From Sorghum bicolor (taxonomy: Eukaryota > Streptophyta > Magnoliopsida > Poales > Poaceae): 64,000 nt of DNA. Below the pieces are notes generated by a model. It did no database searches, was not told the origin of the DNA, and saw nothing but the letters and a program-made list of their open reading frames with translations. This document shows positions 1 through 64,000 of this stretch, piece by piece (within the stretch, counting starts at the first letter, position 1; every line of letters starts with the position of its first letter). The position numbers and the translations under genes were made by a program. The stretch is from assembly GCF_000003195.3 (NCBI RefSeq), contig NC_012874.2, positions 61,695,768 to 61,759,767 of the forward strand, written 5' to 3'.

Positions 1-2492
1 TGAGTCTGCCCTCGTGTCGAGATTCCGGAATACCAATTGGGTCAAGGTCTGGAATAAAGTCAACACAGAACTCTATGACCTCCTCTGTTCCGTAGCCCTT
101 GGCAATGCTTCCTTCTGACCGGGAACGACTATGGACATATTTCTTTAGGACACCCATGAATCTCTCGAAGGGGAACATGTTGTGTAGGAACACAGGACCG
201 AGAATACGAATCTCTTTGATCAGATGAACTAGGAGGTGTGTCATGATATCGAAGAAGGATGGAGGGAACACCAACTCAAAGCTGATGAGACATTGAACGA
301 CATCATTCTGCAGAGTAGCTAGTTGCTCTGGATTGATTGCCTTCTGAGAAATTGCATTGAGGAATGCACATAGCTTTACGGTGGCTAGACGTACGTGTGG
401 AGGTAAAATTCCTCTTAAAACCACCGGCAACAATTGCGTCATTAGAACGTGACAGTCATGGGACTTCAAGTTTAGGAATTTCTTCTCTGGCACATTAATT
501 ATTCCCTTGATATTGGAGGAGAATCCAGATGGGACCTTGATGCTGCTAAGACATTCAAACATGCTTTCCTTCTCTTCTTTGCTCAGAGTGTAGCTAGCAG
601 GGCTTAAGTAATGACGTCCATCGTCATCTGTCTTTTCTGGATGCAGGTTGTCTCGTTCTTTCATGCGCTGCAAGTCTTGTCGTGCTTCAAGTGAATCCTT
701 AGACTTCCCATAGACACCCATGAATCCGAGCAAGTTCACACAAAGATTCTTTGTCAGATGCATCATGTCGATCGCGTTGCGGACCTCTAGGACATTCCAG
801 TAAGGTAGCTCCCAAAATATGGATTTCTTCTTCCACATGGGTACGTGTCCCTTAGCATCCTTGGAAATAGGTTCGCTGCCTCGTCCCTTTCCAAATACCA
901 CTTTTATATCCTTGACCATTTCGAGTATATCATCCCCGGTTCGATTGAGAGGTTTGGTCCGGTGGTCTGCCTTGCCTTTAAAATGCTTGCCTTTCTTTCG
1001 TACTGGGTGGTTCACAGGAAGAAACCGACGGTGGCCAAGGTACACGACCTTTCGACATTTTTCAAAAATACACAGTCAAGGTCTTCATAACAATGTGTGC
1101 ATGCATTATATCCCTTGTTTGACTGGCCTGAAAGATTACTCAGAGCTGACCAATCATTGATTGTTACAAACAGCAATGCTCGCAGGTCAAAGTGCTCTTG
1201 TTTGTACTCATCCCACACGCGAACTCCTAGTTTGCTCCATAAAAGTTGAAGTTCCTAAACTAATGGCCTTAGGTAGACATCTATGTCATTGCCAGGTTGC
1301 TTCGGTCCTTGGATAAGCACCGGCATCATAATAAACTTCTGCTTCATGCATAGCCGTGGAGGAAGTTGTAGATACATAGAGTAACTGGCCAAGTGCTGTG
1401 ACTACTGCTCTGCTCACCGAAAAGATTCATACCATCTGTACTTAAGGCGAACCGCAAGTTTCTAGCATCATCTGCAAAATCTATGAATTCTCTGTCTATC
1501 GCTCTCCACTGGGATCCATCGGTAGGGTGTCTCAGTACATTGTCTATCTTACGGTCTTCTTTATGCCACCGCAACAAATTTGCATTGTCCTTATTTCTGA
1601 ACAGACGTTTTAATCGTGGTATTATAGGAGCATACCACATAACCTTGGCAGGAATTTTCTTCCTATGACGTTCTTCACCCTCAACATCGCTAGGATCATC
1701 TCGTATAATCTTATACCGTGATGCCTTACATACTGGACATGCATCCAAATTCTCGTATTCCTCCCCACGGTAGAGGATGCAGTCATTAGGACATGCGTGT
1801 ATCTTCTGGATTTCTAATCCCAAAGGGCAGACAACCTGTTTTGCTTCATACGTAGTGGTGGGCAATTCGTTGCCTTTTGGAAGCATCTTTTTTATGATCT
1901 TCAATAACTGCCCAAATGCCTTGTCAGATGTACCATTCTTTGCCTTCCATTGCAGCAATTCCAGTGTGGTACCCAGCTTTTTTTGCCCCTCTTCAGCGGT
2001 GGGATATAGCGATTTCCTGTGGTCCTCTAGCATGAGCTCGAACTTGGCTTTCTCTTTATCACTTTCACATTCTCTTTATGCATCACGGATGGCATCACCA
2101 AAAGCATCATCGCCCCGATCATCTTCTGCCGCTACCTCTTCTTCATTATCTCCCCCCCATTGCAACATCATTGAAGCCACCGTACTGAGCAATAATATTG
2201 GCATGGTCCAATTCTTCTTCTTCTTCTTCTTCTTCTTCACCTTCATCCATTATAATCCCGCTTTCTCCATGTTTGGTCCAACAAATATAGTTTGGTACGA
2301 AACCAGACTTTAATAAGTGCGAATGAAGAGTTCTTGAGTTAGAATATTCCGTCAAATTCTTGCACACGGCACATGGACAGCACATGAAACCGTCCCTCTT
2401 ATTTGTCTCGGCCACACTTAAGGAATAATGCACGCCATTAATGAACTCTTCGGAGCGCCAATCGACATTATACGTCCAATTACGTGTTACGA
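1..2492 (-). pseudogene. CACTA TNP2-like transposase (decayed)
   Basis: The minus strand encodes, in order, a transposase-associated domain (about 2490-2150; CCPCAVCKN cysteine cluster and an acidic Glu run), the TNP2/Transposase_21 catalytic region (about 2033-1030; PVCKASRY, CIYNF, WDEYKQEHFDLRALLF, NKGYNACTHC) and a DUF4218-like region (about 800-1; NLCVNLLGFMGVYGK, KSHDCHVLMTQLLPV, MFPFERFMGVLKKY). A splice-acceptor-like AATGCAG precedes 2492. Breaks seen: an extra G in the G run near 2152-2158, an in-frame TAA near 2077, a one-base loss near 1365, a TAG near 1256 and a shift near 1030. The last ~1 kb is essentially open to the window edge. The protein would bind the element ends and cut DNA in the nucleus. 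The family call is firm; individual lesion positions are approximate. Confidence 0.88.
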
Positions 2493-2588
2493 TCTGCATT
2501 AAATATAACATATATATTATGAAAACCATGCACACATATAGTTTCTCATCTTATTGCACAACATGTCTAAGATACATAGTTGATTAAT

Positions 2589-3092
2589 TCAAGAAAGCTT
2601 GGCTACAACAAATACAATCGCAACTAGCACTAAAAAAACCAAAACTAAAATGCACTTAAGCAACATAATTAGTTCGCGTCCGATCCCAACTATAATAGAT
2701 AGATCATTCGCTTGATCAACATCATTGAACTCCTTTCGTCGGCTCACTGCCTCACCACCTTCAGCCTCAACCACCTGTGTTCAATGTATTCTTCCTCCCA
2801 GTACCAACCTGTACATCCGCCGGTACCGTCCCACTGAAATTAAAAGAGAGAATCAAAAGTTTAATTAATATCATTTAAAAAAGTAAGCACATATATAAGC
2901 AAATGTCTAGAAATAGCTGACATTACGATCCGGACACTTGTAGAATATACTACCCTTGTTTACTCCCTCTTTCGACACTTTGTACTCCATCACAATCTTC
3001 TGCCCACACTTGCCACAAGTAATGAGAGGGAGTTCCGGCCGATATCGCTTTTGAACCCGTTGAGAGACCGAAGACCCGGTCACCGTTGCCAT
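2589..3092 (-). pseudogene. small GRF-type zinc-finger/membrane protein gene carried in the CACTA element
   Basis: A first exon starts at ATG 3092 (MATVTGSSVSQRVQKRY) and contains CGKC followed by YKCPDRN. A second coding stretch, after an acceptor-like TTTCAG near 2837, has GCTGWYWEEEY and ends in a C-terminal hydrophobic segment of about 20 residues (MLLKCILVLVFLVLVAIVFV). The spaced Cys pairs and aromatic W-x-W look like a GRF zinc finger, and the order GRF finger, linker, C-terminal membrane helix is one I know from small grass proteins of unknown function. A one-base frame mismatch between the WYWEEEY part and the membrane helix (near 2775) suggests decay or a missed small intron. It lies upstream of the transposase on the same strand, so it may be a captured host gene. 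Function unknown. Confidence 0.5.
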
Positions 3093-3355
3093 CTACTATC
3101 CATACTCAATTTTTAAACAATTATAAATTACACATTTACTAGTAAACATGTATGATTAAAGAAGAACCTAATAATATCCTTTATTTGTCTAGTTACTTCA
3201 ACAAATCTTCTAAATTATACAATAGACATTATGTAGTAATAAAAATAAATCAAGTGATATTAACAAACCAATTAATTTGAACTATCCTACTTTCTAAGAT
3301 CATGAAAAGATACTATAATTCATTCTTGCAAACTACATTAATACTAGGTCAACCA

Positions 3356-3363
<8 letters not shown>

Positions 3364-3420
<57 letters not shown>
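3364..3420. repeat. (AT)n microsatellite
   Basis: About 28 uninterrupted AT dinucleotides in the 5' non-coding part of the CACTA element. Likely highly length-polymorphic. Confidence 0.97.
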
Positions 3421-3422
<2 letters not shown>

Positions 3423-3697
3423 ATACTAATTCATGTGAATGATTCAAAATAACAAAGTGGATTTGAGCTAAAAATAATGGAAACATCACAAGCCAAAAAC
3501 AACATGAAAAAGACAAGAACTACTAAAGTTAGTCACCTCCAAGCATGAAGAAACGATGAGGGAGTCGAAGAAGATCAACGATGGGCGTCCAAGATGAAGA
3601 ACAAATGAAGAACAAGGAAGAAGAAGCTCCAAGAACAACAATGGTGCTCTCGGTTTCAAATGGGCAGAGGGGAGGAGAAGGCGGGCCTATAAACCGG

Positions 3698-3946
3698 AGC
3701 TTTAGCACCGGTTCAGGGCAAAAACCAGTGCTAAAGGGTCACCCTTTAGCACCGGTTTGTGTGCCAAAGCGGTGCTAAAGGCTTTGCCTCGGCCCGTGGC
3801 ACTGGCCGGTGCTAAAGGGGACCCTTTAGCACCGGTTGGTAACACGAACCGGTGCTAAAGGGTCCCTGCCCCGACAACACCTGTCAGTAGCCGTTGGGTA
3901 GGACCCTTTAGCACCGGATCGTGTTAGGAACCGGTGCTAAAGGGGC
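3698..3946. repeat. CACTA subterminal repeat cluster (CTTTAGCACCGGTT, both orientations)
   Basis: Copies of CTTTAGCACCGGTT and its complement AACCGGTGCTAAAG alternate at least eight times, for example at 3700, 3743, 3823 and 3906 against inverted copies near 3769, 3807, 3849 and 3930. In CACTA elements such subterminal repeats are binding sites for the element's TNPA-type protein. The inverted arrangement can fold into long hairpins. Confidence 0.85.
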
Positions 3947-4054
3947 CTTTAACCCCGGGACGCCAAAGGGCCGAGGTTTTTGGCCATTTTGGGCATCGAC
4001 CAATGCCTCATTCTGTAGTAGTGTTGGTGGCCAGCGATGGGGTATGGTGACAGT

Positions 4055-4118
4055 GGGATTGGGGGCGGCGGGCTCAGCAGCAGGGCGGGATTGGGGGCAG
4101 CGGGCTCAGCAGCAGGGC
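4055..4118. repeat. 32-bp tandem duplication
   Basis: Two copies of a 32-bp unit beginning GGGATTGGGGGC and ending CAGCAGCAGGGC lie just outside the CACTA terminus. The surrounding 4024-4440 stretch is GC-rich and I recognise no gene in it. Confidence 0.75.
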
Positions 4119-4439
4119 TCAGCAGCGCTGGGGACGGCAGAGCTCCGGCTAGGGACCGTGGTGACGGCGCTCCGGTGGGTGGAGTCCTCTTGCAGGCACT
4201 CGGCGGTGGGATGGTGTGGCGGCGCCTAGCGCGTGGTGGGCAATTTTTTTTCTTTCTGAGTCGTGACTTGGTGAGTGGAAGTCTAGAGCCTAATGGGTCG
4301 CTGAGGTAGCCTTTTTTATTGGGCTCAACATTTAGCTGCCGCGCATGACTTGTTTTGGCGCGTAGTTTCCTGCTCACCCAAATTGTTCTATTTGTGGTTC
4401 CCTGCCTACTCCTTCGACGATAGTTAGACCGTCATTTGG

Positions 4440-4655
4440 TTGGGCTACAACGACACATATTTTGTCTAAAAACTTTTGCCGACACTTACTAAGTCGGCAG
4501 GAGCAACGCCAACACATTACGTGTTGGCTTACATAGTCATTATCGACAGTTTATGGGACGCGGAAAATGTATATAATTGCCAACACATGATATGTTGTTA
4601 AAATCCTTGTTTTCCCAACACATGAGTGTAGGGAAAAGTAGGTCATGGTGTAGTG
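4440..4655 (-). mobile_element. solitary CACTA terminus (second family)
   Basis: On the minus strand the segment begins at 4655 with CACTACACCATGACC. It is followed by repeated ACACATGTGTTGG-like words and a GCCGACTTAGTAAGTGTCGGC palindrome near 4480-4500, in the style of CACTA subterminal repeats. No coding region and no partner terminus were found, so this is a remnant. The inner boundary is a guess. Confidence 0.5.
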
Positions 4656-5199
4656 TGTCAGACCCGTGGGATGTATGAGCCAACGTCCTAACCCTTCCTA
4701 TTTTTGCTGAGTTAAGGAGAGCATATGATTTTCCCCTACGTGCCGTAATCGAGGGCACACTTAGGGCCTGTTTAGATCCCAAATCTTTACATCCCAAAAG
4801 TTTTGGCTGTAAATTTTACATCCAAATAGGTGTTTAGATGCTTCCAAAAACTTTTTGGTCTGCAGCACATAAGATAGATTTGCCCTCATTTAATGCTTGA
4901 TTTGGTTCATTAATTGAAGTACATGCACATGATGGCGTCCTGCATGCCGATTTGCATGGTTACGTTTCTGCGTTTGCAGTGGCATGCTGTAGACACATTT
5001 TTTTCCAAAGCGCACAATCAAAACTATAATGATTTTATCCCCAAACAAATATCCTAAAAAAAATACATGTCCTCAAACAAAAATATAATTACAGTCCTCG
5101 AACAGAACTTAAATTACATGTCCTCAAACAAAACTTAAATTACATGTCCTCAAACAAAACTTAAATTACATGTCCTCAAACAAGAAAAAAAACATATTC

Positions 5200-6432
5200 T
5201 CAAGATCTATTCAACAGGCCAAGTGCAACACTATCACGAAAAGCATTCATCTGTGCACATTCTTCCCTACTAGGTGCTGGAACATGTGGAGGCTGATTGG
5301 CCCTTGCTTCAGGAGGTACGTAATTCTCATCACGGTCACAACGATCAAAGTCTCTATCAACTATTCCACTCATCCTAATGAAGTTATGCAGTGCAAAGCA
5401 AGCAACTATAATATGGCTTTGCGTTGTCGGTGGATAACTTGGGATACTTTGCAACATCCTCCATTTTTGCTTCAACACTCCAAATGCCCTTTCTTTGACA
5501 TTTCTAAGTGAAGAATGTGCATAGTTGAATACCTCCTTTTTACCTTGTGGTTCGTCGCCGTTTTGAAACTCTGGAAGATGGTACTTTGTTCCCTTGTAAG
5601 GCGCCAGATAACCGGGACGGTTTGGATAGCCCGAATCCACCAGGTAATACTTCCCTACACCAGCAAGTACCTGTAAGTGTCAAGTGCTATAATTAGAAAA
5701 CAAAATGTAAATATCAACAAGCTGTGTACCTGTAGGTGGATGAGGAAATACATGGTTGTATTTCCCCAGTGCATCATCAAATACTCTCATGTCATGTACA
5801 GACCCAGGCCATCCAACAAGGACAAATGTAAAGATCATGTCAAAGTCACATGAGGCCATCACATTCTGAGTAGTCATGCCCTTGCAACATAAGTGCTGAA
5901 CAAATTTATCATTTGGCACGACCACAGGAACATGAGTGCCATCTATTGCACCTATGCAATCCTTGAAGAAGGGATAGAACCTACGCTGTCTCAATCTAGG
6001 GTGCAAAATACTGAATTGTGGGTCTCGAGGTTTAATGATGTCTTCGGCCAACTTTAGCATACAATTCAAAACTTTATAAAATATGTTATGAACTGTGCCT
6101 AGTGATCTCTCAATTCTATCCTCAGCTTGCCTAACCGACTGCGGAGCTCCAACCATCCAAAGAAACATTCCTAAAGCCTCAATTGAGGTAGACTTTCTTG
6201 AGGACTTAAGGCCGTAATGTTCTACTAACATATCATGCAGCCGATAGAAAACAGTTGGGGTCATTCTAAACATGTTGTAACAGGAATTCCTATTTGTCAA
6301 CTTTCTTTCCACCCAATCCAAACCAGTCATTACTGGTTGCCTACTCTGGGATCTACGATAGTACTTGTCAAGGTGCATAGCATAGTGGTACATACCATAG
6401 ATGAATCCACTGCAATCATCTTCAAGGAACAT
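5200..6432 (-). CDS. PIF/Harbinger DDE transposase, two exons, apparently intact
   Basis: The nuclease cuts the element ends in the nucleus. Exon 1 ends at 5730 and exon 2 is 5654-5200. The 75-bp intron has a GT donor after CCACCTACAG and an acceptor GGTGTAG, and joining keeps the frame, giving 385 codons from ATG 6432. Likely catalytic residues are the Asp in GAIDGTH, the Asp in LVDSGYPN and the Glu in VKERAFGVLK. A helix-turn-helix-like N-terminal half (TPTVFYRLHDMLV) precedes them. The length suits the family. The frame stays open upstream of 6432 to a TTGTTATAG acceptor-like site near 6517, so the true start may lie in an earlier exon and the 6432 ATG may be internal. No stop or frameshift was seen in either exon. 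Confidence 0.85.
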
Positions 6433-6777
6433 GTTGAAAAAATCTTCCTCAAACTTCTCATCTAAATCCTCGTCTGGGCCATTTTCCTCCTTAGGTGGTT
6501 CGACATCTTCCTGTCTATAACAAAAACCGACAATAACTCAGTCCTCAGTCACAAGAATGTGTTGATGGATGCTTACTTGAGCAGAAAATCACCAAACAGC
6601 ACAGAAATCAGAAACATACAATGCATGGATAGGTAGGTCTTGCTACATTCATTCATCATCACAGACAACAAACAACAGTCATACAGACATCACAAACATA
6701 CATAGTTCAATTCAAATACATCAATGGCATACGTAGTCCAACACCTAATAACTAAACGAATGCATAGATAAGAGGGT

Positions 6778-8627
6778 CTAGTTGTCGACCCCGGCATAGT
6801 GCTTGATGAGGCCAAGCCTTCCTTCTGGCTTTGTTGATATGAAGAACTTCATTGCTTTCTCAGACAGGATGATCTTCAGGACCCCAATCCACAGCTTCGT
6901 GTCCTCCTCAGTTGCACCACTTTCTCTGGCTAGCTACTGGACATATTCAATCCTCAATTCCTCAGCAGACTTCTTTTCTGCAGCTTCCTTCTGCCTTCTT
7001 TCCCAGATGGTCTGCAGCATGGCATTCCTGTTCTCTTGAAGAACATTGAAGTCCCTCATGTTGTTATCCATGGCTCTAACTGCAGGACTCCTTGTCTTCT
7101 TGTTTGGGCTGGAACCAGTGTTGCGTGTGCTAGGTGTGCTGGCCCTCTTTGTCCCAATGCTCAGCGGGGTTAACTGCTCCTCAGCTTCATCTCCTTCTTG
7201 TTCATCATCACTTATATTGTACGCACAGGGAGCTCCTTGACCAGGAACGTAAGAAGAAGAGTCATCCACTGCAAGCACCAGGAACATGCGGTCCATTTCT
7301 TCTAGGTACGGAGGCCACCCATTCTTCAATTTCTTCCATTCTGATTTTCCTTGCAAAAAAATAGAGCACAAAAAGAAGGTAAGACTTCTACTAAAATTTA
7401 GGTGTCCCTGCAACAAAGAAAGAGCAGAAAAGAAGTACCTGAGTGTTTTCTTTCCACCAGTCATCTGCAGCTATAACAGATCCATCAGGTCTATGACCCA
7501 AACCTGTTCCTTTCTGAAGTTTCTGAATGAATGTCCACATATTCTTCAATTGTCTTATCCTATTGCCAAACTGCTCGTTATCATGAACTAGACCTGTCGC
7601 CGCATAGTACCTCTCTATGATATCCCTCCACCCACTTTTGCTCATGACACCCTTAACACAGTTCCCATTGTCAATCTGGTTGCAGTATATCTCACACAGC
7701 TTGTTGGTGTTTTCAGAGCCCCAGTGTGCCTTGTCTTTCCTATCCTAAACGTTGCATTACATAGCAAAAATCAAAACAGTCATACAAGAACAAAATAGCC
7801 AAAATTTAGTCAAATACAAACAGTCATAACCCCTTCAAATAGTCATAACATACATAACAAATAGCCCAAATACAAACACCTATAACAATCATACCAAATA
7901 CCATTCATAACATGCATATAACAAGTACAAAAATACAAACTACCACACTATAGCAGTGAAAACATACATAACAAGTACAAAAATACATTCTGGGAAAACC
8001 AGCACTCTATACCAGTCATAAAAATACATAACTCGTTAGGGTGTAGAAGAAGCAGTCTTACCGGGACTTGAGCATATGAGTTCTCGTCCTCTGCATCGAA
8101 GGTCGGAGGAGGTAGGTTGCCGCGTAGAGGCGTACCGCGTCCCCTAGACCCGCCGGAGGAACCCGATGCAACACCATGGGGAGGGATGCGTCCACCACCA
8201 AGGGACATGGAGCCGCCGTGACCTAACTTAGGTCCACCTCGACCGACACCGCCATGAGCACTGCGCAAGCCGAGGGTGCCTCTGCCGCTGCGGGTAGGCG
8301 GGCGAAACAGGGGAGGGGCTTGAGTGTTCCCGAAGTCGGCGTCTTCAGTCCCCGAACGAAGGAGACCCTCGTAGGAACCGAGGCCTGGCCACCCTTCGCC
8401 GGAGTTGAGATCCAACGCCGCCATCCCCAACCGGTTAGGGTTGGTGGAGCTCGACGTGTGGTAGAGGTACCCTATGCCGTTGAATCCCGAGGGCTGGGAG
8501 TTGAATCCCGAGGCTGGGAGAGGAAGTCCCTCGTGTCTGCTCTGTCGCCGAAGACGTCCTCGTCGCCATAGCCGTCGTCGTCGTGGAAGCTGTGGCCCCG
8601 CTGTCCCGCGCCGCTCCAGCCGTCCAT
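6778..8627 (-). pseudogene. Myb/SANT-like partner protein of PIF/Harbinger element (broken)
   Basis: In PIF-type elements a Myb/SANT protein binds DNA and helps the transposase. Exon 1 begins MDGWSGAGQRGHSFHDDDGY at 8627 and ends at 8062 (donor CCG/GTAAGA). Exon 2 is 7744-7439 and carries the trihelix-like domain (HWGSENTNKLCEIY, GWRDIIERYY, FGNRIRQLKNMW, DDWWKENTQ). Exon 3 starts near 7358 and has a PNKKTRS-type basic stretch and a coiled C-terminal part that reads on to a stop at 6778. Two lesions: a one-base length difference between two 20-bp tandem copies at 8477-8520 shifts the frame, and a TAG at 6934-6936 replaces what should be a sense codon, since the reading continues cleanly beyond it (LARESGATEEDTKLW). 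The intron 2/exon 3 join is uncertain. Confidence 0.78.
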
Positions 8628-9034
8628 CGCCGAGGGAAGCCGGATCTGGATCCGGTGCTTGAGAGCGACGAGGCGGGTGTTGCGATGGTGGATCTGCCGG
8701 CGATTCAAGAGAATGGGGGTGGAGGAGAAAGCGACGGTGGGATGGGGTGGGTTAGGGTTCGTGAGGGAGAGAGTGGCTGAGGGAGAGCGGTGGGTGCGGG
8801 GCTGCGCGAATGGATAGGAGCAGGGCTGGGGTGGGAGCAGGGCTGGGGGTATACCCCGTCCAACTCGGGTCCCTATGCACTTTTTGGACAGTTTTGTGAC
8901 TCAAGGGTCCCAAATTCCAAATCTTTACAGCCCATGGTTTACAGACCCCTGTTTAGATCCATTCTTCCAAAAAGTGTACATTTCTCCAAAACTTTTTGGT
9001 TTTTTGGCTGCATCTAAATAGGCCCTAACCTTAC

Positions 9035-9480
9035 GAGGTTGTGGCCCCTCATAATACAGCGTTAAATAAAGATAGCTCCACTTCTCTAGAACCGTCGACG
9101 TCGTTCTATGTGGACTACAGCCTATCACATCTCAGATTTAAGAGGTTATGGTCCCTCGTCACATAATGCTAAATAAAGACTGCTCCACTTTCCTAGAAAC
9201 CATCGTTCCATGTAGACTACATCCTATCACATCTCAGATTCGATAACCAAGAGAGTGTTGAAATGATGGGAAGGCTGTTTCCTCTCTCCACCGGCGTCAT
9301 CTTCCTCATCGACCTCTACCGATGGTGTCATCTTCCTCACTGACATCGGACCTACCTGAAGATCTCGAGTAGTCATTAATAATCCACTAGTGCGTTTCAA
9401 GTTAACTAGATTGTAGATCCTGTGGTTTGGTCCCTAATGTTTTCTAACATTGTGGCATCAAGAGCCTGCTAATCTAGTTC
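9035..9480 (+). repeat. decayed copia LTR end with tandem ~107-bp repeat and primer-binding-site-like word
   Basis: Two diverged tandem copies of about 107 bp (from GAGGTTGTGGCCCCTC near 9035 and GAGGTTATGGTCCCTC near 9142) lead into a CT-rich stretch. Then TGTGGCATCAAGAGCC appears near 9454, a degraded form of the initiator-Met primer site TGGTATCAGAGC. With the copia gag remnant at 12456 this suggests an old Ty1/copia 5' LTR whose interior has since been invaded. 9480-9890 is AT-rich with nothing recognisable. Confidence 0.45.
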
Positions 9481-9892
9481 GTGAAACCCTAAGATATGGT
9501 TTAAGCCTTGGATTAAGAGAATTGCAAGGTCGGTTTAATCTAAGTATGCCCTAGTCACTTGCTTTCAACGTGATTTACCTTATGCATGATTAGGCCTTAT
9601 GTGATCGTAATTACATGGTTTATGCCTCTGATCTATGCCTAAAGTGCTTGGGTACATCAAATTTTTTTTGATTAGGGTTAATTAGTTTCGAATTAATAAT
9701 GTTTTATGTCTAATTAGCCATGATTATCATGTATCAGGCCTTAATTAATCATGCTTAAATCAATTCTGCTCACTGTAGTTCTTCACATCAGATGGATTTC
9801 TTGCATGTTTAAGGCCTAGGTTTAGTTAATCATTACACATTAATCATGGACTAATGCAAACTTGTGCCAAATTGGAGTGGCATCATGGCGCT

Positions 9893-10400
9893 TAGAGATG
9901 TCAACGGGCCCTGTTCCCCGATTCTCCATGGGGAATTCACCCATTAGATGATGGGGATGATATAGATTTTGTCCCCACGGGGGAACTAAATGGGACTAAA
10001 GTTGTCCTCGTCGGGGTTCACAGGGCCGGGGATAGTATGCATGCCCCCGTCCCCGCTCCCAGCAGCGACCCGACTCTGAAGGTCCATATATTTGCAAGGT
10101 CTAATAACTATGATATATAAGCAAAGTTGAAATCCTATCCTTCACTTTCTCGGTCTCAAATGTGAATCTTTATAGAAGAGATTTGTCTATATAGCATTCA
10201 TATGAATTCATGAATACATGAATAGTTGACAAAATCACATAAACTAACGTGGATACAGAGAATCCCATGGGAATATATTATTCCCCGCACGGAGACGGAG
10301 ATGGGGAGAAAATCTACCCCGTGACATTTGGCGGGGATGGGGTGAGAAAGTTTCTTCCCCACGAGGACAGAGATGGGGAAGCACTCACTTTAACTATTTG
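9893..10400. mobile_element. non-autonomous hAT-like repeat with CCCCG/GGGGA-rich ends
   Basis: The segment opens TAGAGATGTCAACGGGCC and is full of GGGGA/TCCCC words at both ends (9900-10080 and 10265-10390) around an AT-rich centre. This resembles a common grass hAT-type MITE that starts GATGGCAACGGG. The right terminus is not clean and no target duplication was found. Confidence 0.35.
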
Positions 10401-10573
10401 GATTCGTGTATGATACAGATATTAAATGTCTAGATTCGTATATGGATTACCCATGTACTAGTATTTAAACCCATTTGCGCTGCTGCTCCACCGCATCAGG
10501 GCGCATCTGCAGCCACGCCCGCGCTTCAGGGTGACGCCGTGGATTACACAACCAGATTTTTCAATTTCTTCTA

Positions 10574-10728
10574 GTAATGTGGGGTTCTTCTAGTGTTTTA
10601 GCATTTAAAATTTTAGTATAAACTTTCTCTAGTAAATGTCTCCTAGTGAGGATTCTCTAGTGTTTGACTAGTGGTAGTGTTTTATTACTAACTAAAAACA
10701 CTAGGAGAACTCCACCATTTTGGTAGTG
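10574..10728. mobile_element. small CACTA-type MITE
   Basis: GTGGGGTTCTTCTAGTGTTTTAG (10579-10601) is repeated inverted as CTAAAAACACTAGGAGAACTCCAC (10692-10715), and the minus strand at 10728 starts CACTACCAAAATGG. Internal AACACTAG words repeat in both orientations. At about 155 bp it has no coding capacity. The left terminus is degraded. Confidence 0.55.
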
Positions 10729-10739
10729 TTAGGCCGCTG

Positions 10740-12330
10740 CATCGAGCGGTGCCGCCGTGTCTCTATGATGGAGTTTTCCCCGGCCCACACGTCGTCGTCG
10801 CAGGCAACCGCCAGGACCCGCTCGAGCTCGACGTCGCCGCGCGCCCGCGCCGGCGACGGCGAGTGGGGCCCTCCCCCAGTCGTCCGCCAGCGCTGCCCTC
10901 ACTCATGATTGGCACTATTGATTTCTGTCGCAGCTCATGCAGGCCTCTGATGGATTATTACATCTCTAATTACATAGTGAAGTCAGACTCTGAACAAGTC
11001 ATTGTTGATAGTGATCTAACTGGAAAGCAGTCTGATCAAAACATATGGAGAACTTCTCAATGAAGTGCAGGTAAATAGGCTAGCAGTTTGACAATGCTGT
11101 AACAATGAAAATATACATTCTGTTGCATAGTTGCGCTATACTATAGTGGGGTACTACAAATCGTCTTCTCATTGTTGGAATCACTCAATTTGTTTCAAAT
11201 AGACACTTCAACAGGAGTACGGTGCTTAGATTTATTTTTTCTGAACCAAAACCCATCTTATTTTTAAAGTAAATCATGATTAAGACTGTTTTCTATTTTT
11301 AGAGCCAAATGCACGTGCATTATATCTGCTATCAATACATACTACAATAGACAAGATTTTGGCAATTTTTAGCATGACTTGTCGTGTCATGTATATAGTC
11401 TGACCAAGGTGCAGATCGTGAGGGAGACAAGCGTCGTCTGGCCGAGATACAGATCGCGAGGGAGGCGAGGGTTGATGAATGCTGGCCCTGTCGATAGGCG
11501 TCGTTGGCCTGGAGTAGCAGATCCATGCTGTCGAGTTGCCACAGGGTGTCAGAGGATTGGGGTAGCGGATCGCAGGGATCAGACTTGGTGGCGGTAGCGG
11601 CGGCTTGGAGGAGATCGCTGTCGAGCAGTCATAGCGAAGGCAGTTTTTTTCACGCGTGCTGGGTCGCGGGAGGCGCTAATAGCGATCGCATGAGACCGGC
11701 CAGGCACTGATTTCTTCTTCTTCTTCTTCTTCTTCCATGGAATAGCGTTGTTTGTTTACTTCCTTTTTTATTTGCTTGGAACGGTTTGCAGCGTTGTTTG
11801 TTTGCTTCCTGATTGCAGAAATAAAAAGATTCTGAGCGCCGGTTTTATTTGGAAAGGAGATGGTGATTTGCTAGGAGAGTTTGCATGGATCTTAGGTTTT
11901 TAGGAAACAACAGGAGGCATCGCAGGTGCATGTCAGGTGCGTACACATTATTTTGGTTTCCTTTTGAAGCCGAACTGATCGTGCGCATGCCGTGGTGTCA
12001 GATTCCTTTTTCGTTCGTACAAATTTTTTTTCTTCCTTTTGGAGCTGCATGCGGGGTCGCAAGAAGAGGCTAAGGTTACACCAAACAAAAGTTGCACGAA
12101 AAAGTTATCTTCCTTTTGTTCTTTTTAGTTGTAGAAGATTTTTGCCCACATAATGATTATTTCTACCGGTTAGAATGGAACCAACGGAAAAATCTAGTTA
12201 GAAACTAAGGTGTGGCTTATGCATATATCTTTGACTAATGTTAATTTATATATATGCACAAGTTCACATGTTTTATATCTGATTTCTTTTTCGCTTCTGC
12301 CCAATGGTGGTGCGAATCTGAAATGTCATT
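10740..12330. other. unassigned stretch with gene-fragment-like pieces
   Basis: 10740-10905 is GC-rich and coding-like. It is followed by a TTCTGTCGCAG acceptor-like site near 10931, a short open stretch (MDYYISNYIVKSDSEQVIV) and a GCAG/GTAAAT donor-like site near 11070, which together look like exons copied from a host gene. 11400-11700 is another GC-rich stretch around TCGCGAGGGAGGCG. I could not name a product, and no terminal repeats bound it. Confidence 0.3.
11711..11736 (+). repeat. (TTC)n microsatellite
   Basis: About eight TTC units. Confidence 0.9.
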
Positions 12331-12455
12331 AGCATGATATGAATCAGACCAATGTAAGATTTCATTCATGAATGACATAATGTGAATACCCTTACTAATT
12401 TTGTTTCATATTTTGAGTCAGACCTGTGTCCTTCGGAGACTATGGATACTATTAA

Positions 12456-12850
12456 ATGGATTCGTCTCCTAGACTGATTCAACTTCCCATTATGGAAAGG
12501 GGAGGTACAATTTTGGCTCTCTTACTTCTAAACTATGATCATGCTATACGCCAGAGTGCTCCTACTGTCCCAACAATAGAGGGTGATTATGACAACGCCT
12601 TCTGTTGGAGGGTCAAAGAATTTGAGTCTAATACATATCTATGGGAGCGCTCAAATAGGTTGTCGCTCAAGATCATGAAGAAGCGCATTAGTGATGATCT
12701 TAGGGGAGAAATCCCTAGCACCGATAATGCCAAACAATTAATTCTTAGCTTCATTAGAATAGCCGCTTAAAGATCAACAAAATAATTATGAAAAGTTTTT
12801 CACCCTAAGACGTAACCGTAAGCTCGATTTTGAGAAGCAAGAGCTCAAAT
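12456..12850 (+). pseudogene. Ty1/copia gag remnant
   Basis: The open stretch to 12770 has the copia gag N-terminal pattern: YDHAIRQSAP, then WERSNRLSLKIMKKRI and SDDLRGEIPSTDNAKQ, equivalent to the usual WE-x-SNR-x-xL-x-IM block. It stops at TAA 12768 and resumes out of frame. Protease, integrase and reverse transcriptase are absent. 12850-13650 contains no further coding match that I can see. It is probably the interior of the element whose LTR end lies near 9035-9480. Confidence 0.6.
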
Positions 12851-13651
12851 GATCTAGAGCGGAAGCTGAACATGACTATCAGCCATCTGTAGAAGGACTG
12901 TGATGGCTTTAAGGACTAGCTCCCAAAAAAGGGTAATCATAAAGTTTTGTTTAATTTTAGTTATGAATCCCTTATGTTGATACTTGAAGGATTAACTCAG
13001 GTGCCATGTGCACATTACTAATTCTTCACAGATCATCTAGAGGCCGGCTAGCAATGGGGAAGCACAAAATCGAAGTACTAAATGGCATAAGTTTCAAGAT
13101 GAAGCCATTGCACTCTCCATTATGCCCTTATGTTTTCTCAAATAATGTAATCTATGTCCTTGCATGAAAGGAACATTAGTTGAGTTTCTTCAATAGCTGA
13201 TTATGCTGGGAACGATAGATGTTTTGATCAAATGTAATAATGACATACTTCTTTATATTAACAAGTCATTATTTACATATTGCCTCTAAGTGATTATTTT
13301 GTGATGATTATGATTAATGATGAAGAGAAGACTGATCAATGTGACTCTCATCAAAATTTTGGCATTTGTCTAATAAGCCACATTTCGAAGGGGAGAAATG
13401 GAGCATCTCATTAGAGATAAGATACTTCATGGATATTAAGATTACATTAAAACTTATCTTATTCCTATCTTATATCAAGGGATATTATGTCAAATTATTG
13501 AGAGAATATGGAACTTTAGAAATCTAAGCTTTGATTCTATAGTTTATCTTATTTGATTAATATGATAATTCTCATTATGTGTATGTCTCTCCATAGATGA
13601 ACAATCTAGAGCACATCAAGTGATAAGTGCATAAGTTCTAGATGAACAAGT

Positions 13652-14330
13652 GTAACACCTCTGGTGCTAAGCAACACTAAAACATGTTCATGACATCATC
13701 ATGCATAAGCATGTCATTTAGTGCATCAACTAAAACAAGTTTACTTTGAGAATGGTTGAGCTTAGGGTAGTGTGTGATCCAAACCCTAAAATTCCATTTT
13801 GGAATGTAACCTCAACTACTTGATTATACCCTATGTAACTTGAGAAGTGAAGTGGTACTTTACCCTAGTGTCAAGTGTAGGGGATAACTTCAAGTCCAAC
13901 ATCTAAAACCTAGCTCCAATTTTGAACTTAGGTTGGGATTCCAAAACTTACGGGGTGTTTGGGACTGCTCCACAAACTCCACCGTGGAGCAGCTCCACAA
14001 AAAACTGGAGTTTCTGGAGTACCTCTTTAGGTGCTCTCACAACTCCACCTTTTTTTCTCGAACTGAGTGCGTGAAGCTGAAACCGTTTGGCTAAAAAACG
14101 TGGAGGGGAGGTGAAAACGCTGAGCAGAGCAATCCCAAACACCCCTTTACTACAAGTTTTCTAATGCAAACCTGAATTCAGGATTGGGGAATGTTTTGTA
14201 AATAAAATTTTGTGTAACCAAATGTGACTTTGAGTGAAACCATTGATATTGAACTCAGTGGAGCATTTGGGATGATTGTGTGATAACTAATCAACCACTG
14301 ATTAAGACAAAGTGTAATTTATCTTAATTA
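13652..14330 (+). repeat. LTR-like AT-rich sequence beginning TGTAACACC
   Basis: TGTAACACCTCTGGTGC at 13652 is the style of start seen in several gypsy LTRs of grasses. It continues past a MITE (13951-14146) to about 14330 without coding matches. No matching second LTR was found, so this could be a solo or truncated LTR. Confidence 0.3.
13951..14146. mobile_element. Tourist-like MITE, TSD TTA
   Basis: The 196-bp element has inverted ends CGGGGTGTTTGGGA and TCCCAAACACCCCT, flanked on both sides by TTA (13948-13950 and 14147-14149), the target duplication of PIF/Harbinger-type Tourist MITEs. An internal palindrome built on CTCCACAAACTCCACCGTGGAG is also present. Confidence 0.8.
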
Positions 14331-14331
14331 A

Positions 14332-14735
14332 TTAGTGCCTAAGGGCCAAATTAAGACAAGGTACTTTTTTGAATTCCAGCTCCTCCGCCGTGAGGTTTCT
14401 AGCTTCTTGCGCCCCCTCCAAATTTGCTAAGGTTATATTTATGATCGCCCAACTTAACTTCCATCTGCCCAATGATAAGCGCCTCCAATTTCTTAGCATC
14501 TTGGTCGTACGTAACAGTTTGGCATGAAGACGTAAAATAGCATCTTGAGTGTTGACCGGTTTGTTCCATGTGTTCTGAACCATGTCCATGAAAACAGGCA
14601 TGTGTACCCAGTGTGCTTCGAATCTAAATCCCCTATAGAAGTCACAGTTAACGTCCCCCCTTGAAGAAACAACGCGCAATGATCAGATCCGAGGGAGGCT
14701 AGTGCCTGAAAATTATAATCAGCAAGGTGGTGGCA
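14332..14735 (-). pseudogene. L1-type LINE ORF2 fragment, downstream part
   Basis: The minus strand reads NFQALASLGSDHCALFLQG, the end of an L1 endonuclease domain. After a frame change in the run of six C at 14655-14660 it reads FYRGFRFEAHWVHMPVFMD and AILRLHAKLLRTTKMLRNW, the linker before reverse transcriptase. The reverse transcriptase itself is not present beyond 14332. This piece is collinear with the endonuclease piece at 15531-15846. Confidence 0.75.
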
Positions 14736-15530
14736 AATATGTGAACGCGTGCAAATTTTACCACTACTCAGACTAGTAATAAATATTGTAAATATGATTG
14801 CAGACATACTGAAAATTAGACAAAACAAATTAGAGATGTACCCAGAGGAGAGACCAGTGCCGAAGGCACTCGCACTAGTCGATATAGTGTGTTGCTTGAA
14901 GTAGCGGACCACAGTCTATGCAGAAAGAGGTTCGCGGTGCAGTCTTGCGAACGTCTACCAGAAAGACATTCTGATCCGCGAGCGTCCACCAAGAAGAAGA
15001 CGATCCAATCCCACGAGCATCCACCAGGAAGAAGACGAGATGATCCGAGGAAGGAGACGAAGCCAAGCAGTCGCGGAAGACGCTCCCCAAAAACCTGATT
15101 GTCTGCACATCTGAGCAGGTGTCTCGATGCAAGGCATCAGGGGGAAGACTCAGTGCTGCTCGACAAGAAATGATTCCAGACAAGGAAGGAGTCCGCAGGG
15201 ATGGAGTCCGCAGGGATGGAAAGAAATAGGCGAGAGAAAGAAAACATTCAATCAATCACCATTAATCCTATAACGGACAAGATTTGAAACTGAACCCCGT
15301 TTATTCCTCCCTTTACTATACCTTCCATCTGGCAAAACGACACGACAAGCTCGCCTCGCCACAGCTCGGCGGCGGCGGCGCGCGCGCGTGGCCCCCTTTT
15401 TCTCTTCTTTAACTTCTCTATAAGAGCTATTACAAGCCGCCTAGTATAGCATTTATTACGGACTCTAGAATTAATTATCATCAAATAATATATATGAGCC
15501 AAAAACCATATAATATTTAACAGTGGATGC
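14736..15530. other. ~0.8-kb insertion splitting the LINE, unidentified
   Basis: This stretch separates two collinear halves of one LINE endonuclease. It contains repeated CGTCCACC/AAGAAGACGA words, an 11-bp tandem repeat GGAGTCCGCAG-GGAT near 15190-15220 and a GC-rich GGCGGCGGCGGCGCGCGCGCG run near 15368. Clear terminal repeats or coding domains were not seen. Confidence 0.4.
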
Positions 15531-15846
15531 AAATATATGATCGGTTCTTGTCATAGTTGGTGACCGCTGGTCATTGCACCAGGTGTACTTTTTGCCTCAG
15601 CTCAATCCTTGGGAGCTCTAGATTATCAACTGTTGTTCTAAATCTATTGATCATCGACACATTTAGGCGTGTGTTGTTTTTCTCCTGAGCACTAAGAATT
15701 AGGTTGAAGTCCCCCAGCAGCAACCATGTTGGGAGCACATGTTGACTTAAATCCAAAATCTCTTGCAGGAATAAGATTTTATCCACGTCATTTTGAGGTC
15801 CATAAACTCCCGTTATCGACAATTCTTTATTTTCGTCTAGCATTAT
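15531..15846 (-). pseudogene. L1-type LINE ORF2 endonuclease fragment
   Basis: The minus strand reads LSITGVYGPQNDVDK, TWLLLGDFNLILSAQEKNN and MINRFRTTVDNLELPRI, the exonuclease-endonuclease-phosphatase core with its GDFN motif. A one-base shift near 15585 moves the frame into the conserved KKYTWCNDQRSPTMTRTD segment. The fragment is 5'-truncated at 15846 and is then interrupted by the 14736-15530 insertion. Confidence 0.82.
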
Positions 15847-15859
15847 TAGCTTTGCTATT

Positions 15860-17657
15860 AGCTAGATAGCGTGCCCGTGCGTTGCTACGGAATAATTAAA
15901 TTTTATACTAAAACACATAGATCGCATGATAAGATAATAATATTATAAAGTTAAATACCGACATTAAAGTAATATTTAATCCAAAAAGTAAAATCCGTAA
16001 AATTAACTGTCACAAAGAGTATAGCGTCCTAGGCCCATAAACTTTATTGTATAAATCTTTTCGTGATATAGCTAAGATAATGTATTATATCGATAGAAAA
16101 AATCATCAATATTTATTTTTACATGAGCCAATAAATCTACAAGTTCGGCGTCATTTTTCCCCTCTAAGATTATGGTCGTACGCTGCTACAAGAAACAACC
16201 AGTACTCAGGGTGATAAGCAGGATGAGCATTCCCACCCATGCTTTGCCTGCACCACTGCTATCACATCGTTTTTTCTGGCTATTGTGGCGCGGGTTAGCT
16301 CCTGTGACGCCAACATTTGCACACCGCTGATGTGCATATCATTCTATTTTGTGGCCAATTGTCACCGTTACACAAAGCTTCAAATAGCATAGATAATTAA
16401 TAGATAACTATCTTTCACTCTGCCACCCAGACACTTGCAATGAGAATCGATACTGTAGTACACTTCAACCAAAAAGTTTTAAACATAACTGATCTATCAT
16501 TCTCCACAATATATAACATTGAAATATTATTACACAAACAAAGGAAGCTTTGTCCAAGAAATGGTATAAAAGTACAGATGTTGATAGATAACCCTTACAA
16601 TCTGAAATATACAAATTGAACACCAGAATACAGGGTACAAGTAACGTCTACAAAGGGCTTCCGGCCGGCCAAAAAGTTCTTTGACGATGCTTTCAGAAAA
16701 TGGTTGAGATAAAGGTCATGTCATTTAGTTTCTGGAGTTATTTATGGTCCGCTGGAAGATATTCTTGTGTTATATAAACCATTAAACAACAAATCGGCCA
16801 CTATTATGGAGTGGCAGTGAAATGTCTAATGAGTGAACTTAAACAATTCTATTGATAATTTTCTATTCTCGCACTTTAATTTTGCAAACAGAGCTGAAAG
16901 AGGGATGAGGAAATTAAAGAGCTAAATATCATTTCTATATCTGAAAAGTTGTATTTGAATTAGCTCTATGCAAGTCAGGTCTCACCTCAGTGACAAACAC
17001 TGATAAGTTGCTTCTCCACTCTGATATACTATTTCTAGCGACCACTAATGTTGATAATCCCTTCTAAATCTAAACATATATAATGAATCGATTGATATTC
17101 TAATTTAAGCAGCACAATTTACAAAGAGGAAATAATGATTGTTTAGTAATCCATATCCTAGCTGTAGACTTTCCTTCATTTATAAAAATTGGTCATGCCC
17201 TTGATATTTTAGCAGACAACAGATTAAGTGCATCTATAATCATGAATATGCAAGTTGTAGAAAACTTGAGCTAATGATAACAAACCTGGAATCACCAAAG
17301 CATTTAAGATAAATAAGCCTTCAACATAAAAATGGGAACTTTACAGTACCAAACACCAAACAATAACAAGAGGATGTCTCATCTTGGCTTAACAACTGCA
17401 AGGTGCAAACCAAGTCTCGCACTGAGAATATTACCCCAAAGGTTGAAATTACATACATTGGAAAATAAAGAACTACATATGAATAAAGGAAATATTTTTA
17501 CTTTGGATGATGAACCCAACAAGATAGTCTCCAAGCTCAAGTGCACCAATAGTATGCCTTAATATTAGTGCTAGAACATCTGTGATCAACATCGAATAAA
17601 ACAGTGCATAGTAGTAATAGGTTTAGTAAGGACTAAAGAGTATACATGATTGCCGGT
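15860..17657. other. 1.8-kb AT-rich stretch, nothing recognised
   Basis: It starts with GCGTGCCCGTGCGTTGCTACGG, a word I associate with a common dispersed grass repeat whose class I cannot name. The rest is AT-rich and full of stops in all frames. No coding match, RNA gene or terminal repeat was seen. It could be intron or UTR sequence of a captured gene. Confidence 0.4.
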
Positions 17658-19198
17658 TGAAAGAGCATCTAGGCCCCTAATTATTTCAGTGATTAATGAC
17701 AATGTTGATTACTGTGACTAACGTGTGTTTGGCAGAGGCAAAGTCATTAGTGAGGTCATGGTAATAGGTACTCGATGAACAGGGACGTACATGCCTACTT
17801 AATAGTGGAAATCGTTTCGGTTTTCAAAGGATGGATGGACATCGTCAAGACTAGACTAGGTCTAAGTGCCATATGGTGAAGCAGGGCACTTAGAGTAGTT
17901 TAGGACTTTGTTTTCCTTTGATCATACTATTAAGAGGGGTTTTGATCTAGTAGCTTGATTTAGGCAAGGCTTTAGGTTTAGGTGTGGTGCACACTTGGTA
18001 AACCTAGCACTAGGCAGCTCAGAGATAGTCCTTAGATCGAGAGGAACCAACTTCGTTTTGGAACGGTCGTGTTTCGACGAGGTTAGGGTGCCTAAGTAGG
18101 CACCGGACGCTGCACCGGACGCTATGTGAGTGCGTCCAGTGAGGTCTTTAGCCGTTGGAGGGCTTTGGTGCCTAGGGTTAGGCACTGGACGCTGGCACCG
18201 GACTCACCGGGCAGCGTCCGGTCCCATACCCAGGGAGGTTGTAATCCTGCCCCGAGCACCAGACGCTAGCACCGGACGCACCTGGTAGCGTTCGGTCTTA
18301 AACTCAGGGAGCTTGTAAATCTCCCCGGAGCACCGGACGGTGCCACCGGACGCTGGGAAGTAGCGTCCGATGACCTGTCAGACGCAGGTACAGTTAGCCG
18401 TTGAGTGTCACCGGACGCTCAGTGCAGAGCGTCCGGTGCAACATCAACAGCGTCCGGTGACCCCGTTTTCAGTGGAAAACGGTTGGCCGACCCTTGGACT
18501 TCGTGGAGTGTATTTATACTCCTCCACCTCGTCCATGAGAGGTCTCTTGCCCATTTGAACATCTGAAAAACTTGTTGTGGAGCAAGAGAGTAGCAAGAGC
18601 CTTGAGAGGATTGAGATTTGAGTGATTTCTTGTGAGAATCCTTCTCTAGTTGAATTCCAAGAGTCAAGTGTGCATCCACCACTCTCTAGTCCCTTGGTTG
18701 GGTCAAGTGAGAGTTCTTTGCTTGTTACTCTTGGTGATCGCCATCACGTAGATGGTTTGGTGGTGATTGGAGGCACGAAGACCGCCCGGAGTTCTTGTGG
18801 GTGGCTCGTGTCAAGCTTGTGAGCGGTTTTGGGCGATTCACCGTGACGGAGTGTCGAAGAATCAGCCCGTAGAGAGCACTTGCTCCTTGCAGGGACCAAG
18901 GGGGAGCAAGACCCTTGCACGGGTGCTCCAACGAGGACTAGTGGAGAGTGGCGACTCTCCGATACCTCGGCAAAACATCGCCGAGCACTTTCTTCCACTA
19001 CTCCTTTACTTTCTAGCATTTACTTTGTGTTTTTACATTCTTAGAATTGCCATGCTAGAATAGGATTGGGGTTGCAAAACTTTTATCCGGTAGCTCTCTA
19101 GTCACACTAGGCACAAGGGGTTGAATTGGAGCTTATAGGTTGCTTAAATTTTTAGAGAAGCCTAATTCACCCCCCTCGTGGGCATCTTGATCCTTTCA
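17658..19198 (+). repeat. Sirevirus 5' LTR (1541 bp)
   Basis: It runs from TGAAAGAGC to TCCTTTCA, giving TG...CA ends with the short inverted repeat TGAAAG/CTTTCA. From 18100 to 18460 it carries a cluster of CACCGGACGCT and its complement AGCGTCCGGTG. Compared by eye with the 3' copy, it differs at roughly 4-5% of positions over the first 300 bp and carries an extra 12-bp unit in the CACCGGACGC cluster. Confidence 0.93.
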
Positions 19199-19200
19199 AT

Positions 19201-19212
19201 TGGTATCAGAGA
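19201..19212 (+). promoter_or_regulatory. primer binding site (initiator tRNA-Met)
   Basis: TGGTATCAGAGA lies 2 bp after the LTR end. It is complementary to the 3' end of plant initiator Met-tRNA except at the last base. Confidence 0.9.
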
Positions 19213-19252
19213 GCCTAGTGCTCATTATTTAGGCTTCACCGCCTAGAGAAAG

Positions 19253-21730
19253 TTGTCTAACGGGGATGGACCGCCACCCATGTTCGATGGGGATGACTTC
19301 CCGTATTGGAAAATACGGATGGAGTCATACCTTGAGGCATGTGACTCAAAGTGCCTAAAAGCCATGACCGAAGGGTTTACCCCTCTGGCAAAAGACGTCG
19401 TTCTTACTCCACAAGAACAAGAAAACGAAAAGTGGAATGCGAAGGCCAAAAACCACATCTTTAGAGGCCTTTGCAAAGAGGTGTTCAACTGCGTTCGGAA
19501 CCACAAAACCGCCCATGCTCTATGGAAGGAACTTTGTGTGCTCCATGAGGGATCAAAGAGTGAACGTGAGGAACACTATCACCTTGTGATGAACAAGCTT
19601 AATACATTTGAAATGCTTCCTAAAGAAAATGCTAATGAAATGTATTCTCGCTTGAATGTGATTGTAGAGGAGCTTAATGGACTTGGGCTCACTCAAATGA
19701 GTGCGGCGGATGTCGCAAGGAAGATACTATGTGTGCTTCCCATTGAGAAATATGGGCACATAGTAACCGTGCTTCATCAAGGCGATCTCTCCACCGCTAC
19801 ACCAATGGCCATATTGGGGAAGATCAATGCTCATGAGATGTATATGCACATGAACCCCCAAGATGGCTCCTCATCGGCCAAGAAGGAGAAGAAGGACTTG
19901 GCCCTCAAAGCTTCTCACAAGGGCAAAGCCAAGAAGATTGAAGTTGAGTCATCAACTTCAAGTGATGATGATGCATCCATTGCCCTCTTGGTGAGAAGAA
20001 CCACCAAGATGTTGAAGAAGCTCAACAAGAATGGAGTCAACTTTGACTCCAAGAATAAGAAGTTCTTCACAAGTAGTAAGAGAAAGCCCATCTCCGAGAT
20101 GGATTGCTACAATTGTGGTGAGCTTGGTCATCTTGCTCATCAATGTCCAAAGCCCAAGAAGGACAAGTACAAGAAGAAGAACAAAGAGTAAGATGGTTCA
20201 AGTGACGATGAGAAGAATGACAAGAAGCCATACAAGAAGAAAGGTGGCAAGAAGAAGGAGTACCACAAGAAGAAGAATGGCAAGGCCTACATTGTTGGTG
20301 ATTGGCTCACAGACATTGAGAGCTCAAGTGGTGACTCCTCCGGCAATGAAAGTGATGATGAAAAGGTTGCCGCCATTGCTATCGATGCTTCATCACCATC
20401 ATCTTCACCATCATCTACATCCTCTACACACCTATGCCTCATGGCTAAAGGTGACCGGAAGGTACAAAGTGAGGATGAGAGTAGTGAGAGTGATAGTGAA
20501 TATGAATCACCATCTTATGACGAACTTGTAAAATTGCTAAACAAGTACACTAAGGTCATAAGAAAGACTAGAAGTGAAAATGAAAAGCTTGAACTTGAAA
20601 ATGAAACACTTCTAGCAAAGCTTAAATCTAGTGATGAGCTTAGATACCAAAATGAAATCATGACCACTAAGCTCAAGGAGCTCAAACTCTCTCTAAAAGA
20701 GCTCAAAGAAAAACATGATAAACTTGAGAGTGTTCATGATGAGCTTATCACTAGATATAGAGCAATGAAAGAAGAGCTAACAACTCTAAAAGCAAATTAT
20801 GACAACCTTGAGATAGCTTATGAACTTGCAATTGATGAAACACATGTTGCTACTAACCATGTTGCTAAGCTTGATGTAGCCACATCTTGTGATGACTTAC
20901 TTGTGGAGAGCACAAGCAAATGTGTTGATTGCAAGGGCAAGAAAGTGGTAGTGGCCGAGAGCTATGAGGACACTATCAAGCTCAAGGAAGAAATTTCCAT
21001 GCTCAAGAAAGAGTTGCAAGAGCAAGCCAAGCACAAGACAATTGTGATTGAGTCACTTGATCAAGACAAGAAGCTTGCATATGAGAACAAGTTGCTCAAG
21101 GAAGAAAATCAATATCTCAAGCTTGGTTTGATGTATGACAAGCAAGAAGAAGATGAGACTTTCATCTTAGATGAGTTAGCTAGCAACAATGACCCAATCA
21201 TAAAGAAGCTAACTCAAGAGAATAGCAAGCTCAAGAAAGAGAAGGAACATCTAACCAAAGGGTTAGCAAAGTTCACAAAAGGGAAGGATCTTCAAAGTGA
21301 GCTTTTCATGAACACCGTCATGAAGATGGACAAGAGTGGGATTGGCTACAAGGCTCATCAAACAAAGCTCATCAATTCACTAGACACTCATGATCAACCA
21401 AGCAAGCCAAAGCCAAAGAGATGCTTTGAGTGTGGTCAAGAAGGACACTTTGCTCATGAGTGTGAGGCACCACTACCACCACCCTTGCCCAAGCATGCTA
21501 GACCATTTGCCTTCAATGCTCACTACATTGTAAGGAAAGACAAGAGTGGCAAGGTCAAGGTTAGCATCATGGGGCCGCCCAACAAGCAAAGGCCAAAGAA
21601 GATTTGGGTGCCAAAGCAACTAGTAGAGAAGGTCAAGGGCCCTAAGCAAATGTGGGTCCCTAAATCTCAAGCTTCATCTCTTGTGTGTGTAGGTGAACTA
21701 CAAGACCGGTGGATCACATTAGGTAATTGA
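19253..21730 (+). pseudogene. Sirevirus gag
   Basis: Gag packages the element RNA in cytoplasmic particles. The N-terminal copia gag domain has FDGDDFPYWKIRMESYLEA and AHALWKELCVLHEGS. A CCHC knuckle follows (CYNCGELGHLAHQC, about 20105-20146), then a long Lys/Glu coiled coil (20540-21300; KELKLSLKELKEKHDKLES) and a second knuckle (CFECGQEGHFAHEC, about 21422-21463). Two zinc knuckles with a long coil are typical of Sireviruses. The expected initiator at 19253 reads TTG, so the ATG may have been lost; the next in-frame ATG is near 19280. A TAA at 20189-20191 interrupts an otherwise continuous frame. Near 21690 a one-base shift moves the reading into the protease. Confidence 0.88.
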
Positions 21731-23370
21731 TAGTGGTTGCACTCAACATATGACCGGAGATCCCCGGATGTTAACCTCACTTGATGAAGATGTTGACAAC
21801 CAAGAGAAGATCACATTTGATGACAATTCAAAAGGCAAGGTCAAAGGTCTAGGAAAGGTTGCAATATCAAATGACAACTCCATCACCAATGTGCTCTATG
21901 TGCAATCTTTGAGTTTCAATTTGCTCTCGGTTGGACAACTTTGTGATCTTGGTTTTGAATGCTTATTCAAGAAGAAGGAAGTAATTGTGACCGAGGATGA
22001 CAATGAAATGGTATTCAAAGGCTTCTGACACAACAACTTATATGTAGTTGATTTCTCATCCGATGAAGTTGATGTCAAGACTTGCTTATTCACCAAGACC
22101 TCACTTGGTTGGTTGTGGCATAGAAGGTTAGCACATGTTGGAATGGGCACACTCAAGAAGTTGATGAAGAAAGAATTAATTAGAGGCTTGAAGGATGTGA
22201 CATTTGAAAAAGACAAGCTTTGTAGTGCATGTCAAGCCGGCAAGCAAGTTGCAAACACTCATCCAACCAAAGCCTATCTCTCTACATCAAGAGTGCTTGA
22301 GCTACTCCACATGGATTTATTTGGACCAACCACATATGCAAGTCTTGGAGGCAACAAATATTGCTTGGTCATAGTTGATGATTACTCCCGGTACACTTGG
22401 ACATTCTTCTTGCAAGACAAGGCCGAGTTGCATCCATATTCAAGAAGTTTGTAAAGAATACCCAAAATCAATTTGATGTCAACATCAAAAAGATTAGAAG
22501 TGATAATGGCAAAGAGTTTGACAACACCAACATTGAAGAGTATTGTGATGAAGTTGGAATCAAACATGAGTTCTCCTCAACATACACACCACAACAAAAT
22601 GGGGTTGTAGAAAGAAAGAACCGGACATTGATCACCTTGGCAAGAACAATGCTAGATGAGTACAACACTTCGGAGAAGATGTGGGCCCAGGCAATCAACA
22701 CCGCATGCTATGCATCAAACCGGCTCTTTCCTCACAAGTTCCTAGAAAAGACACCATATGAGTTGCTCAATGGGAAGAAGCCCGATGTCTCATTCATTAG
22801 AGTGTTTAGGTGCAAATGCTACATTTACAAGAATTGCCAACACTTGGGTAAGTTCCAAAGAAGATGTGACATTGGCTACTTGGTTGGCTATTCATCAAAG
22901 TCTAAGGCATATAGAGTCTTTAACCATGCCACAAACTTGGTTGAAGAAACATTTGATGTTGAATTTGATGAAACTAATGGCTTCCAAGGAGCAAGTGATA
23001 ATCTTGATGATGTAGGTGGTGAACCACTGAGGGATGCCATGAAGAACATGTCGGTGGGAGACATCAAGCCAAAAGAAGATGATGATGTGCAAGTCATTGA
23101 GCCACCATCCACCTCACATGTACCACAAGATGAAGACAAGGATGTGAGAGATGCTCATGAAGACACTCAAGTTACTCATGAGCAAGCGGTGGCACAAGCG
23201 CAAGATGTTGATGGTCCCCAAGCAACCCTTCAAGTGGCGCCAAGAAGATCATCACATCTCCTCCATGATCATTCTCAAGATCTCATCATCGGGAGTCCAT
23301 CACGTGGTGTAACTAGACGCTCTAGACATGCTTTATTTATGGAACATCACGCTTTTGTGTCTCTTGAAGA
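21693..23370 (+). pseudogene. Sirevirus pol, protease and integrase part
   Basis: The protease core VIDSGCTQHMTGDP (about 21722) is followed by GAG-pre-integrase (LWHRRLAHVGMGTLKKL; CSACQAGKQ zinc-type pair) and integrase with the catalytic Asp in LHMDLFGP, the Asp in SDNGKEF and the Glu in GVVERKNR, then the integrase C-terminal region to EHHAFVS. Lesions: TAG near 21718 just before the protease core, TGA at 22026 and a one-base loss near 22429 that shifts the frame. The reading is cut at 23370 by a retrotransposon insertion and resumes at 25278 in the phase expected if the insert and one target duplication are ignored. Confidence 0.88.
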
Positions 23371-24069
23371 TGTTGACACCGTTTTTGGGCACGTGTCCGT
23401 GATCGGTAGAATGCAGGTCGGCAAGACAAGACGGCAGTGCTTGGTCCGCAGGATGAGTTGCCGATGAGGATGGTTGCCGATGGAGGGACGGTTGAACATG
23501 ACTAAGTCCACAGGTGATGATGTGTTTGTGCCGATGGCTATAACAGGGGAGTCTGCCAATGACGCGGAGGAAGAACCTAAAGGTTGCCGAATCGGCTTGT
23601 GGAGGTGTTCCAGTTTGTCACGGGAGGATAGTTTTATGTTTTCCTTAGTTATTTAGATCGTTTTGTATACGGATTCTGTTTAATTTGGAATTTGAATTCT
23701 AGTCGTGTCTGGTTGTAGCTCTGCGAATAGGGTATAAATGTAGACCCTGAGGCTTTGTAAACGGACATCTATCAATCAATCAAACACTAGTTTTTACTCG
23801 TATTCCAGCATCTACTTTTTCGACGACTTCGTCATACCTTTTTCCCTTTTTATTACGAGTTCTTAGGAATTCGTCGACTTAAGCTCGGAGCGTTCTCAAG
23901 TTCCGTGTGAATACCTCTTGGCCGTGGCATCCGGGCGCATCGCTGTTGTCGGGACCAAAGTATTCGAGTTATCACCTTTGCCGGTAGTAGGGTCAAATCG
24001 GCTGGCACGCCTTAACGTTTGAATCGGGTATTAGCCCTTTGTGTTTGCATATCAGCTTTTGCATCAACA
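23371..24069 (+). repeat. 5' LTR of gypsy derivative (699 bp)
   Basis: It begins TGTTGACACCGTTTTTGGGC and ends TTTTGCATCAACA. TATAAATGTAG near 23734 is a plausible promoter box. The last 306 bp are repeated at 24972-25277. Confidence 0.9.
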
Positions 24070-24123
24070 CATCTTTTGGCACGCCCAGTGGGACCAGATT
24101 CAAGATTCAAGGTCAAGATCAAC

Positions 24124-24971
24124 ATGTCGACTACTGAGTTTGATCAGGAGAACGTCATCCCCGTGACGGAAGCCAATCTCAAGGATGAGCAGAAGCAAGC
24201 TATTCCTAAAGCCATGGAGGATTACAAGCAGCAATGCCTGAGGTCCTTCAGCATAAACAGGAGCGGCGAAGTGATCCAGAAGGATGCACTGCCGACGCCT
24301 TGGCAGGTTACTTTTGAAGCCAATCCTGGTAAACTTCAAGAGATGGTTGATAGTGCTATCAACCGCGCTTTGATCAACCAAGCTGGTGTGCTGTCCAATA
24401 CGGTTTTCAATGCCGTGGCTAGAACTTTTAAGGAAGGACAATTGCACCAGATTATGTGGGCCCCTCTCATCATCAGCCAGGATCACCGGTGGTCACAGCT
24501 CCATCGGCTGCTACAGCCGCTGCGGGCCCAGAAATTCCTGTTCCTCCAAGCATGTTGGGAGTCACTAATGCACAATCTATGCCGATGACAACTAATCCAT
24601 CGACTTTAGATGAACAGATCAAGCTCACCACAGATCTATTGGCATCGACAATGTCAGGACCAGTTCCTCCTCCTAACTGGTGGGGTTTCGGTATGCCCCC
24701 GGAATACTGGAAGACGCCTGGTACGTCCCAAGCAGCTGAGGCGAGAGGCAAGGCTCCTATGGCATCGGCACCTCCAAGTATGCCGATGAACCAGTGTCTC
24801 CAGTATACTACAACTACTACTGCAAGACCTTATACTGGGAATTCTCAAGCTCTGACGTTCCAGATGCCTAACGCATCGGCAGACTCAGTCCTGATGCAAC
24901 AGAGATTTATAACTCAGCCAGGGTATGTCAATTCAATGATGATGCCCAATTACCAGTCATCGGCATTACCA
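24124..24971 (+). pseudogene. gypsy gag N-terminal fragment
   Basis: The start MSTTEFDQENVIPVTEANLK is typical of a gypsy gag family of grasses with a long non-conserved N-terminus, followed by MEDYKQQCLRSF and INRALINQAGVL. A frame change near 24460-24480 moves the reading to PSMLGVTNAQSMP and MPPEYWKTPG, a Pro/Met/Gln-rich linker. The capsid core, zinc knuckle and pol are missing because of the deletion that joins gag to the 3' LTR. Confidence 0.7.
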
Positions 24972-25277
24972 GACATCTATCAATCAATCAAACACCAGTT
25001 TTTACTCGTATTCCAGCATCTACTTTTTCTACGACTTCGTCATACCTTTTTCCCTTTTTATTATGAGTTCTTAGGAATTCGTCGACTAAAGCTCGGCGCG
25101 TTCTCAAGTTCCGTGTGAATACCTCTTGGCCGTGGCATCCGGGCGCATCGCTGTTGTCGGGACCAAAGTATTCGAGTTATCACCTTTGCCGGTAGTAGGG
25201 TCAAATCGGCTAGCACGCCTTAACGTTTGAATCGGGTATTAGCCCTTTGTGTTTGTAGATCAGCTTTTGTATCAACA
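24972..25277 (+). repeat. 3' LTR of gypsy derivative, last 306 bp only
   Basis: GACATCTATCAATCAATCAA onward matches 23764-24069 with only a handful of substitutions and ends TTTTGTATCAACA. The first ~393 bp of the LTR are absent. Confidence 0.9.
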
Positions 25278-26825
25278 GAAGATGAACCAAAGACTATAGA
25301 GGAAGCTCTTCGTGATGCAGATTGGATCATTGCCATGCAAGAGGAGTTGAACAACTACTCTCGCAACCAAGTATGGACACTTGAAGAGCGACCCAAAGAT
25401 GCAAGAGTGATTGGAACAAAGTGTGTCTTCCAGAACAAGAAGGATGATCAAGGCAAAGTGGTGTGCAACAAAGTAAGGCTCGTGGCAAAAGGCTTTTCAC
25501 AAGTGGAAGGTCTTGACTTTGGTGAAACCTTTGCACCAGTGGCAAGACTTGAAGCAATCTGTATCCTTCTTGCATATGCATCTAGTCATGATATCAAGTT
25601 GTTTCAAATGGATGTGAAAAGTGCTTTTTTGAATGGTTATATTAATGAGCTTGTCTATGTTGAGCAACCCCCCGGTTTTGAAGACCCTAGGTACCCCAAG
25701 CATGTCTACCGGTTGTCCAAGGCCCTCTATGGTCTTAAGCAAGCTCCTAGAGCTTGGTATGAGAGGCTTAGGGACTTCCTCATCGAGAAGGGCTTCAAGA
25801 TTGGGAAAGTTGACACAACACTCTTCACCAAGAAAATGAATGGGGAAATCTTCATTTGCCAAGTTTATGTTGATGATATTATTTTTGGCTCTACTAATGA
25901 AGATTTTTGCAAGGAATTTGGTGAGTTGATGTCCAAGGAGTTTGAGATGTCCATGATTGGCGAGCTATCCTTCTTCCTAGGATTTCAAGTCAAGCAAATC
26001 AAGGAAGGGGTCTTCATCTCTCAAGAGAAGTACACACAAGATCTTCTCAAGAGGTTCAAGATGATGGATTGCAAGCCAATCAAGACTCCCATGGCATCAA
26101 ATGGGCATCTCAACTTGGATGAGGGAGGTAACCCAATTGACAAGACTCTCTATCGTTCCATGATAGGAAGTCTACTCTACCTCACCGCATCTAGGCCCGA
26201 TATCATGTTTAGTGTGTGTATGTGTGCTAGATATCAAGCAATGCCTATGGAATCTCACTTGATTGCCGTCAGGAGAATTCTTAGGTATCTAAAATACACA
26301 CCTTGCCTAGGCTTGTGGTATCCCAAAGGTGCAAGATTCCAACTTGTAGGCTATTTCGATTCGGATTATGCCGGGTGCCGCATTGATAGAAAAAGCACAT
26401 CCGGAGGGTGCCACTTCCTAGGTAGATCCCTTGTCTCTTGGATGTCAAAGAAACAAAATAGTGTTGCCTTGTCAACGGCCGAGGCGGAATACATTGCCAT
26501 CAGTGCTTGTTGTGCATAAATACTTTACATGAAACAAACTTTGCTAGACTATGAAGTAGTACTAGACAAAGTACCTTTGTTGTGTGACGATGAAAGTGCC
26601 GTAAAACTTGCTAACAACCCGGTTCAACACACCCGCACAAAACATATTGACATCCGCCACCACTTCCTTAGGGATCATGTTGCTAAAGGTGACATATCTC
26701 TAGAAAATGTGGGAACGGAAAATCAATTGGCGGATATCTTCACAAAACCCCTAGATGAAGCAAGGTTTTGTATGTTGAGAAATGAACTTAATGTGCTTGA
26801 TCTTTCTAACTTCACTAAAAATTGA
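25278..26825 (+). pseudogene. Sirevirus pol, reverse transcriptase and RNase H part
   Basis: Reverse transcriptase motifs are all visible: RLVAKGFSQVEGLDFGETFA, FQMDVKSAFLNG, LYGLKQAPRAWYERL and the catalytic YVDDIIFG (about 25867). RNase H follows, with GYFDSDYAGC, DRKSTSGGCHFLG and STAEAEYIA. A TAA at 26516-26518 replaces the usual Gln in the A-C-C-A-Q-x-x-W/Y region. The remaining RNase H end (LCDDESAVKLANNP, TKHIDIRHHFLRDH, LADIFTKPLDE) runs cleanly to TGA at 26823. Reverse transcriptase copies element RNA in the cytoplasmic particle. Confidence 0.92.
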
Positions 26826-28201
26826 AGTTGTGTGTTGAATTTGTAAATAGTTTTTGTTTTGCATATCATGCATACCAAAACTAAAATACAAAAAGAATTG
26901 TGTGTAGGGCTTGTCTAACATGGTTAAGATAACCCCCTTTGTGTGTGTGAAAAAGCTTATCCTTGGATCAAACTTGACAAGCATTAGTTTACTTTCAAGT
27001 ATTGCATTTCACCTCATATCTTATGCATGCTTGTTAGTTGACCGTTTCTTTTTTATTATGCTTTGAGCATCCGCTGTGTTCGTCCATAGATAGGGGGAGC
27101 ATTCAAAGCTCACCATGATTTAAACCCCTAGCTTTATGGCCACACGATGCTCCTCGGTGCTTTCACTTGACTATTTTCATAAAAACTACTATGCCTAAGG
27201 CTAAATATTTGTGAAAATTTGAGTGTTTGAGAGAGGTCACTCATACCAGTTCCACTTGGTGTTTATTTGGATCCTCTTGAAGTTGGAACTTGGTTGGGTG
27301 AAAGTCGGGCGAAGTTCTAAGTTGAAAAAGGAGCCAGAAGTGCACCGGACGCTGCACTGGACGCTACCTCTGTGCGTCCGGTGTGGTGAGTGTGCTGGAC
27401 AGCACTCACCGGACGCAGGAATAGTGTCCCTGTTCCATCCGGTGAGGTGCGTCTGGTGCTCAGCTAGGCAAGCCCTAGGGCACCGGACGCTAAGGCCAGC
27501 GTCTGGTGGCCATCGTCTGGTGCTCGGCCGAATTAAAACACTCTCTGTGTTTTAGTCCGGTGGTCATCGGATGTGTCCGGTGCCACATAAATAGCGTCTC
27601 GTGACCCCGCAGCGAGCCCATATAACTCGCGCCTGGACGCTCTCGTCGGCCGGTTTCTTTCCTCTCCTCCCTATTCCGCCAGCAGTCGTGCCCTAGCCCA
27701 AGTCGCCGAGAACTCTGTCGCCAGTGGTTTGACTGTTTTCCGGTGACTTCGTGATCTCCTCCTCACGCAGATCTGCCACAAGGACATCTCCCCCATCCTT
27801 TCCTCACGCAGTGGCCCTCATCTCGCGAAGTTCTAGGGTTTGGGGTGAGCTTCCTTATCTACGCACTCAAGGTGTTCGAATTTATGTGTCAATGGATTAG
27901 AACGAGGTTTTTGACCTCGATTTGCTCCGTTTCATCTGTGCAGCACCTTGAGGAGTCGATTCGTGTTCTCCGACGGATTTCGATCGCGATATTTCATCCA
28001 GAACGCGTCTCGACATCGGATTGTAAGCCGTTCGCGCCCAGTCCTTATCTGTTCTTGCGATCCATAGGGTTTTCTCACCTCTAGCTATTATGTTTGCTTA
28101 TATATATCCTATCTATTCCATCTCTTGCAGCGCGTTGATATCCCTTGGCAATTTGTCAGTCGCTCAGTTGTCGGCAGTCATTCAGATGCAGTTTTCTTGC
28201 A
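26826..28201 (+). other. Sirevirus pol-to-env spacer with polypurine tract and LTR-like motif cluster
   Basis: TAGGGGGAGCATTCAAAG near 27091 is an extra polypurine tract of the kind repeated in Sireviruses. From 27340 to 27600 there is a cluster of CACCGGACGCT/GCGTCCGGTG words like that in the LTR. No other coding match was seen up to the env-like ATG. Confidence 0.6.
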
Positions 28202-30096
28202 ATGGCACGTTGCAAGAATGTCAATGGTCAGGCAGCCAGCTCAAGGGGTTCTCCAGGAGGTGATGGTGGAGGTGATCCTCCCCGTCGCCTGTCAGCGGCA
28301 GAGAAGGGTAAAGGCAAGAAACTAGCCACCAAGAAGAGGAAGGCCAGTGACAGAGAGGCAGAGGTGGCCGAGGCAGTTGCAGCAGCAGCTGAGGCAGCAG
28401 AGAGGGGAGGACGTTCAGGTGCCCTGAGGATTGGGGCCGATCTCACGCCACTGCAGAGGCGTGCAGTTCTTGAGGCTGAGGCCCTTCATGGGTCTCCTCC
28501 TAGCACCATCATGCTAGGAGGTCAATGTGTCAGGATTGCAGTCAGAGAGCCAGCTCAGGAGGACCCAGAGACTGAGACCGAGGCAGAGGCCCAGGCAGAG
28601 GACCCAATAGAGGCACAGCAGCAGGAGCAGCCTCTCAGGAGGTCGACTCGCGCTCGTACTTAGGCCATCCCTATGACGCTCTTTCCCAGGAGAGGCTACA
28701 GAGACGGCTTCACCAGGATTCAGCAGTGGTTGGTAGCCCATCTGATCTCGAAGACGCCATTTGACTTGTGGGATATGATAGTCTCAGAGATCGAGGATAC
28801 TATTTCAGAGAGCTTCAGGGGTCGGTGTCAGTTGTCGTACGCACACTGGATCACCATGCTCATTCTTCATGCTAGGCCAGAGCCTCTTCCAGCTCACCTC
28901 CAGAGAGAGCTATCAGATGCTGACACAGTGTTCCCTCACTATGACCCCTGGCAGATGCTGAGAGCGCATCACGACCTTAGAGCTCCACCACCTCCTCATG
29001 CACCACGTGACCAGGTGCCACCACCTTCTCCTAGGGGCACTCGCAGTTCAGGAGTAGACCAAAGACTGAGGAGGAGCAGGATATCGCCATTGGGGCGTTT
29101 GCAGACGATGAGGCTGAGGAGGACTTTGACTTTGCTTCAGACAGCTCAGACGATGATTATCGTCTTCTAGTGCCAGACCTTCCTCCGAGGCTGCACGACC
29201 ACAAGGCAAGAGGTTCCTCGAGTGCTTCAGACCCCGCTTTACTTGCTATCCTAGAGGGGATGAGAGCCGATCAGCAGCGGGCAGCTGAGGAGCAGGCCAG
29301 GAGAGACAGGGACCAGGCTGCCATCAATGCAGCCATGCAGGCTAGGTAGGACGAGCTTTAGAGAGAGCTTCTGACCTTCCAGGAGCAGCAGCTTGCGTTC
29401 CAGGCTCAGCAGACGGTGATGATGGCCGCTCTTATGGCCGCCTCAGGGATTCAGCTTCCTCAGGTACAACTCCCAGGCACTTCATCAGTCAGGCCTCCTA
29501 AACCAGCGCCTCAGAGTCAGTCTCAACCACCGCTTTAGCTCCCTGCTCAGAGTCAGCCATTATCGACGCCTCAGCACCAGGTTTCTCAGGGTGCCATCTC
29601 GTCTGGTTTTGAGAAGGTGCCTCAGTTCACACCTCTACGCTCTGGTTTTACACCTCAGTCAACGACAGCGTCACAGCTCGTGTTGGACTCATCGGCAGGC
29701 CAGCACATCAGTTTCTCTTACAGTGCTCTGACTGGTGACCCTACTCCTCCACCTCTGCAGGCTCCTACAGCCTTTACGGTCCCAGTCACCACTACTGAGC
29801 GCCTGTCATCGTCAGTAGCTTCGTCTCAGCAGCTAGCACCTTCCTCTACTATGCCAGAGACGTCAGCTACAGCGACAGAGTCCGTGCCAGCTTCGTCAGC
29901 AGGACTTGAGCAGCCAACACAGCCCGTGACAGCTACAGAGCCTGCAGAGCCGACCCAGACCGCTTCTCCAGCACGTGCAGCTTTAGAGGGTCACTCTATC
30001 TCCTCCGAATCGACGGCCGATGGATCAGACGACGCAGCACATTTTCAGGCTATGCCGAGGGACTCCACTGCTCTGCCTCCGCCTCCTTCGTCTTAG
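28202..30096 (+). pseudogene. Sirevirus env-like third gene
   Basis: The frame starts MARCKNVNGQ at 28202. The N-terminus is basic (KGKGKKLATKKRKASDR), followed by an Ala/Glu-rich coil, an acidic repeat (ETETEAEAQAEDP), a conserved-looking core (FTRIQQWLVAHLISKTPFDL, YAHWITMLILHA), a Gln/Ala coil (about 29250-29400) and a Ser/Thr/Pro-rich tail to TAG near 30094. TAG at 28661 and stops near 29348, 29359 and 29537 break it, with at least one frame change near 29050. Sireviruses often carry such an extra gene after pol; its role is unknown. No clear signal peptide or membrane helix is visible in this copy, so 'env-like' is a positional name. Confidence 0.7.
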
Positions 30097-30545
30097 GTTT
30101 TTGGCACTTGATGCTAAAGGGGGAGAGAGTTGAGAGTATGAGAGTTAGGGGGAGCTAGAGCTAGAGAGGGCAACCTTTTGATTATTTTGTGTGCTACTCC
30201 ATGCATCATGTTTACGTTTATGCATTGCATTTTTGTGAGATACTCTTGTGAGATACACTTATGGTTGTGCTTATGGTTGTGAGACATGACTTATGCTTAT
30301 CTGTGATATCCTTATGTCATGTGGTTTGCTCATATTACTTTGCTTCCGCGTTTTTACTCCGATGTACTATGAGCCATCTGTGGTTATATCTTGTTGTATA
30401 CATCTCACATATTTGGATGCAGGATGTTAGACTTGGTTGATATAAGCATGCTTAATCCCTTTGCTCTTATTGTATCATGCTTACTGAAACCAAGTCATTT
30501 GAAAACCTCATTTCCTTTCATACTCGAGGTTATTGTCATCAATCA

Positions 30546-30561
30546 CCAAAAAGGGGGAGAT
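30546..30561 (+). promoter_or_regulatory. polypurine tract of Sirevirus
   Basis: CCAAAAAGGGGGAGAT immediately precedes the TG of the 3' LTR and would prime plus-strand DNA synthesis. Related GGGGGAGA words occur at 30119 and 30148. 30097-30545 is otherwise untranslated. Confidence 0.85.
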
Positions 30562-31351
30562 TGAAAGAGCATCTAGGCCCCTAATGATTTCGGTGATTAA
30601 TGACAATGTTGATTACTATGACTAACATGTGTTTTGCAGAGGCAAAGTCATTAGTGAGGTCATGGTAATAGGTACTTGATGAACAGGGACGTACATGCCT
30701 ACTTAATAGTGGAAATCGTTTCGGTTTTCAAAGGATGGATGGACATCGTCAAGACTAGACTAGGTCTGGGTGCCATATGGTGAAGAAGGGCACTTAGAGT
30801 AGTCTAGGACTTTATTTTCCTTTGACCGTACTATTAAGAGGGGCTTTGATCTAGTAGCTTGATTTAGGCAAGGCTTTAGGTTTAGGTGTGGTGCACACTT
30901 GGTAAACCTAGCACTAGGCAGCTCAGAGATAGTCCTTAGATCGAGAGGAACCAACTTCGTTTTGGAACGGTCGCGTTTCGACGAGGTTAGGGTGCCTAAG
31001 TAGGCACCGGACGCTATGTGAGTGCGTCCGGTGAGGTCTTTAGCCGTTGGAGGGCTTTGGTGCCTAGGGTTAGGCACTGGACGCTGGCACCGGACTCACC
31101 GGGCAGCGTCCGGTCCCATACCCAGGGAGGTTGTAATCCTGCCCCTAGCACCGGACGCACCGGGTAGCGTCCGGTCTTAAACTCAGGGAGCTTGTAAATC
31201 TCCCCGAAGCACCAGACGGTGCCACCGGACGCTGGGAAGTAGCGTCCGGTGACCTGTCAGACGTAGGTACAGTTAGCCGTTGAGTGTCACCAGACGCTCA
31301 GTGCAGAGCGTCCGGTGCAACATCAACAGCGTCCGGTGACCCCGTTTTCAG
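30562..31351 (+). repeat. Sirevirus 3' LTR, truncated (790 of ~1541 bp)
   Basis: It matches 17658-18472 and then stops in GACCCCGTTTTCAG. The next bases belong to a different element. It still carries the first half of the CACCGGACGC cluster. Confidence 0.92.
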
Positions 31352-31479
31352 CGTCCATATCGACGTAGCGGTGGAAACGATCGACGAGACGCAGGACGCC
31401 GTTGCTGGCGGTCGAGCCCGTGCGGCAAGAAAGGACCCTAGGACTCCTATGAATGACGGACAGGTCGACCCCCTCCACA

Positions 31480-33112
31480 AGAAGACAAAGCCGCGCAACT
31501 TGCGCAACTGCGAGAGCTCAAGACAAAACTCGACGAAGACCGTGAGCGCCTCGTCCTGCTCGAACAAATCCTTGAGCAGGACCTACCATACCCACCTGGC
31601 AGAAGTGTCCGCAGAAGGGCTCGAGAGGTGCATCGACATATTGTTTGGGACGGGGAACCAGAACAACCTTTCAGCCGCTTCCCTCGAGGAGGCCAGAACG
31701 TCGTGGCGGCAACGATGCTGCTGTGTAACATGCCCGAGCCCTCGAACTCCCAAGCACAGCGCATTCGAGACGAGGTGCAAACTCTACTCCAAGTGGCGGC
31801 AGTTCAGCAAGCCGAGAGCTCGGCCTCTCGATGTCGAGGAACTGCCACAGAAAAGCGTGAGGAACCAGCCCAGAATGACAAGGAGGTGTCGGTCCATCAG
31901 CAACCGCCCCCTCGAGGGAAGAAGACAGCGCTTGTCCTCCACCACCCCGTCGACAACCAACGGCGACATGACGCACGACGTGACATCGATGAAAATCGTC
32001 GACGTCGGTATGGGGATGCAGAAGAGCATGGTTACAGCGCCCACCGCGGCGGGAGATACGACAGCGACGAGGACCGGATGGCCCCGGAACCAGCGGGGCC
32101 TCGAGTGTTCAGCAGAGCAATCCGCAGCACGCCGCTGCCCAGCCTGTTTCGACCCCCGACCAGCATAGCCAAATACAACGGCGAGACCAAGCCAGAGCTG
32201 TGGCTGGCAGACTTCAGGTTAGCCTGTCAGCTAGGAGGCGCTCGAGGGGACGATCGAGCCATCATCCGCCAGTTACCGCTTTTTCTCTCCGACACCGCCC
32301 GTAGATGGCTCGAGGAGCTCCTGGCCAATCAGATCCATGACTGGACCGACTTGGTCAGAGTATTCGAGGGCAACTTCAAAGGGACCTACATACGGCCTGG
32401 TAATTCATCGGACCTCAGCAAGTGCAAGCAGAAGTCAGGAGAAACTCTTCGAGAGTACGCTCGACGCTTCTCGAAGCAGCGCACCGAACTGCCGCACATC
32501 CCTGACCACGACGTCATACAGGCCTTCGTCTCAGGCACCACCAGCCGAGATCTGGTGCGGGAGTTAGGCTGGAATCATCCTCAGACCGTCGACAAGCTGA
32601 TGGATGTGGCAAACTACACCGCAGGGGAAAAAGCGGTCGGTGCCTTCTTCAGCCATGAAGGAGAAAAAAGCAAGTCGCCTGCCGACGACGACGAGGGTCC
32701 CAGTCGAGGGCCCTAGAAGAACAAGAAAAAGAAGAAAGCACGACCGTTCCAACAGGAAGCCCTTGACGACAATCTCGTCGCCGCCATGGAACGCAAGAGG
32801 CCTCGAGGACCTCCAGAGGGAGCCATCTTCGACAAAATTCTAAAGGAGCCCTGCCCTTATCATAAAGGAGGGGCAAATCACAAGCTCGAAGACTGTCGTA
32901 TGTTGAAGAAGCACTTCGATGGCCTAGGGTTCAAGAAGGACGACCAGAAGAAAGAGAAAAATGGCGACAAGAGTGACGACAAAGACGACAAAGGTTTCCC
33001 TGCCGTCCACGACTGCTACATGATCTACGGTGGGCCCTCGACGCAGCTGACCGCAAGGCAATGCAAGAGGGAACGTCGTGAGGTCTTCGCGGCAAGAATG
33101 GCGGTGCCCTAG
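31480..33112 (+). pseudogene. Tat gypsy gag
   Basis: The coil QLRELKTKLDEDRERLVLLE is followed by the gypsy gag core: PPTSIAKYNGETKPELWLAD, LPLFLSDTARRWLEEL, FEGNFKGTYIRPGNSSDL, KSGETLREYARRF. A zinc-knuckle-like CPYHKGGANHKLEDC lies near 32851. TAG codons at 32714 and 33110 interrupt the same frame. The true start is lost upstream. Gag forms the particle around the RNA. Confidence 0.88.
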
Positions 33113-33124
33113 TACCTCAGCTGG

Positions 33125-36100
33125 TTGAGCACCCCCATCACCTTCGATCGAGATGACCACCCCGACAAGGTAGTCGCCCCTTCCGTATACCCGCTCGTCG
33201 TCGACCCCATCATCGTCAACACCAGGCTCTCGAAGGTATTGATGGACGGCGGCAGCAGCCTAAACATCATCTACCTCGAGACCCTCGACCTCCTCGGCAT
33301 CAATAGGATGCAGCTCCAACCAAGCGCCGGTGGTTTCCATGGTGTCGTACCTGGAAAGAATGCGTTACCGGTAGGTCGAATCGACCTACCGGTCTGCTTC
33401 GGCACGGCGGCCAACTTCAGAAAGGAGACCCTCACCTTTGAGGTGGTGGGATTCCGAGGAACGTACCATGCCATCATAGACGCCTGGGTTACGCCAAGTT
33501 CATGGCTATCCCCAACTACACCTACTTGAAGCTGAAGATGCCAGGACCCAAGGGCGTCATCATCGTCAGCTCTTCCTACGAGCATGCGTACGAGTGCGAC
33601 GTCGAATGCGTCGAGTATGGGGAAGCCGTCGAGAGCTCCACCGAGCTCGCCTCGAAACTCGAGGCCCTAGCCGCGGAAGCCCCAGAGCCCAAACGCCACG
33701 CCGGCAGCTTCGAACCGGTGGAAGGAACAAAGAAGATCCCGCTCGACCCCGACAACTCCGACGGCAAGGTGCTGACGATCGGCGCTGACCTCGACCCCAA
33801 ATAGGAAGACGTGCTCGTCGACTTTCTCCGTGCAAATGCTGACATGTTTTCATGGAGTCCTTCGGACATGCCAGGCATACCGAGGGAAGTCGCCGAGCAC
33901 ACCTTGGAAATTCGAGCCGGTTCCAAGCCAGTGAAGCAGCGGCTGCGTTGCTTCGACGAGGAGAAGCACAAGATCATTGGCGAGGAAATCCACAAGCTTT
34001 TGACGGCCAGATTCATCAAGGAGGTTCACCATCCCGACTGGTTAGCAAATCCTATACTAGTTAAGAAAAAGAATGGGAAAATGAGGATGTGTGTCGATTA
34101 TATGAGTTTAAATAAAGCATGTCCAAAAGTTCCTTTTCCTTTGCCACGTATCGATCAGATTGTTGATTCTACTGTGGGATGTGAAACCCTTTCTTTCCTT
34201 GATGCATATTCTGGTTACCCTCAAATAAAAATGAAAGAGTCCGATCAGCTCGCGACATCTTTCATCACACCTTTTGCGATGTATTGTTATGTAACCATGC
34301 CGTTCGGGCTTCGAAACGCGGAAGCCACATATCAGCGTTGCATGCTCCACATGTTTGGCAAACACATAGGGTCAACAGCCGAGGCATACGTTGATGACAT
34401 CATCGTCAAGACAAAGCAACGAGGAGACCTGATTTAGGACCTCGAGATCGCTTTCACTTGCCTACGCGCCAACAAGGTCAAGCTCAATCCCGAGAAGTGC
34501 GTCTTTGGTGTCCCCCGAGGCATGCTCCTGGGATACATAGTCTCCCGACGCGGCATCGAGGCCAATCCCGAGAAAGTCTCAGCCATCACGAGAATGGGGC
34601 CGATCCGAGACGTCAAAGGAGTGCAAAAGGTCACGGGATGTTTGGCGGCGCTAAGTCGTTTCATCTCGAGGTTGGGGGAAAAGGCATTGCCACTATATCG
34701 GCTCTTGAAAAAAGCTGAGCGCTTCTCTTGGACCCCCGAGGCCGAGGAAGCCCTCGATAACTTGAAGAAAACACTGACCTCTGCGCCGGTCCTGGTCCCG
34801 CCTCAACCCGCAGAACCTCTGCTTCTATACGTTGCCTCGACGACCCAGGTCGTCAGTGCAGCAGTGGTAGTCGAGAGGCAGGAAGAGCGGCATGCGCTGC
34901 CAGTTCAGAGACCGGTCTATTTCGTCAGCGAGGTACTCTCGGAGACCAAAGCGCGGTACCCACAGATCCAAAAGCTAATCTACGCGGTGATCCTCGCCCG
35001 ACGCAAGCTGCAGCACTACATCCTCGGTCACCCTATCACGGTGGTCTCATCCTTCCCCTTGGGTGAGGTCATCCAGAGCCGGGAGGCAACAGGAAGAATT
35101 GCCAAATGGTCGATCGAGCTCATGAGTGAGACCCTCACTTATGCGCCTCGTAAAGCTATCAAGTCTCAAGCTCTGGTGGATTTCGTCGCGGAATGGACGG
35201 ACTCCCAGCTCCCCCCGGCTGAAGTTCAGGCAGAATTGTGGACGATGTATTTTGACGGATCCCTCATGAAGACGGGAGCTGGTGCGGGTCTGCTATTTAT
35301 CTCACCGCTCGGTGTCCATATAAGATACGTCATCAGAATACACTTCGCCGCATCCAACAACGTCGCGGAATACGAGGCCCTTGTCAACGGTTTAAAGATC
35401 ACCATCGAGCTAGGGGTTCGACGCCTCGGCGTTCGAGGCGACTCCCAATTCGTCATCGACCAAGTGATGAAGGCCTCCAACTGCCACGACCCAAAAATGG
35501 AGGCATACTGCAAGGAGGTACGCCGACTCGAGGACAAGTTCCATGGTCTCGAGCTCGTCCACGTCGCCCGACGCTACAACGAGGCGGCCGACGAACTCGC
35601 CAAGATCGCCTCGACTCGAGGCACGGTCCCGCCCAACGCATTCTCAAGAGATCTTCACGAGCCATCCGTCGACTTGGGCTCGGGGGCTGACGTCGGAGCC
35701 ACCGCCCCCCAACAAACCGACACCATCGAGGCACTGCTAGCGGCGGCGGAGGTAATGGAGGCAGAACAGCGACCCGGTCGGCCGTTCGACTAGCGCACGT
35801 CGTTCCTCGACTGCCTAAAACGTTGCGAGCTACCGGAAGATCGATCCGAGGCCCGTCGTATCGCTCGACGGGCCAAATCATTCGTAATCTACGGCAAAGG
35901 CAATGAGCTATATCGACGAAGCTAGACAGGGATCTTGCAGCGCTGCATCACCATAGAGGAAGGCCGAAAGCTCCTCGAGGATCTGCACTCGGGGGCTTGT
36001 GGCCACCATGCTGCTCCACGGACCCTCGTAGGGAAAGCTTTCCGATAGGGCTTCTACTGGCCAACGGCCGTAGCTGACGCCATCGAGCTCGTACGCTCGT

Positions 36101-37032
36101 GCCATGGGTGTCAATTTTATGCCAAGCAGACGCACCTTCCCGCCCACGCTCTTCAGATGATTCCCATCACATGGCCGTTCGCGGTGTGGGGACTCGACCT
36201 GGTAGGGCCTCTACAGAAGGCAGTAGGAGGCTACACCCATCTGTTGGTGGCCATCGACAAATTCTCCAAGTGGATCGAGGCTCGACCCATCACGAACATT
36301 CGCTCCCAGCAAGCCGTACTTTTCTTCACCGACATCATCCACCGGTTTGGGATCCCCAACATCATCATCACCGACAACGGCACTCAATTCACTGGCAAGA
36401 AGTTCTTAGACTTCTGCGACCGGCATCACATCCGTGTGAACTGTTCTGCGGTGGCCCACCCTCGAACAAACGGCCAAGTCAAGCGTGTCAACGGCATGAT
36501 TTTGCAGGGACTCAAACCGAGGATCTACAACCGCTTAAAAAAATGCGGCAAGAAATGGGTCGAAGAGCTCTCTTCGGTCCTATGGAGCATAAGGACGACG
36601 CCGAGCAGGGCCACAAAATACACCCCGTTCTTCATGGTCTACGGCTCCGAGGCCGTGCTCCCAACGGAACTCGAATACGGGTCCCCTCGACTCAAAGCAT
36701 ACAACGAGCAATCAAACAAGGAGGCTCGAGAGAATGTCGTCGACCAACTCGAGGAAGCTTGGGACATGGCCCTCCTCAACTCCGCCAGATACCAGCAGAA
36801 GCTTCGACACTATCACAACATGCACGTGTGCAAAAGAGACCTAAACTTGGGCGATCTTGTCCTACGGCGGCGGCAAAGCAACCAAGGACGCCACAAGCTA
36901 ACGCCACCCTGGGAAGGCCCATACATAGTGGCCGAGGTCCTGAAGCTAGGGACATACAAGCTAGCAGACGAAAAAGGGGCAATCTTCACCAACGCGTGGA
37001 ACATCGAACAGCTACGTCGATTCTACCCCTAG
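33125..37032 (+). pseudogene. Tat gypsy pol: protease, RT, RNase H, second RNase H, integrase
   Basis: Protease has the VLMDGGSSLNI motif (about 33239). A small frame change near 33490 follows. Reverse transcriptase has YMSLNKACPK and the catalytic YVDDIIVK (about 34387). RNase H begins near 34800, and a second RNase H has MYFDGSLMKTGAGAG and AEYEALVNGL. Integrase has the zinc-binding HSGACGHH...CHGCQ, the Asp in WGLDLVGP and the Asp in TDNGTQF, but the third catalytic residue is changed: the motif reads NGQVKRVNG where Glu is expected before Arg. Five TAG codons (33802, 34435, 35791, 35923, 36046) lie in one continuous frame up to the TAG at 37030. Confidence 0.92.
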
Positions 37033-37566
37033 AATTTCAAAAGCTTTATGTTCCTATGTACAATTTGTACCAAGGTTTTGTGAATGAATGCATGAATGAA
37101 TAAGATCTTTCCCTCGAGTAAATTACTTTTTTCATGAGTCAAAATCTCGACGATAGGAGGGAGTACCAACTATGACCCATCATAGTCGATACCCCCTCGG
37201 GGGCTAGCAGGGGGGCACCCCCCCCCAAGTGATTATTTTTTCGTTCCTACTAAGTAAACCTCGCATGATCGAGTAGTAGAGGTACCTCGAGCCCCTTAAG
37301 GGCCGAGAAACAACGAGCCTGAGAACTCCTACGCCCCCGGACTATGGTAACTCTACTCGCTTTCTCACCCTCGAGGCAATCGAGGTTGCCTTAACCAAAG
37401 ACAAAATGAGGAATATAGATGTAGGCAGAAAAGAAAATGAAGGAACCTCGAGTGGAAAGACAAACGTTTACAAATCTTATAACCCACTTAAAACACGATA
37501 TCATTTAAGATAGAATAACAAAGTACTGTACAAGGGGCCTCAGCACCCAGAGTAGGCTCGCAGGCC

Positions 37567-40500
37567 TCAGTCTACGTCTTGGCCCTCACCACCATCGTCC
37601 GCACCCGAGCTAGTCTCGGGAGGAAGTACTTCCGGCTCGAAAAGCCTCACCAACCTTTCCCCAGGAGCCTCCGCATCGTCGATCAAGGCGTGGAGCCTCT
37701 CCTCGTTCTCTGCGTCGGTCTTGGAAATATCGATGACGAAGCCGTGGGACACCACCTCCATATCATAGGAAAAGCCTGAGCAGACAACCGCCATTGCCCG
37801 CTTTACCCCAGTATGAAGGGCGTCCCGCACCCGGTCCCTCAGCGTAGCACCTAGATAGCATAGCTGGTCGACCAGTGCGTCACCTCGAGCCTCCTCCCTC
37901 GACTCGTCCATGGGCTCGAGCTCCCAAGAGGCTGAAAGATCATTTATCGCCGTCTGCAGTCGACGGTTCAAAGGGACCTCCCCCTCAAGTTGAGCCTTGG
38001 CAGAGCGGGCCACGACCTGAGCTGCGAGCAGCTCATCCTTAAGCCCTACAAGGACCAACAAGGAAAAATTAGATACCACAAAACACACCCTAGAAAGAAA
38101 ACTCAACAATAGGAAATGTACCGCGAATGCTCTCCTCCAGAGCTGTATTCTCGCCGACCAACTTGGTGTTGGCTCTCTCGATCTCTGCGTTGGAGCGCAC
38201 CAGCTCGGTGTTGGCGACGCGCAGGTCTTCGATCACCTTACCGGCCTGCGCGATGGCCCCATCCTTCTCCAGCAGCGCTCTCTTCAAATGGTCAACGTCG
38301 TCAGAGAGACTTCGGGATCGAGCCCGCTCCGCCTCGAGATCCTCGAGAGCCTTCTTCTTGGCCTCCTCCGCGGCGCTCCGGGCAATCTCGCCATTTACGC
38401 ACTCCACCTTCATCCTTTGGAAGGATTCTCGGACAGAGGCGAGACCAGTCTTGAGGGTGCCCTTCTCCTTGTCCAGAGCAGCGGCCACATTCCTGTAAGA
38501 CAAGGCCTCCTCCCGAGCCTTGGATGCGACCTCCTCAACCATCATAGTTCGCTCCCTTAGCAGCGCAGCCTCATCCACCGCCTTCCTCGAGGCCTCTCGA
38601 GCCTCGGCCAGAGCAGCCTCCCTCACCTTCTTCTCCTCCTCGAGCGCCAACAGCTCCTTGTAAGCCTTGAGGAGCTTTTCCTGCGATTCCAGGAGTTGAT
38701 CCTTGAGGAGAGGGAGTTGCTCCCAGCCGCCCCTTGTTGCATGGATGAAGCTCAATTTGATGCGGGAGGTCTCTTTCAGGTCCTGCAAGCCAGCGATTGG
38801 GCAGTTAGAATACAAAACCAAATGTTCTACAAGGGTTAAGGCCTAAAAATGCTTACGAAGTAGGCTGGTCCGAGCCCGTTGTTGACGACGTCGGACAGGA
38901 GCCCCACCACATGCTTCATCCAGAGGCGAAGCTCCTCGACATGCTCCCACTTTTCGGCCTCCTTCCGATCGTCCAAGAAAATGTTTGGCTCAGACGGATC
39001 GGTGGATGCCCAAATGCGGATCCGGTCAGGGCACCAGTTCTCCATCTCCTGGTCAGCGCGCGCCTTGACGCCCCGGATGAGCTCCTCGACGGTCTCGAGC
39101 GACCCCCCGTGGCGCAGGAACAGGTCGACGAGGGAGGGGAACCGCCCGTCGTCATCCACCGTCTTCCAGGTCCCGGTCGCGCTGCCACCACCGCCGCCCG
39201 ACGTTCCGATCTCGTCTTCCTCGGCGGGGATACGGTCCTCCCACGACCGACGCTCCCGGAGGAATCCCGGAGTGATTCCGTCCATGCCGTAGATCGTGCC
39301 CCTGATCTCGGACTGAGGGTCGACGAGGGTGCGCATCATACAGGCGAGCGCCACCACGCCGTCCGCCCGCCTCGGCTCAGCTGGGATCGAAGCAGGCGCC
39401 CCCGGACGAAGCCACGCCGGGGTCGGAGGACCATAAACCGGCAGGCTCTCCCCCTTATTTCCAGGCTCTTGCGGCGCTGGTGGCGCTGGTTGGGGCGGAC
39501 CGAGAGAGGGAGGCTCGAGCAGTTCCTCTAACTGCTGGCCCCTTAGTTGCAGCTGCTCTTGGAGCTCCCTCAGCTCCTGCTGCCGGTCCTGCACCAGCAG
39601 CTCCTCGAGCTGGAGACCTTGTGGCAGCCGCCCCTCCTCTCCTTCTTTCTACTGCGGCCGCTGCTCCTCTTGCAGCTGTTGCCGCGTCTCCAGCTCGCGC
39701 TCCTCTTCCTCCTTCTTTCTCTGCTCCTCGACGGAGCGAAGCCCGACAGGCCAGGGCATCCGCATAGCGATGAGAGAAGTCTCGGCCTCCTCGTCCATAG
39801 GGCGGGCGTCCTTCGAAGGCCCGTCGCCGCCGGACCCGTCGCTTATTGTGATAGGGTCCCCCTCGACCCCAGATCGGGGAGGCTCGGGGGCTCCCTCTTG
39901 CTCTTGGGGGCGAGGCGCCTCGACCCGCCTCGGCGACGGCGGAATGGACTCCCCTACCAAGGGGCGAGGCGGGGCATCCTCGACACCAGTCGACGGCCAG
40001 GGATCGGGGGAACCTGTAATACATTCAGAGGCAAGAGGTCAGCCATCATAATCGACGTAAAGACAACCCAGCTCCCATAAGTGACGGAAATAAACTGCTA
40101 ACCTGATTCTTTGGAGGCCGCTCCCGCCTTAAGCCTCTTGGCCATCGAAGGCTGGGCCTGCTCGAGCGTCCGCTTCAACCTGAGGAAAGAAGAACGAGTG
40201 TGAGAGAGGCCAAAACGTTGAAGACATAGGAAGATGAGAATCGTAACGTCGAAAACCTTACCCCACAGCGAGAACGGCCTGCCAGCCGGTGCCTCGACCG
40301 ACAGGCCTCGAACCGCCCCGTGCCAAGGCACCAGGCACCTCACGAGCAGGCGCAGGCCTCGGCTCGGCATCTCCCGCCTGGCGGGCGCCAGGGCTAGCAC
40401 TCCTGTGACTTGCTTCCCCCTTGCCGAAGGCCACGGCACGGCCACGGGTCAATGGCCCCGTCGCCAGGGGCTTAGCCCGGTCGCCCGCCTTTGACGTAGG

Positions 40501-41960
40501 GGGAGGTTGGGGGCACGGGACAGACCGACCTCGCGCAGGCGCGGGAGGGGTATCAGCGTGGGAGCGGCGAGGGGACGACTCCCTCTACCACCTCTCGAGA
40601 GACCCGCTTGGCCCCTCCTTTGGTGCATCCGTCCGCGGGACGTCGACGTCGGCTCGAGGCGGACCCTCGAGAATTCTGTCCAGACGGGACGCCATCCCCT
40701 CGGAGTCGTCGCTGTTGTCGTCACCATCACCGCCGTCATCCTCATCAGGGGAGTCTTCCTCAGGCTCCCCCCTCTGTCTGGATTTCGCTCGGCGCGTCTC
40801 CAGCGCTTGGCGCTCGAGATTCTTCTTTTTCTCCTTCTTCTTCTTTAAGTCCATTGCGGACTTCTGCTTTTCAGTGGACTCTCACCGCTTGTCATGGTCG
40901 ACCTCGTCCTCCTTTACCGGAGGCCTCGAAGACCGAACATCGATTCAACCCTGTGCAAATGGTGACGAGTTTTAAGGAGGATCGAAGAAATTCTGGAATC
41001 AAAACCATAAGCGAGAGAGGAGCTTACTAGGTCGATCGATCCCCTGTCAGGCCTCATAGGGAAGCCGTTGACATGCTCTAGCTTGAAGTCGCCAGCAACG
41101 GTCGCCCTGACTCGAGCCGCGACCTCGTCGTCCGCCAGAGCCTTGTTGGACATCCGGCAAGCCTCGAGATCCCGGGACGAAACGCCGGGACCCATCTCGT
41201 CCATTCTCAACGGCCGAGACATCAACGGAAGAACCCTCCGATGATGGACCGCCGAGAGGACAAGAGTGGCTGTCAGGCCATCCTCGCGTAGCTTCTTCAA
41301 GGCGTCAAGGAGGGGGGCGAGCCGCAATTGGTGGACTTGAACCACACCGTAAGTCCAGTGGTCCGGGCGCTTCGAGATCAAGCGACCGGTGTAGGCAGGG
41401 AGGAGGTCGTCGTTGTTGCGCAAATAGAACCACTGGGAGTCCCATCCGGCATGGTTCGACGTCAATCCCACCGGGATGTACTCGCGCGGCCTCTCCGTTT
41501 TGCCGGTCTTCAACACCAAGTTGAGGCACCCGGCCCGTACGAGTTTCCTCATGCCTGTGGTTCCAGTAGGGGCGTTGAAGAGCTCGTCGCGGTACAGATG
41601 GAGCCACAGATCCCAGTGGGGCATCATCCCCAGATAGCCTTCACACACCGCGGCAAAGACCGCCGCGGCAGTGACGGCGTTTGGGGAGAAGTGCTAGAGC
41701 TCCACCCCGTAGTGGTGGCAGAGCGCCCGCATGAAGCGACTCAGAGGAGTGCCCAGGCCGTGGCGATGGAATTTGGCGAAGGAAACCACGTAGCCCTTGG
41801 GCGGCCTTGGCTCCCGGTGGTCCACCGCCGGCGCAATCCACTCCAGCCGCGACGACGACGTGCGGGGGCGTAGGAATCCCTCCCTCTCAAGCTCCAACAG
41901 CCGACGCTCCATCATCGACGATGGGCACCAGTCATCGGCGGCGATGAGTCTCACAGGCAT
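37567..41960 (-). pseudogene. six-exon antisense gene inside the Tat element (Transposase_28-like plus coiled coil)
   Basis: Exons on the minus strand are 41960-41028, 40950-40262, 40179-40103, 40013-38857, 38782-38122 and 38045-37567. The introns are 77, 82, 89, 74 and 76 bp, all GT-AG (donors GTAAGC, GTAAGG, GTTAGC, GTAAGC, GTACAT; acceptors CACAG, CTCAG, TACAG, TGCAG, TGTAG). The exons total 3996 bp, 1332 codons, with every junction phase agreeing. Exon 1 starts MPVRLIAADDW and has GYVVSFAKFHRHGLGTPLSR, CEGYLGMMPHWDLWLHLYRD and WDSQWFYLRNNDDLLP, the pattern of the 'putative gypsy type transposon' family. Exon 2 ends in basic/acidic low complexity, exon 4 has Gln/Glu repeats, exon 5 is a coiled coil. 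In-frame stops: TAG 41694-41696, TGA 40945-40947, TGA 40882-40884, TAG 40585-40587 and TAG 39649-39651. Function unknown. Confidence 0.82.
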
Positions 41961-42086
41961 TTTCGGGTGAAAGAAAGGCGAACTCGCTACTACTCGAGGG
42001 TGCGCGTGTGTGAAAGATAGCGAGGAAGTTGGGACAGGGACAAAGGCAGAAGGCGGAAGGAGCGACGGCAATGAGACCGCGGCGCA

Positions 42087-42092
42087 TTTATA
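42087..42092 (-). promoter_or_regulatory. TATA box of the antisense gene
   Basis: TATAAA on the minus strand, within GTCTATAAATGCGCC, lies about 130 bp upstream of the first ATG at 41960. No other ATG occurs on that strand between a start site expected near 42060 and 41960. 42144-42869 holds no other feature that I recognise. Confidence 0.55.
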
Positions 42093-42869
42093 GACGGCAG
42101 CCCACCAACGGACAGATCCGATAAGCACGGTAACTCCTCCCATAAATGCGCCGTCTAACGGTCCTCACCTCTCTCACAGATGGGACGCTACGAATTCCGC
42201 GCCGGTTCATTACAGCAACGGCTCCCACCCAACGGGCGAAAAGGCGAACCGCCACGGCCCCTTCCTTCCCTCGTAAGCCAAGGTAGGCGTCTGTCACAAC
42301 TAAAACCTCGAGAGGTCACGGGCTGGCCCACCAACTGGGTTCGACAGCCGATCTCGAGTGCCAGAGTCAGGGATGCCCAGCGAATGGTCAAAAATCAAGG
42401 CCCGCCTCGAGAACTCGCTGGGGATGTCCAAGGTAGGATTGAGACGGTCGAGAGGAATCCCCCCGAAGGGAGGCATCGAGCCGCTGGACTCTATCGAACG
42501 AGACCAGTAACCCCGACCACGTCGACCCTGCTTTATGAGGATGCCTCTGGGCTACAGCCGACCCCCTCGAACGGGGCACAGGTCCTCACTTGGATTACCC
42601 GTTAGGAACTCAAACCGGGATAGATGACGCTCGCTCCATCGGGAGTACGTCGAAACCCCTGCGCAAAACATACCGATCAAAGCCGTTCACAGCGGACATT
42701 GAGAGCGCTTCCACAGATTAGGCAATATAACCCTCGAAGGAGTCAAAAAACTCCTCCAAGGGCTCGGGGGCTACCCTCGCGGGGTCGCTCGCGTGCCCCC
42801 ACGGAAACTCGACCTTAAAATGTAGCCTCCACTCAAGCGCAAGCGCTCGAATGGAGACTCGGGGCCTAC

Positions 42870-43921
42870 TGTCGAGGATATCAGTAAGGGGTACCCTAAC
42901 TGATATGCATATCGAGAACATCCGTACACAAGTCGAGGCCTCCAACTCGATGCCCTGCCTAGTCATACGCACAGTCCTCGACGACTGTGGCCTCGAACAC
43001 GGACATAGCGTCCTGCGAATCGACCGAGGCTCGAGCGCCGGCTGCCGTCGAATACGGAAGTAGGCTCGTACGAACCGGAAGGCCTCGAGCGCAAGGACAC
43101 CGCCCGCCGCCTGACGCGAGCGCAGGGATCAGAGGCATTTAATGCGCCTGTAGTGTTCTCACCTAACCCGACAGTCACGGGAAGCGTGATAGGAGGCCAG
43201 CACCCGTCCTGTCGTCCCTTCTGCAGCTTTCCCCACTAAACTAGCCAGAGCGTGGCAGAGTACAGAGGGCGAGTCGAGACGTCCGGTCACGACCCCCCTC
43301 GAGATGCCTGAAGTCAACGCTCTGGACCGTGAACCGTTACCTGGCACCTGACCCTCAAGTAGACATGTTCCTTTCCCAGAAAGGATTGGGCGACGACTGA
43401 CGGCGCCCCAACCACTCCGACGTAGCTGCTACCGCGACGTACAAGCATGCGACGCATAAGTCAGTCCAGGACGGCGCACAGGAGCAGGATTCAGGGGCAC
43501 GCGTAATCATCATCAAAGTAGCAAGACAAGACGGCTCGAGGCCACGCCGGTACGGAGGCCTCGAGTAGGTCAGCGCGCCATACCTCTTTCGATCCCTACT
43601 CTGACGCCTATACATGTACCCTGGGCTTCTCCTTGGAACTATAAAAGGGGAGGTCCGGGAGCGAGCAAAGACACGCGACACAACACAAGTCATACGCAGT
43701 AGAGCAACTCACCTTATCTCCATTCATACCACGCTTGTATTCGCCCCTGTACAGGCACTTAGGTGCAGGATAATACAATTTCCTCCCCCAGCTGGACGTA
43801 GGGCCTTCTCTTGCCCGAACCAGGATAAATCTTTGTGTCTTTCTGCATCACCATCTGGAAAAGGGAGCACGCACACAAGTTTTACTCGTTGGTGTGACCC
43901 CCCGGGGGGAAAACACCGACA
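42870..43921 (+). repeat. Tat gypsy 3' LTR (1052 bp)
   Basis: It starts TGTCGAGGATATCAG after a purine-rich ATGGAGACTCGGGGCCTAC and ends AAAACACCGACA, so TGTCG and CGACA form the terminal inverted repeat. TATAAAA at 43640-43646 is the probable promoter. No second copy is present in the window. Confidence 0.85.
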
Positions 43922-43925
43922 TATT

Positions 43926-44590
43926 GAAAGCTAGCCATTGTAAATTGTGATTTATCGTATCAAAGAAATAGGTGAATTCATCTAAGGACGAGAAAAATGG
44001 CAATAGATCATACGTTGATTAGCATTCTATTTTGACTAAATATTATATCATTCATATGTTCTGAGACCATTTTATTAATATATGCACAGCCACATAAAGA
44101 TCCATCAAACCCATAATTTGTGTCCCCATAGAGAATTGAATATGATTTTAATTGTGCATGCATCAGCGCATTTTTTCCAAAAAATTCATAAATGATGTTA
44201 CATTATTTTAGAAGATATTTAGGAGAAAAAAGTCAAAACTTTAATAGCTGATGGACTATTAGAAGATACAAATGTCACACTGAGATAATTTCACTAACCA
44301 GTAGAAAAATGCCTCCTTGCTTTAGTACTGCTACCAAAAGTTCTTGTAATAGTAAAGGTTATGATCAGACAGGTGGCATTGGTCGTGGGTCTATTTGTTC
44401 ATCAGATTTTCAGATCACTAATCAGGGATGTAGCTCCTATAGCAAGGAAACAATATGGTCACACCACTTCTGCCACCCAGTGAGTAAAAAAATCTGTCTG
44501 GGCACAACAGATCAGTGGGTCACCATTGTCGAAAGCTAGCCATTGTAAATTGTGTTTTATCAAGGAAATATGTGAATTTATCTAAGGACA
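43926..44590 (+). repeat. ~60-bp direct repeat pair, 606 bp apart
   Basis: GAAAGCTAGCCATTGTAAAT occurs at 43927 and again at 44533. The match continues, with a short indel, through GTGAATTCATCTAAGGAC at about 43970 and GTGAATTTATCTAAGGAC at about 44570. The first copy begins right at the edge of the Tat LTR. Confidence 0.75.
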
Positions 44591-45064
44591 CCAGCACATG
44601 CTGAATTACAATGCAACTGGCAAGCCTGACAATGTCCAGGTTCATAAAACAGAAGTGATGATACTCATTAATATAACTATTGTGTGAGATACAATTTTCT
44701 AATGAAAAAAATGGCATTTGGGAGAATACTGGGAGTGACTAACCTTGTTCGCAGCATTCAAGTAATAGAATGCACATGATTAGTGATCTGGTGAGGCCGC
44801 TGCCCCTTCAGCTACAAGCTGAGCCACTGCTCCTCTTCTGATTGCAACTGTCGTGGATGAGAATGTCAGGATGCAACACGCTGGGGTCACTCCTCTTGTC
44901 CGCCTTTCGCATGCTCGTCTCCGGAATGGGGTAGAGAGGTCCGCCTCTGCATGTTGGCCACCGGATCAAAGCCGCCTGTACCAGATCTGACGGCGTTATT
45001 GCCATGGGAAAAGTCAAGGAAAATTGAGTTCTAAAGTCTAATAGAAAGCAAATACACTAATTAC
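43988..45064. other. unassigned sequence with exon-like fragments
   Basis: The minus strand at about 45005-44760 has a coding-like stretch (GFDPVANMQRRTSLPHSGDE) ending near a donor-like GCGAACAAG/GTTAGT. 44309-44539 has a short open plus-strand stretch. These look like further gene pieces but do not match the later exons expected of the saccharopine-dehydrogenase-like gene upstream. Confidence 0.3.
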
Positions 45065-45628
45065 CATTGCTAACTCCTGGATATATGCCACCAGTAGTAA
45101 TAGTTGGAACACCAGCAGCTTTTGCTTGCTCATGGAGGCCTTCTGCTCCTCAAAGAATAGTCCGTGTCATCGCAGACATCAATATATGGTGTCTGTTCAG
45201 GATAAAGTTTCAAATGTGCCAACACCATTTTCAGTTAAGCAGCTCACCGCCCCCCAAAAAATGCAATCGAGACTGAAGCTTGGCGCGCTTCTGTTCTACC
45301 TTAGTAGATATTGCTGCCTGCAACACGGTGCACTCCTCCGCCCTCTGGAAAGGGCCAGCAGTATGGACAACCAAATCCACACCTGTCGCAAGAGAAAATT
45401 TCCAAGTACTTATGTTAAGCTTCTCCTAGAGCAAAAGTAAAAAACATCTGTTTTTACTGCTTATTAGGGGGCTCAAACATCATGAGTTAGCTAGCAACTT
45501 GGGCTTTGGAGCCTTGCGAGAGCCTTTGCTGCTAATGTGAAGCTGTACCACCAATTAACATGCTCTAGCTTGCTCTAGGCAGTAGTCATGGCATAATAAG
45601 CAGGATACATATTCATAGTTGTACTGCA

Positions 45629-46026
45629 TGTTGGCGTAATCACTGGTGGCAGGGACTGTCAGCTGGGGCCAAACTGAAGAAGCGGGAAAGCTCAGAATTC
45701 AAATGGAGTCACTTGCAGTCAAGGCCAGCAGGGTGACCGTGCCCAGGGAGCGTGGGCGACGTCGTGCGCGGCGTCAGTTATCCAGTGTGAGTCTTTAGGC
45801 GTCGAGTGGAGTTAGTTTTTTTATTCTCTGTAGGGGGTGTGTTAAGTGACTGCGGTGAGTAGCACATTATCTGTAACCTCTATTTTGCACTGTTATTCTC
45901 TATCAGAGTAAAATAGCTCTGCCCTCCGACAGTTTTCGGGGTCAGGGTCCAAATTTCGTGTGTTCTTGTGTGTTCTTCGATCTAGCCAGTGAGAAATCTG
46001 TGTTTGTGATTGATCCTGAGTCTACA
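45629..46026 (+). repeat. copia 5' LTR (398 bp)
   Basis: It runs TGTTGGCGTAATC to GAGTCTACA. Confidence 0.96.
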
Positions 46027-46028
46027 CG

Positions 46029-46040
46029 TGGTATCAGAGC
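46029..46040 (+). promoter_or_regulatory. primer binding site (initiator tRNA-Met)
   Basis: TGGTATCAGAGC, a perfect match to the plant initiator-Met primer sequence, lies 2 bp after the LTR. Confidence 0.95.
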
Positions 46041-46090
46041 CGATCACAAGCCAGTGCGTTGAGTGCGTGCGTTGTATTGAGTTCATCGTG

Positions 46091-49000
46091 ATGGTGGAGA
46101 CCGGATCGAGTGGAGGTGCGGGTGGCGGCGGACATGGTGATCGCGGGACGTACCACTACCCGCAGTTGACGTCGACCAACTACACGAGCTGGAGCATCCG
46201 GGTTCAGGCCATCATGGAGGATCAAGGCATCTGGGAGGTGGTGGAACCTCCGGAAGGGACGACAACGGTGCAGACGGCGAAGCAGTCCGGCAAGGACAAG
46301 ACGGCGCGGGCACATTTGTTGTAGTGCCTTCCCGATGATCTGCTGATGCAGGTGGCGAAGAAGAAGACTGGAAAGGAGGTTTGGGAGTGCTTGAAGTCAA
46401 GATTTGTCGGTGCAGATCGTGTGCGTGACGCACGGTTGCAGACGCTCAAGAGCGAATTCGATGCTCTGAGGATGAGGGAGGACGAGTCGATCGATTCCTA
46501 TGCTGGGAAACTGACGGCCATGTCGGTGAGGTACAGCAATTTCGGGGGAACATTGGATGATGTGGCGTTGGTGAAGAAGATGTTTGACACCGTGCCGGAG
46601 AGGTTCATTCAAGTTATTGCCGGGATCGAACAGTTCTACGATCTCAAGAATTTGGTGTTCGAGGAAGCAGTTGGGCGTTTGAAGGCATTCGAAGAGAGAA
46701 TTCGGCCGAGAGCCGGGAAATCCTTGACAGATGAGAAGCAAGTCCTACTCACTCAGGCAGAGTGGGAGGAGAGACAGCGGAAGGCTGGTGGTGACTCGTC
46801 GGGAAGAGGAAGGTCATCGGAAGCTAGACGCGGAAGAGGCCGAGGCCGGGGGAGAGGCCAAGGCGGAGGTCGTGGCAACGGGCAAGACCGTGATGGAGGC
46901 AGTGAAGCTGGCAAGAAGGATAAAAGCCATATCAAATGTTTCAAATGCAAAGGGTATGGTCACTATGCCAACCGATGTCCGGGTGGTGAGAACAAAGAGG
47001 AGGCGGCACATCACGCGCGCGCTGAGATCGAGCGTACGCTGGGGTTGATGTATGCTGTCGCCAAGGTGGAGCAAGAAAAGGAGTCCAGGGAGCCAGTCCA
47101 GCAATGTCAGATTGGGAGGCGGGGAGCTGTGAATCTGACAGAGGAGAAGGTGAAGCCGGAGCTGCACTTGACCGGGGGAGGGGAATCCACCGGAGATAGC
47201 TGGTATCTGGACAACGGTGCTAGCAATCACATGACCGGCGACCCTGGCAAGTTCATGGAGCTAGATGGGGGAGTCACCGGGAATGTGAAGTTTGGAGATG
47301 GCGCGGCAGTGCAGATTGAAGGGAAGGGTTCCATCTTGTTCAAGTGCAGAGATGGTGCTCATTGGTTGCTCCGAGATGTCTACTACATCCCCAAGCTCAA
47401 GAGCAATTTGGTGAGCCTAGGTCAGCTCACTGAATTTGGCTGTAAGGTGGAGATGGATGATGATGTCCTCGAGGTGTTCGAGAAAAATCCCAGGAGACTG
47501 CTACTGAAAGTTCAGAGATCCTCAAACAAACTGTATCGAGTTGATCTGAAGCTTGCAGACTCTGAATGTTTGATGGGCAGTGTGGAGGAGCTAGAGTGGC
47601 TCTGGCATGGTCGGCTAGGCCATGTCAATTTCAGAACATTGAAAATGGTTGGGGACAGGGAGATGGTAGGAGGAGTGCCTGTGATCAGTCAGCCTGACAA
47701 GTTGTGTCATCCATGTCTGGCAGGGAAACAGACACGACAACCATTTCCAAAAGCCACAAATTTCAGAGCTCAGCAGGCATTGGAGGTGATCCATGTTGAT
47801 TTCTGTGGACCAATCACTCCATCAACAGTGGCTGGTAATAAGTATTTCATACTGTTTGTCGATGATCATACTAGATACATGCATGTTTATATGCTGAAGA
47901 GTAAGGATCAGGCCACTGCTGCATTAGTGAAGTATAAAGCTGAAGTAGAGAATGCAGTACAGAAAAAGATCAAGTGTATTCGTTCAGATCGTGGGGGGAG
48001 TTTCTGTCAGCAGCTTTTGCAGGGATATGTGAAGCAGCTGGGATCAGAAGACAACTCACTGTTCCATACACACCACAACAGAATGGTGTGGTGGAGAGAA
48101 GGAATAGAACTGTGGTTGAGATGGCTAGGACCATGATGAAGAGTATGAAAATTCCAGGGAGATACTGGGGAGAAGCAGTTAGGCATGTTGTCTATTTGTT
48201 GAATAGATTGCCTACAAGAGCTGTGTTGGAGAAAACACCATTTGAGATGTGGGTGGGAAGAAGACCACATCTGGGACACCGGAAGGTTTTTGGGTGTTTG
48301 GCTCACATGAAGGTGACTGTTCCTCATCTTAAAAAACTTTCAGATAGAAGTCAGAAGACAATCTATCTAGGTGTGGAAGAGGGCTCAAAGGCACATAGAC
48401 TACTTGATCCTCTGCAGAACAAGGTGTTGGTGAGCAGAGATGTGAAGTTTGAGGAAGATGTGTCATGGAGCTGGGAACAGGGAAATGTGAGGATGGAAGA
48501 GTTCTATGTGGAAGTAATGATACTGCAGTTCCTACAAATTTGGGGGAACCAAGTGGTGCAGGGGAGATGCCTGTAGAAGTAGGAGCAGAAGCAGTAGAAG
48601 AAGGTAGTGTTGGGGCTGGAGGTGATCATATGTAGTCAACACAGGGTGAAAACTCACCACAGCAAAGTGAAGCTTTGCCACACTCAGAGGGTTCAGGTGG
48701 TGTAACTGAACCTGCTTCAGCACAAGGCTCAGGTCTGATACAAAATTCACCAGAGGGATCAGGTGGGCAAGGGGATGATAGTTCAAATGAAGAACCAGGA
48801 AGATTCAGAGATCTGAATGACATCTATGATCACACTGATGTGGTTGAACTGCAGTATGATTCTGATGGTGAAGCTTTGTTAGCAGAACTTGAAGAGCCAG
48901 CAAAATATGTTGAGGCTGCTGGGAAGCCAGATTGGGAGGAAGCTATGGACAAAGAAATAGAGTCTATTGAGAAGAATGGAACTTGGGAATTGTCAAAGCT

Positions 49001-50422
49001 ACCAGCAGGGCAGAAAGCTATTGGTCTCAAGTGGGTATTTAAGCTGAAGAAGAATGCTGAAGGTGAAGTTGTAAAACATAAAGCTAGACTTGTAGCCAAG
49101 GGGTATGTTCAAAAGAAAGGTGTGGATTACGAGGAAGTGTTTGCTCCAGTAGCTAGAATTGATACTGTGAAGTTCATTTTAGCATTAGCAGCAAACAGGG
49201 GTTGGCAGATCCATCACTTGGATGTTAAGTCTGCATTTTTGCATGGAGTTTTGGAGGAAGAAGTGTATGTCCAACAACCTGAAGGTTATGTAGTAAAGGG
49301 AAAAGAGGATTATGTTCTCAGGTTGAACAAGGCATTATATGGCCTCAATGGAACATGAGACTTGACAGAAGTTTGAAGAAGCTTGGTTTCAAGAGATGTT
49401 TGAGTGAGCAGGCTGTTTACACAAGGGGGTCTGGGAAAGACAGTGTACTTCTTGGTGTGTATGTAGATGATCTCATTGTGACAGGAAATGATCCAACAGA
49501 GATTATCAAATTCAAACAGCAGATGACTGGGGAATTTGAGATGAGTGATCTTGGCCTTCTGTCCTATTACCTGGGAATAGAAGTAGATCAGAAGGATGAG
49601 TATCTGACTATAAAGCAGACTGGGTATGCCAAGAAAGTGTTAGAGCAATTTGGTATGGGGGAGTGCAATGCTACTAAGTATCCTATGGAACCTGGGTTGA
49701 AGTTGCATGAGGACAAGCAAGGAGAAAGAGTGGATGCAACAAACTACAGGAAAATGATAGGATGCTTAAGGTATCTGTTACATACCAGACCTGACTTGGC
49801 TTACTCAGTTGGAGTAGCAAGTAGATTCATGGAGAAGCCTACAGTGCTACATGTGAAGGCAGTAAAGCAGATACTGAGATATCTCAAGGGAACAACTGAA
49901 CTTGGGTTAGTGTATACCCAGGAGAGGAAGATGGAAGCAATCACTGGATTTTCACACAGTGATCATGGGGCTGATGTTGTTGGGAGAAAGAGCACAGGAG
50001 GGATGGCATTCAATCTGAATGATAGTCTGATCTCGTGGTGTTCTCAGAAACAGAAAACAGTGTCCCTTTCTTCCTGTGAATCTGAATTTATGGCTGCCAC
50101 TGCAGCAGCAAGACAAGCTCTATGGTTGAGGAACTTGTTGTCAGAAATAACAGGAAAGGAGCAACAGGTGGTGACCTTGTATGTTGACAACAATTCAGCC
50201 ATAGCACTCATGAAGAATCCTGTCTTTCATGGAAGAAGCAAGCACATTGATATAAAGTACCATTTTATCAGAGAATGTGTGGAGCGGGGACAGATAGCAG
50301 TGCGGAGGGTGTGTACTGATCTGCAGAAAGCAGATGCACTGACTAAGCCACTGTCAGCAATCAAGCTGGCAACCATGAGGCATTTGATGGGGGTTCGAGA
50401 TCTTAGCTCCCACCAGGATTAG
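46091..50422 (+). pseudogene. copia gag-pol polyprotein (disabled)
   Basis: Starts ATG 46091. Gag (YPQLTSTNYTSWSIRVQAIM) has a Gly/Arg-rich run and a CCHC knuckle CFKCKGYGHYANRC (about 46938). Then come protease (WYLDNGASNHMTGDP), GAG-pre-integrase (LWHGRLGHVNFRTL, CHPCLAGKQ), integrase (Asp in HVDFCGP, Asp in IRSDRGG, Glu in NGVVERRNR), reverse transcriptase (LDVKSAFLHG, YVDDLIVTG) and RNase H (VGRKSTGGMAFN, SCESEFMAA, RSKHIDIKYHFI), ending at TAG 50420. Lesions: TAG at 46322, a missing G in the G run at about 47991-47996, a frame change near 48500, TAG at 48633 and a loss of about 16 bp near 49350 that removes the conserved K-Q-A-P-R-A segment of reverse transcriptase. The RNase H entry motif reads GFSHSDHGAD, unusual for the family. 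Confidence 0.93.
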
Positions 50423-50431
50423 GGGGGAGAG

Positions 50432-50829
50432 TGTTGGCGTAATCACTGGTGGCAGGGACTGTCAGCTGGGGCCAAACTGAAGAAGCGAGAAAGCTCATAA
50501 TTCAAATGGAGTCAGTTGCAGTCAAGGCCAGCGGGGTGACCGTGCCCAGGGAGCGTGGGCGACGTCGTGCGCGGCGTCAGTTATCCAGTGTGAGTCTTTA
50601 GGCGTCGAGTGGAGTTAGTTTTTTTATTCTCTGTAGGGGGTGTGTTAAGTGACTGCGGTGAGCAGCACATTATCTGTAACCTCTATTTTGCACTGTTATT
50701 CTCTATCAGAGTAAAATAGCTCTGCCCTCCGACAGTTTTCGGGGTCAGGGTCCAAATTTCGTGTGTTCTTGTGTGTTCTTCGATCTAGCCAGTGAGAAAT
50801 CTGTGTTTGTGATTGATCCTGAGTCTACA
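50432..50829 (+). repeat. copia 3' LTR (398 bp)
   Basis: Same ends and length as the 5' copy, with five substitutions, four of them within the first 110 bp. Confidence 0.96.
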
Positions 50830-51281
50830 CTGCATTATTGAATACTGATACTGACCCTGCAGCGCTTCCTCCAGCATGCCTGTGTCGCGGGTGTCGACCT
50901 GGACAAACTCAGACCGGCTCCCAAGCTTAGCTGCAACGGACTCGCCTTTCTCTCTGGCAAATCAAACCAAATTGAACCAAGCACCACCTGTAAGTTGCAT
51001 AGATTCTGCATAGATTCAGCCTGAACACAAAAGGTCACTAACGAGGTGAGGTCCTACCAGTTCCTGCCTCCGATGAGAATGTCGAGGTCGGGGCGGAGCT
51101 CGGAGAGCGTGGTGGCCGTGGATCCCCCGACGCGTCCTGTGCTGCCTAGCACGAGCACGTGGGCAGTCCTCGAGGTCTTGCTCCTCCACTGGGCCTGGGT
51201 AGCCTCCCTGGAGCCGGAGGGAGCTGCCGTGGCGGGAGCTGGAGGCACGCATGCTCTGACGACGATGCCCATGGCGCCCAA

Positions 51282-52019
51282 TCCCTATACGGCCAGTGCC
51301 GCGGCGCGTGCGAGGTGGGCAGGCTTATCGTCTAGCTAGCGCCTAGGCCACGCCCTGGCCACAGAACGAGTGTCGCGCCACCGCCGTGAGGATGTGTCGG
51401 ATGCCTGGGAAAAGTCTAAAATCATGGGAACCGCTGGATCGTGACGGGCCTAGGGAAGGAAGCTGGGGAGTGTGGAAAGCCTCCGCCTACACCAATCCCC
51501 TGATCTGCAATTTGCAGCAACACGCCGGGCACCATCTCCATGGATTTGAACGCCACTGGCTAGGATGGAGGGGGTGCGTGACTGCGTGCGCTACTTCTGC
51601 CCGGGAGGGGACCGAGCGCTCCGACCAGCCATGCGGTGGCACCTCAACTGATATTCTTGCCCCCGCGTCGAGATCCCATCGAGGATCCATGCCACCGTCG
51701 AGCGCGAACAGCAGGCACGCGCGGCCACCGGCGAGAGCGGGAGGGGATCCCGAGCGCATGCTACGGCGTTGGGCGTCAGGGGATCGACGCGTGAGGGAGG
51801 AGAGATCTTGCTACCGCGTTGGGCGGGATGGGAACGGAGGTGATGGCGGCGTGGATCCGAGAAATCCGCGAGGGCGAGGATTGGGGATGGGAGCTGCTCA
51901 CACTCAGGCCCCACATGTCGGCACGGTGGAAAGATCACACACACGGAATCGGACCGACGGAAAAAAAAGTCGCACCATGAAATAGTCTTACTTTTGTTCT
52001 TTTTAGTTGTAGGAGATGT
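51282..52019. other. GC-rich stretch upstream of the dehydrogenase-like fragment, nothing recognised
   Basis: No convincing exon, promoter or transposon end was found. ACTTTTGTTCTTTTTAGTTG at 51990-52009 also occurs, nearly identical, at 12112-12131. Confidence 0.35.
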
Positions 52020-52306
52020 ATTGGCTGTTATGTGTGGTTGAGTTAACGTAAAAAAACGTTGCGACGCTGCAATTAAAGACGCCTCCACAAACTCCTACTG
52101 ATGGCAAACAGGCGACATAGGCGACATTATTCACCATATCAGCACCAACCGTGTCAAGCAGGAGATTGTTAGTCCAGTTGCTGATCTTTGTTGTTTCCTG
52201 CAAACATACAACAGTAGCTCCAGTGGAGATGATCTGATTTCTTATTTGCCCCATCGTTTAGTCCTCTAACGTTCCAACACAAGATGTTGCAGTTTTTAGC
52301 CGACAT
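52010..52306 (-). pseudogene. L1-type LINE ORF2 start fragment
   Basis: From ATG 52306 the minus strand reads MSAKNCNILCWNVRGLND and, after a frame change, IRNQIISTGATVVCLQETTK, the first two blocks of an L1 endonuclease. The rest of the LINE is missing. 52320-52515 upstream on the same strand may be LINE sequence preceding ORF2. Confidence 0.72.
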
Positions 52307-52515
52307 AATGAAAGGTTCCAGCTACTTGCTTATGACAATCAAGTCCAGCCACCAGCATACACAATCAGGGGTGACCGAAGGCAACAGAGCCAGCAGGTCG
52401 GAGTTCTCCCCCAAGGTCCAGCACTTACAAGTTCTTGAGCCGAAGGCTGAGAGGCCAGCATCAAACAGCAATTTGAAGGGGTTTAAAACCACATTACTCG
52501 ACAACCTGATTGCCC

Positions 52516-54069
52516 TCACCTCCACCGCCGTGGCCTCAGGTGGTCAGGATGAAGTGTCGCGCCTTCAGGAGCCAGCGGCGGTTCTGCCACGCCGAGACGA
52601 ATCAAGTCCAGCCGCAGCGCCTCGGCCTCGGCAGCCTTCTTCTCGTACTCCTTCCTCTCCCTCGCGATCGAAGTGTCGCGGGCATGTTGGTGGACGCGCG
52701 ACGCCTTCCAATCCCTTGTCGCAGCTGCGTTGTGAGCAATCTCTTGTTTCTCGTCCAGAAGTCGCTGAATGTTCTCTGTCTTTTTCCTCATGATGATGTA
52801 AGCCTCCTCGAGCCGATGGAGCTGCAGATCATCAGAAATCGAATCGTGAATCCAGGGGAACGAGCAACAATGCGTTCGAGCGCAACTGAAACTAACCAAA
52901 TACTCCACGCGAACGCCCTGCACGACGGCCGCGGCAGCAACATCGCCATCGTCGACTGGGTGGTCCTCCTCCTCCACGGGCACGTCGCCGCCCATGCCGA
53001 GAACCTGCTCCGCGCGCGCCACCGCCCCGTCGCCAGCTTCTGCGCGCCCGTCCTCGCCGTCGAGGTGTAGGGGCACCTCGTGGCCCTCGAGCTGGCCGAA
53101 GTGATCCTCCGCGTCGCGGTTCGGGCGTGCCACCGCCCCGTCCCCAGGCACCCCGTCGGCAGCTTCTGGGCGTCCGTCCTCGCCGTCGAGGTGCAGGGGC
53201 ACCTCGTGGCCCTCGAGCTCGCCGAAATGATCCTCCGCGTCGCGGTTCGGGCGTGCCACCGCGCCGTCGTCAGGCACCCCGTCGGCAGCTTCTGGGGGCC
53301 CGTCCTCGCCGTCGAGGTGCAGGGGCACCTCCTGGCCCTCGAGCTCGCCGAAGTTCTCCTCCAAGTCGCGGTTCGGGCGTGCCACCGCACCGTCGCAGTT
53401 CGGGCGCGGCTCATTCTCACCGGGCAACACCTCCTCCCCTTGGTCGGCGCCCGGTCCCGCCGCCGCGCCGCCCACGATGCGGAAGACCGAGGTGATCCTT
53501 GCGCCGTTTATCTCTGCGACGACACGTGGTGGCGCGTTGAGATGCACGACGCGGGCGGCGCCATGGGCGGCGAGATCCTCCGCGCCGATGTAGAGGACGC
53601 CGCGCCCGCCAAGCACCCGATCGCGCAGGCCGCGGATGATGCGACCGGGAATGTAAGCCACGAACTTATTCCCGGCGAGCACGGGAACCTTGGCGTTGTC
53701 GAGATTCCCCGGCGTCAGCGCCGGCACCTCGCCGGGCGCCCCGCGCCACGGTCCCGCGGGCATGTAGCCCGGGCCGTGACGCCTCGTGTGCGCCCGCAAC
53801 GCCCCGGCCAGCACGCGGGCCCTCGGAGGCAGGTTGCGCGGCTCCTCGTCCACGGCGCGGTGGCGGGCAGGAGGAGCAGCCCCCCACGGGCGGCGCGCCT
53901 GAGCAGGAGGAGAGGCGGCGTCGCGCTCGCGCCGAGCTCGAGGTCGTGGGCGTGGGCGTAGGCGTGGCGGGAGCAGGGGTCCACGGCGGGGACGCGGCGG
54001 TGGAGAGAGGTGGCGCGGCCGTGGGCCACCACCGTGGCCGCCACGGCCTCGTGCGCCGTCGCGATACAT
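52516..54069 (-). CDS. unrecognised gene with one intron and 42-residue tandem repeats
   Basis: ATG at 54069 is chosen because a CT-rich 5' leader precedes it and the residues upstream look untranslated. A 75-bp intron (52896-52822; donor TTTG/GTTAGT, acceptor CTGCAG) gives 492 residues. The N-terminal third is Arg/Pro/Gly-rich. The middle has a hydrophobic, domain-like block (VPVLAGNKFVAYIPGRIIRG, VVHLNAPPRVVAEINGARIT), then three tandem repeats starting GAVARPNRD, each with EVPLHLDGEDG. The C-terminus is a Glu/Lys coil (LEEAYIIMRKKTENIQRLLD). No stop or shift was seen. GC content is very high, so long frames also open on the other strand; the phase-preserving repeats and the intron favour this frame. 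I do not recognise the family. It could be a real host gene or a young captured one. A LINE fragment abuts its 3' end. Confidence 0.6.
   Translation of the reverse strand: MYRDGARGRGGHGGGPRPRHLSPPPRPRRGPLLPPRLRPRPRPRARRERDAASPPAQARRPWGAAPPARHRAVDEEPRNLPPRARVLAGALRAHTRRHGPGYMPAGPWRGAPGEVPALTPGNLDNAKVPVLAGNKFVAYIPGRIIRGLRDRVLGGRGVLYIGAEDLAAHGAARVVHLNAPPRVVAEINGARITSVFRIVGGAAAGPGADQGEEVLPGENEPRPNCDGAVARPNRDLEENFGELEGQEVPLHLDGEDGPPEAADGVPDDGAVARPNRDAEDHFGELEGHEVPLHLDGEDGRPEAADGVPGDGAVARPNRDAEDHFGQLEGHEVPLHLDGEDGRAEAGDGAVARAEQVLGMGGDVPVEEEDHPVDDGDVAAAAVVQGVRVEYLVSFSCARTHCCSFPWIHDSISDDLQLHRLEEAYIIMRKKTENIQRLLDEKQEIAHNAAATRDWKASRVHQHARDTSIARERKEYEKKAAEAEALRLDLIRLGVAEPPLAPEGATLHPDHLRPRRWR
53041..53415 (-). 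repeat. 126-bp tandem repeat, about three copies
   Basis: GGGCACCTC(G/C)TGGCCCTCGAG recurs at 53071, 53197 and 53323, exactly 126 bp apart, encoding 42-residue repeats in the minus-strand gene. Copies are over 90% alike by eye. Confidence 0.9.
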
Positions 54070-54493
54070 GGTGGTTCGTTGGCGGTGGAGAACGGGAACG
54101 GGGACGGGCGAGAGGAGAGAGCGGTGGAGGTCGGGGACGGGGACGGGCGAAGAGAGGCGGAGACGTTGGTGGGGATTGCTGAAGCGCGAAGTGCTGCAGC
54201 GATCGGTTTTTAAACAGAAGAGCACGAGGGGGAACGGGGCAGGGACGGTGGGACCCCGGCCAGGCGAGGCGGTTAGAGTGGGGCGGGTCCCACCCTGCGA
54301 GTTTGTTACGGTGCAACTCGGCGACGGCGGATGCTTGGATTTGGCATTCGAGTGATCGGCCAACCGTCTCGTGTACCCTCCTCTTTGCTCAGCCCGTGAC
54401 GCTTCTTTTTCGCTGATGTCTAGACCCCACTTGTCAGCTCATTTTTGGGTAACACACCATTTATCTCTTTGAAATATCTATTACCTTTTCCCC

Positions 54494-54763
54494 AGTGGCG
54501 GACCCAGAAACGGATCAAGAGAGGGACTAAATAACATAGCTAATTTTTTTTCTCGCTTAATCCAGTACACTAATAAATATAGATAAAATTGATAGTTCAA
54601 TATTGATTTAAAGTGCTCAAAAGCAAAGATTCATAGAATAAATATAGAAAAATACCAAATATATGAAGTCTTTTACTAAAAAAAATTTGTTAAAATTTTT
54701 TTGAGCCCAAGAAGGGGGTGGAGGAAGGCACCCTAGCCCCCCCCACTTTGAGTCCGCCAATGC
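54494..54763. mobile_element. MITE with AGTGGCGGACCC-type ends
   Basis: CAGTGGCGGACCCAG at the left and GAGTCCGCCAATGC at the right form an imperfect inverted repeat around about 240 bp of AT-rich non-coding DNA. The end sequence is a common plant MITE terminus. 54070-54493 is the 5' flank of the neighbouring gene plus plain sequence. Confidence 0.55.
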
Positions 54764-54812
54764 CTTTCCCATTTCTTTTCTTTCCCGCTTCGAAGGGGGT
54801 GGAGGAAGGCGA

Positions 54813-55117
54813 GAGCCTCTTTGACAGGGCTCCTAGAAGAGATTCAGCTTCGGCTCGTGAAAGAGCTATGCCAAACGCCTATTATGGAAAAGGCTCTGTA
54901 TGGGGAGCCAGTCAAGAGCTGGAGCCATTTTTTGCCTGTGTAGAAGAAGCATAAAAAACGAGCTTCGCGCGGCTCCTTATTGGGTTCACGTCCTCTAATT
55001 TCGGAGAAGCCGTTTTGCTAAATGTTTTCCAAAACGGCTTTAGCTCCTTCATAGGAGTTGCTTCTTCAGAGGAGCCGGAGCCATTTTCGGAGAAGCCAGA
55101 GCCTTGCCAAATAGGCC
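54813..55117. mobile_element. hAT-like MITE with GGAGCC/GGCTCC-rich inverted ends
   Basis: GCCTCTTTGACAGGGCTCC near 54815 is inverted at the right as GAGCCTTGCCAAATAGGCC near 55099. AGAAGC/GGAGCC words are repeated in both orientations. This resembles the frequent grass MITE that begins GGCC-TGTTTGGCA-GGCTC. About 305 bp, no coding content. Confidence 0.5.
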
Positions 55118-55119
55118 AT

Positions 55120-56117
55120 GAGGCGGAGGGGGCTCCTTGTCATCGTTTGCCACCATTGGTTAGTCATCCTTCATTTTTATCAGAAGATGTAGATCCCATT
55201 GTTCTCTACTTGATTTAGGTTGATTTTCTCTCTGTTTATTCCTTAGCATAGTAGAGGCGAAGCTTAGGCCGAGGAAGATCGTCGTTTTGCTGCCTTTGGT
55301 GGATTTTTCCGTAGTTTTTGTTTAGATGTTGTAGATCCCATCGGTTGATGTCGTGTTTTGCATGCATTTTTGCATTTTTGATTTTCTCTTTGCTATTCTA
55401 CTTTGATTTGGCGGAGGCGAAAGCAGTGGCCGAGGCCGAGGTGGAGGCACCGGCCAGAGGTGGAGTCCATGGCTAATTTGGAGTCATAGCCTTCTCCAGT
55501 GTGGATTAGTTTCGGTGGTGAGTTTTACAGTTAGTTCGTCTCATTACAAGTTGTAGTTCATGTGTCTTGTCTTGATGTTGTTGTTTTGGAGGTGTAGTCT
55601 TAGGTCTCGTATTTGTGTTAGTTAATTTTTGATGCAGTTGTATTGGACTGTTTGCTGATGGGAATGAGCTTTGGTAGGTCATAGTCATTGTTTGCTTCGC
55701 CAAGGTAATGAATACTTTTTATATGTACTTTGTTTCATAGTTGTTTCTGTTATTCAGCTTCTCGTTGTAATGCAAGTTTGTTTCATCTTGTTTTTTTGTT
55801 TCTTATAGGTTTCATTCTTTGTGCTAGGTTCTTCTAACTATGTGCATTTACATTTTAGTTGTATAGCATTTATGGTTGTTTGTTTGGTGTAACTAGTATG
55901 CAACATTACTATAAATGAAGTTGAGCTTTGGTGTAACTAGTATGGTTGTTTGTTTGGTGTAACTAGTATTGTTGATGTTCAGTGTTCTAGGGTCAAGTTA
56001 TTGAAGAAGAAGTTGTTATGTTCTTTGACTCATAATGTATGTGTTGATTTTCTTTTTCCAAAACTTTCTATATTTTTTGTATTCACAAGTTTATTAAATT
56101 GATTTGTTAATAACTTT
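55120..56117. other. AT-rich stretch, nothing recognised apart from short repeats
   Basis: GGTGTAACTAGTAT recurs three times between 55887 and 55970, with TATGGTTGTTTGTTTGGTG repeated at 55871 and 55940. No coding match was seen. Confidence 0.4.
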
Positions 56118-56430
56118 ATGTCAAGAAGAAGAAGTTTGATGGTAGACCTAAAGTTAAGTTTCTCAAGATTTTTCATTTCAACATTTTCCAATGTGATCAA
56201 ATCTCTTTCTCCTGATCGTAAGGATGTAATTTGGAAGTTTGGATTTGGATCTTTGCTTTTGTTTGACAATTGTTTTGTGCCTAGAAATTTCATTAACTAG
56301 GTTGCTCATCTTGTGAACTATAACTCTGGCGACATAGTTGTTGATGGCAAAGTTATATCTCTTACTAAGAAGGTTGTTCATGTGGTTCTTGATCTTCCAT
56401 TTGGTGGTTTCGAGAAATGTTTCGTGTAAT
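56118..56430 (+). pseudogene. plant-mobile-domain/Ulp1-transposon-like fragment
   Basis: The frame reads VIWKFGFGSLLLFDNCFVPR, then after a TAG at 56298 SGDIVVDGKVISLTKKVVH and VVLDLPFGGFEKCF. The pattern (GFGSLL, a gap, then V-x-H-V-x-x-LPxGG) resembles the N-terminal domain of MULE/Ulp1-associated proteins in grasses. Only about 100 residues are present, with one stop. A copy of the LDLPFGG-coding segment is repeated near 56465. Confidence 0.4.
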
Positions 56431-58439
56431 GTTTGACAATTGATCTTCCATTTGAAATAGTTCTCGATCTTCCATTTGGTGGTCCTAGCACCATGGATCA
56501 TTTTGTGTAATGTTTCGTCGAATTCATAGATCATTTGGCAATTTCACTAGAATGTTCTATCAAATCCCACACAACCCAACCCAACCTTGTTAGTTTCGAG
56601 AAATATTTCATGGATCGTCCATCGAGTTTATGGAGTGACCGTTGATATTTTAAATATTTAAATTTAACCCTTAGCCTTAGGACCTAGCCGCCCTACCACA
56701 TGTTTAGATATAAATTAGTACAACAATAATCCATAATTGGATCTCTCATCAATACTCTCTATCTCGAATCACTCTCATATGCTCTTTATCTCTCAATTCA
56801 ATCAAGAGAGTTCGTCTCCAACTCTTTCAGTGTCTTCTTGCAGGTTCACCTAGGTTGTGATGAATGTTTATGTGTAGTCATGATCACCCATGGTCATTAA
56901 AACTTCTTGCCAGGCAGGCACCACTACTGTTACCACTATTTTGGGTGCTTACATGTTGCTTCACTATGGGTTGCATCTCATTTAAAATTGTGAAGTACTT
57001 AAACTTGATTCACTAAGTTAGACCAATTCACCTAAGTTAATCATAGACTCTACTTAACCAATGGGATTGGATCGATGCTTAGTTGGCTAGCTTCATTTAG
57101 ACTTGACCATTTTGTGGGCCAAGACCGAAAAAGTCTGATTATTTTGGGCCAAAAAAGTTTTGCCCATGACCATCCCATTCAACAGGTTGGGCCTAATTTT
57201 TCACGCTAGGATCAGGCCAGGCCTAGGCCTGAGCAAACCACCCACGCATTTCATAGTGTAAACTAGCAAAAAGAGTATTTCAGGCTGGGTATGGACCAAG
57301 AAGTTTTTTTCTAAACAGTGGTATCTTTGCCCAGACCCTATCCAATAATGTTCATGGGTGGGATAAAACCTAGTGGACTCAAGCCAGGCCCATGGGCCAG
57401 GCTCATTTTGCTCACGTATAGCTTTTTTAGAAGTGAAGTGTGAGCAGGAACTCACCCTTGCATGTGTACAAGCTACACTGGGGTAATTAATCACATGAAA
57501 CCTACAAGGGTATCAACTTGAATCAATTTGCTCAATGTGACTAAGGACCATCTCAATTTGAGATGATTAAGTGATGATCAATTGGTAATCTGTACTCAAG
57601 CAAGGTATAAGGTCACCGTGAGTGTTGGATCTCAAGTGGTGTAGCATGGGATAGTGAGTTTGAGTAACCACCCGTACAGACCACATGTCATGAATGGGGT
57701 TAGTAAGCCAAGTACTTGGGGTGACTCACTTATCATTGTGTAGATGTGATGGCGTTACATCGGTACCTAGTCAAACATTCATAGATTTGAGAGCCACAAT
57801 GAGGGAAGGTTAGAACCATGAGGGAACCCTTATCCTAGCATGGGTATGGTGGTTCATCCTTAGTGTCCTTGTGGGTATAGTTGTACACCTCTGTAGAGAT
57901 CTTTTTGAAAGCTTAAAGTCCTTTAGGACGGAACCTTTAGTTATTCTTACTTCTAGACTCACTATAGGGTTCATGATGAAACTTGATGACAAGATAAATT
58001 ATGATGTTGATCACTTGAAAAGTTCTTAATACAATTTGTCCATGAACTTATACTTGTTAAGAATTGAAATATGAATCATGAACGTGCCATCGTTAAAATA
58101 AACATCATGTTTTTAATGCAAAGTTACAAATGCCTATTAATCCCTGCATCCTCCCAATATTTATATGTTGGTATAATTCTAGGAGTATGCATTGTACTCA
58201 CAATGCTACTGATAAGTTGTTTTCTAGGTGCTTCTAACTTGATGACCATTAAGCCAAGCTCAATGAGGTTGAAGTATGTAGACCTCGGGACGCGCATCAC
58301 CAAAGTGGGATGCAAGTTACTCTAATGTTAGTATAAAGTGACCAAGAGAAAACTTAGTTAGAACATGGGTTACTACATATAAACATGTAAAGGTTATGTT
58401 TAAGAATACAATTCATTGTATTTTTTCTTTTATGGGCAT
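56431..58439. other. 2-kb non-coding stretch with a GGCC-rich patch
   Basis: 57105-57425 has repeated GGGCCAA, CAGGCCAGGCCTAGGCC and GGCCCATGGGCC words, similar in style to hAT subterminal regions. The rest is AT-rich. No coding match, RNA gene or clear terminus was seen. Confidence 0.35.
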
Positions 58440-59055
58440 CCGCCAAGGTGTTTGACACTTGGAAGGAAAAGCTGGATGCATTCGTGGATGAGCTGCACAC
58501 AGAGGCCAGCATGATCTACAAAACCGACATGTCAGTGGAGGCATTGCAAGAGGAGATGTCGTGCTCCACAAATCTATGAGCTAAGTGGTTCTTGACTTGG
58601 GCCCAACCACGTCAATCGACATCATACCGCCTCCATTAGTGACTGCGATGAAAGCACCTATCGGTAATCTAGTCACCGGCCCATTAGGGGCACCATGTGG
58701 AATCAAGTCACTGAAGGGTTTGAGTTCTCAACTCAATCCCCAGATTAAGGGTACGTTTGTCCCACCTAATCCCAACCCAAATCCAAAATTGCATTGTTCT
58801 CATTCTATTTGTACTCTCATGGCAGGGGTTCATGGTGGGTCAGGTGGGGGTGATGGGGTTCATGATCACCAAGTTGTTGGGGAGGTGTCAAATGTCGGTC
58901 ATCATCTTCCTAAAATGAACTTCCCTAGTTTTTATGGCAAGAACCCCAAGTTGTGGATCAGACGCTATTTAGATTATTTTAAGATGTACCCTGTCCTGTA
59001 TCAGTGGTGGATCAAGGTGGCAACCATGCACCTTTGGCAGGTAGAAAATTTTGGA
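58440..59055 (+). pseudogene. Ty3/gypsy gag N-terminal remnant
   Basis: The plus strand reads KMNFPSFYGKNPKLWIRRYL and CDYF-like DYFKMYPVLYQWWIKVATMH, the start of a gypsy capsid domain (usual form KMDFPKFDG...W-x-x-x-x-EDYF...KVATM). Upstream are a coil-like stretch (KLDAFVDELHTEASMIY) and a Gly-rich linker. It breaks off near 59055. No LTR was found. Confidence 0.6.
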
Positions 59056-59377
59056 TATTTGGGACTCCAAACAATGTGCTTCACAATTTTGTCATCCATA
59101 CATTGACTTCGTAAAAATAGGACTTGAAACATATGATACTTCTTTTCTGGTATTTCTTCATGTATTTAGCACTTGAAAGGATAATTTTGACCTTTTGTTC
59201 ATCTCCCTTGTTGAAGAAGATGGACTGATGGAGGCCAGCACTGTGTGCTCACCGTCATGGGTAGGTAAGGTTTTGGTCCTTAATTGTTCCGAACTCTCCT
59301 CAAATATCCAAATTTCTTCTCAAGGAAAAGGAGTTAAGGAAATATTGTCATGCTTGGTAATCAACTGTATTTATATC

Positions 59378-60545
59378 CACTACTACATAAATCTTACTGG
59401 AGGCAGGCAAAAATGATTAATGGGGGTGCGCAATCCATCCGCCTCTTATCAAAGGTCACGGTTAATCCGTGATCAATGGAGGCTGTTGATTTTCTCCCCT
59501 CTATAAATCAAATTAAAATAATAAACAAGTACCTGAGCCCAACACAAGCCCATACGGCTCGACATCGAGCCTAGCCATGACACCGCCATCCTGGATCCAC
59601 CACTATTATCATGTCAGGACGTGCCGCCGCTGCTTGATCCACCTGGACGCGCCCTCCGTGGAGTCCGTGTTGTCGGATCTGGTGGAGGTGGTGGAGGTCG
59701 AGCCAGATGTAGTGTAGCCCTCACTAAATCTACCTCTTGTCGTAGATCTGCTACCTCCACTGTTGATGTGCCCTTTGTAGCCATTGCTCACCGGACAAAG
59801 GTAGAGAAGCAGAGGGAGAGAGGGTTGTGCCCTACTTCGCGCTGCCCCTGCATGTGCCAGTGCCATCGTAGTAGTAGCCGCTGGACGCGCGAGGGCCCTC
59901 GCCGCCACCCACCGATGCCGGCACCATGCCGTTGCCCGTTGCCGTTGGGATGGAGAAGGGGGTGTGGATCCCACCTAGAGGAGGTGGTGCCTCGCACCTC
60001 TGGTGCACATGTCACTTCTACTGCACTCGTTGGCCACTGCGGTTGAGGGAGAGAGTGGAGGAGGAAGAGCGAGGGAGGCATGGGGAGGACGACGAAAGGG
60101 AGGGAGGGAGGGAGTGTAGGAGACGGAGAGGCAGTGGTTGGAGAGAGTGGGAGTGCAGAAGAGGGAGGAGTCGTGCTCAGGGGTCGTGTGGGAGAGGGAG
60201 GGACGGGGCACCGCTCGAGCTCAGTTTGAGAAAGAGAATGAACGAAAAACCCAAAGTCTATCTATTTATACTTAGAGACTTGGGTGGGCCTATTGGGCCG
60301 TGACCTTTTTGGAGGCAGCCTTTATAGTGTGCTCATCTTAAAAAATTTATTTTTAGAGGCGGTTGTTTTAAGATGGCTGCCTCCAAAAATAGAGATTTTT
60401 TTTGGAGGCAGTTGTTTTAATACACCCGCCTCCATAAATCAATTGTTTGTCTTAGTAAATAAAAAAATATCCATCTCCGTTAATCACAAACATTAATCGA
60501 GGCGGTTGAATTTTGTGACCATCTCCACTAATAAAAGGCACCATC
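59378..60545 (+). mobile_element. non-autonomous CACTA element, left end
   Basis: CACTACTACATAAATCTTAC at 59378 is a CACTA terminus. It is followed by GGAGGC-type subterminal repeats, which reappear in both orientations at 60310-60540 (GGAGGCAGTTGTTTT, AGAGGCGGTTGTTTT, GAGGCGGTTGAATTTTG). The middle (59560-60290) is GC-rich and gene-like but without a recognised product. The right TAGTG terminus was not found; the end given is where the subterminal repeats stop. Confidence 0.6.
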
Positions 60546-61766
60546 TTATAAAATCATTTATATTATATTGATCTAAAAATAGGTTTACCATGAAAATATA
60601 TATATTCTATAATGAACCTAGCAATAGTTGTTCATTGTCATATATTTTTTCATTTTCATAAATGTTAATACTTTCTTCTTATATAAATTTGATCAAATAT
60701 ATTCTTAATATGTCTTTTAGTAGTAAAGAAAAAGAAAAAAATAAATTTCCAATTTGTTTTCTAAGGACAAGGAGTTATGGCAACGGGTCATCCTCCCCAA
60801 CGTAACTGTTTCATAGCAGGGCACTTCCATTAAAGTGTCTTTTCATACATGGTGTGACAACACGAATTTGCCACCCCATAACATTATATGTGGCCAGAAC
60901 TATTAATTTTGAAAAAACATGTTAAAAGTAAAAATAGTATTAAAAAGGTTAAATAAGATTTAGAAAAATCACAAGCGTGGGTATAGTTTTCCAAACGGGC
61001 CAGGCCCGATGGGCCGACACGAGCACGACCCGAGAAAGCATGGCCCGGCCTGGTAACCTCCGTGCCCATGCCTGGCAGGGCCCGCCCCTGTGCCCATGAC
61101 TGGGCTGACATTTCGGCCCATGGGCTAGCATGGGCACAGCATGGCAAATCGGCCTGGCCTGCCTCAGGCACGGCATCAGCGCTGCCAGCCGTCGGATCCC
61201 CCTCCTCGGATGATGCCACTTGTTGGATTGGAGCGTTGGAGATGGCGATTATATAAGTCACTGCCGCTGCGACTGTGAACCCTAATTAATTCTCCCACTC
61301 GACCACTCCCAGTCTTAGACTCCCCAGTCCCCAGCCTCCTCTCTCCCGCTGCTGCGACTACAATTGCGAACACTAATTCATTCTCCCCAGCCTCCCCTCC
61401 CACACCAGCTGTCGCTACGATTGTGACTGCGACTTTACGAGCGAGAGCGCCTCACCTCTCTGCCTCTCTGAGTCTCTGTCAACCATGGCGAAGGGCGACC
61501 AGCAGGGTCAAGGGCAAAGGCGGCTTGCTGTCGTCCCCACTCCTTCGTCTCGCACTTCGGCAGCGGCAGCTTCATAGCCGAAGCTCCAACGATGCAGGTA
61601 AGCAACTTCTCACCTAGCCACCTCTTCTTCTCATCCTAACTCTATTCTTCAAATTTGCTAACCCTAACTCTGTTCTTCAGATCTGCTGATCCGCTATTGC
61701 TTGGAGCTACTGCTCCTTCTCCATTGCCACCCACTGTGAGGTAAGCAACCCTAACCCTAACTTCTT

Positions 61767-61837
61767 CTTCTTCTTTGCTTCTGATCTTACTTCTTCTTCT
61801 CCGATCTGACATCTTCTTCTTCTTCTTCTTCTTCTTC
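61767..61837 (+). repeat. (TTC)n-rich leader tract
   Basis: Interrupted TTC runs in the putative hAT 5' leader, just before the coding region. Confidence 0.85.
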
Positions 61838-61916
61838 TTGGGTTTTGGCAGCCATTTGAGGCTAGGGCCAGTGAGGATGCCGACCCGGCCGGCCTCCCTT
61901 TGTCTCTAAGGACACG

Positions 61917-63971
61917 ATGGAGGCTAGTGCCACTACCATGGCTGATGAGATGGAGAGGGTCCATGACCTCCCTAGGGATGACGCCGACAACATGTGTGAC
62001 GAAGAGCTAGAAGAGCTCTTTGGCCATGGAGTTGTACCTGGTGGAGTTGGTGTAGAGGACCAGGACCCCATCGACCTTGATGGTAATGAAGGTGGCGGTG
62101 GAGAAGAAGACGGTGAGAACGACGACGACGACCAAGACCAGGTATCATGCCCCTCTACCTCTGATGTGTGGCAATATTTCAAGAAGCTATTCAGGATGGG
62201 TCCCAAAGGTAAAAAGGTCAGGTATGGCGCTGTCTGCATTCATTGCAAAAAAGAGTACTCTGGTAGATCTGTGGGTGGCACTGGCCACCTCCGTCATCAT
62301 AGGGATAAATGTGCTAAGAGGCGAGAGAAAACTAGGGGGTTTAGTCAGTCTCAGATTTCATTTAATCCTGATGGTTCTATGTGTAATTAGGATTACTGTC
62401 CTATGCGCGCTCATACTAAACTGTGTAGGTTACTTGCTAGATTAGATGTTCCTATCAGCTTTGGTGAAATTGCTGCTTTTGAGGAATACATTAATAATGC
62501 TCATAATCCTAAGTTTCAGGCTGTGTCTACACATACCACCACTAGAGACTTAAACAAAATGTTTTCTGATAGAAAGAGTAAACTTGTTGAGTTACTGTCT
62601 TCTGATTCTGTTAATTGTGTGTGCCTTACCTCTGATATATGGTTTGGCAAAGCTAAATAGGATTACCTTAGTGTTGTTGCTCATTACATAAACTCTGATT
62701 GGCAATTAGAGAAGAGGGTTCTTGGTCTTGTGCTTAGTGATTGTTCCCATAATGGACAGAACATTGCTCATAGGTTTGAATCTGTTCTTGGTGAATATGG
62801 TGTGCTTGAAAAGGTGTTTGTTGTTACTTTGGACAATGTTGCATCTAATGTTTCTGCTATGCGTATGCTTAGGCCTATTTTGTCTAAATATCTTGGTCTT
62901 GAGGTCCCTACAGAGGATCCAAGACATCCTGAGTCTATGGTTAGTACTATGTTCTTGCATCAACGTTGTGCATGCCATATAATAAACCTGATTGTTAAGG
63001 AGGCACTTGATTATCTTAAACCTTTGATTGAAGCTTTTAGAACTACAATATCATTTCTAAACTCATCTAACCAAAGAATTATAGCATATAAGAACTACTG
63101 CATTGCTTCTACTTATAGGCCTAGAAAGTTTTAGTTGGACATGGATGTAAGGTGCTACATATCTCATGCTTAAGACTTTGCTTCCTCACAAGGATCCTTT
63201 CACTACTTTCATACATGCCAATTATCCTAGAGATGAGGAAGGTGAGTTGCTTCTAACTAAAGAACATTGGGCTATTGCAGAAAAAGTATTTAAGTTTCTT
63301 GAACTATTCTATGATGCTACTATTGCCTTGTCTAGTGTTTACTATCCTACATCTCCACTTATGCTTCATTATCTGGTTAAGATTGCTATACACCTGAACA
63401 ATTATGCTAATGACATTCACTTGAGAAATGTGATTCAACCTATGGTAGATAAATATAATAAATATTGGAGGGACATACCTTTGCTCTATTCTTTTGCATT
63501 CATCTTGGACCCTAGAGCTAAAATGAAGGGGTTTTCAAAAGTGTTGAGGAAGTTGATGAAACCAACCAGTACATAATACAGTGCTTACCAGGTTGGCACT
63601 AGAGCTAAGCGTACTGATGTTTACAATAAGTATGAGGAGAAATATGGAGCTGTTAGGTTGAGGAGGACTGTCCCTCAAAATCTATCTGGTAAGAAAAGGT
63701 CTACCTAGGATGAATATATGATGATGATTCTAGTTCTTCTGGTGGGGGTACTTCACTGCTGCATTCTACTCTTAATCTATCTAGAGATACATCTGCTACT
63801 GCTTTTTTGCATGCTGCTACTTCTACAGCTTCTAATGCTTCTGAACGTGTCTCATACTTGGACTATGACACTGTTAGCCAGTTGTTGGATGATTCATTTG
63901 ACATCTTGAGATGGTGGCATGAGCACAAACTAACATATCCAATGTTGTCCATCATGGCTAAAGATGTTTAA
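61917..63971 (+). pseudogene. hAT (Ac-like) transposase with BED zinc finger
   Basis: From ATG 61917 there is an acidic N-terminus, then a BED finger (CIHCKKEYSG...GHLRHHRDKC, about 62237-62312). An RNase H-like catalytic region follows (LTSDIWFGKAK; VVTLDNVASNVSAM; CACHIINLIVKEALD), then the DUF4413-like segment (FILDPRAKMKGF) and the C-terminal dimerisation block (DILRWWHEHKLTYPMLSIMA), which breaks off in a TAA at 63969. In-frame TAGs at 62388, 62658 and 63132, a shift near 63150, TAA at 63574 and a shift near 63710 disable it. The transposase would act in the nucleus at the element ends. Confidence 0.85.
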
Positions 63972-64000
63972 TTGTTTGTGTGTCTACTATATCTTCAGAA

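Follow-up and report, generated by a model that had tools for sequence, protein, structure and literature searches.

The window, a 64,000-nucleotide stretch of Sorghum bicolor DNA, holds the remnant of a Tat (Ogre/Retand-type) LTR retrotransposon on the plus strand at 31352..43921, which was recognized from its Pfam domains and whose left boundary was inferred. The gag frame (31457..33529, plus strand) contains two internal stops and a gag domain at ~32276-32536 (Pfam Retrotrans_gag, E 2.3e-15), and the pol frame (33442..37032, plus strand) contains five internal stops, the Pfam matches being obtained on its open pieces. The pol domains, all on the plus strand, are RT (~34060-34428), RNase H (~34729-35125), a second RNase H (RVT_3, ~35269-35607, in the same open piece as RT_RNaseH), and integrase (~36175-36462), downstream of both RNase H domains. 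The 3' LTR (42870..43921, plus strand, 1052 bp) was inferred from its TG...CA ends and the neighbouring sequence rather than from a second LTR, and no second copy of it was found anywhere in the 64-kb window. The element is without a 5' LTR; its left end adjoins a copia LTR that seems itself shortened, and a copia LTR pair is present in the window. Its protein matches mark the window as grass DNA, with which the presence of an Rfam MIR5387 hairpin, a sorghum family, agrees.

The preliminary description of this DNA had named a Tat element as the host, and the succession of RNase H, second RNase H, and integrase agreed with that assignment. In Ogre/Retand elements, the second RNase H (aRH) is described as lying after RNase H and before integrase (Neumann 2019, PMC6317226); judging from domain order, the host is a Tat element of that kind. 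A further Retand trait was found in the 5837 bp between the end of pol and the 3' LTR, where a Transposase_28 frame lies antisense. By comparison, the Saccharum spontaneum 1a cluster has an LTR of 1,065 and a POL-3'LTR distance of 5,854, against 1052 and 5837 here; it is the nearest by size among the table rows seen in PMC11963269, and size only hints at kinship.

The antisense gene consists of six minus-strand exons that sum to 3996 nt, or 1332 codons, and end in TGA. They are separated by five introns, all GT...AG, every one of which has a G directly after its acceptor AG. Exon 1 (41028..41960) starts with the ATG at 41960, contains the Transposase_28 match (~41589-41786), and is interrupted by a premature stop at 41696 (codon 89). 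Intron 1 (40951..41027, 77 bp, phase 0) is followed by exon 2 (40262..40950), with premature stops at 40947, 40884, and 40587 (codons 313, 334, and 433). Intron 2 (40180..40261, 82 bp) and intron 3 (40014..40102, 89 bp) enclose exon 3 (40103..40179), which has only 77 bp and encodes KRTLEQAQPSMAKRLK (~40128-40175), a segment that fits a bipartite nuclear-import signal and would be a candidate for one. Exon 4 (38857..40013) has a premature stop at 39651 (codon 688), and its two open pieces gave no Pfam match above the respective cut-off. Intron 4 (38783..38856, 74 bp), exon 5 (38122..38782), which would encode coiled coil, and intron 5 (38046..38121, 76 bp) lead to exon 6 (37567..38045), with the conserved C-terminal stretch ALHTGVKRxxAVV and the final stop. 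The coordinates, intron sizes, codon number, TATAAA, and ATG given in the preliminary description were all recovered. The gene had also been called phase-perfect; the exon phases do add up, while the frame holds the five premature stops, which that description had overlooked.

The antisense gene copy is thus a pseudogene. Since five premature stops lie in the frame, the locus cannot now express the full-length protein. The stop rate of gag and pol together (two and five stops) is approximately 3.7 per 1000 codons, compared with 3.8 for the antisense gene. As the rates are similar, the antisense frame was probably about as intact as gag-pol when the copy was made.

A putative antisense promoter, TATAAA at 42087..42092, is the only minus-strand TATAAA in 31352-43921. 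Each strand of this interval has exactly one such motif, and that of the plus strand lies at 43640, in the LTR. The first ATG after the minus-strand motif is the one at 41960, and the 126-nt leader between TATAAA and the start contains no ATG. Moreover, the starts of relatives match that of the query, residue 3 of P0003 aligning with query residue 4 and residue 10 of P0001 with query residue 11. A promoter of the gene's own is plausible, the sole minus-strand TATAAA preceding the gene.

A trivial origin, already named in the preliminary description, would make the frame a mere product of GC richness; the GT-AG pairs would in that case have been chosen by eye. Such pairs occur in any long sequence, and the plus strand carries seven ORFs of 123-206 aa over the same stretch. 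Nevertheless, the real minus strand stood well apart from both the shuffled sequences and the plus strand. The spliced frame contains 6 stops including the last one, against 43 and 37 in its two alternatives; when the spliced sequence is read on its other strand, the three frames contain 14, 22, and 34. In 500 dinucleotide shuffles with the best frame taken for each exon, 23.0 ± 3.3 stops remained (lowest 13). A program that sought the fewest stops, and was allowed as many as five introns (GT-AG, 70-95 bp) at any position, left 3 stops on the real strand. The plus strand kept 10 whichever of its three frames was used, and 100 shuffles kept 18.0 ± 2.9 (lowest 10). Composition also separates the parts, as the introns have T contents of 0.36-0.53 and GC contents of 0.36-0.44, the exons are 59-66% GC and 13-21% T, and every intron has a higher T content than all 3523 exonic 80-bp windows. 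The antisense frame also matches proteins from other grasses, with E down to 8.5e-71 among the matches listed. The antisense frame is far from chance, and the stop statistics together with the protein relatives effectively refute a by-product of GC richness, which we regard as hardly credible.

Relatives were sought with the protein after its stops had been masked as X, and the 7988 best word-sharing candidates were scored. At least nine protein relatives were obtained with the full protein, in Digitaria exilis, Miscanthus floridulus, and rice. Using the first 345 residues as the query, nine matches were again among those listed, in Digitaria exilis and Miscanthus floridulus; among the matches listed, the rice relatives appear with the full-length query only, and they align only over approximately residues 56-249. 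A profile search gave at least 66 relatives, 54 of the 66 listed being metagenome frames. The annotated plant proteins are gene models, and 14 of them were compared at junction 1, with P0008 and P0009 left out. Nine of these grass proteins (P0001, P0002, P0004-P0007, P0010, P0012, and P0013) read straight across the junction as MRPxxGxxx(L/F)-G...PVP(E/K)D. In P0003 and P0014, exon 2 starts at the same glycine and the upstream sequence differs; P0011, P0015, and P0070 gave no match at junction 1 among the 14.

The metagenome frames complement this picture. An insertion between the same flanks was present in 45 of the 54, the junction 1 pattern being unmatched in the other 9. Up to the next conserved block, the insertion measures 30 residues in 44 of the 45 and 31 in the remaining one; Val-Ser, which GTnAGn would encode, opens 43 of the insertions, and Leu-Gln, expected from a TGCAG acceptor, closes 39 of them just ahead of exon 2. 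Judged by the frames alone, they look like translations of unspliced DNA. The place and phase of intron 1 are thus shared by the nearer-grass relatives. At intron 2, for which the support is indirect, one common end, ...SG followed by a stop, is shared by 17 of the 54 frames, as expected if the phase-2 donor GG|GTAA were translated without splicing, and the window's own exon 2 ends likewise when read into intron 2. Further downstream, junction 4 and junction 5 are both covered by Miscanthus P0014, whose alignment takes in query residues 896-1323 (E = 1e-19). The sequence around junctions 2 and 3 is of low complexity and aligns poorly; a KR...LKxG pattern is all that exon 3 shares with Miscanthus, and the relatives support these two junctions weakly. 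Taken together, the alignments suggest that the introns are real and shared.

These data also bear on whether some or all of the five introns stay unspliced, with live relatives making separate, shorter antisense proteins from several ORFs. ORF Finder indeed gave 104 separate antisense ORFs of at least 600 bp in the available text of PMC11963269, and intron 1 is in frame and stop-free in the 45 metagenome frames that carry it, so that it could be retained or coding in those relatives. However, exactly the intron 1 stretch is omitted by 9 of the 14 annotated proteins, two more start exon 2 alike, P0014 crosses the last two junctions, and T-rich introns alternate with GC-rich exons. Moreover, because intron 1 of the window has 77 bp, reading through it loses the conserved frame. 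That some or all of the introns stay unspliced in live relatives is accordingly quite improbable in our estimation.

Selective constraint was assessed by pairwise comparison of 37 of the 54 metagenome frames, those left out being 9 without the pattern, 1 with another insert length, 1 too short, and 6 misaligned. The compared part of exon 1 was divided into two halves; the first, with the Transposase_28 (TRP28) domain, showed a mean pairwise difference of 11.5%, and the second one of 21.5%. The intron 1 read-through differed by 21.3% on average and the initial 60 residues of exon 2 by 16.5%. These values point to constraint on the TRP28 part. The intron 1 read-through is no more divergent than the second half of exon 1, and by this measure the remaining exon sequence is not set apart from intron 1.

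The same values are relevant to an explanation in which the antisense transcript matters rather than the protein, the RNA pairing with genomic RNA to cause small-RNA silencing or to hinder reverse transcription, and the frame being secondary. This possibility is raised in PMC7264820, antisense RNAs of LTR elements can form dsRNA or lower retrotransposition according to PMC12786077, and the present copy could be transcribed yet not fully translated. Since an RNA function needs no frame, the protein sequence kept across the Digitaria, Miscanthus, and metagenome relatives counts against a pure RNA function, and the TRP28 half of exon 1 is the least divergent segment. We consider an RNA-only role unlikely, and RNA and protein roles are compatible and could both operate at once.

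As for the protein, the Pfam Transposase_28 profile matched exon 1 in two halves that flank the first stop, with 15.8 and 31.0 bits. The cut-off of the family is 26.2 bits, and only the second half passes it; the Transposase_28-like domain expected in exon 1 was thus located by the profile search. The long C-terminal coiled coil of the preliminary description is likewise predicted, in the model of one relative, P0001, whose C-terminal half consists of long helices with pLDDT mostly 70-85. In the model of another relative, P0028, the N-terminal part has pLDDT mostly 70-89, and no confident fold match to a known DNA-binding domain was obtained for it. TRP28 has been predicted to bind DNA, and a regulatory role has been suggested (PMC11963269). 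Together with the report on the related Grande element discussed below, the predicted features speak for a nuclear, oligomeric regulator, although they are no proof of one.

Accordingly, we think it likely that the locus is a dead, 5'-truncated grass Tat/Retand copy with a TRP28 pseudogene, whose live counterparts carry a self-promoted, spliced accessory gene with a nuclear product. Expression, in vivo splicing, nuclear entry, DNA binding, and the regulatory role are what we infer for such copies. Transcription would start from a dedicated promoter in the region that separates pol from the 3' LTR and would run against gag-pol, and the five short introns would be spliced from the antisense transcript. 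The resulting protein of approximately 900-1,300 residues would carry TRP28 at its N-terminus and, further on, a short signal for nuclear import, a long coiled coil, and the conserved stretch at the C-terminus. It may enter the nucleus and, as an oligomer on DNA or chromatin, control transcription or integration of the element itself, a role comparable to that of antisense HBZ in HTLV-1. The introns would outlast retrotransposition because they are present in genomic RNA as the reverse complement, which is not recognized as an intron. This argument, that antisense orientation lets introns persist, was already made in the preliminary description; it is sound and fits the relatives at junction 1. 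The shared introns also suggest that the gene came from DNA or unspliced RNA rather than from a copied mature mRNA.

A broader and more tentative proposal, possible although we would not favor it, is that grass Retand elements are ambisense, with two separate transcription units: gag-pol in sense, and a single large antisense gene that has several introns and whose splicing may itself be useful. The exons would so far have been listed as separate antisense ORFs, and the introns would have been kept because they are invisible in genomic RNA. Splicing might mark the antisense mRNA for export and spare it from small-RNA silencing, and a nuclear HBZ-like regulator could be made even with the sense genes silenced. 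The HBZ gene of HTLV-1 is spliced. Should several TRP28 ORFs prove to be parts of a single spliced gene, the catalogued proteins would have incorrect lengths and domain orders, and the spliced form would be the right one for cDNA, localization, and loss-of-function studies.

Parts of this system are established. Antisense TRP28 ORFs occur in 97% of recently active Retand clusters, in both monocots and eudicots, and their function is left unexplained in the available text (Vicient 2025, PMC11963269). The antisense TRP28 gene of Retand is therefore already known, and a recent capture specific to this element, as had been considered, does not agree with that distribution. Those ORFs resemble the present gene in their pol-3' LTR position, antisense strand, and Transposase_28 content; they were given as separate ORFs from ORF Finder, whereas here they are read as exons of one, broken, gene. 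For the relative Grande, antisense transcription from its own promoter and a nuclear protein have already been reported (PMC7264820). The word "intron" is absent from the available text of PMC11963269 and PMC7264820, the latter of which calls for the study of antisense and spliced transcripts. The open-access texts searched make no mention of the five-intron structure; key primary papers lay outside that scope, and priority is uncertain.

Among known systems, gene23 of maize Grande (Gomez-Orte 2013, via PMC7264820) is comparable by its description: it is an accessory gene in antisense orientation, has a promoter of its own, and encodes a nuclear protein. Plant LTR elements are generally without introns, Ogre and EVADE being notable exceptions (2025 review, PMC12786077). 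According to that review, the introns of these two are functional and yield subgenomic RNAs through alternative splicing; the five introns here are antisense to gag-pol. HBZ of HTLV-1 is also encoded antisense, near the 3' end of its retroelement, and its product is nuclear and regulatory (PMC11963269), a likeness in how it works for which no homology is claimed. HBZ is far smaller, and the HTLV antisense promoter lies in the 3' LTR (PMC7264820), unlike the putative promoter of the gene described here.

To the left of the Tat remnant, the decayed Ogre/Retand-type retrotransposon, a copia element was assigned to 17657-31351, with LTR copies that were 94% alike. Its right-hand LTR seems to be truncated at the junction with the Tat remnant, and a target-site duplication for this element was looked for and was not found. 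Internally, it carried a 306-bp repeat (23764-24069 and 24972-25277, 97% alike). Farther out, at the left end of the window, domain matches identified minus-strand fragments of DNA-transposon proteins, Transposase_21 and DDE_Tnp_4, at 1347-2075 and 5683-6537. An Rfam match placed an MIR5387 hairpin on both strands at 3836-3930, within a palindromic stretch (3354-3958).

Directly right of the inferred 3' LTR of the Tat remnant, a 64-bp repeat was observed at 43926-43989, with a second copy at 44531-44589; the copies were 86% alike and spaced about 600 bp. Another copia element (45629-50830) was recognized by its LTR pair and copia gag/pol domains. Its two LTRs, of 399 bp, showed 98.7% identity, and the insertion is a rather recent one. 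Beyond it, a long GC-rich minus-strand frame of 640 codons (52516-54438) contained three 126-bp tandem repeats, and its Pfam search returned no match.

As for relatives of the antisense gene, the six-exon Transposase_28 pseudogene, the 54 metagenome frames among the profile matches listed (P0016-P0069) are plant retrotransposon antisense frames, filed in metagenome collections as 'hypothetical protein'. In most of them, 45, a stretch resembling intron 1 of the gene seems to have been translated as protein.
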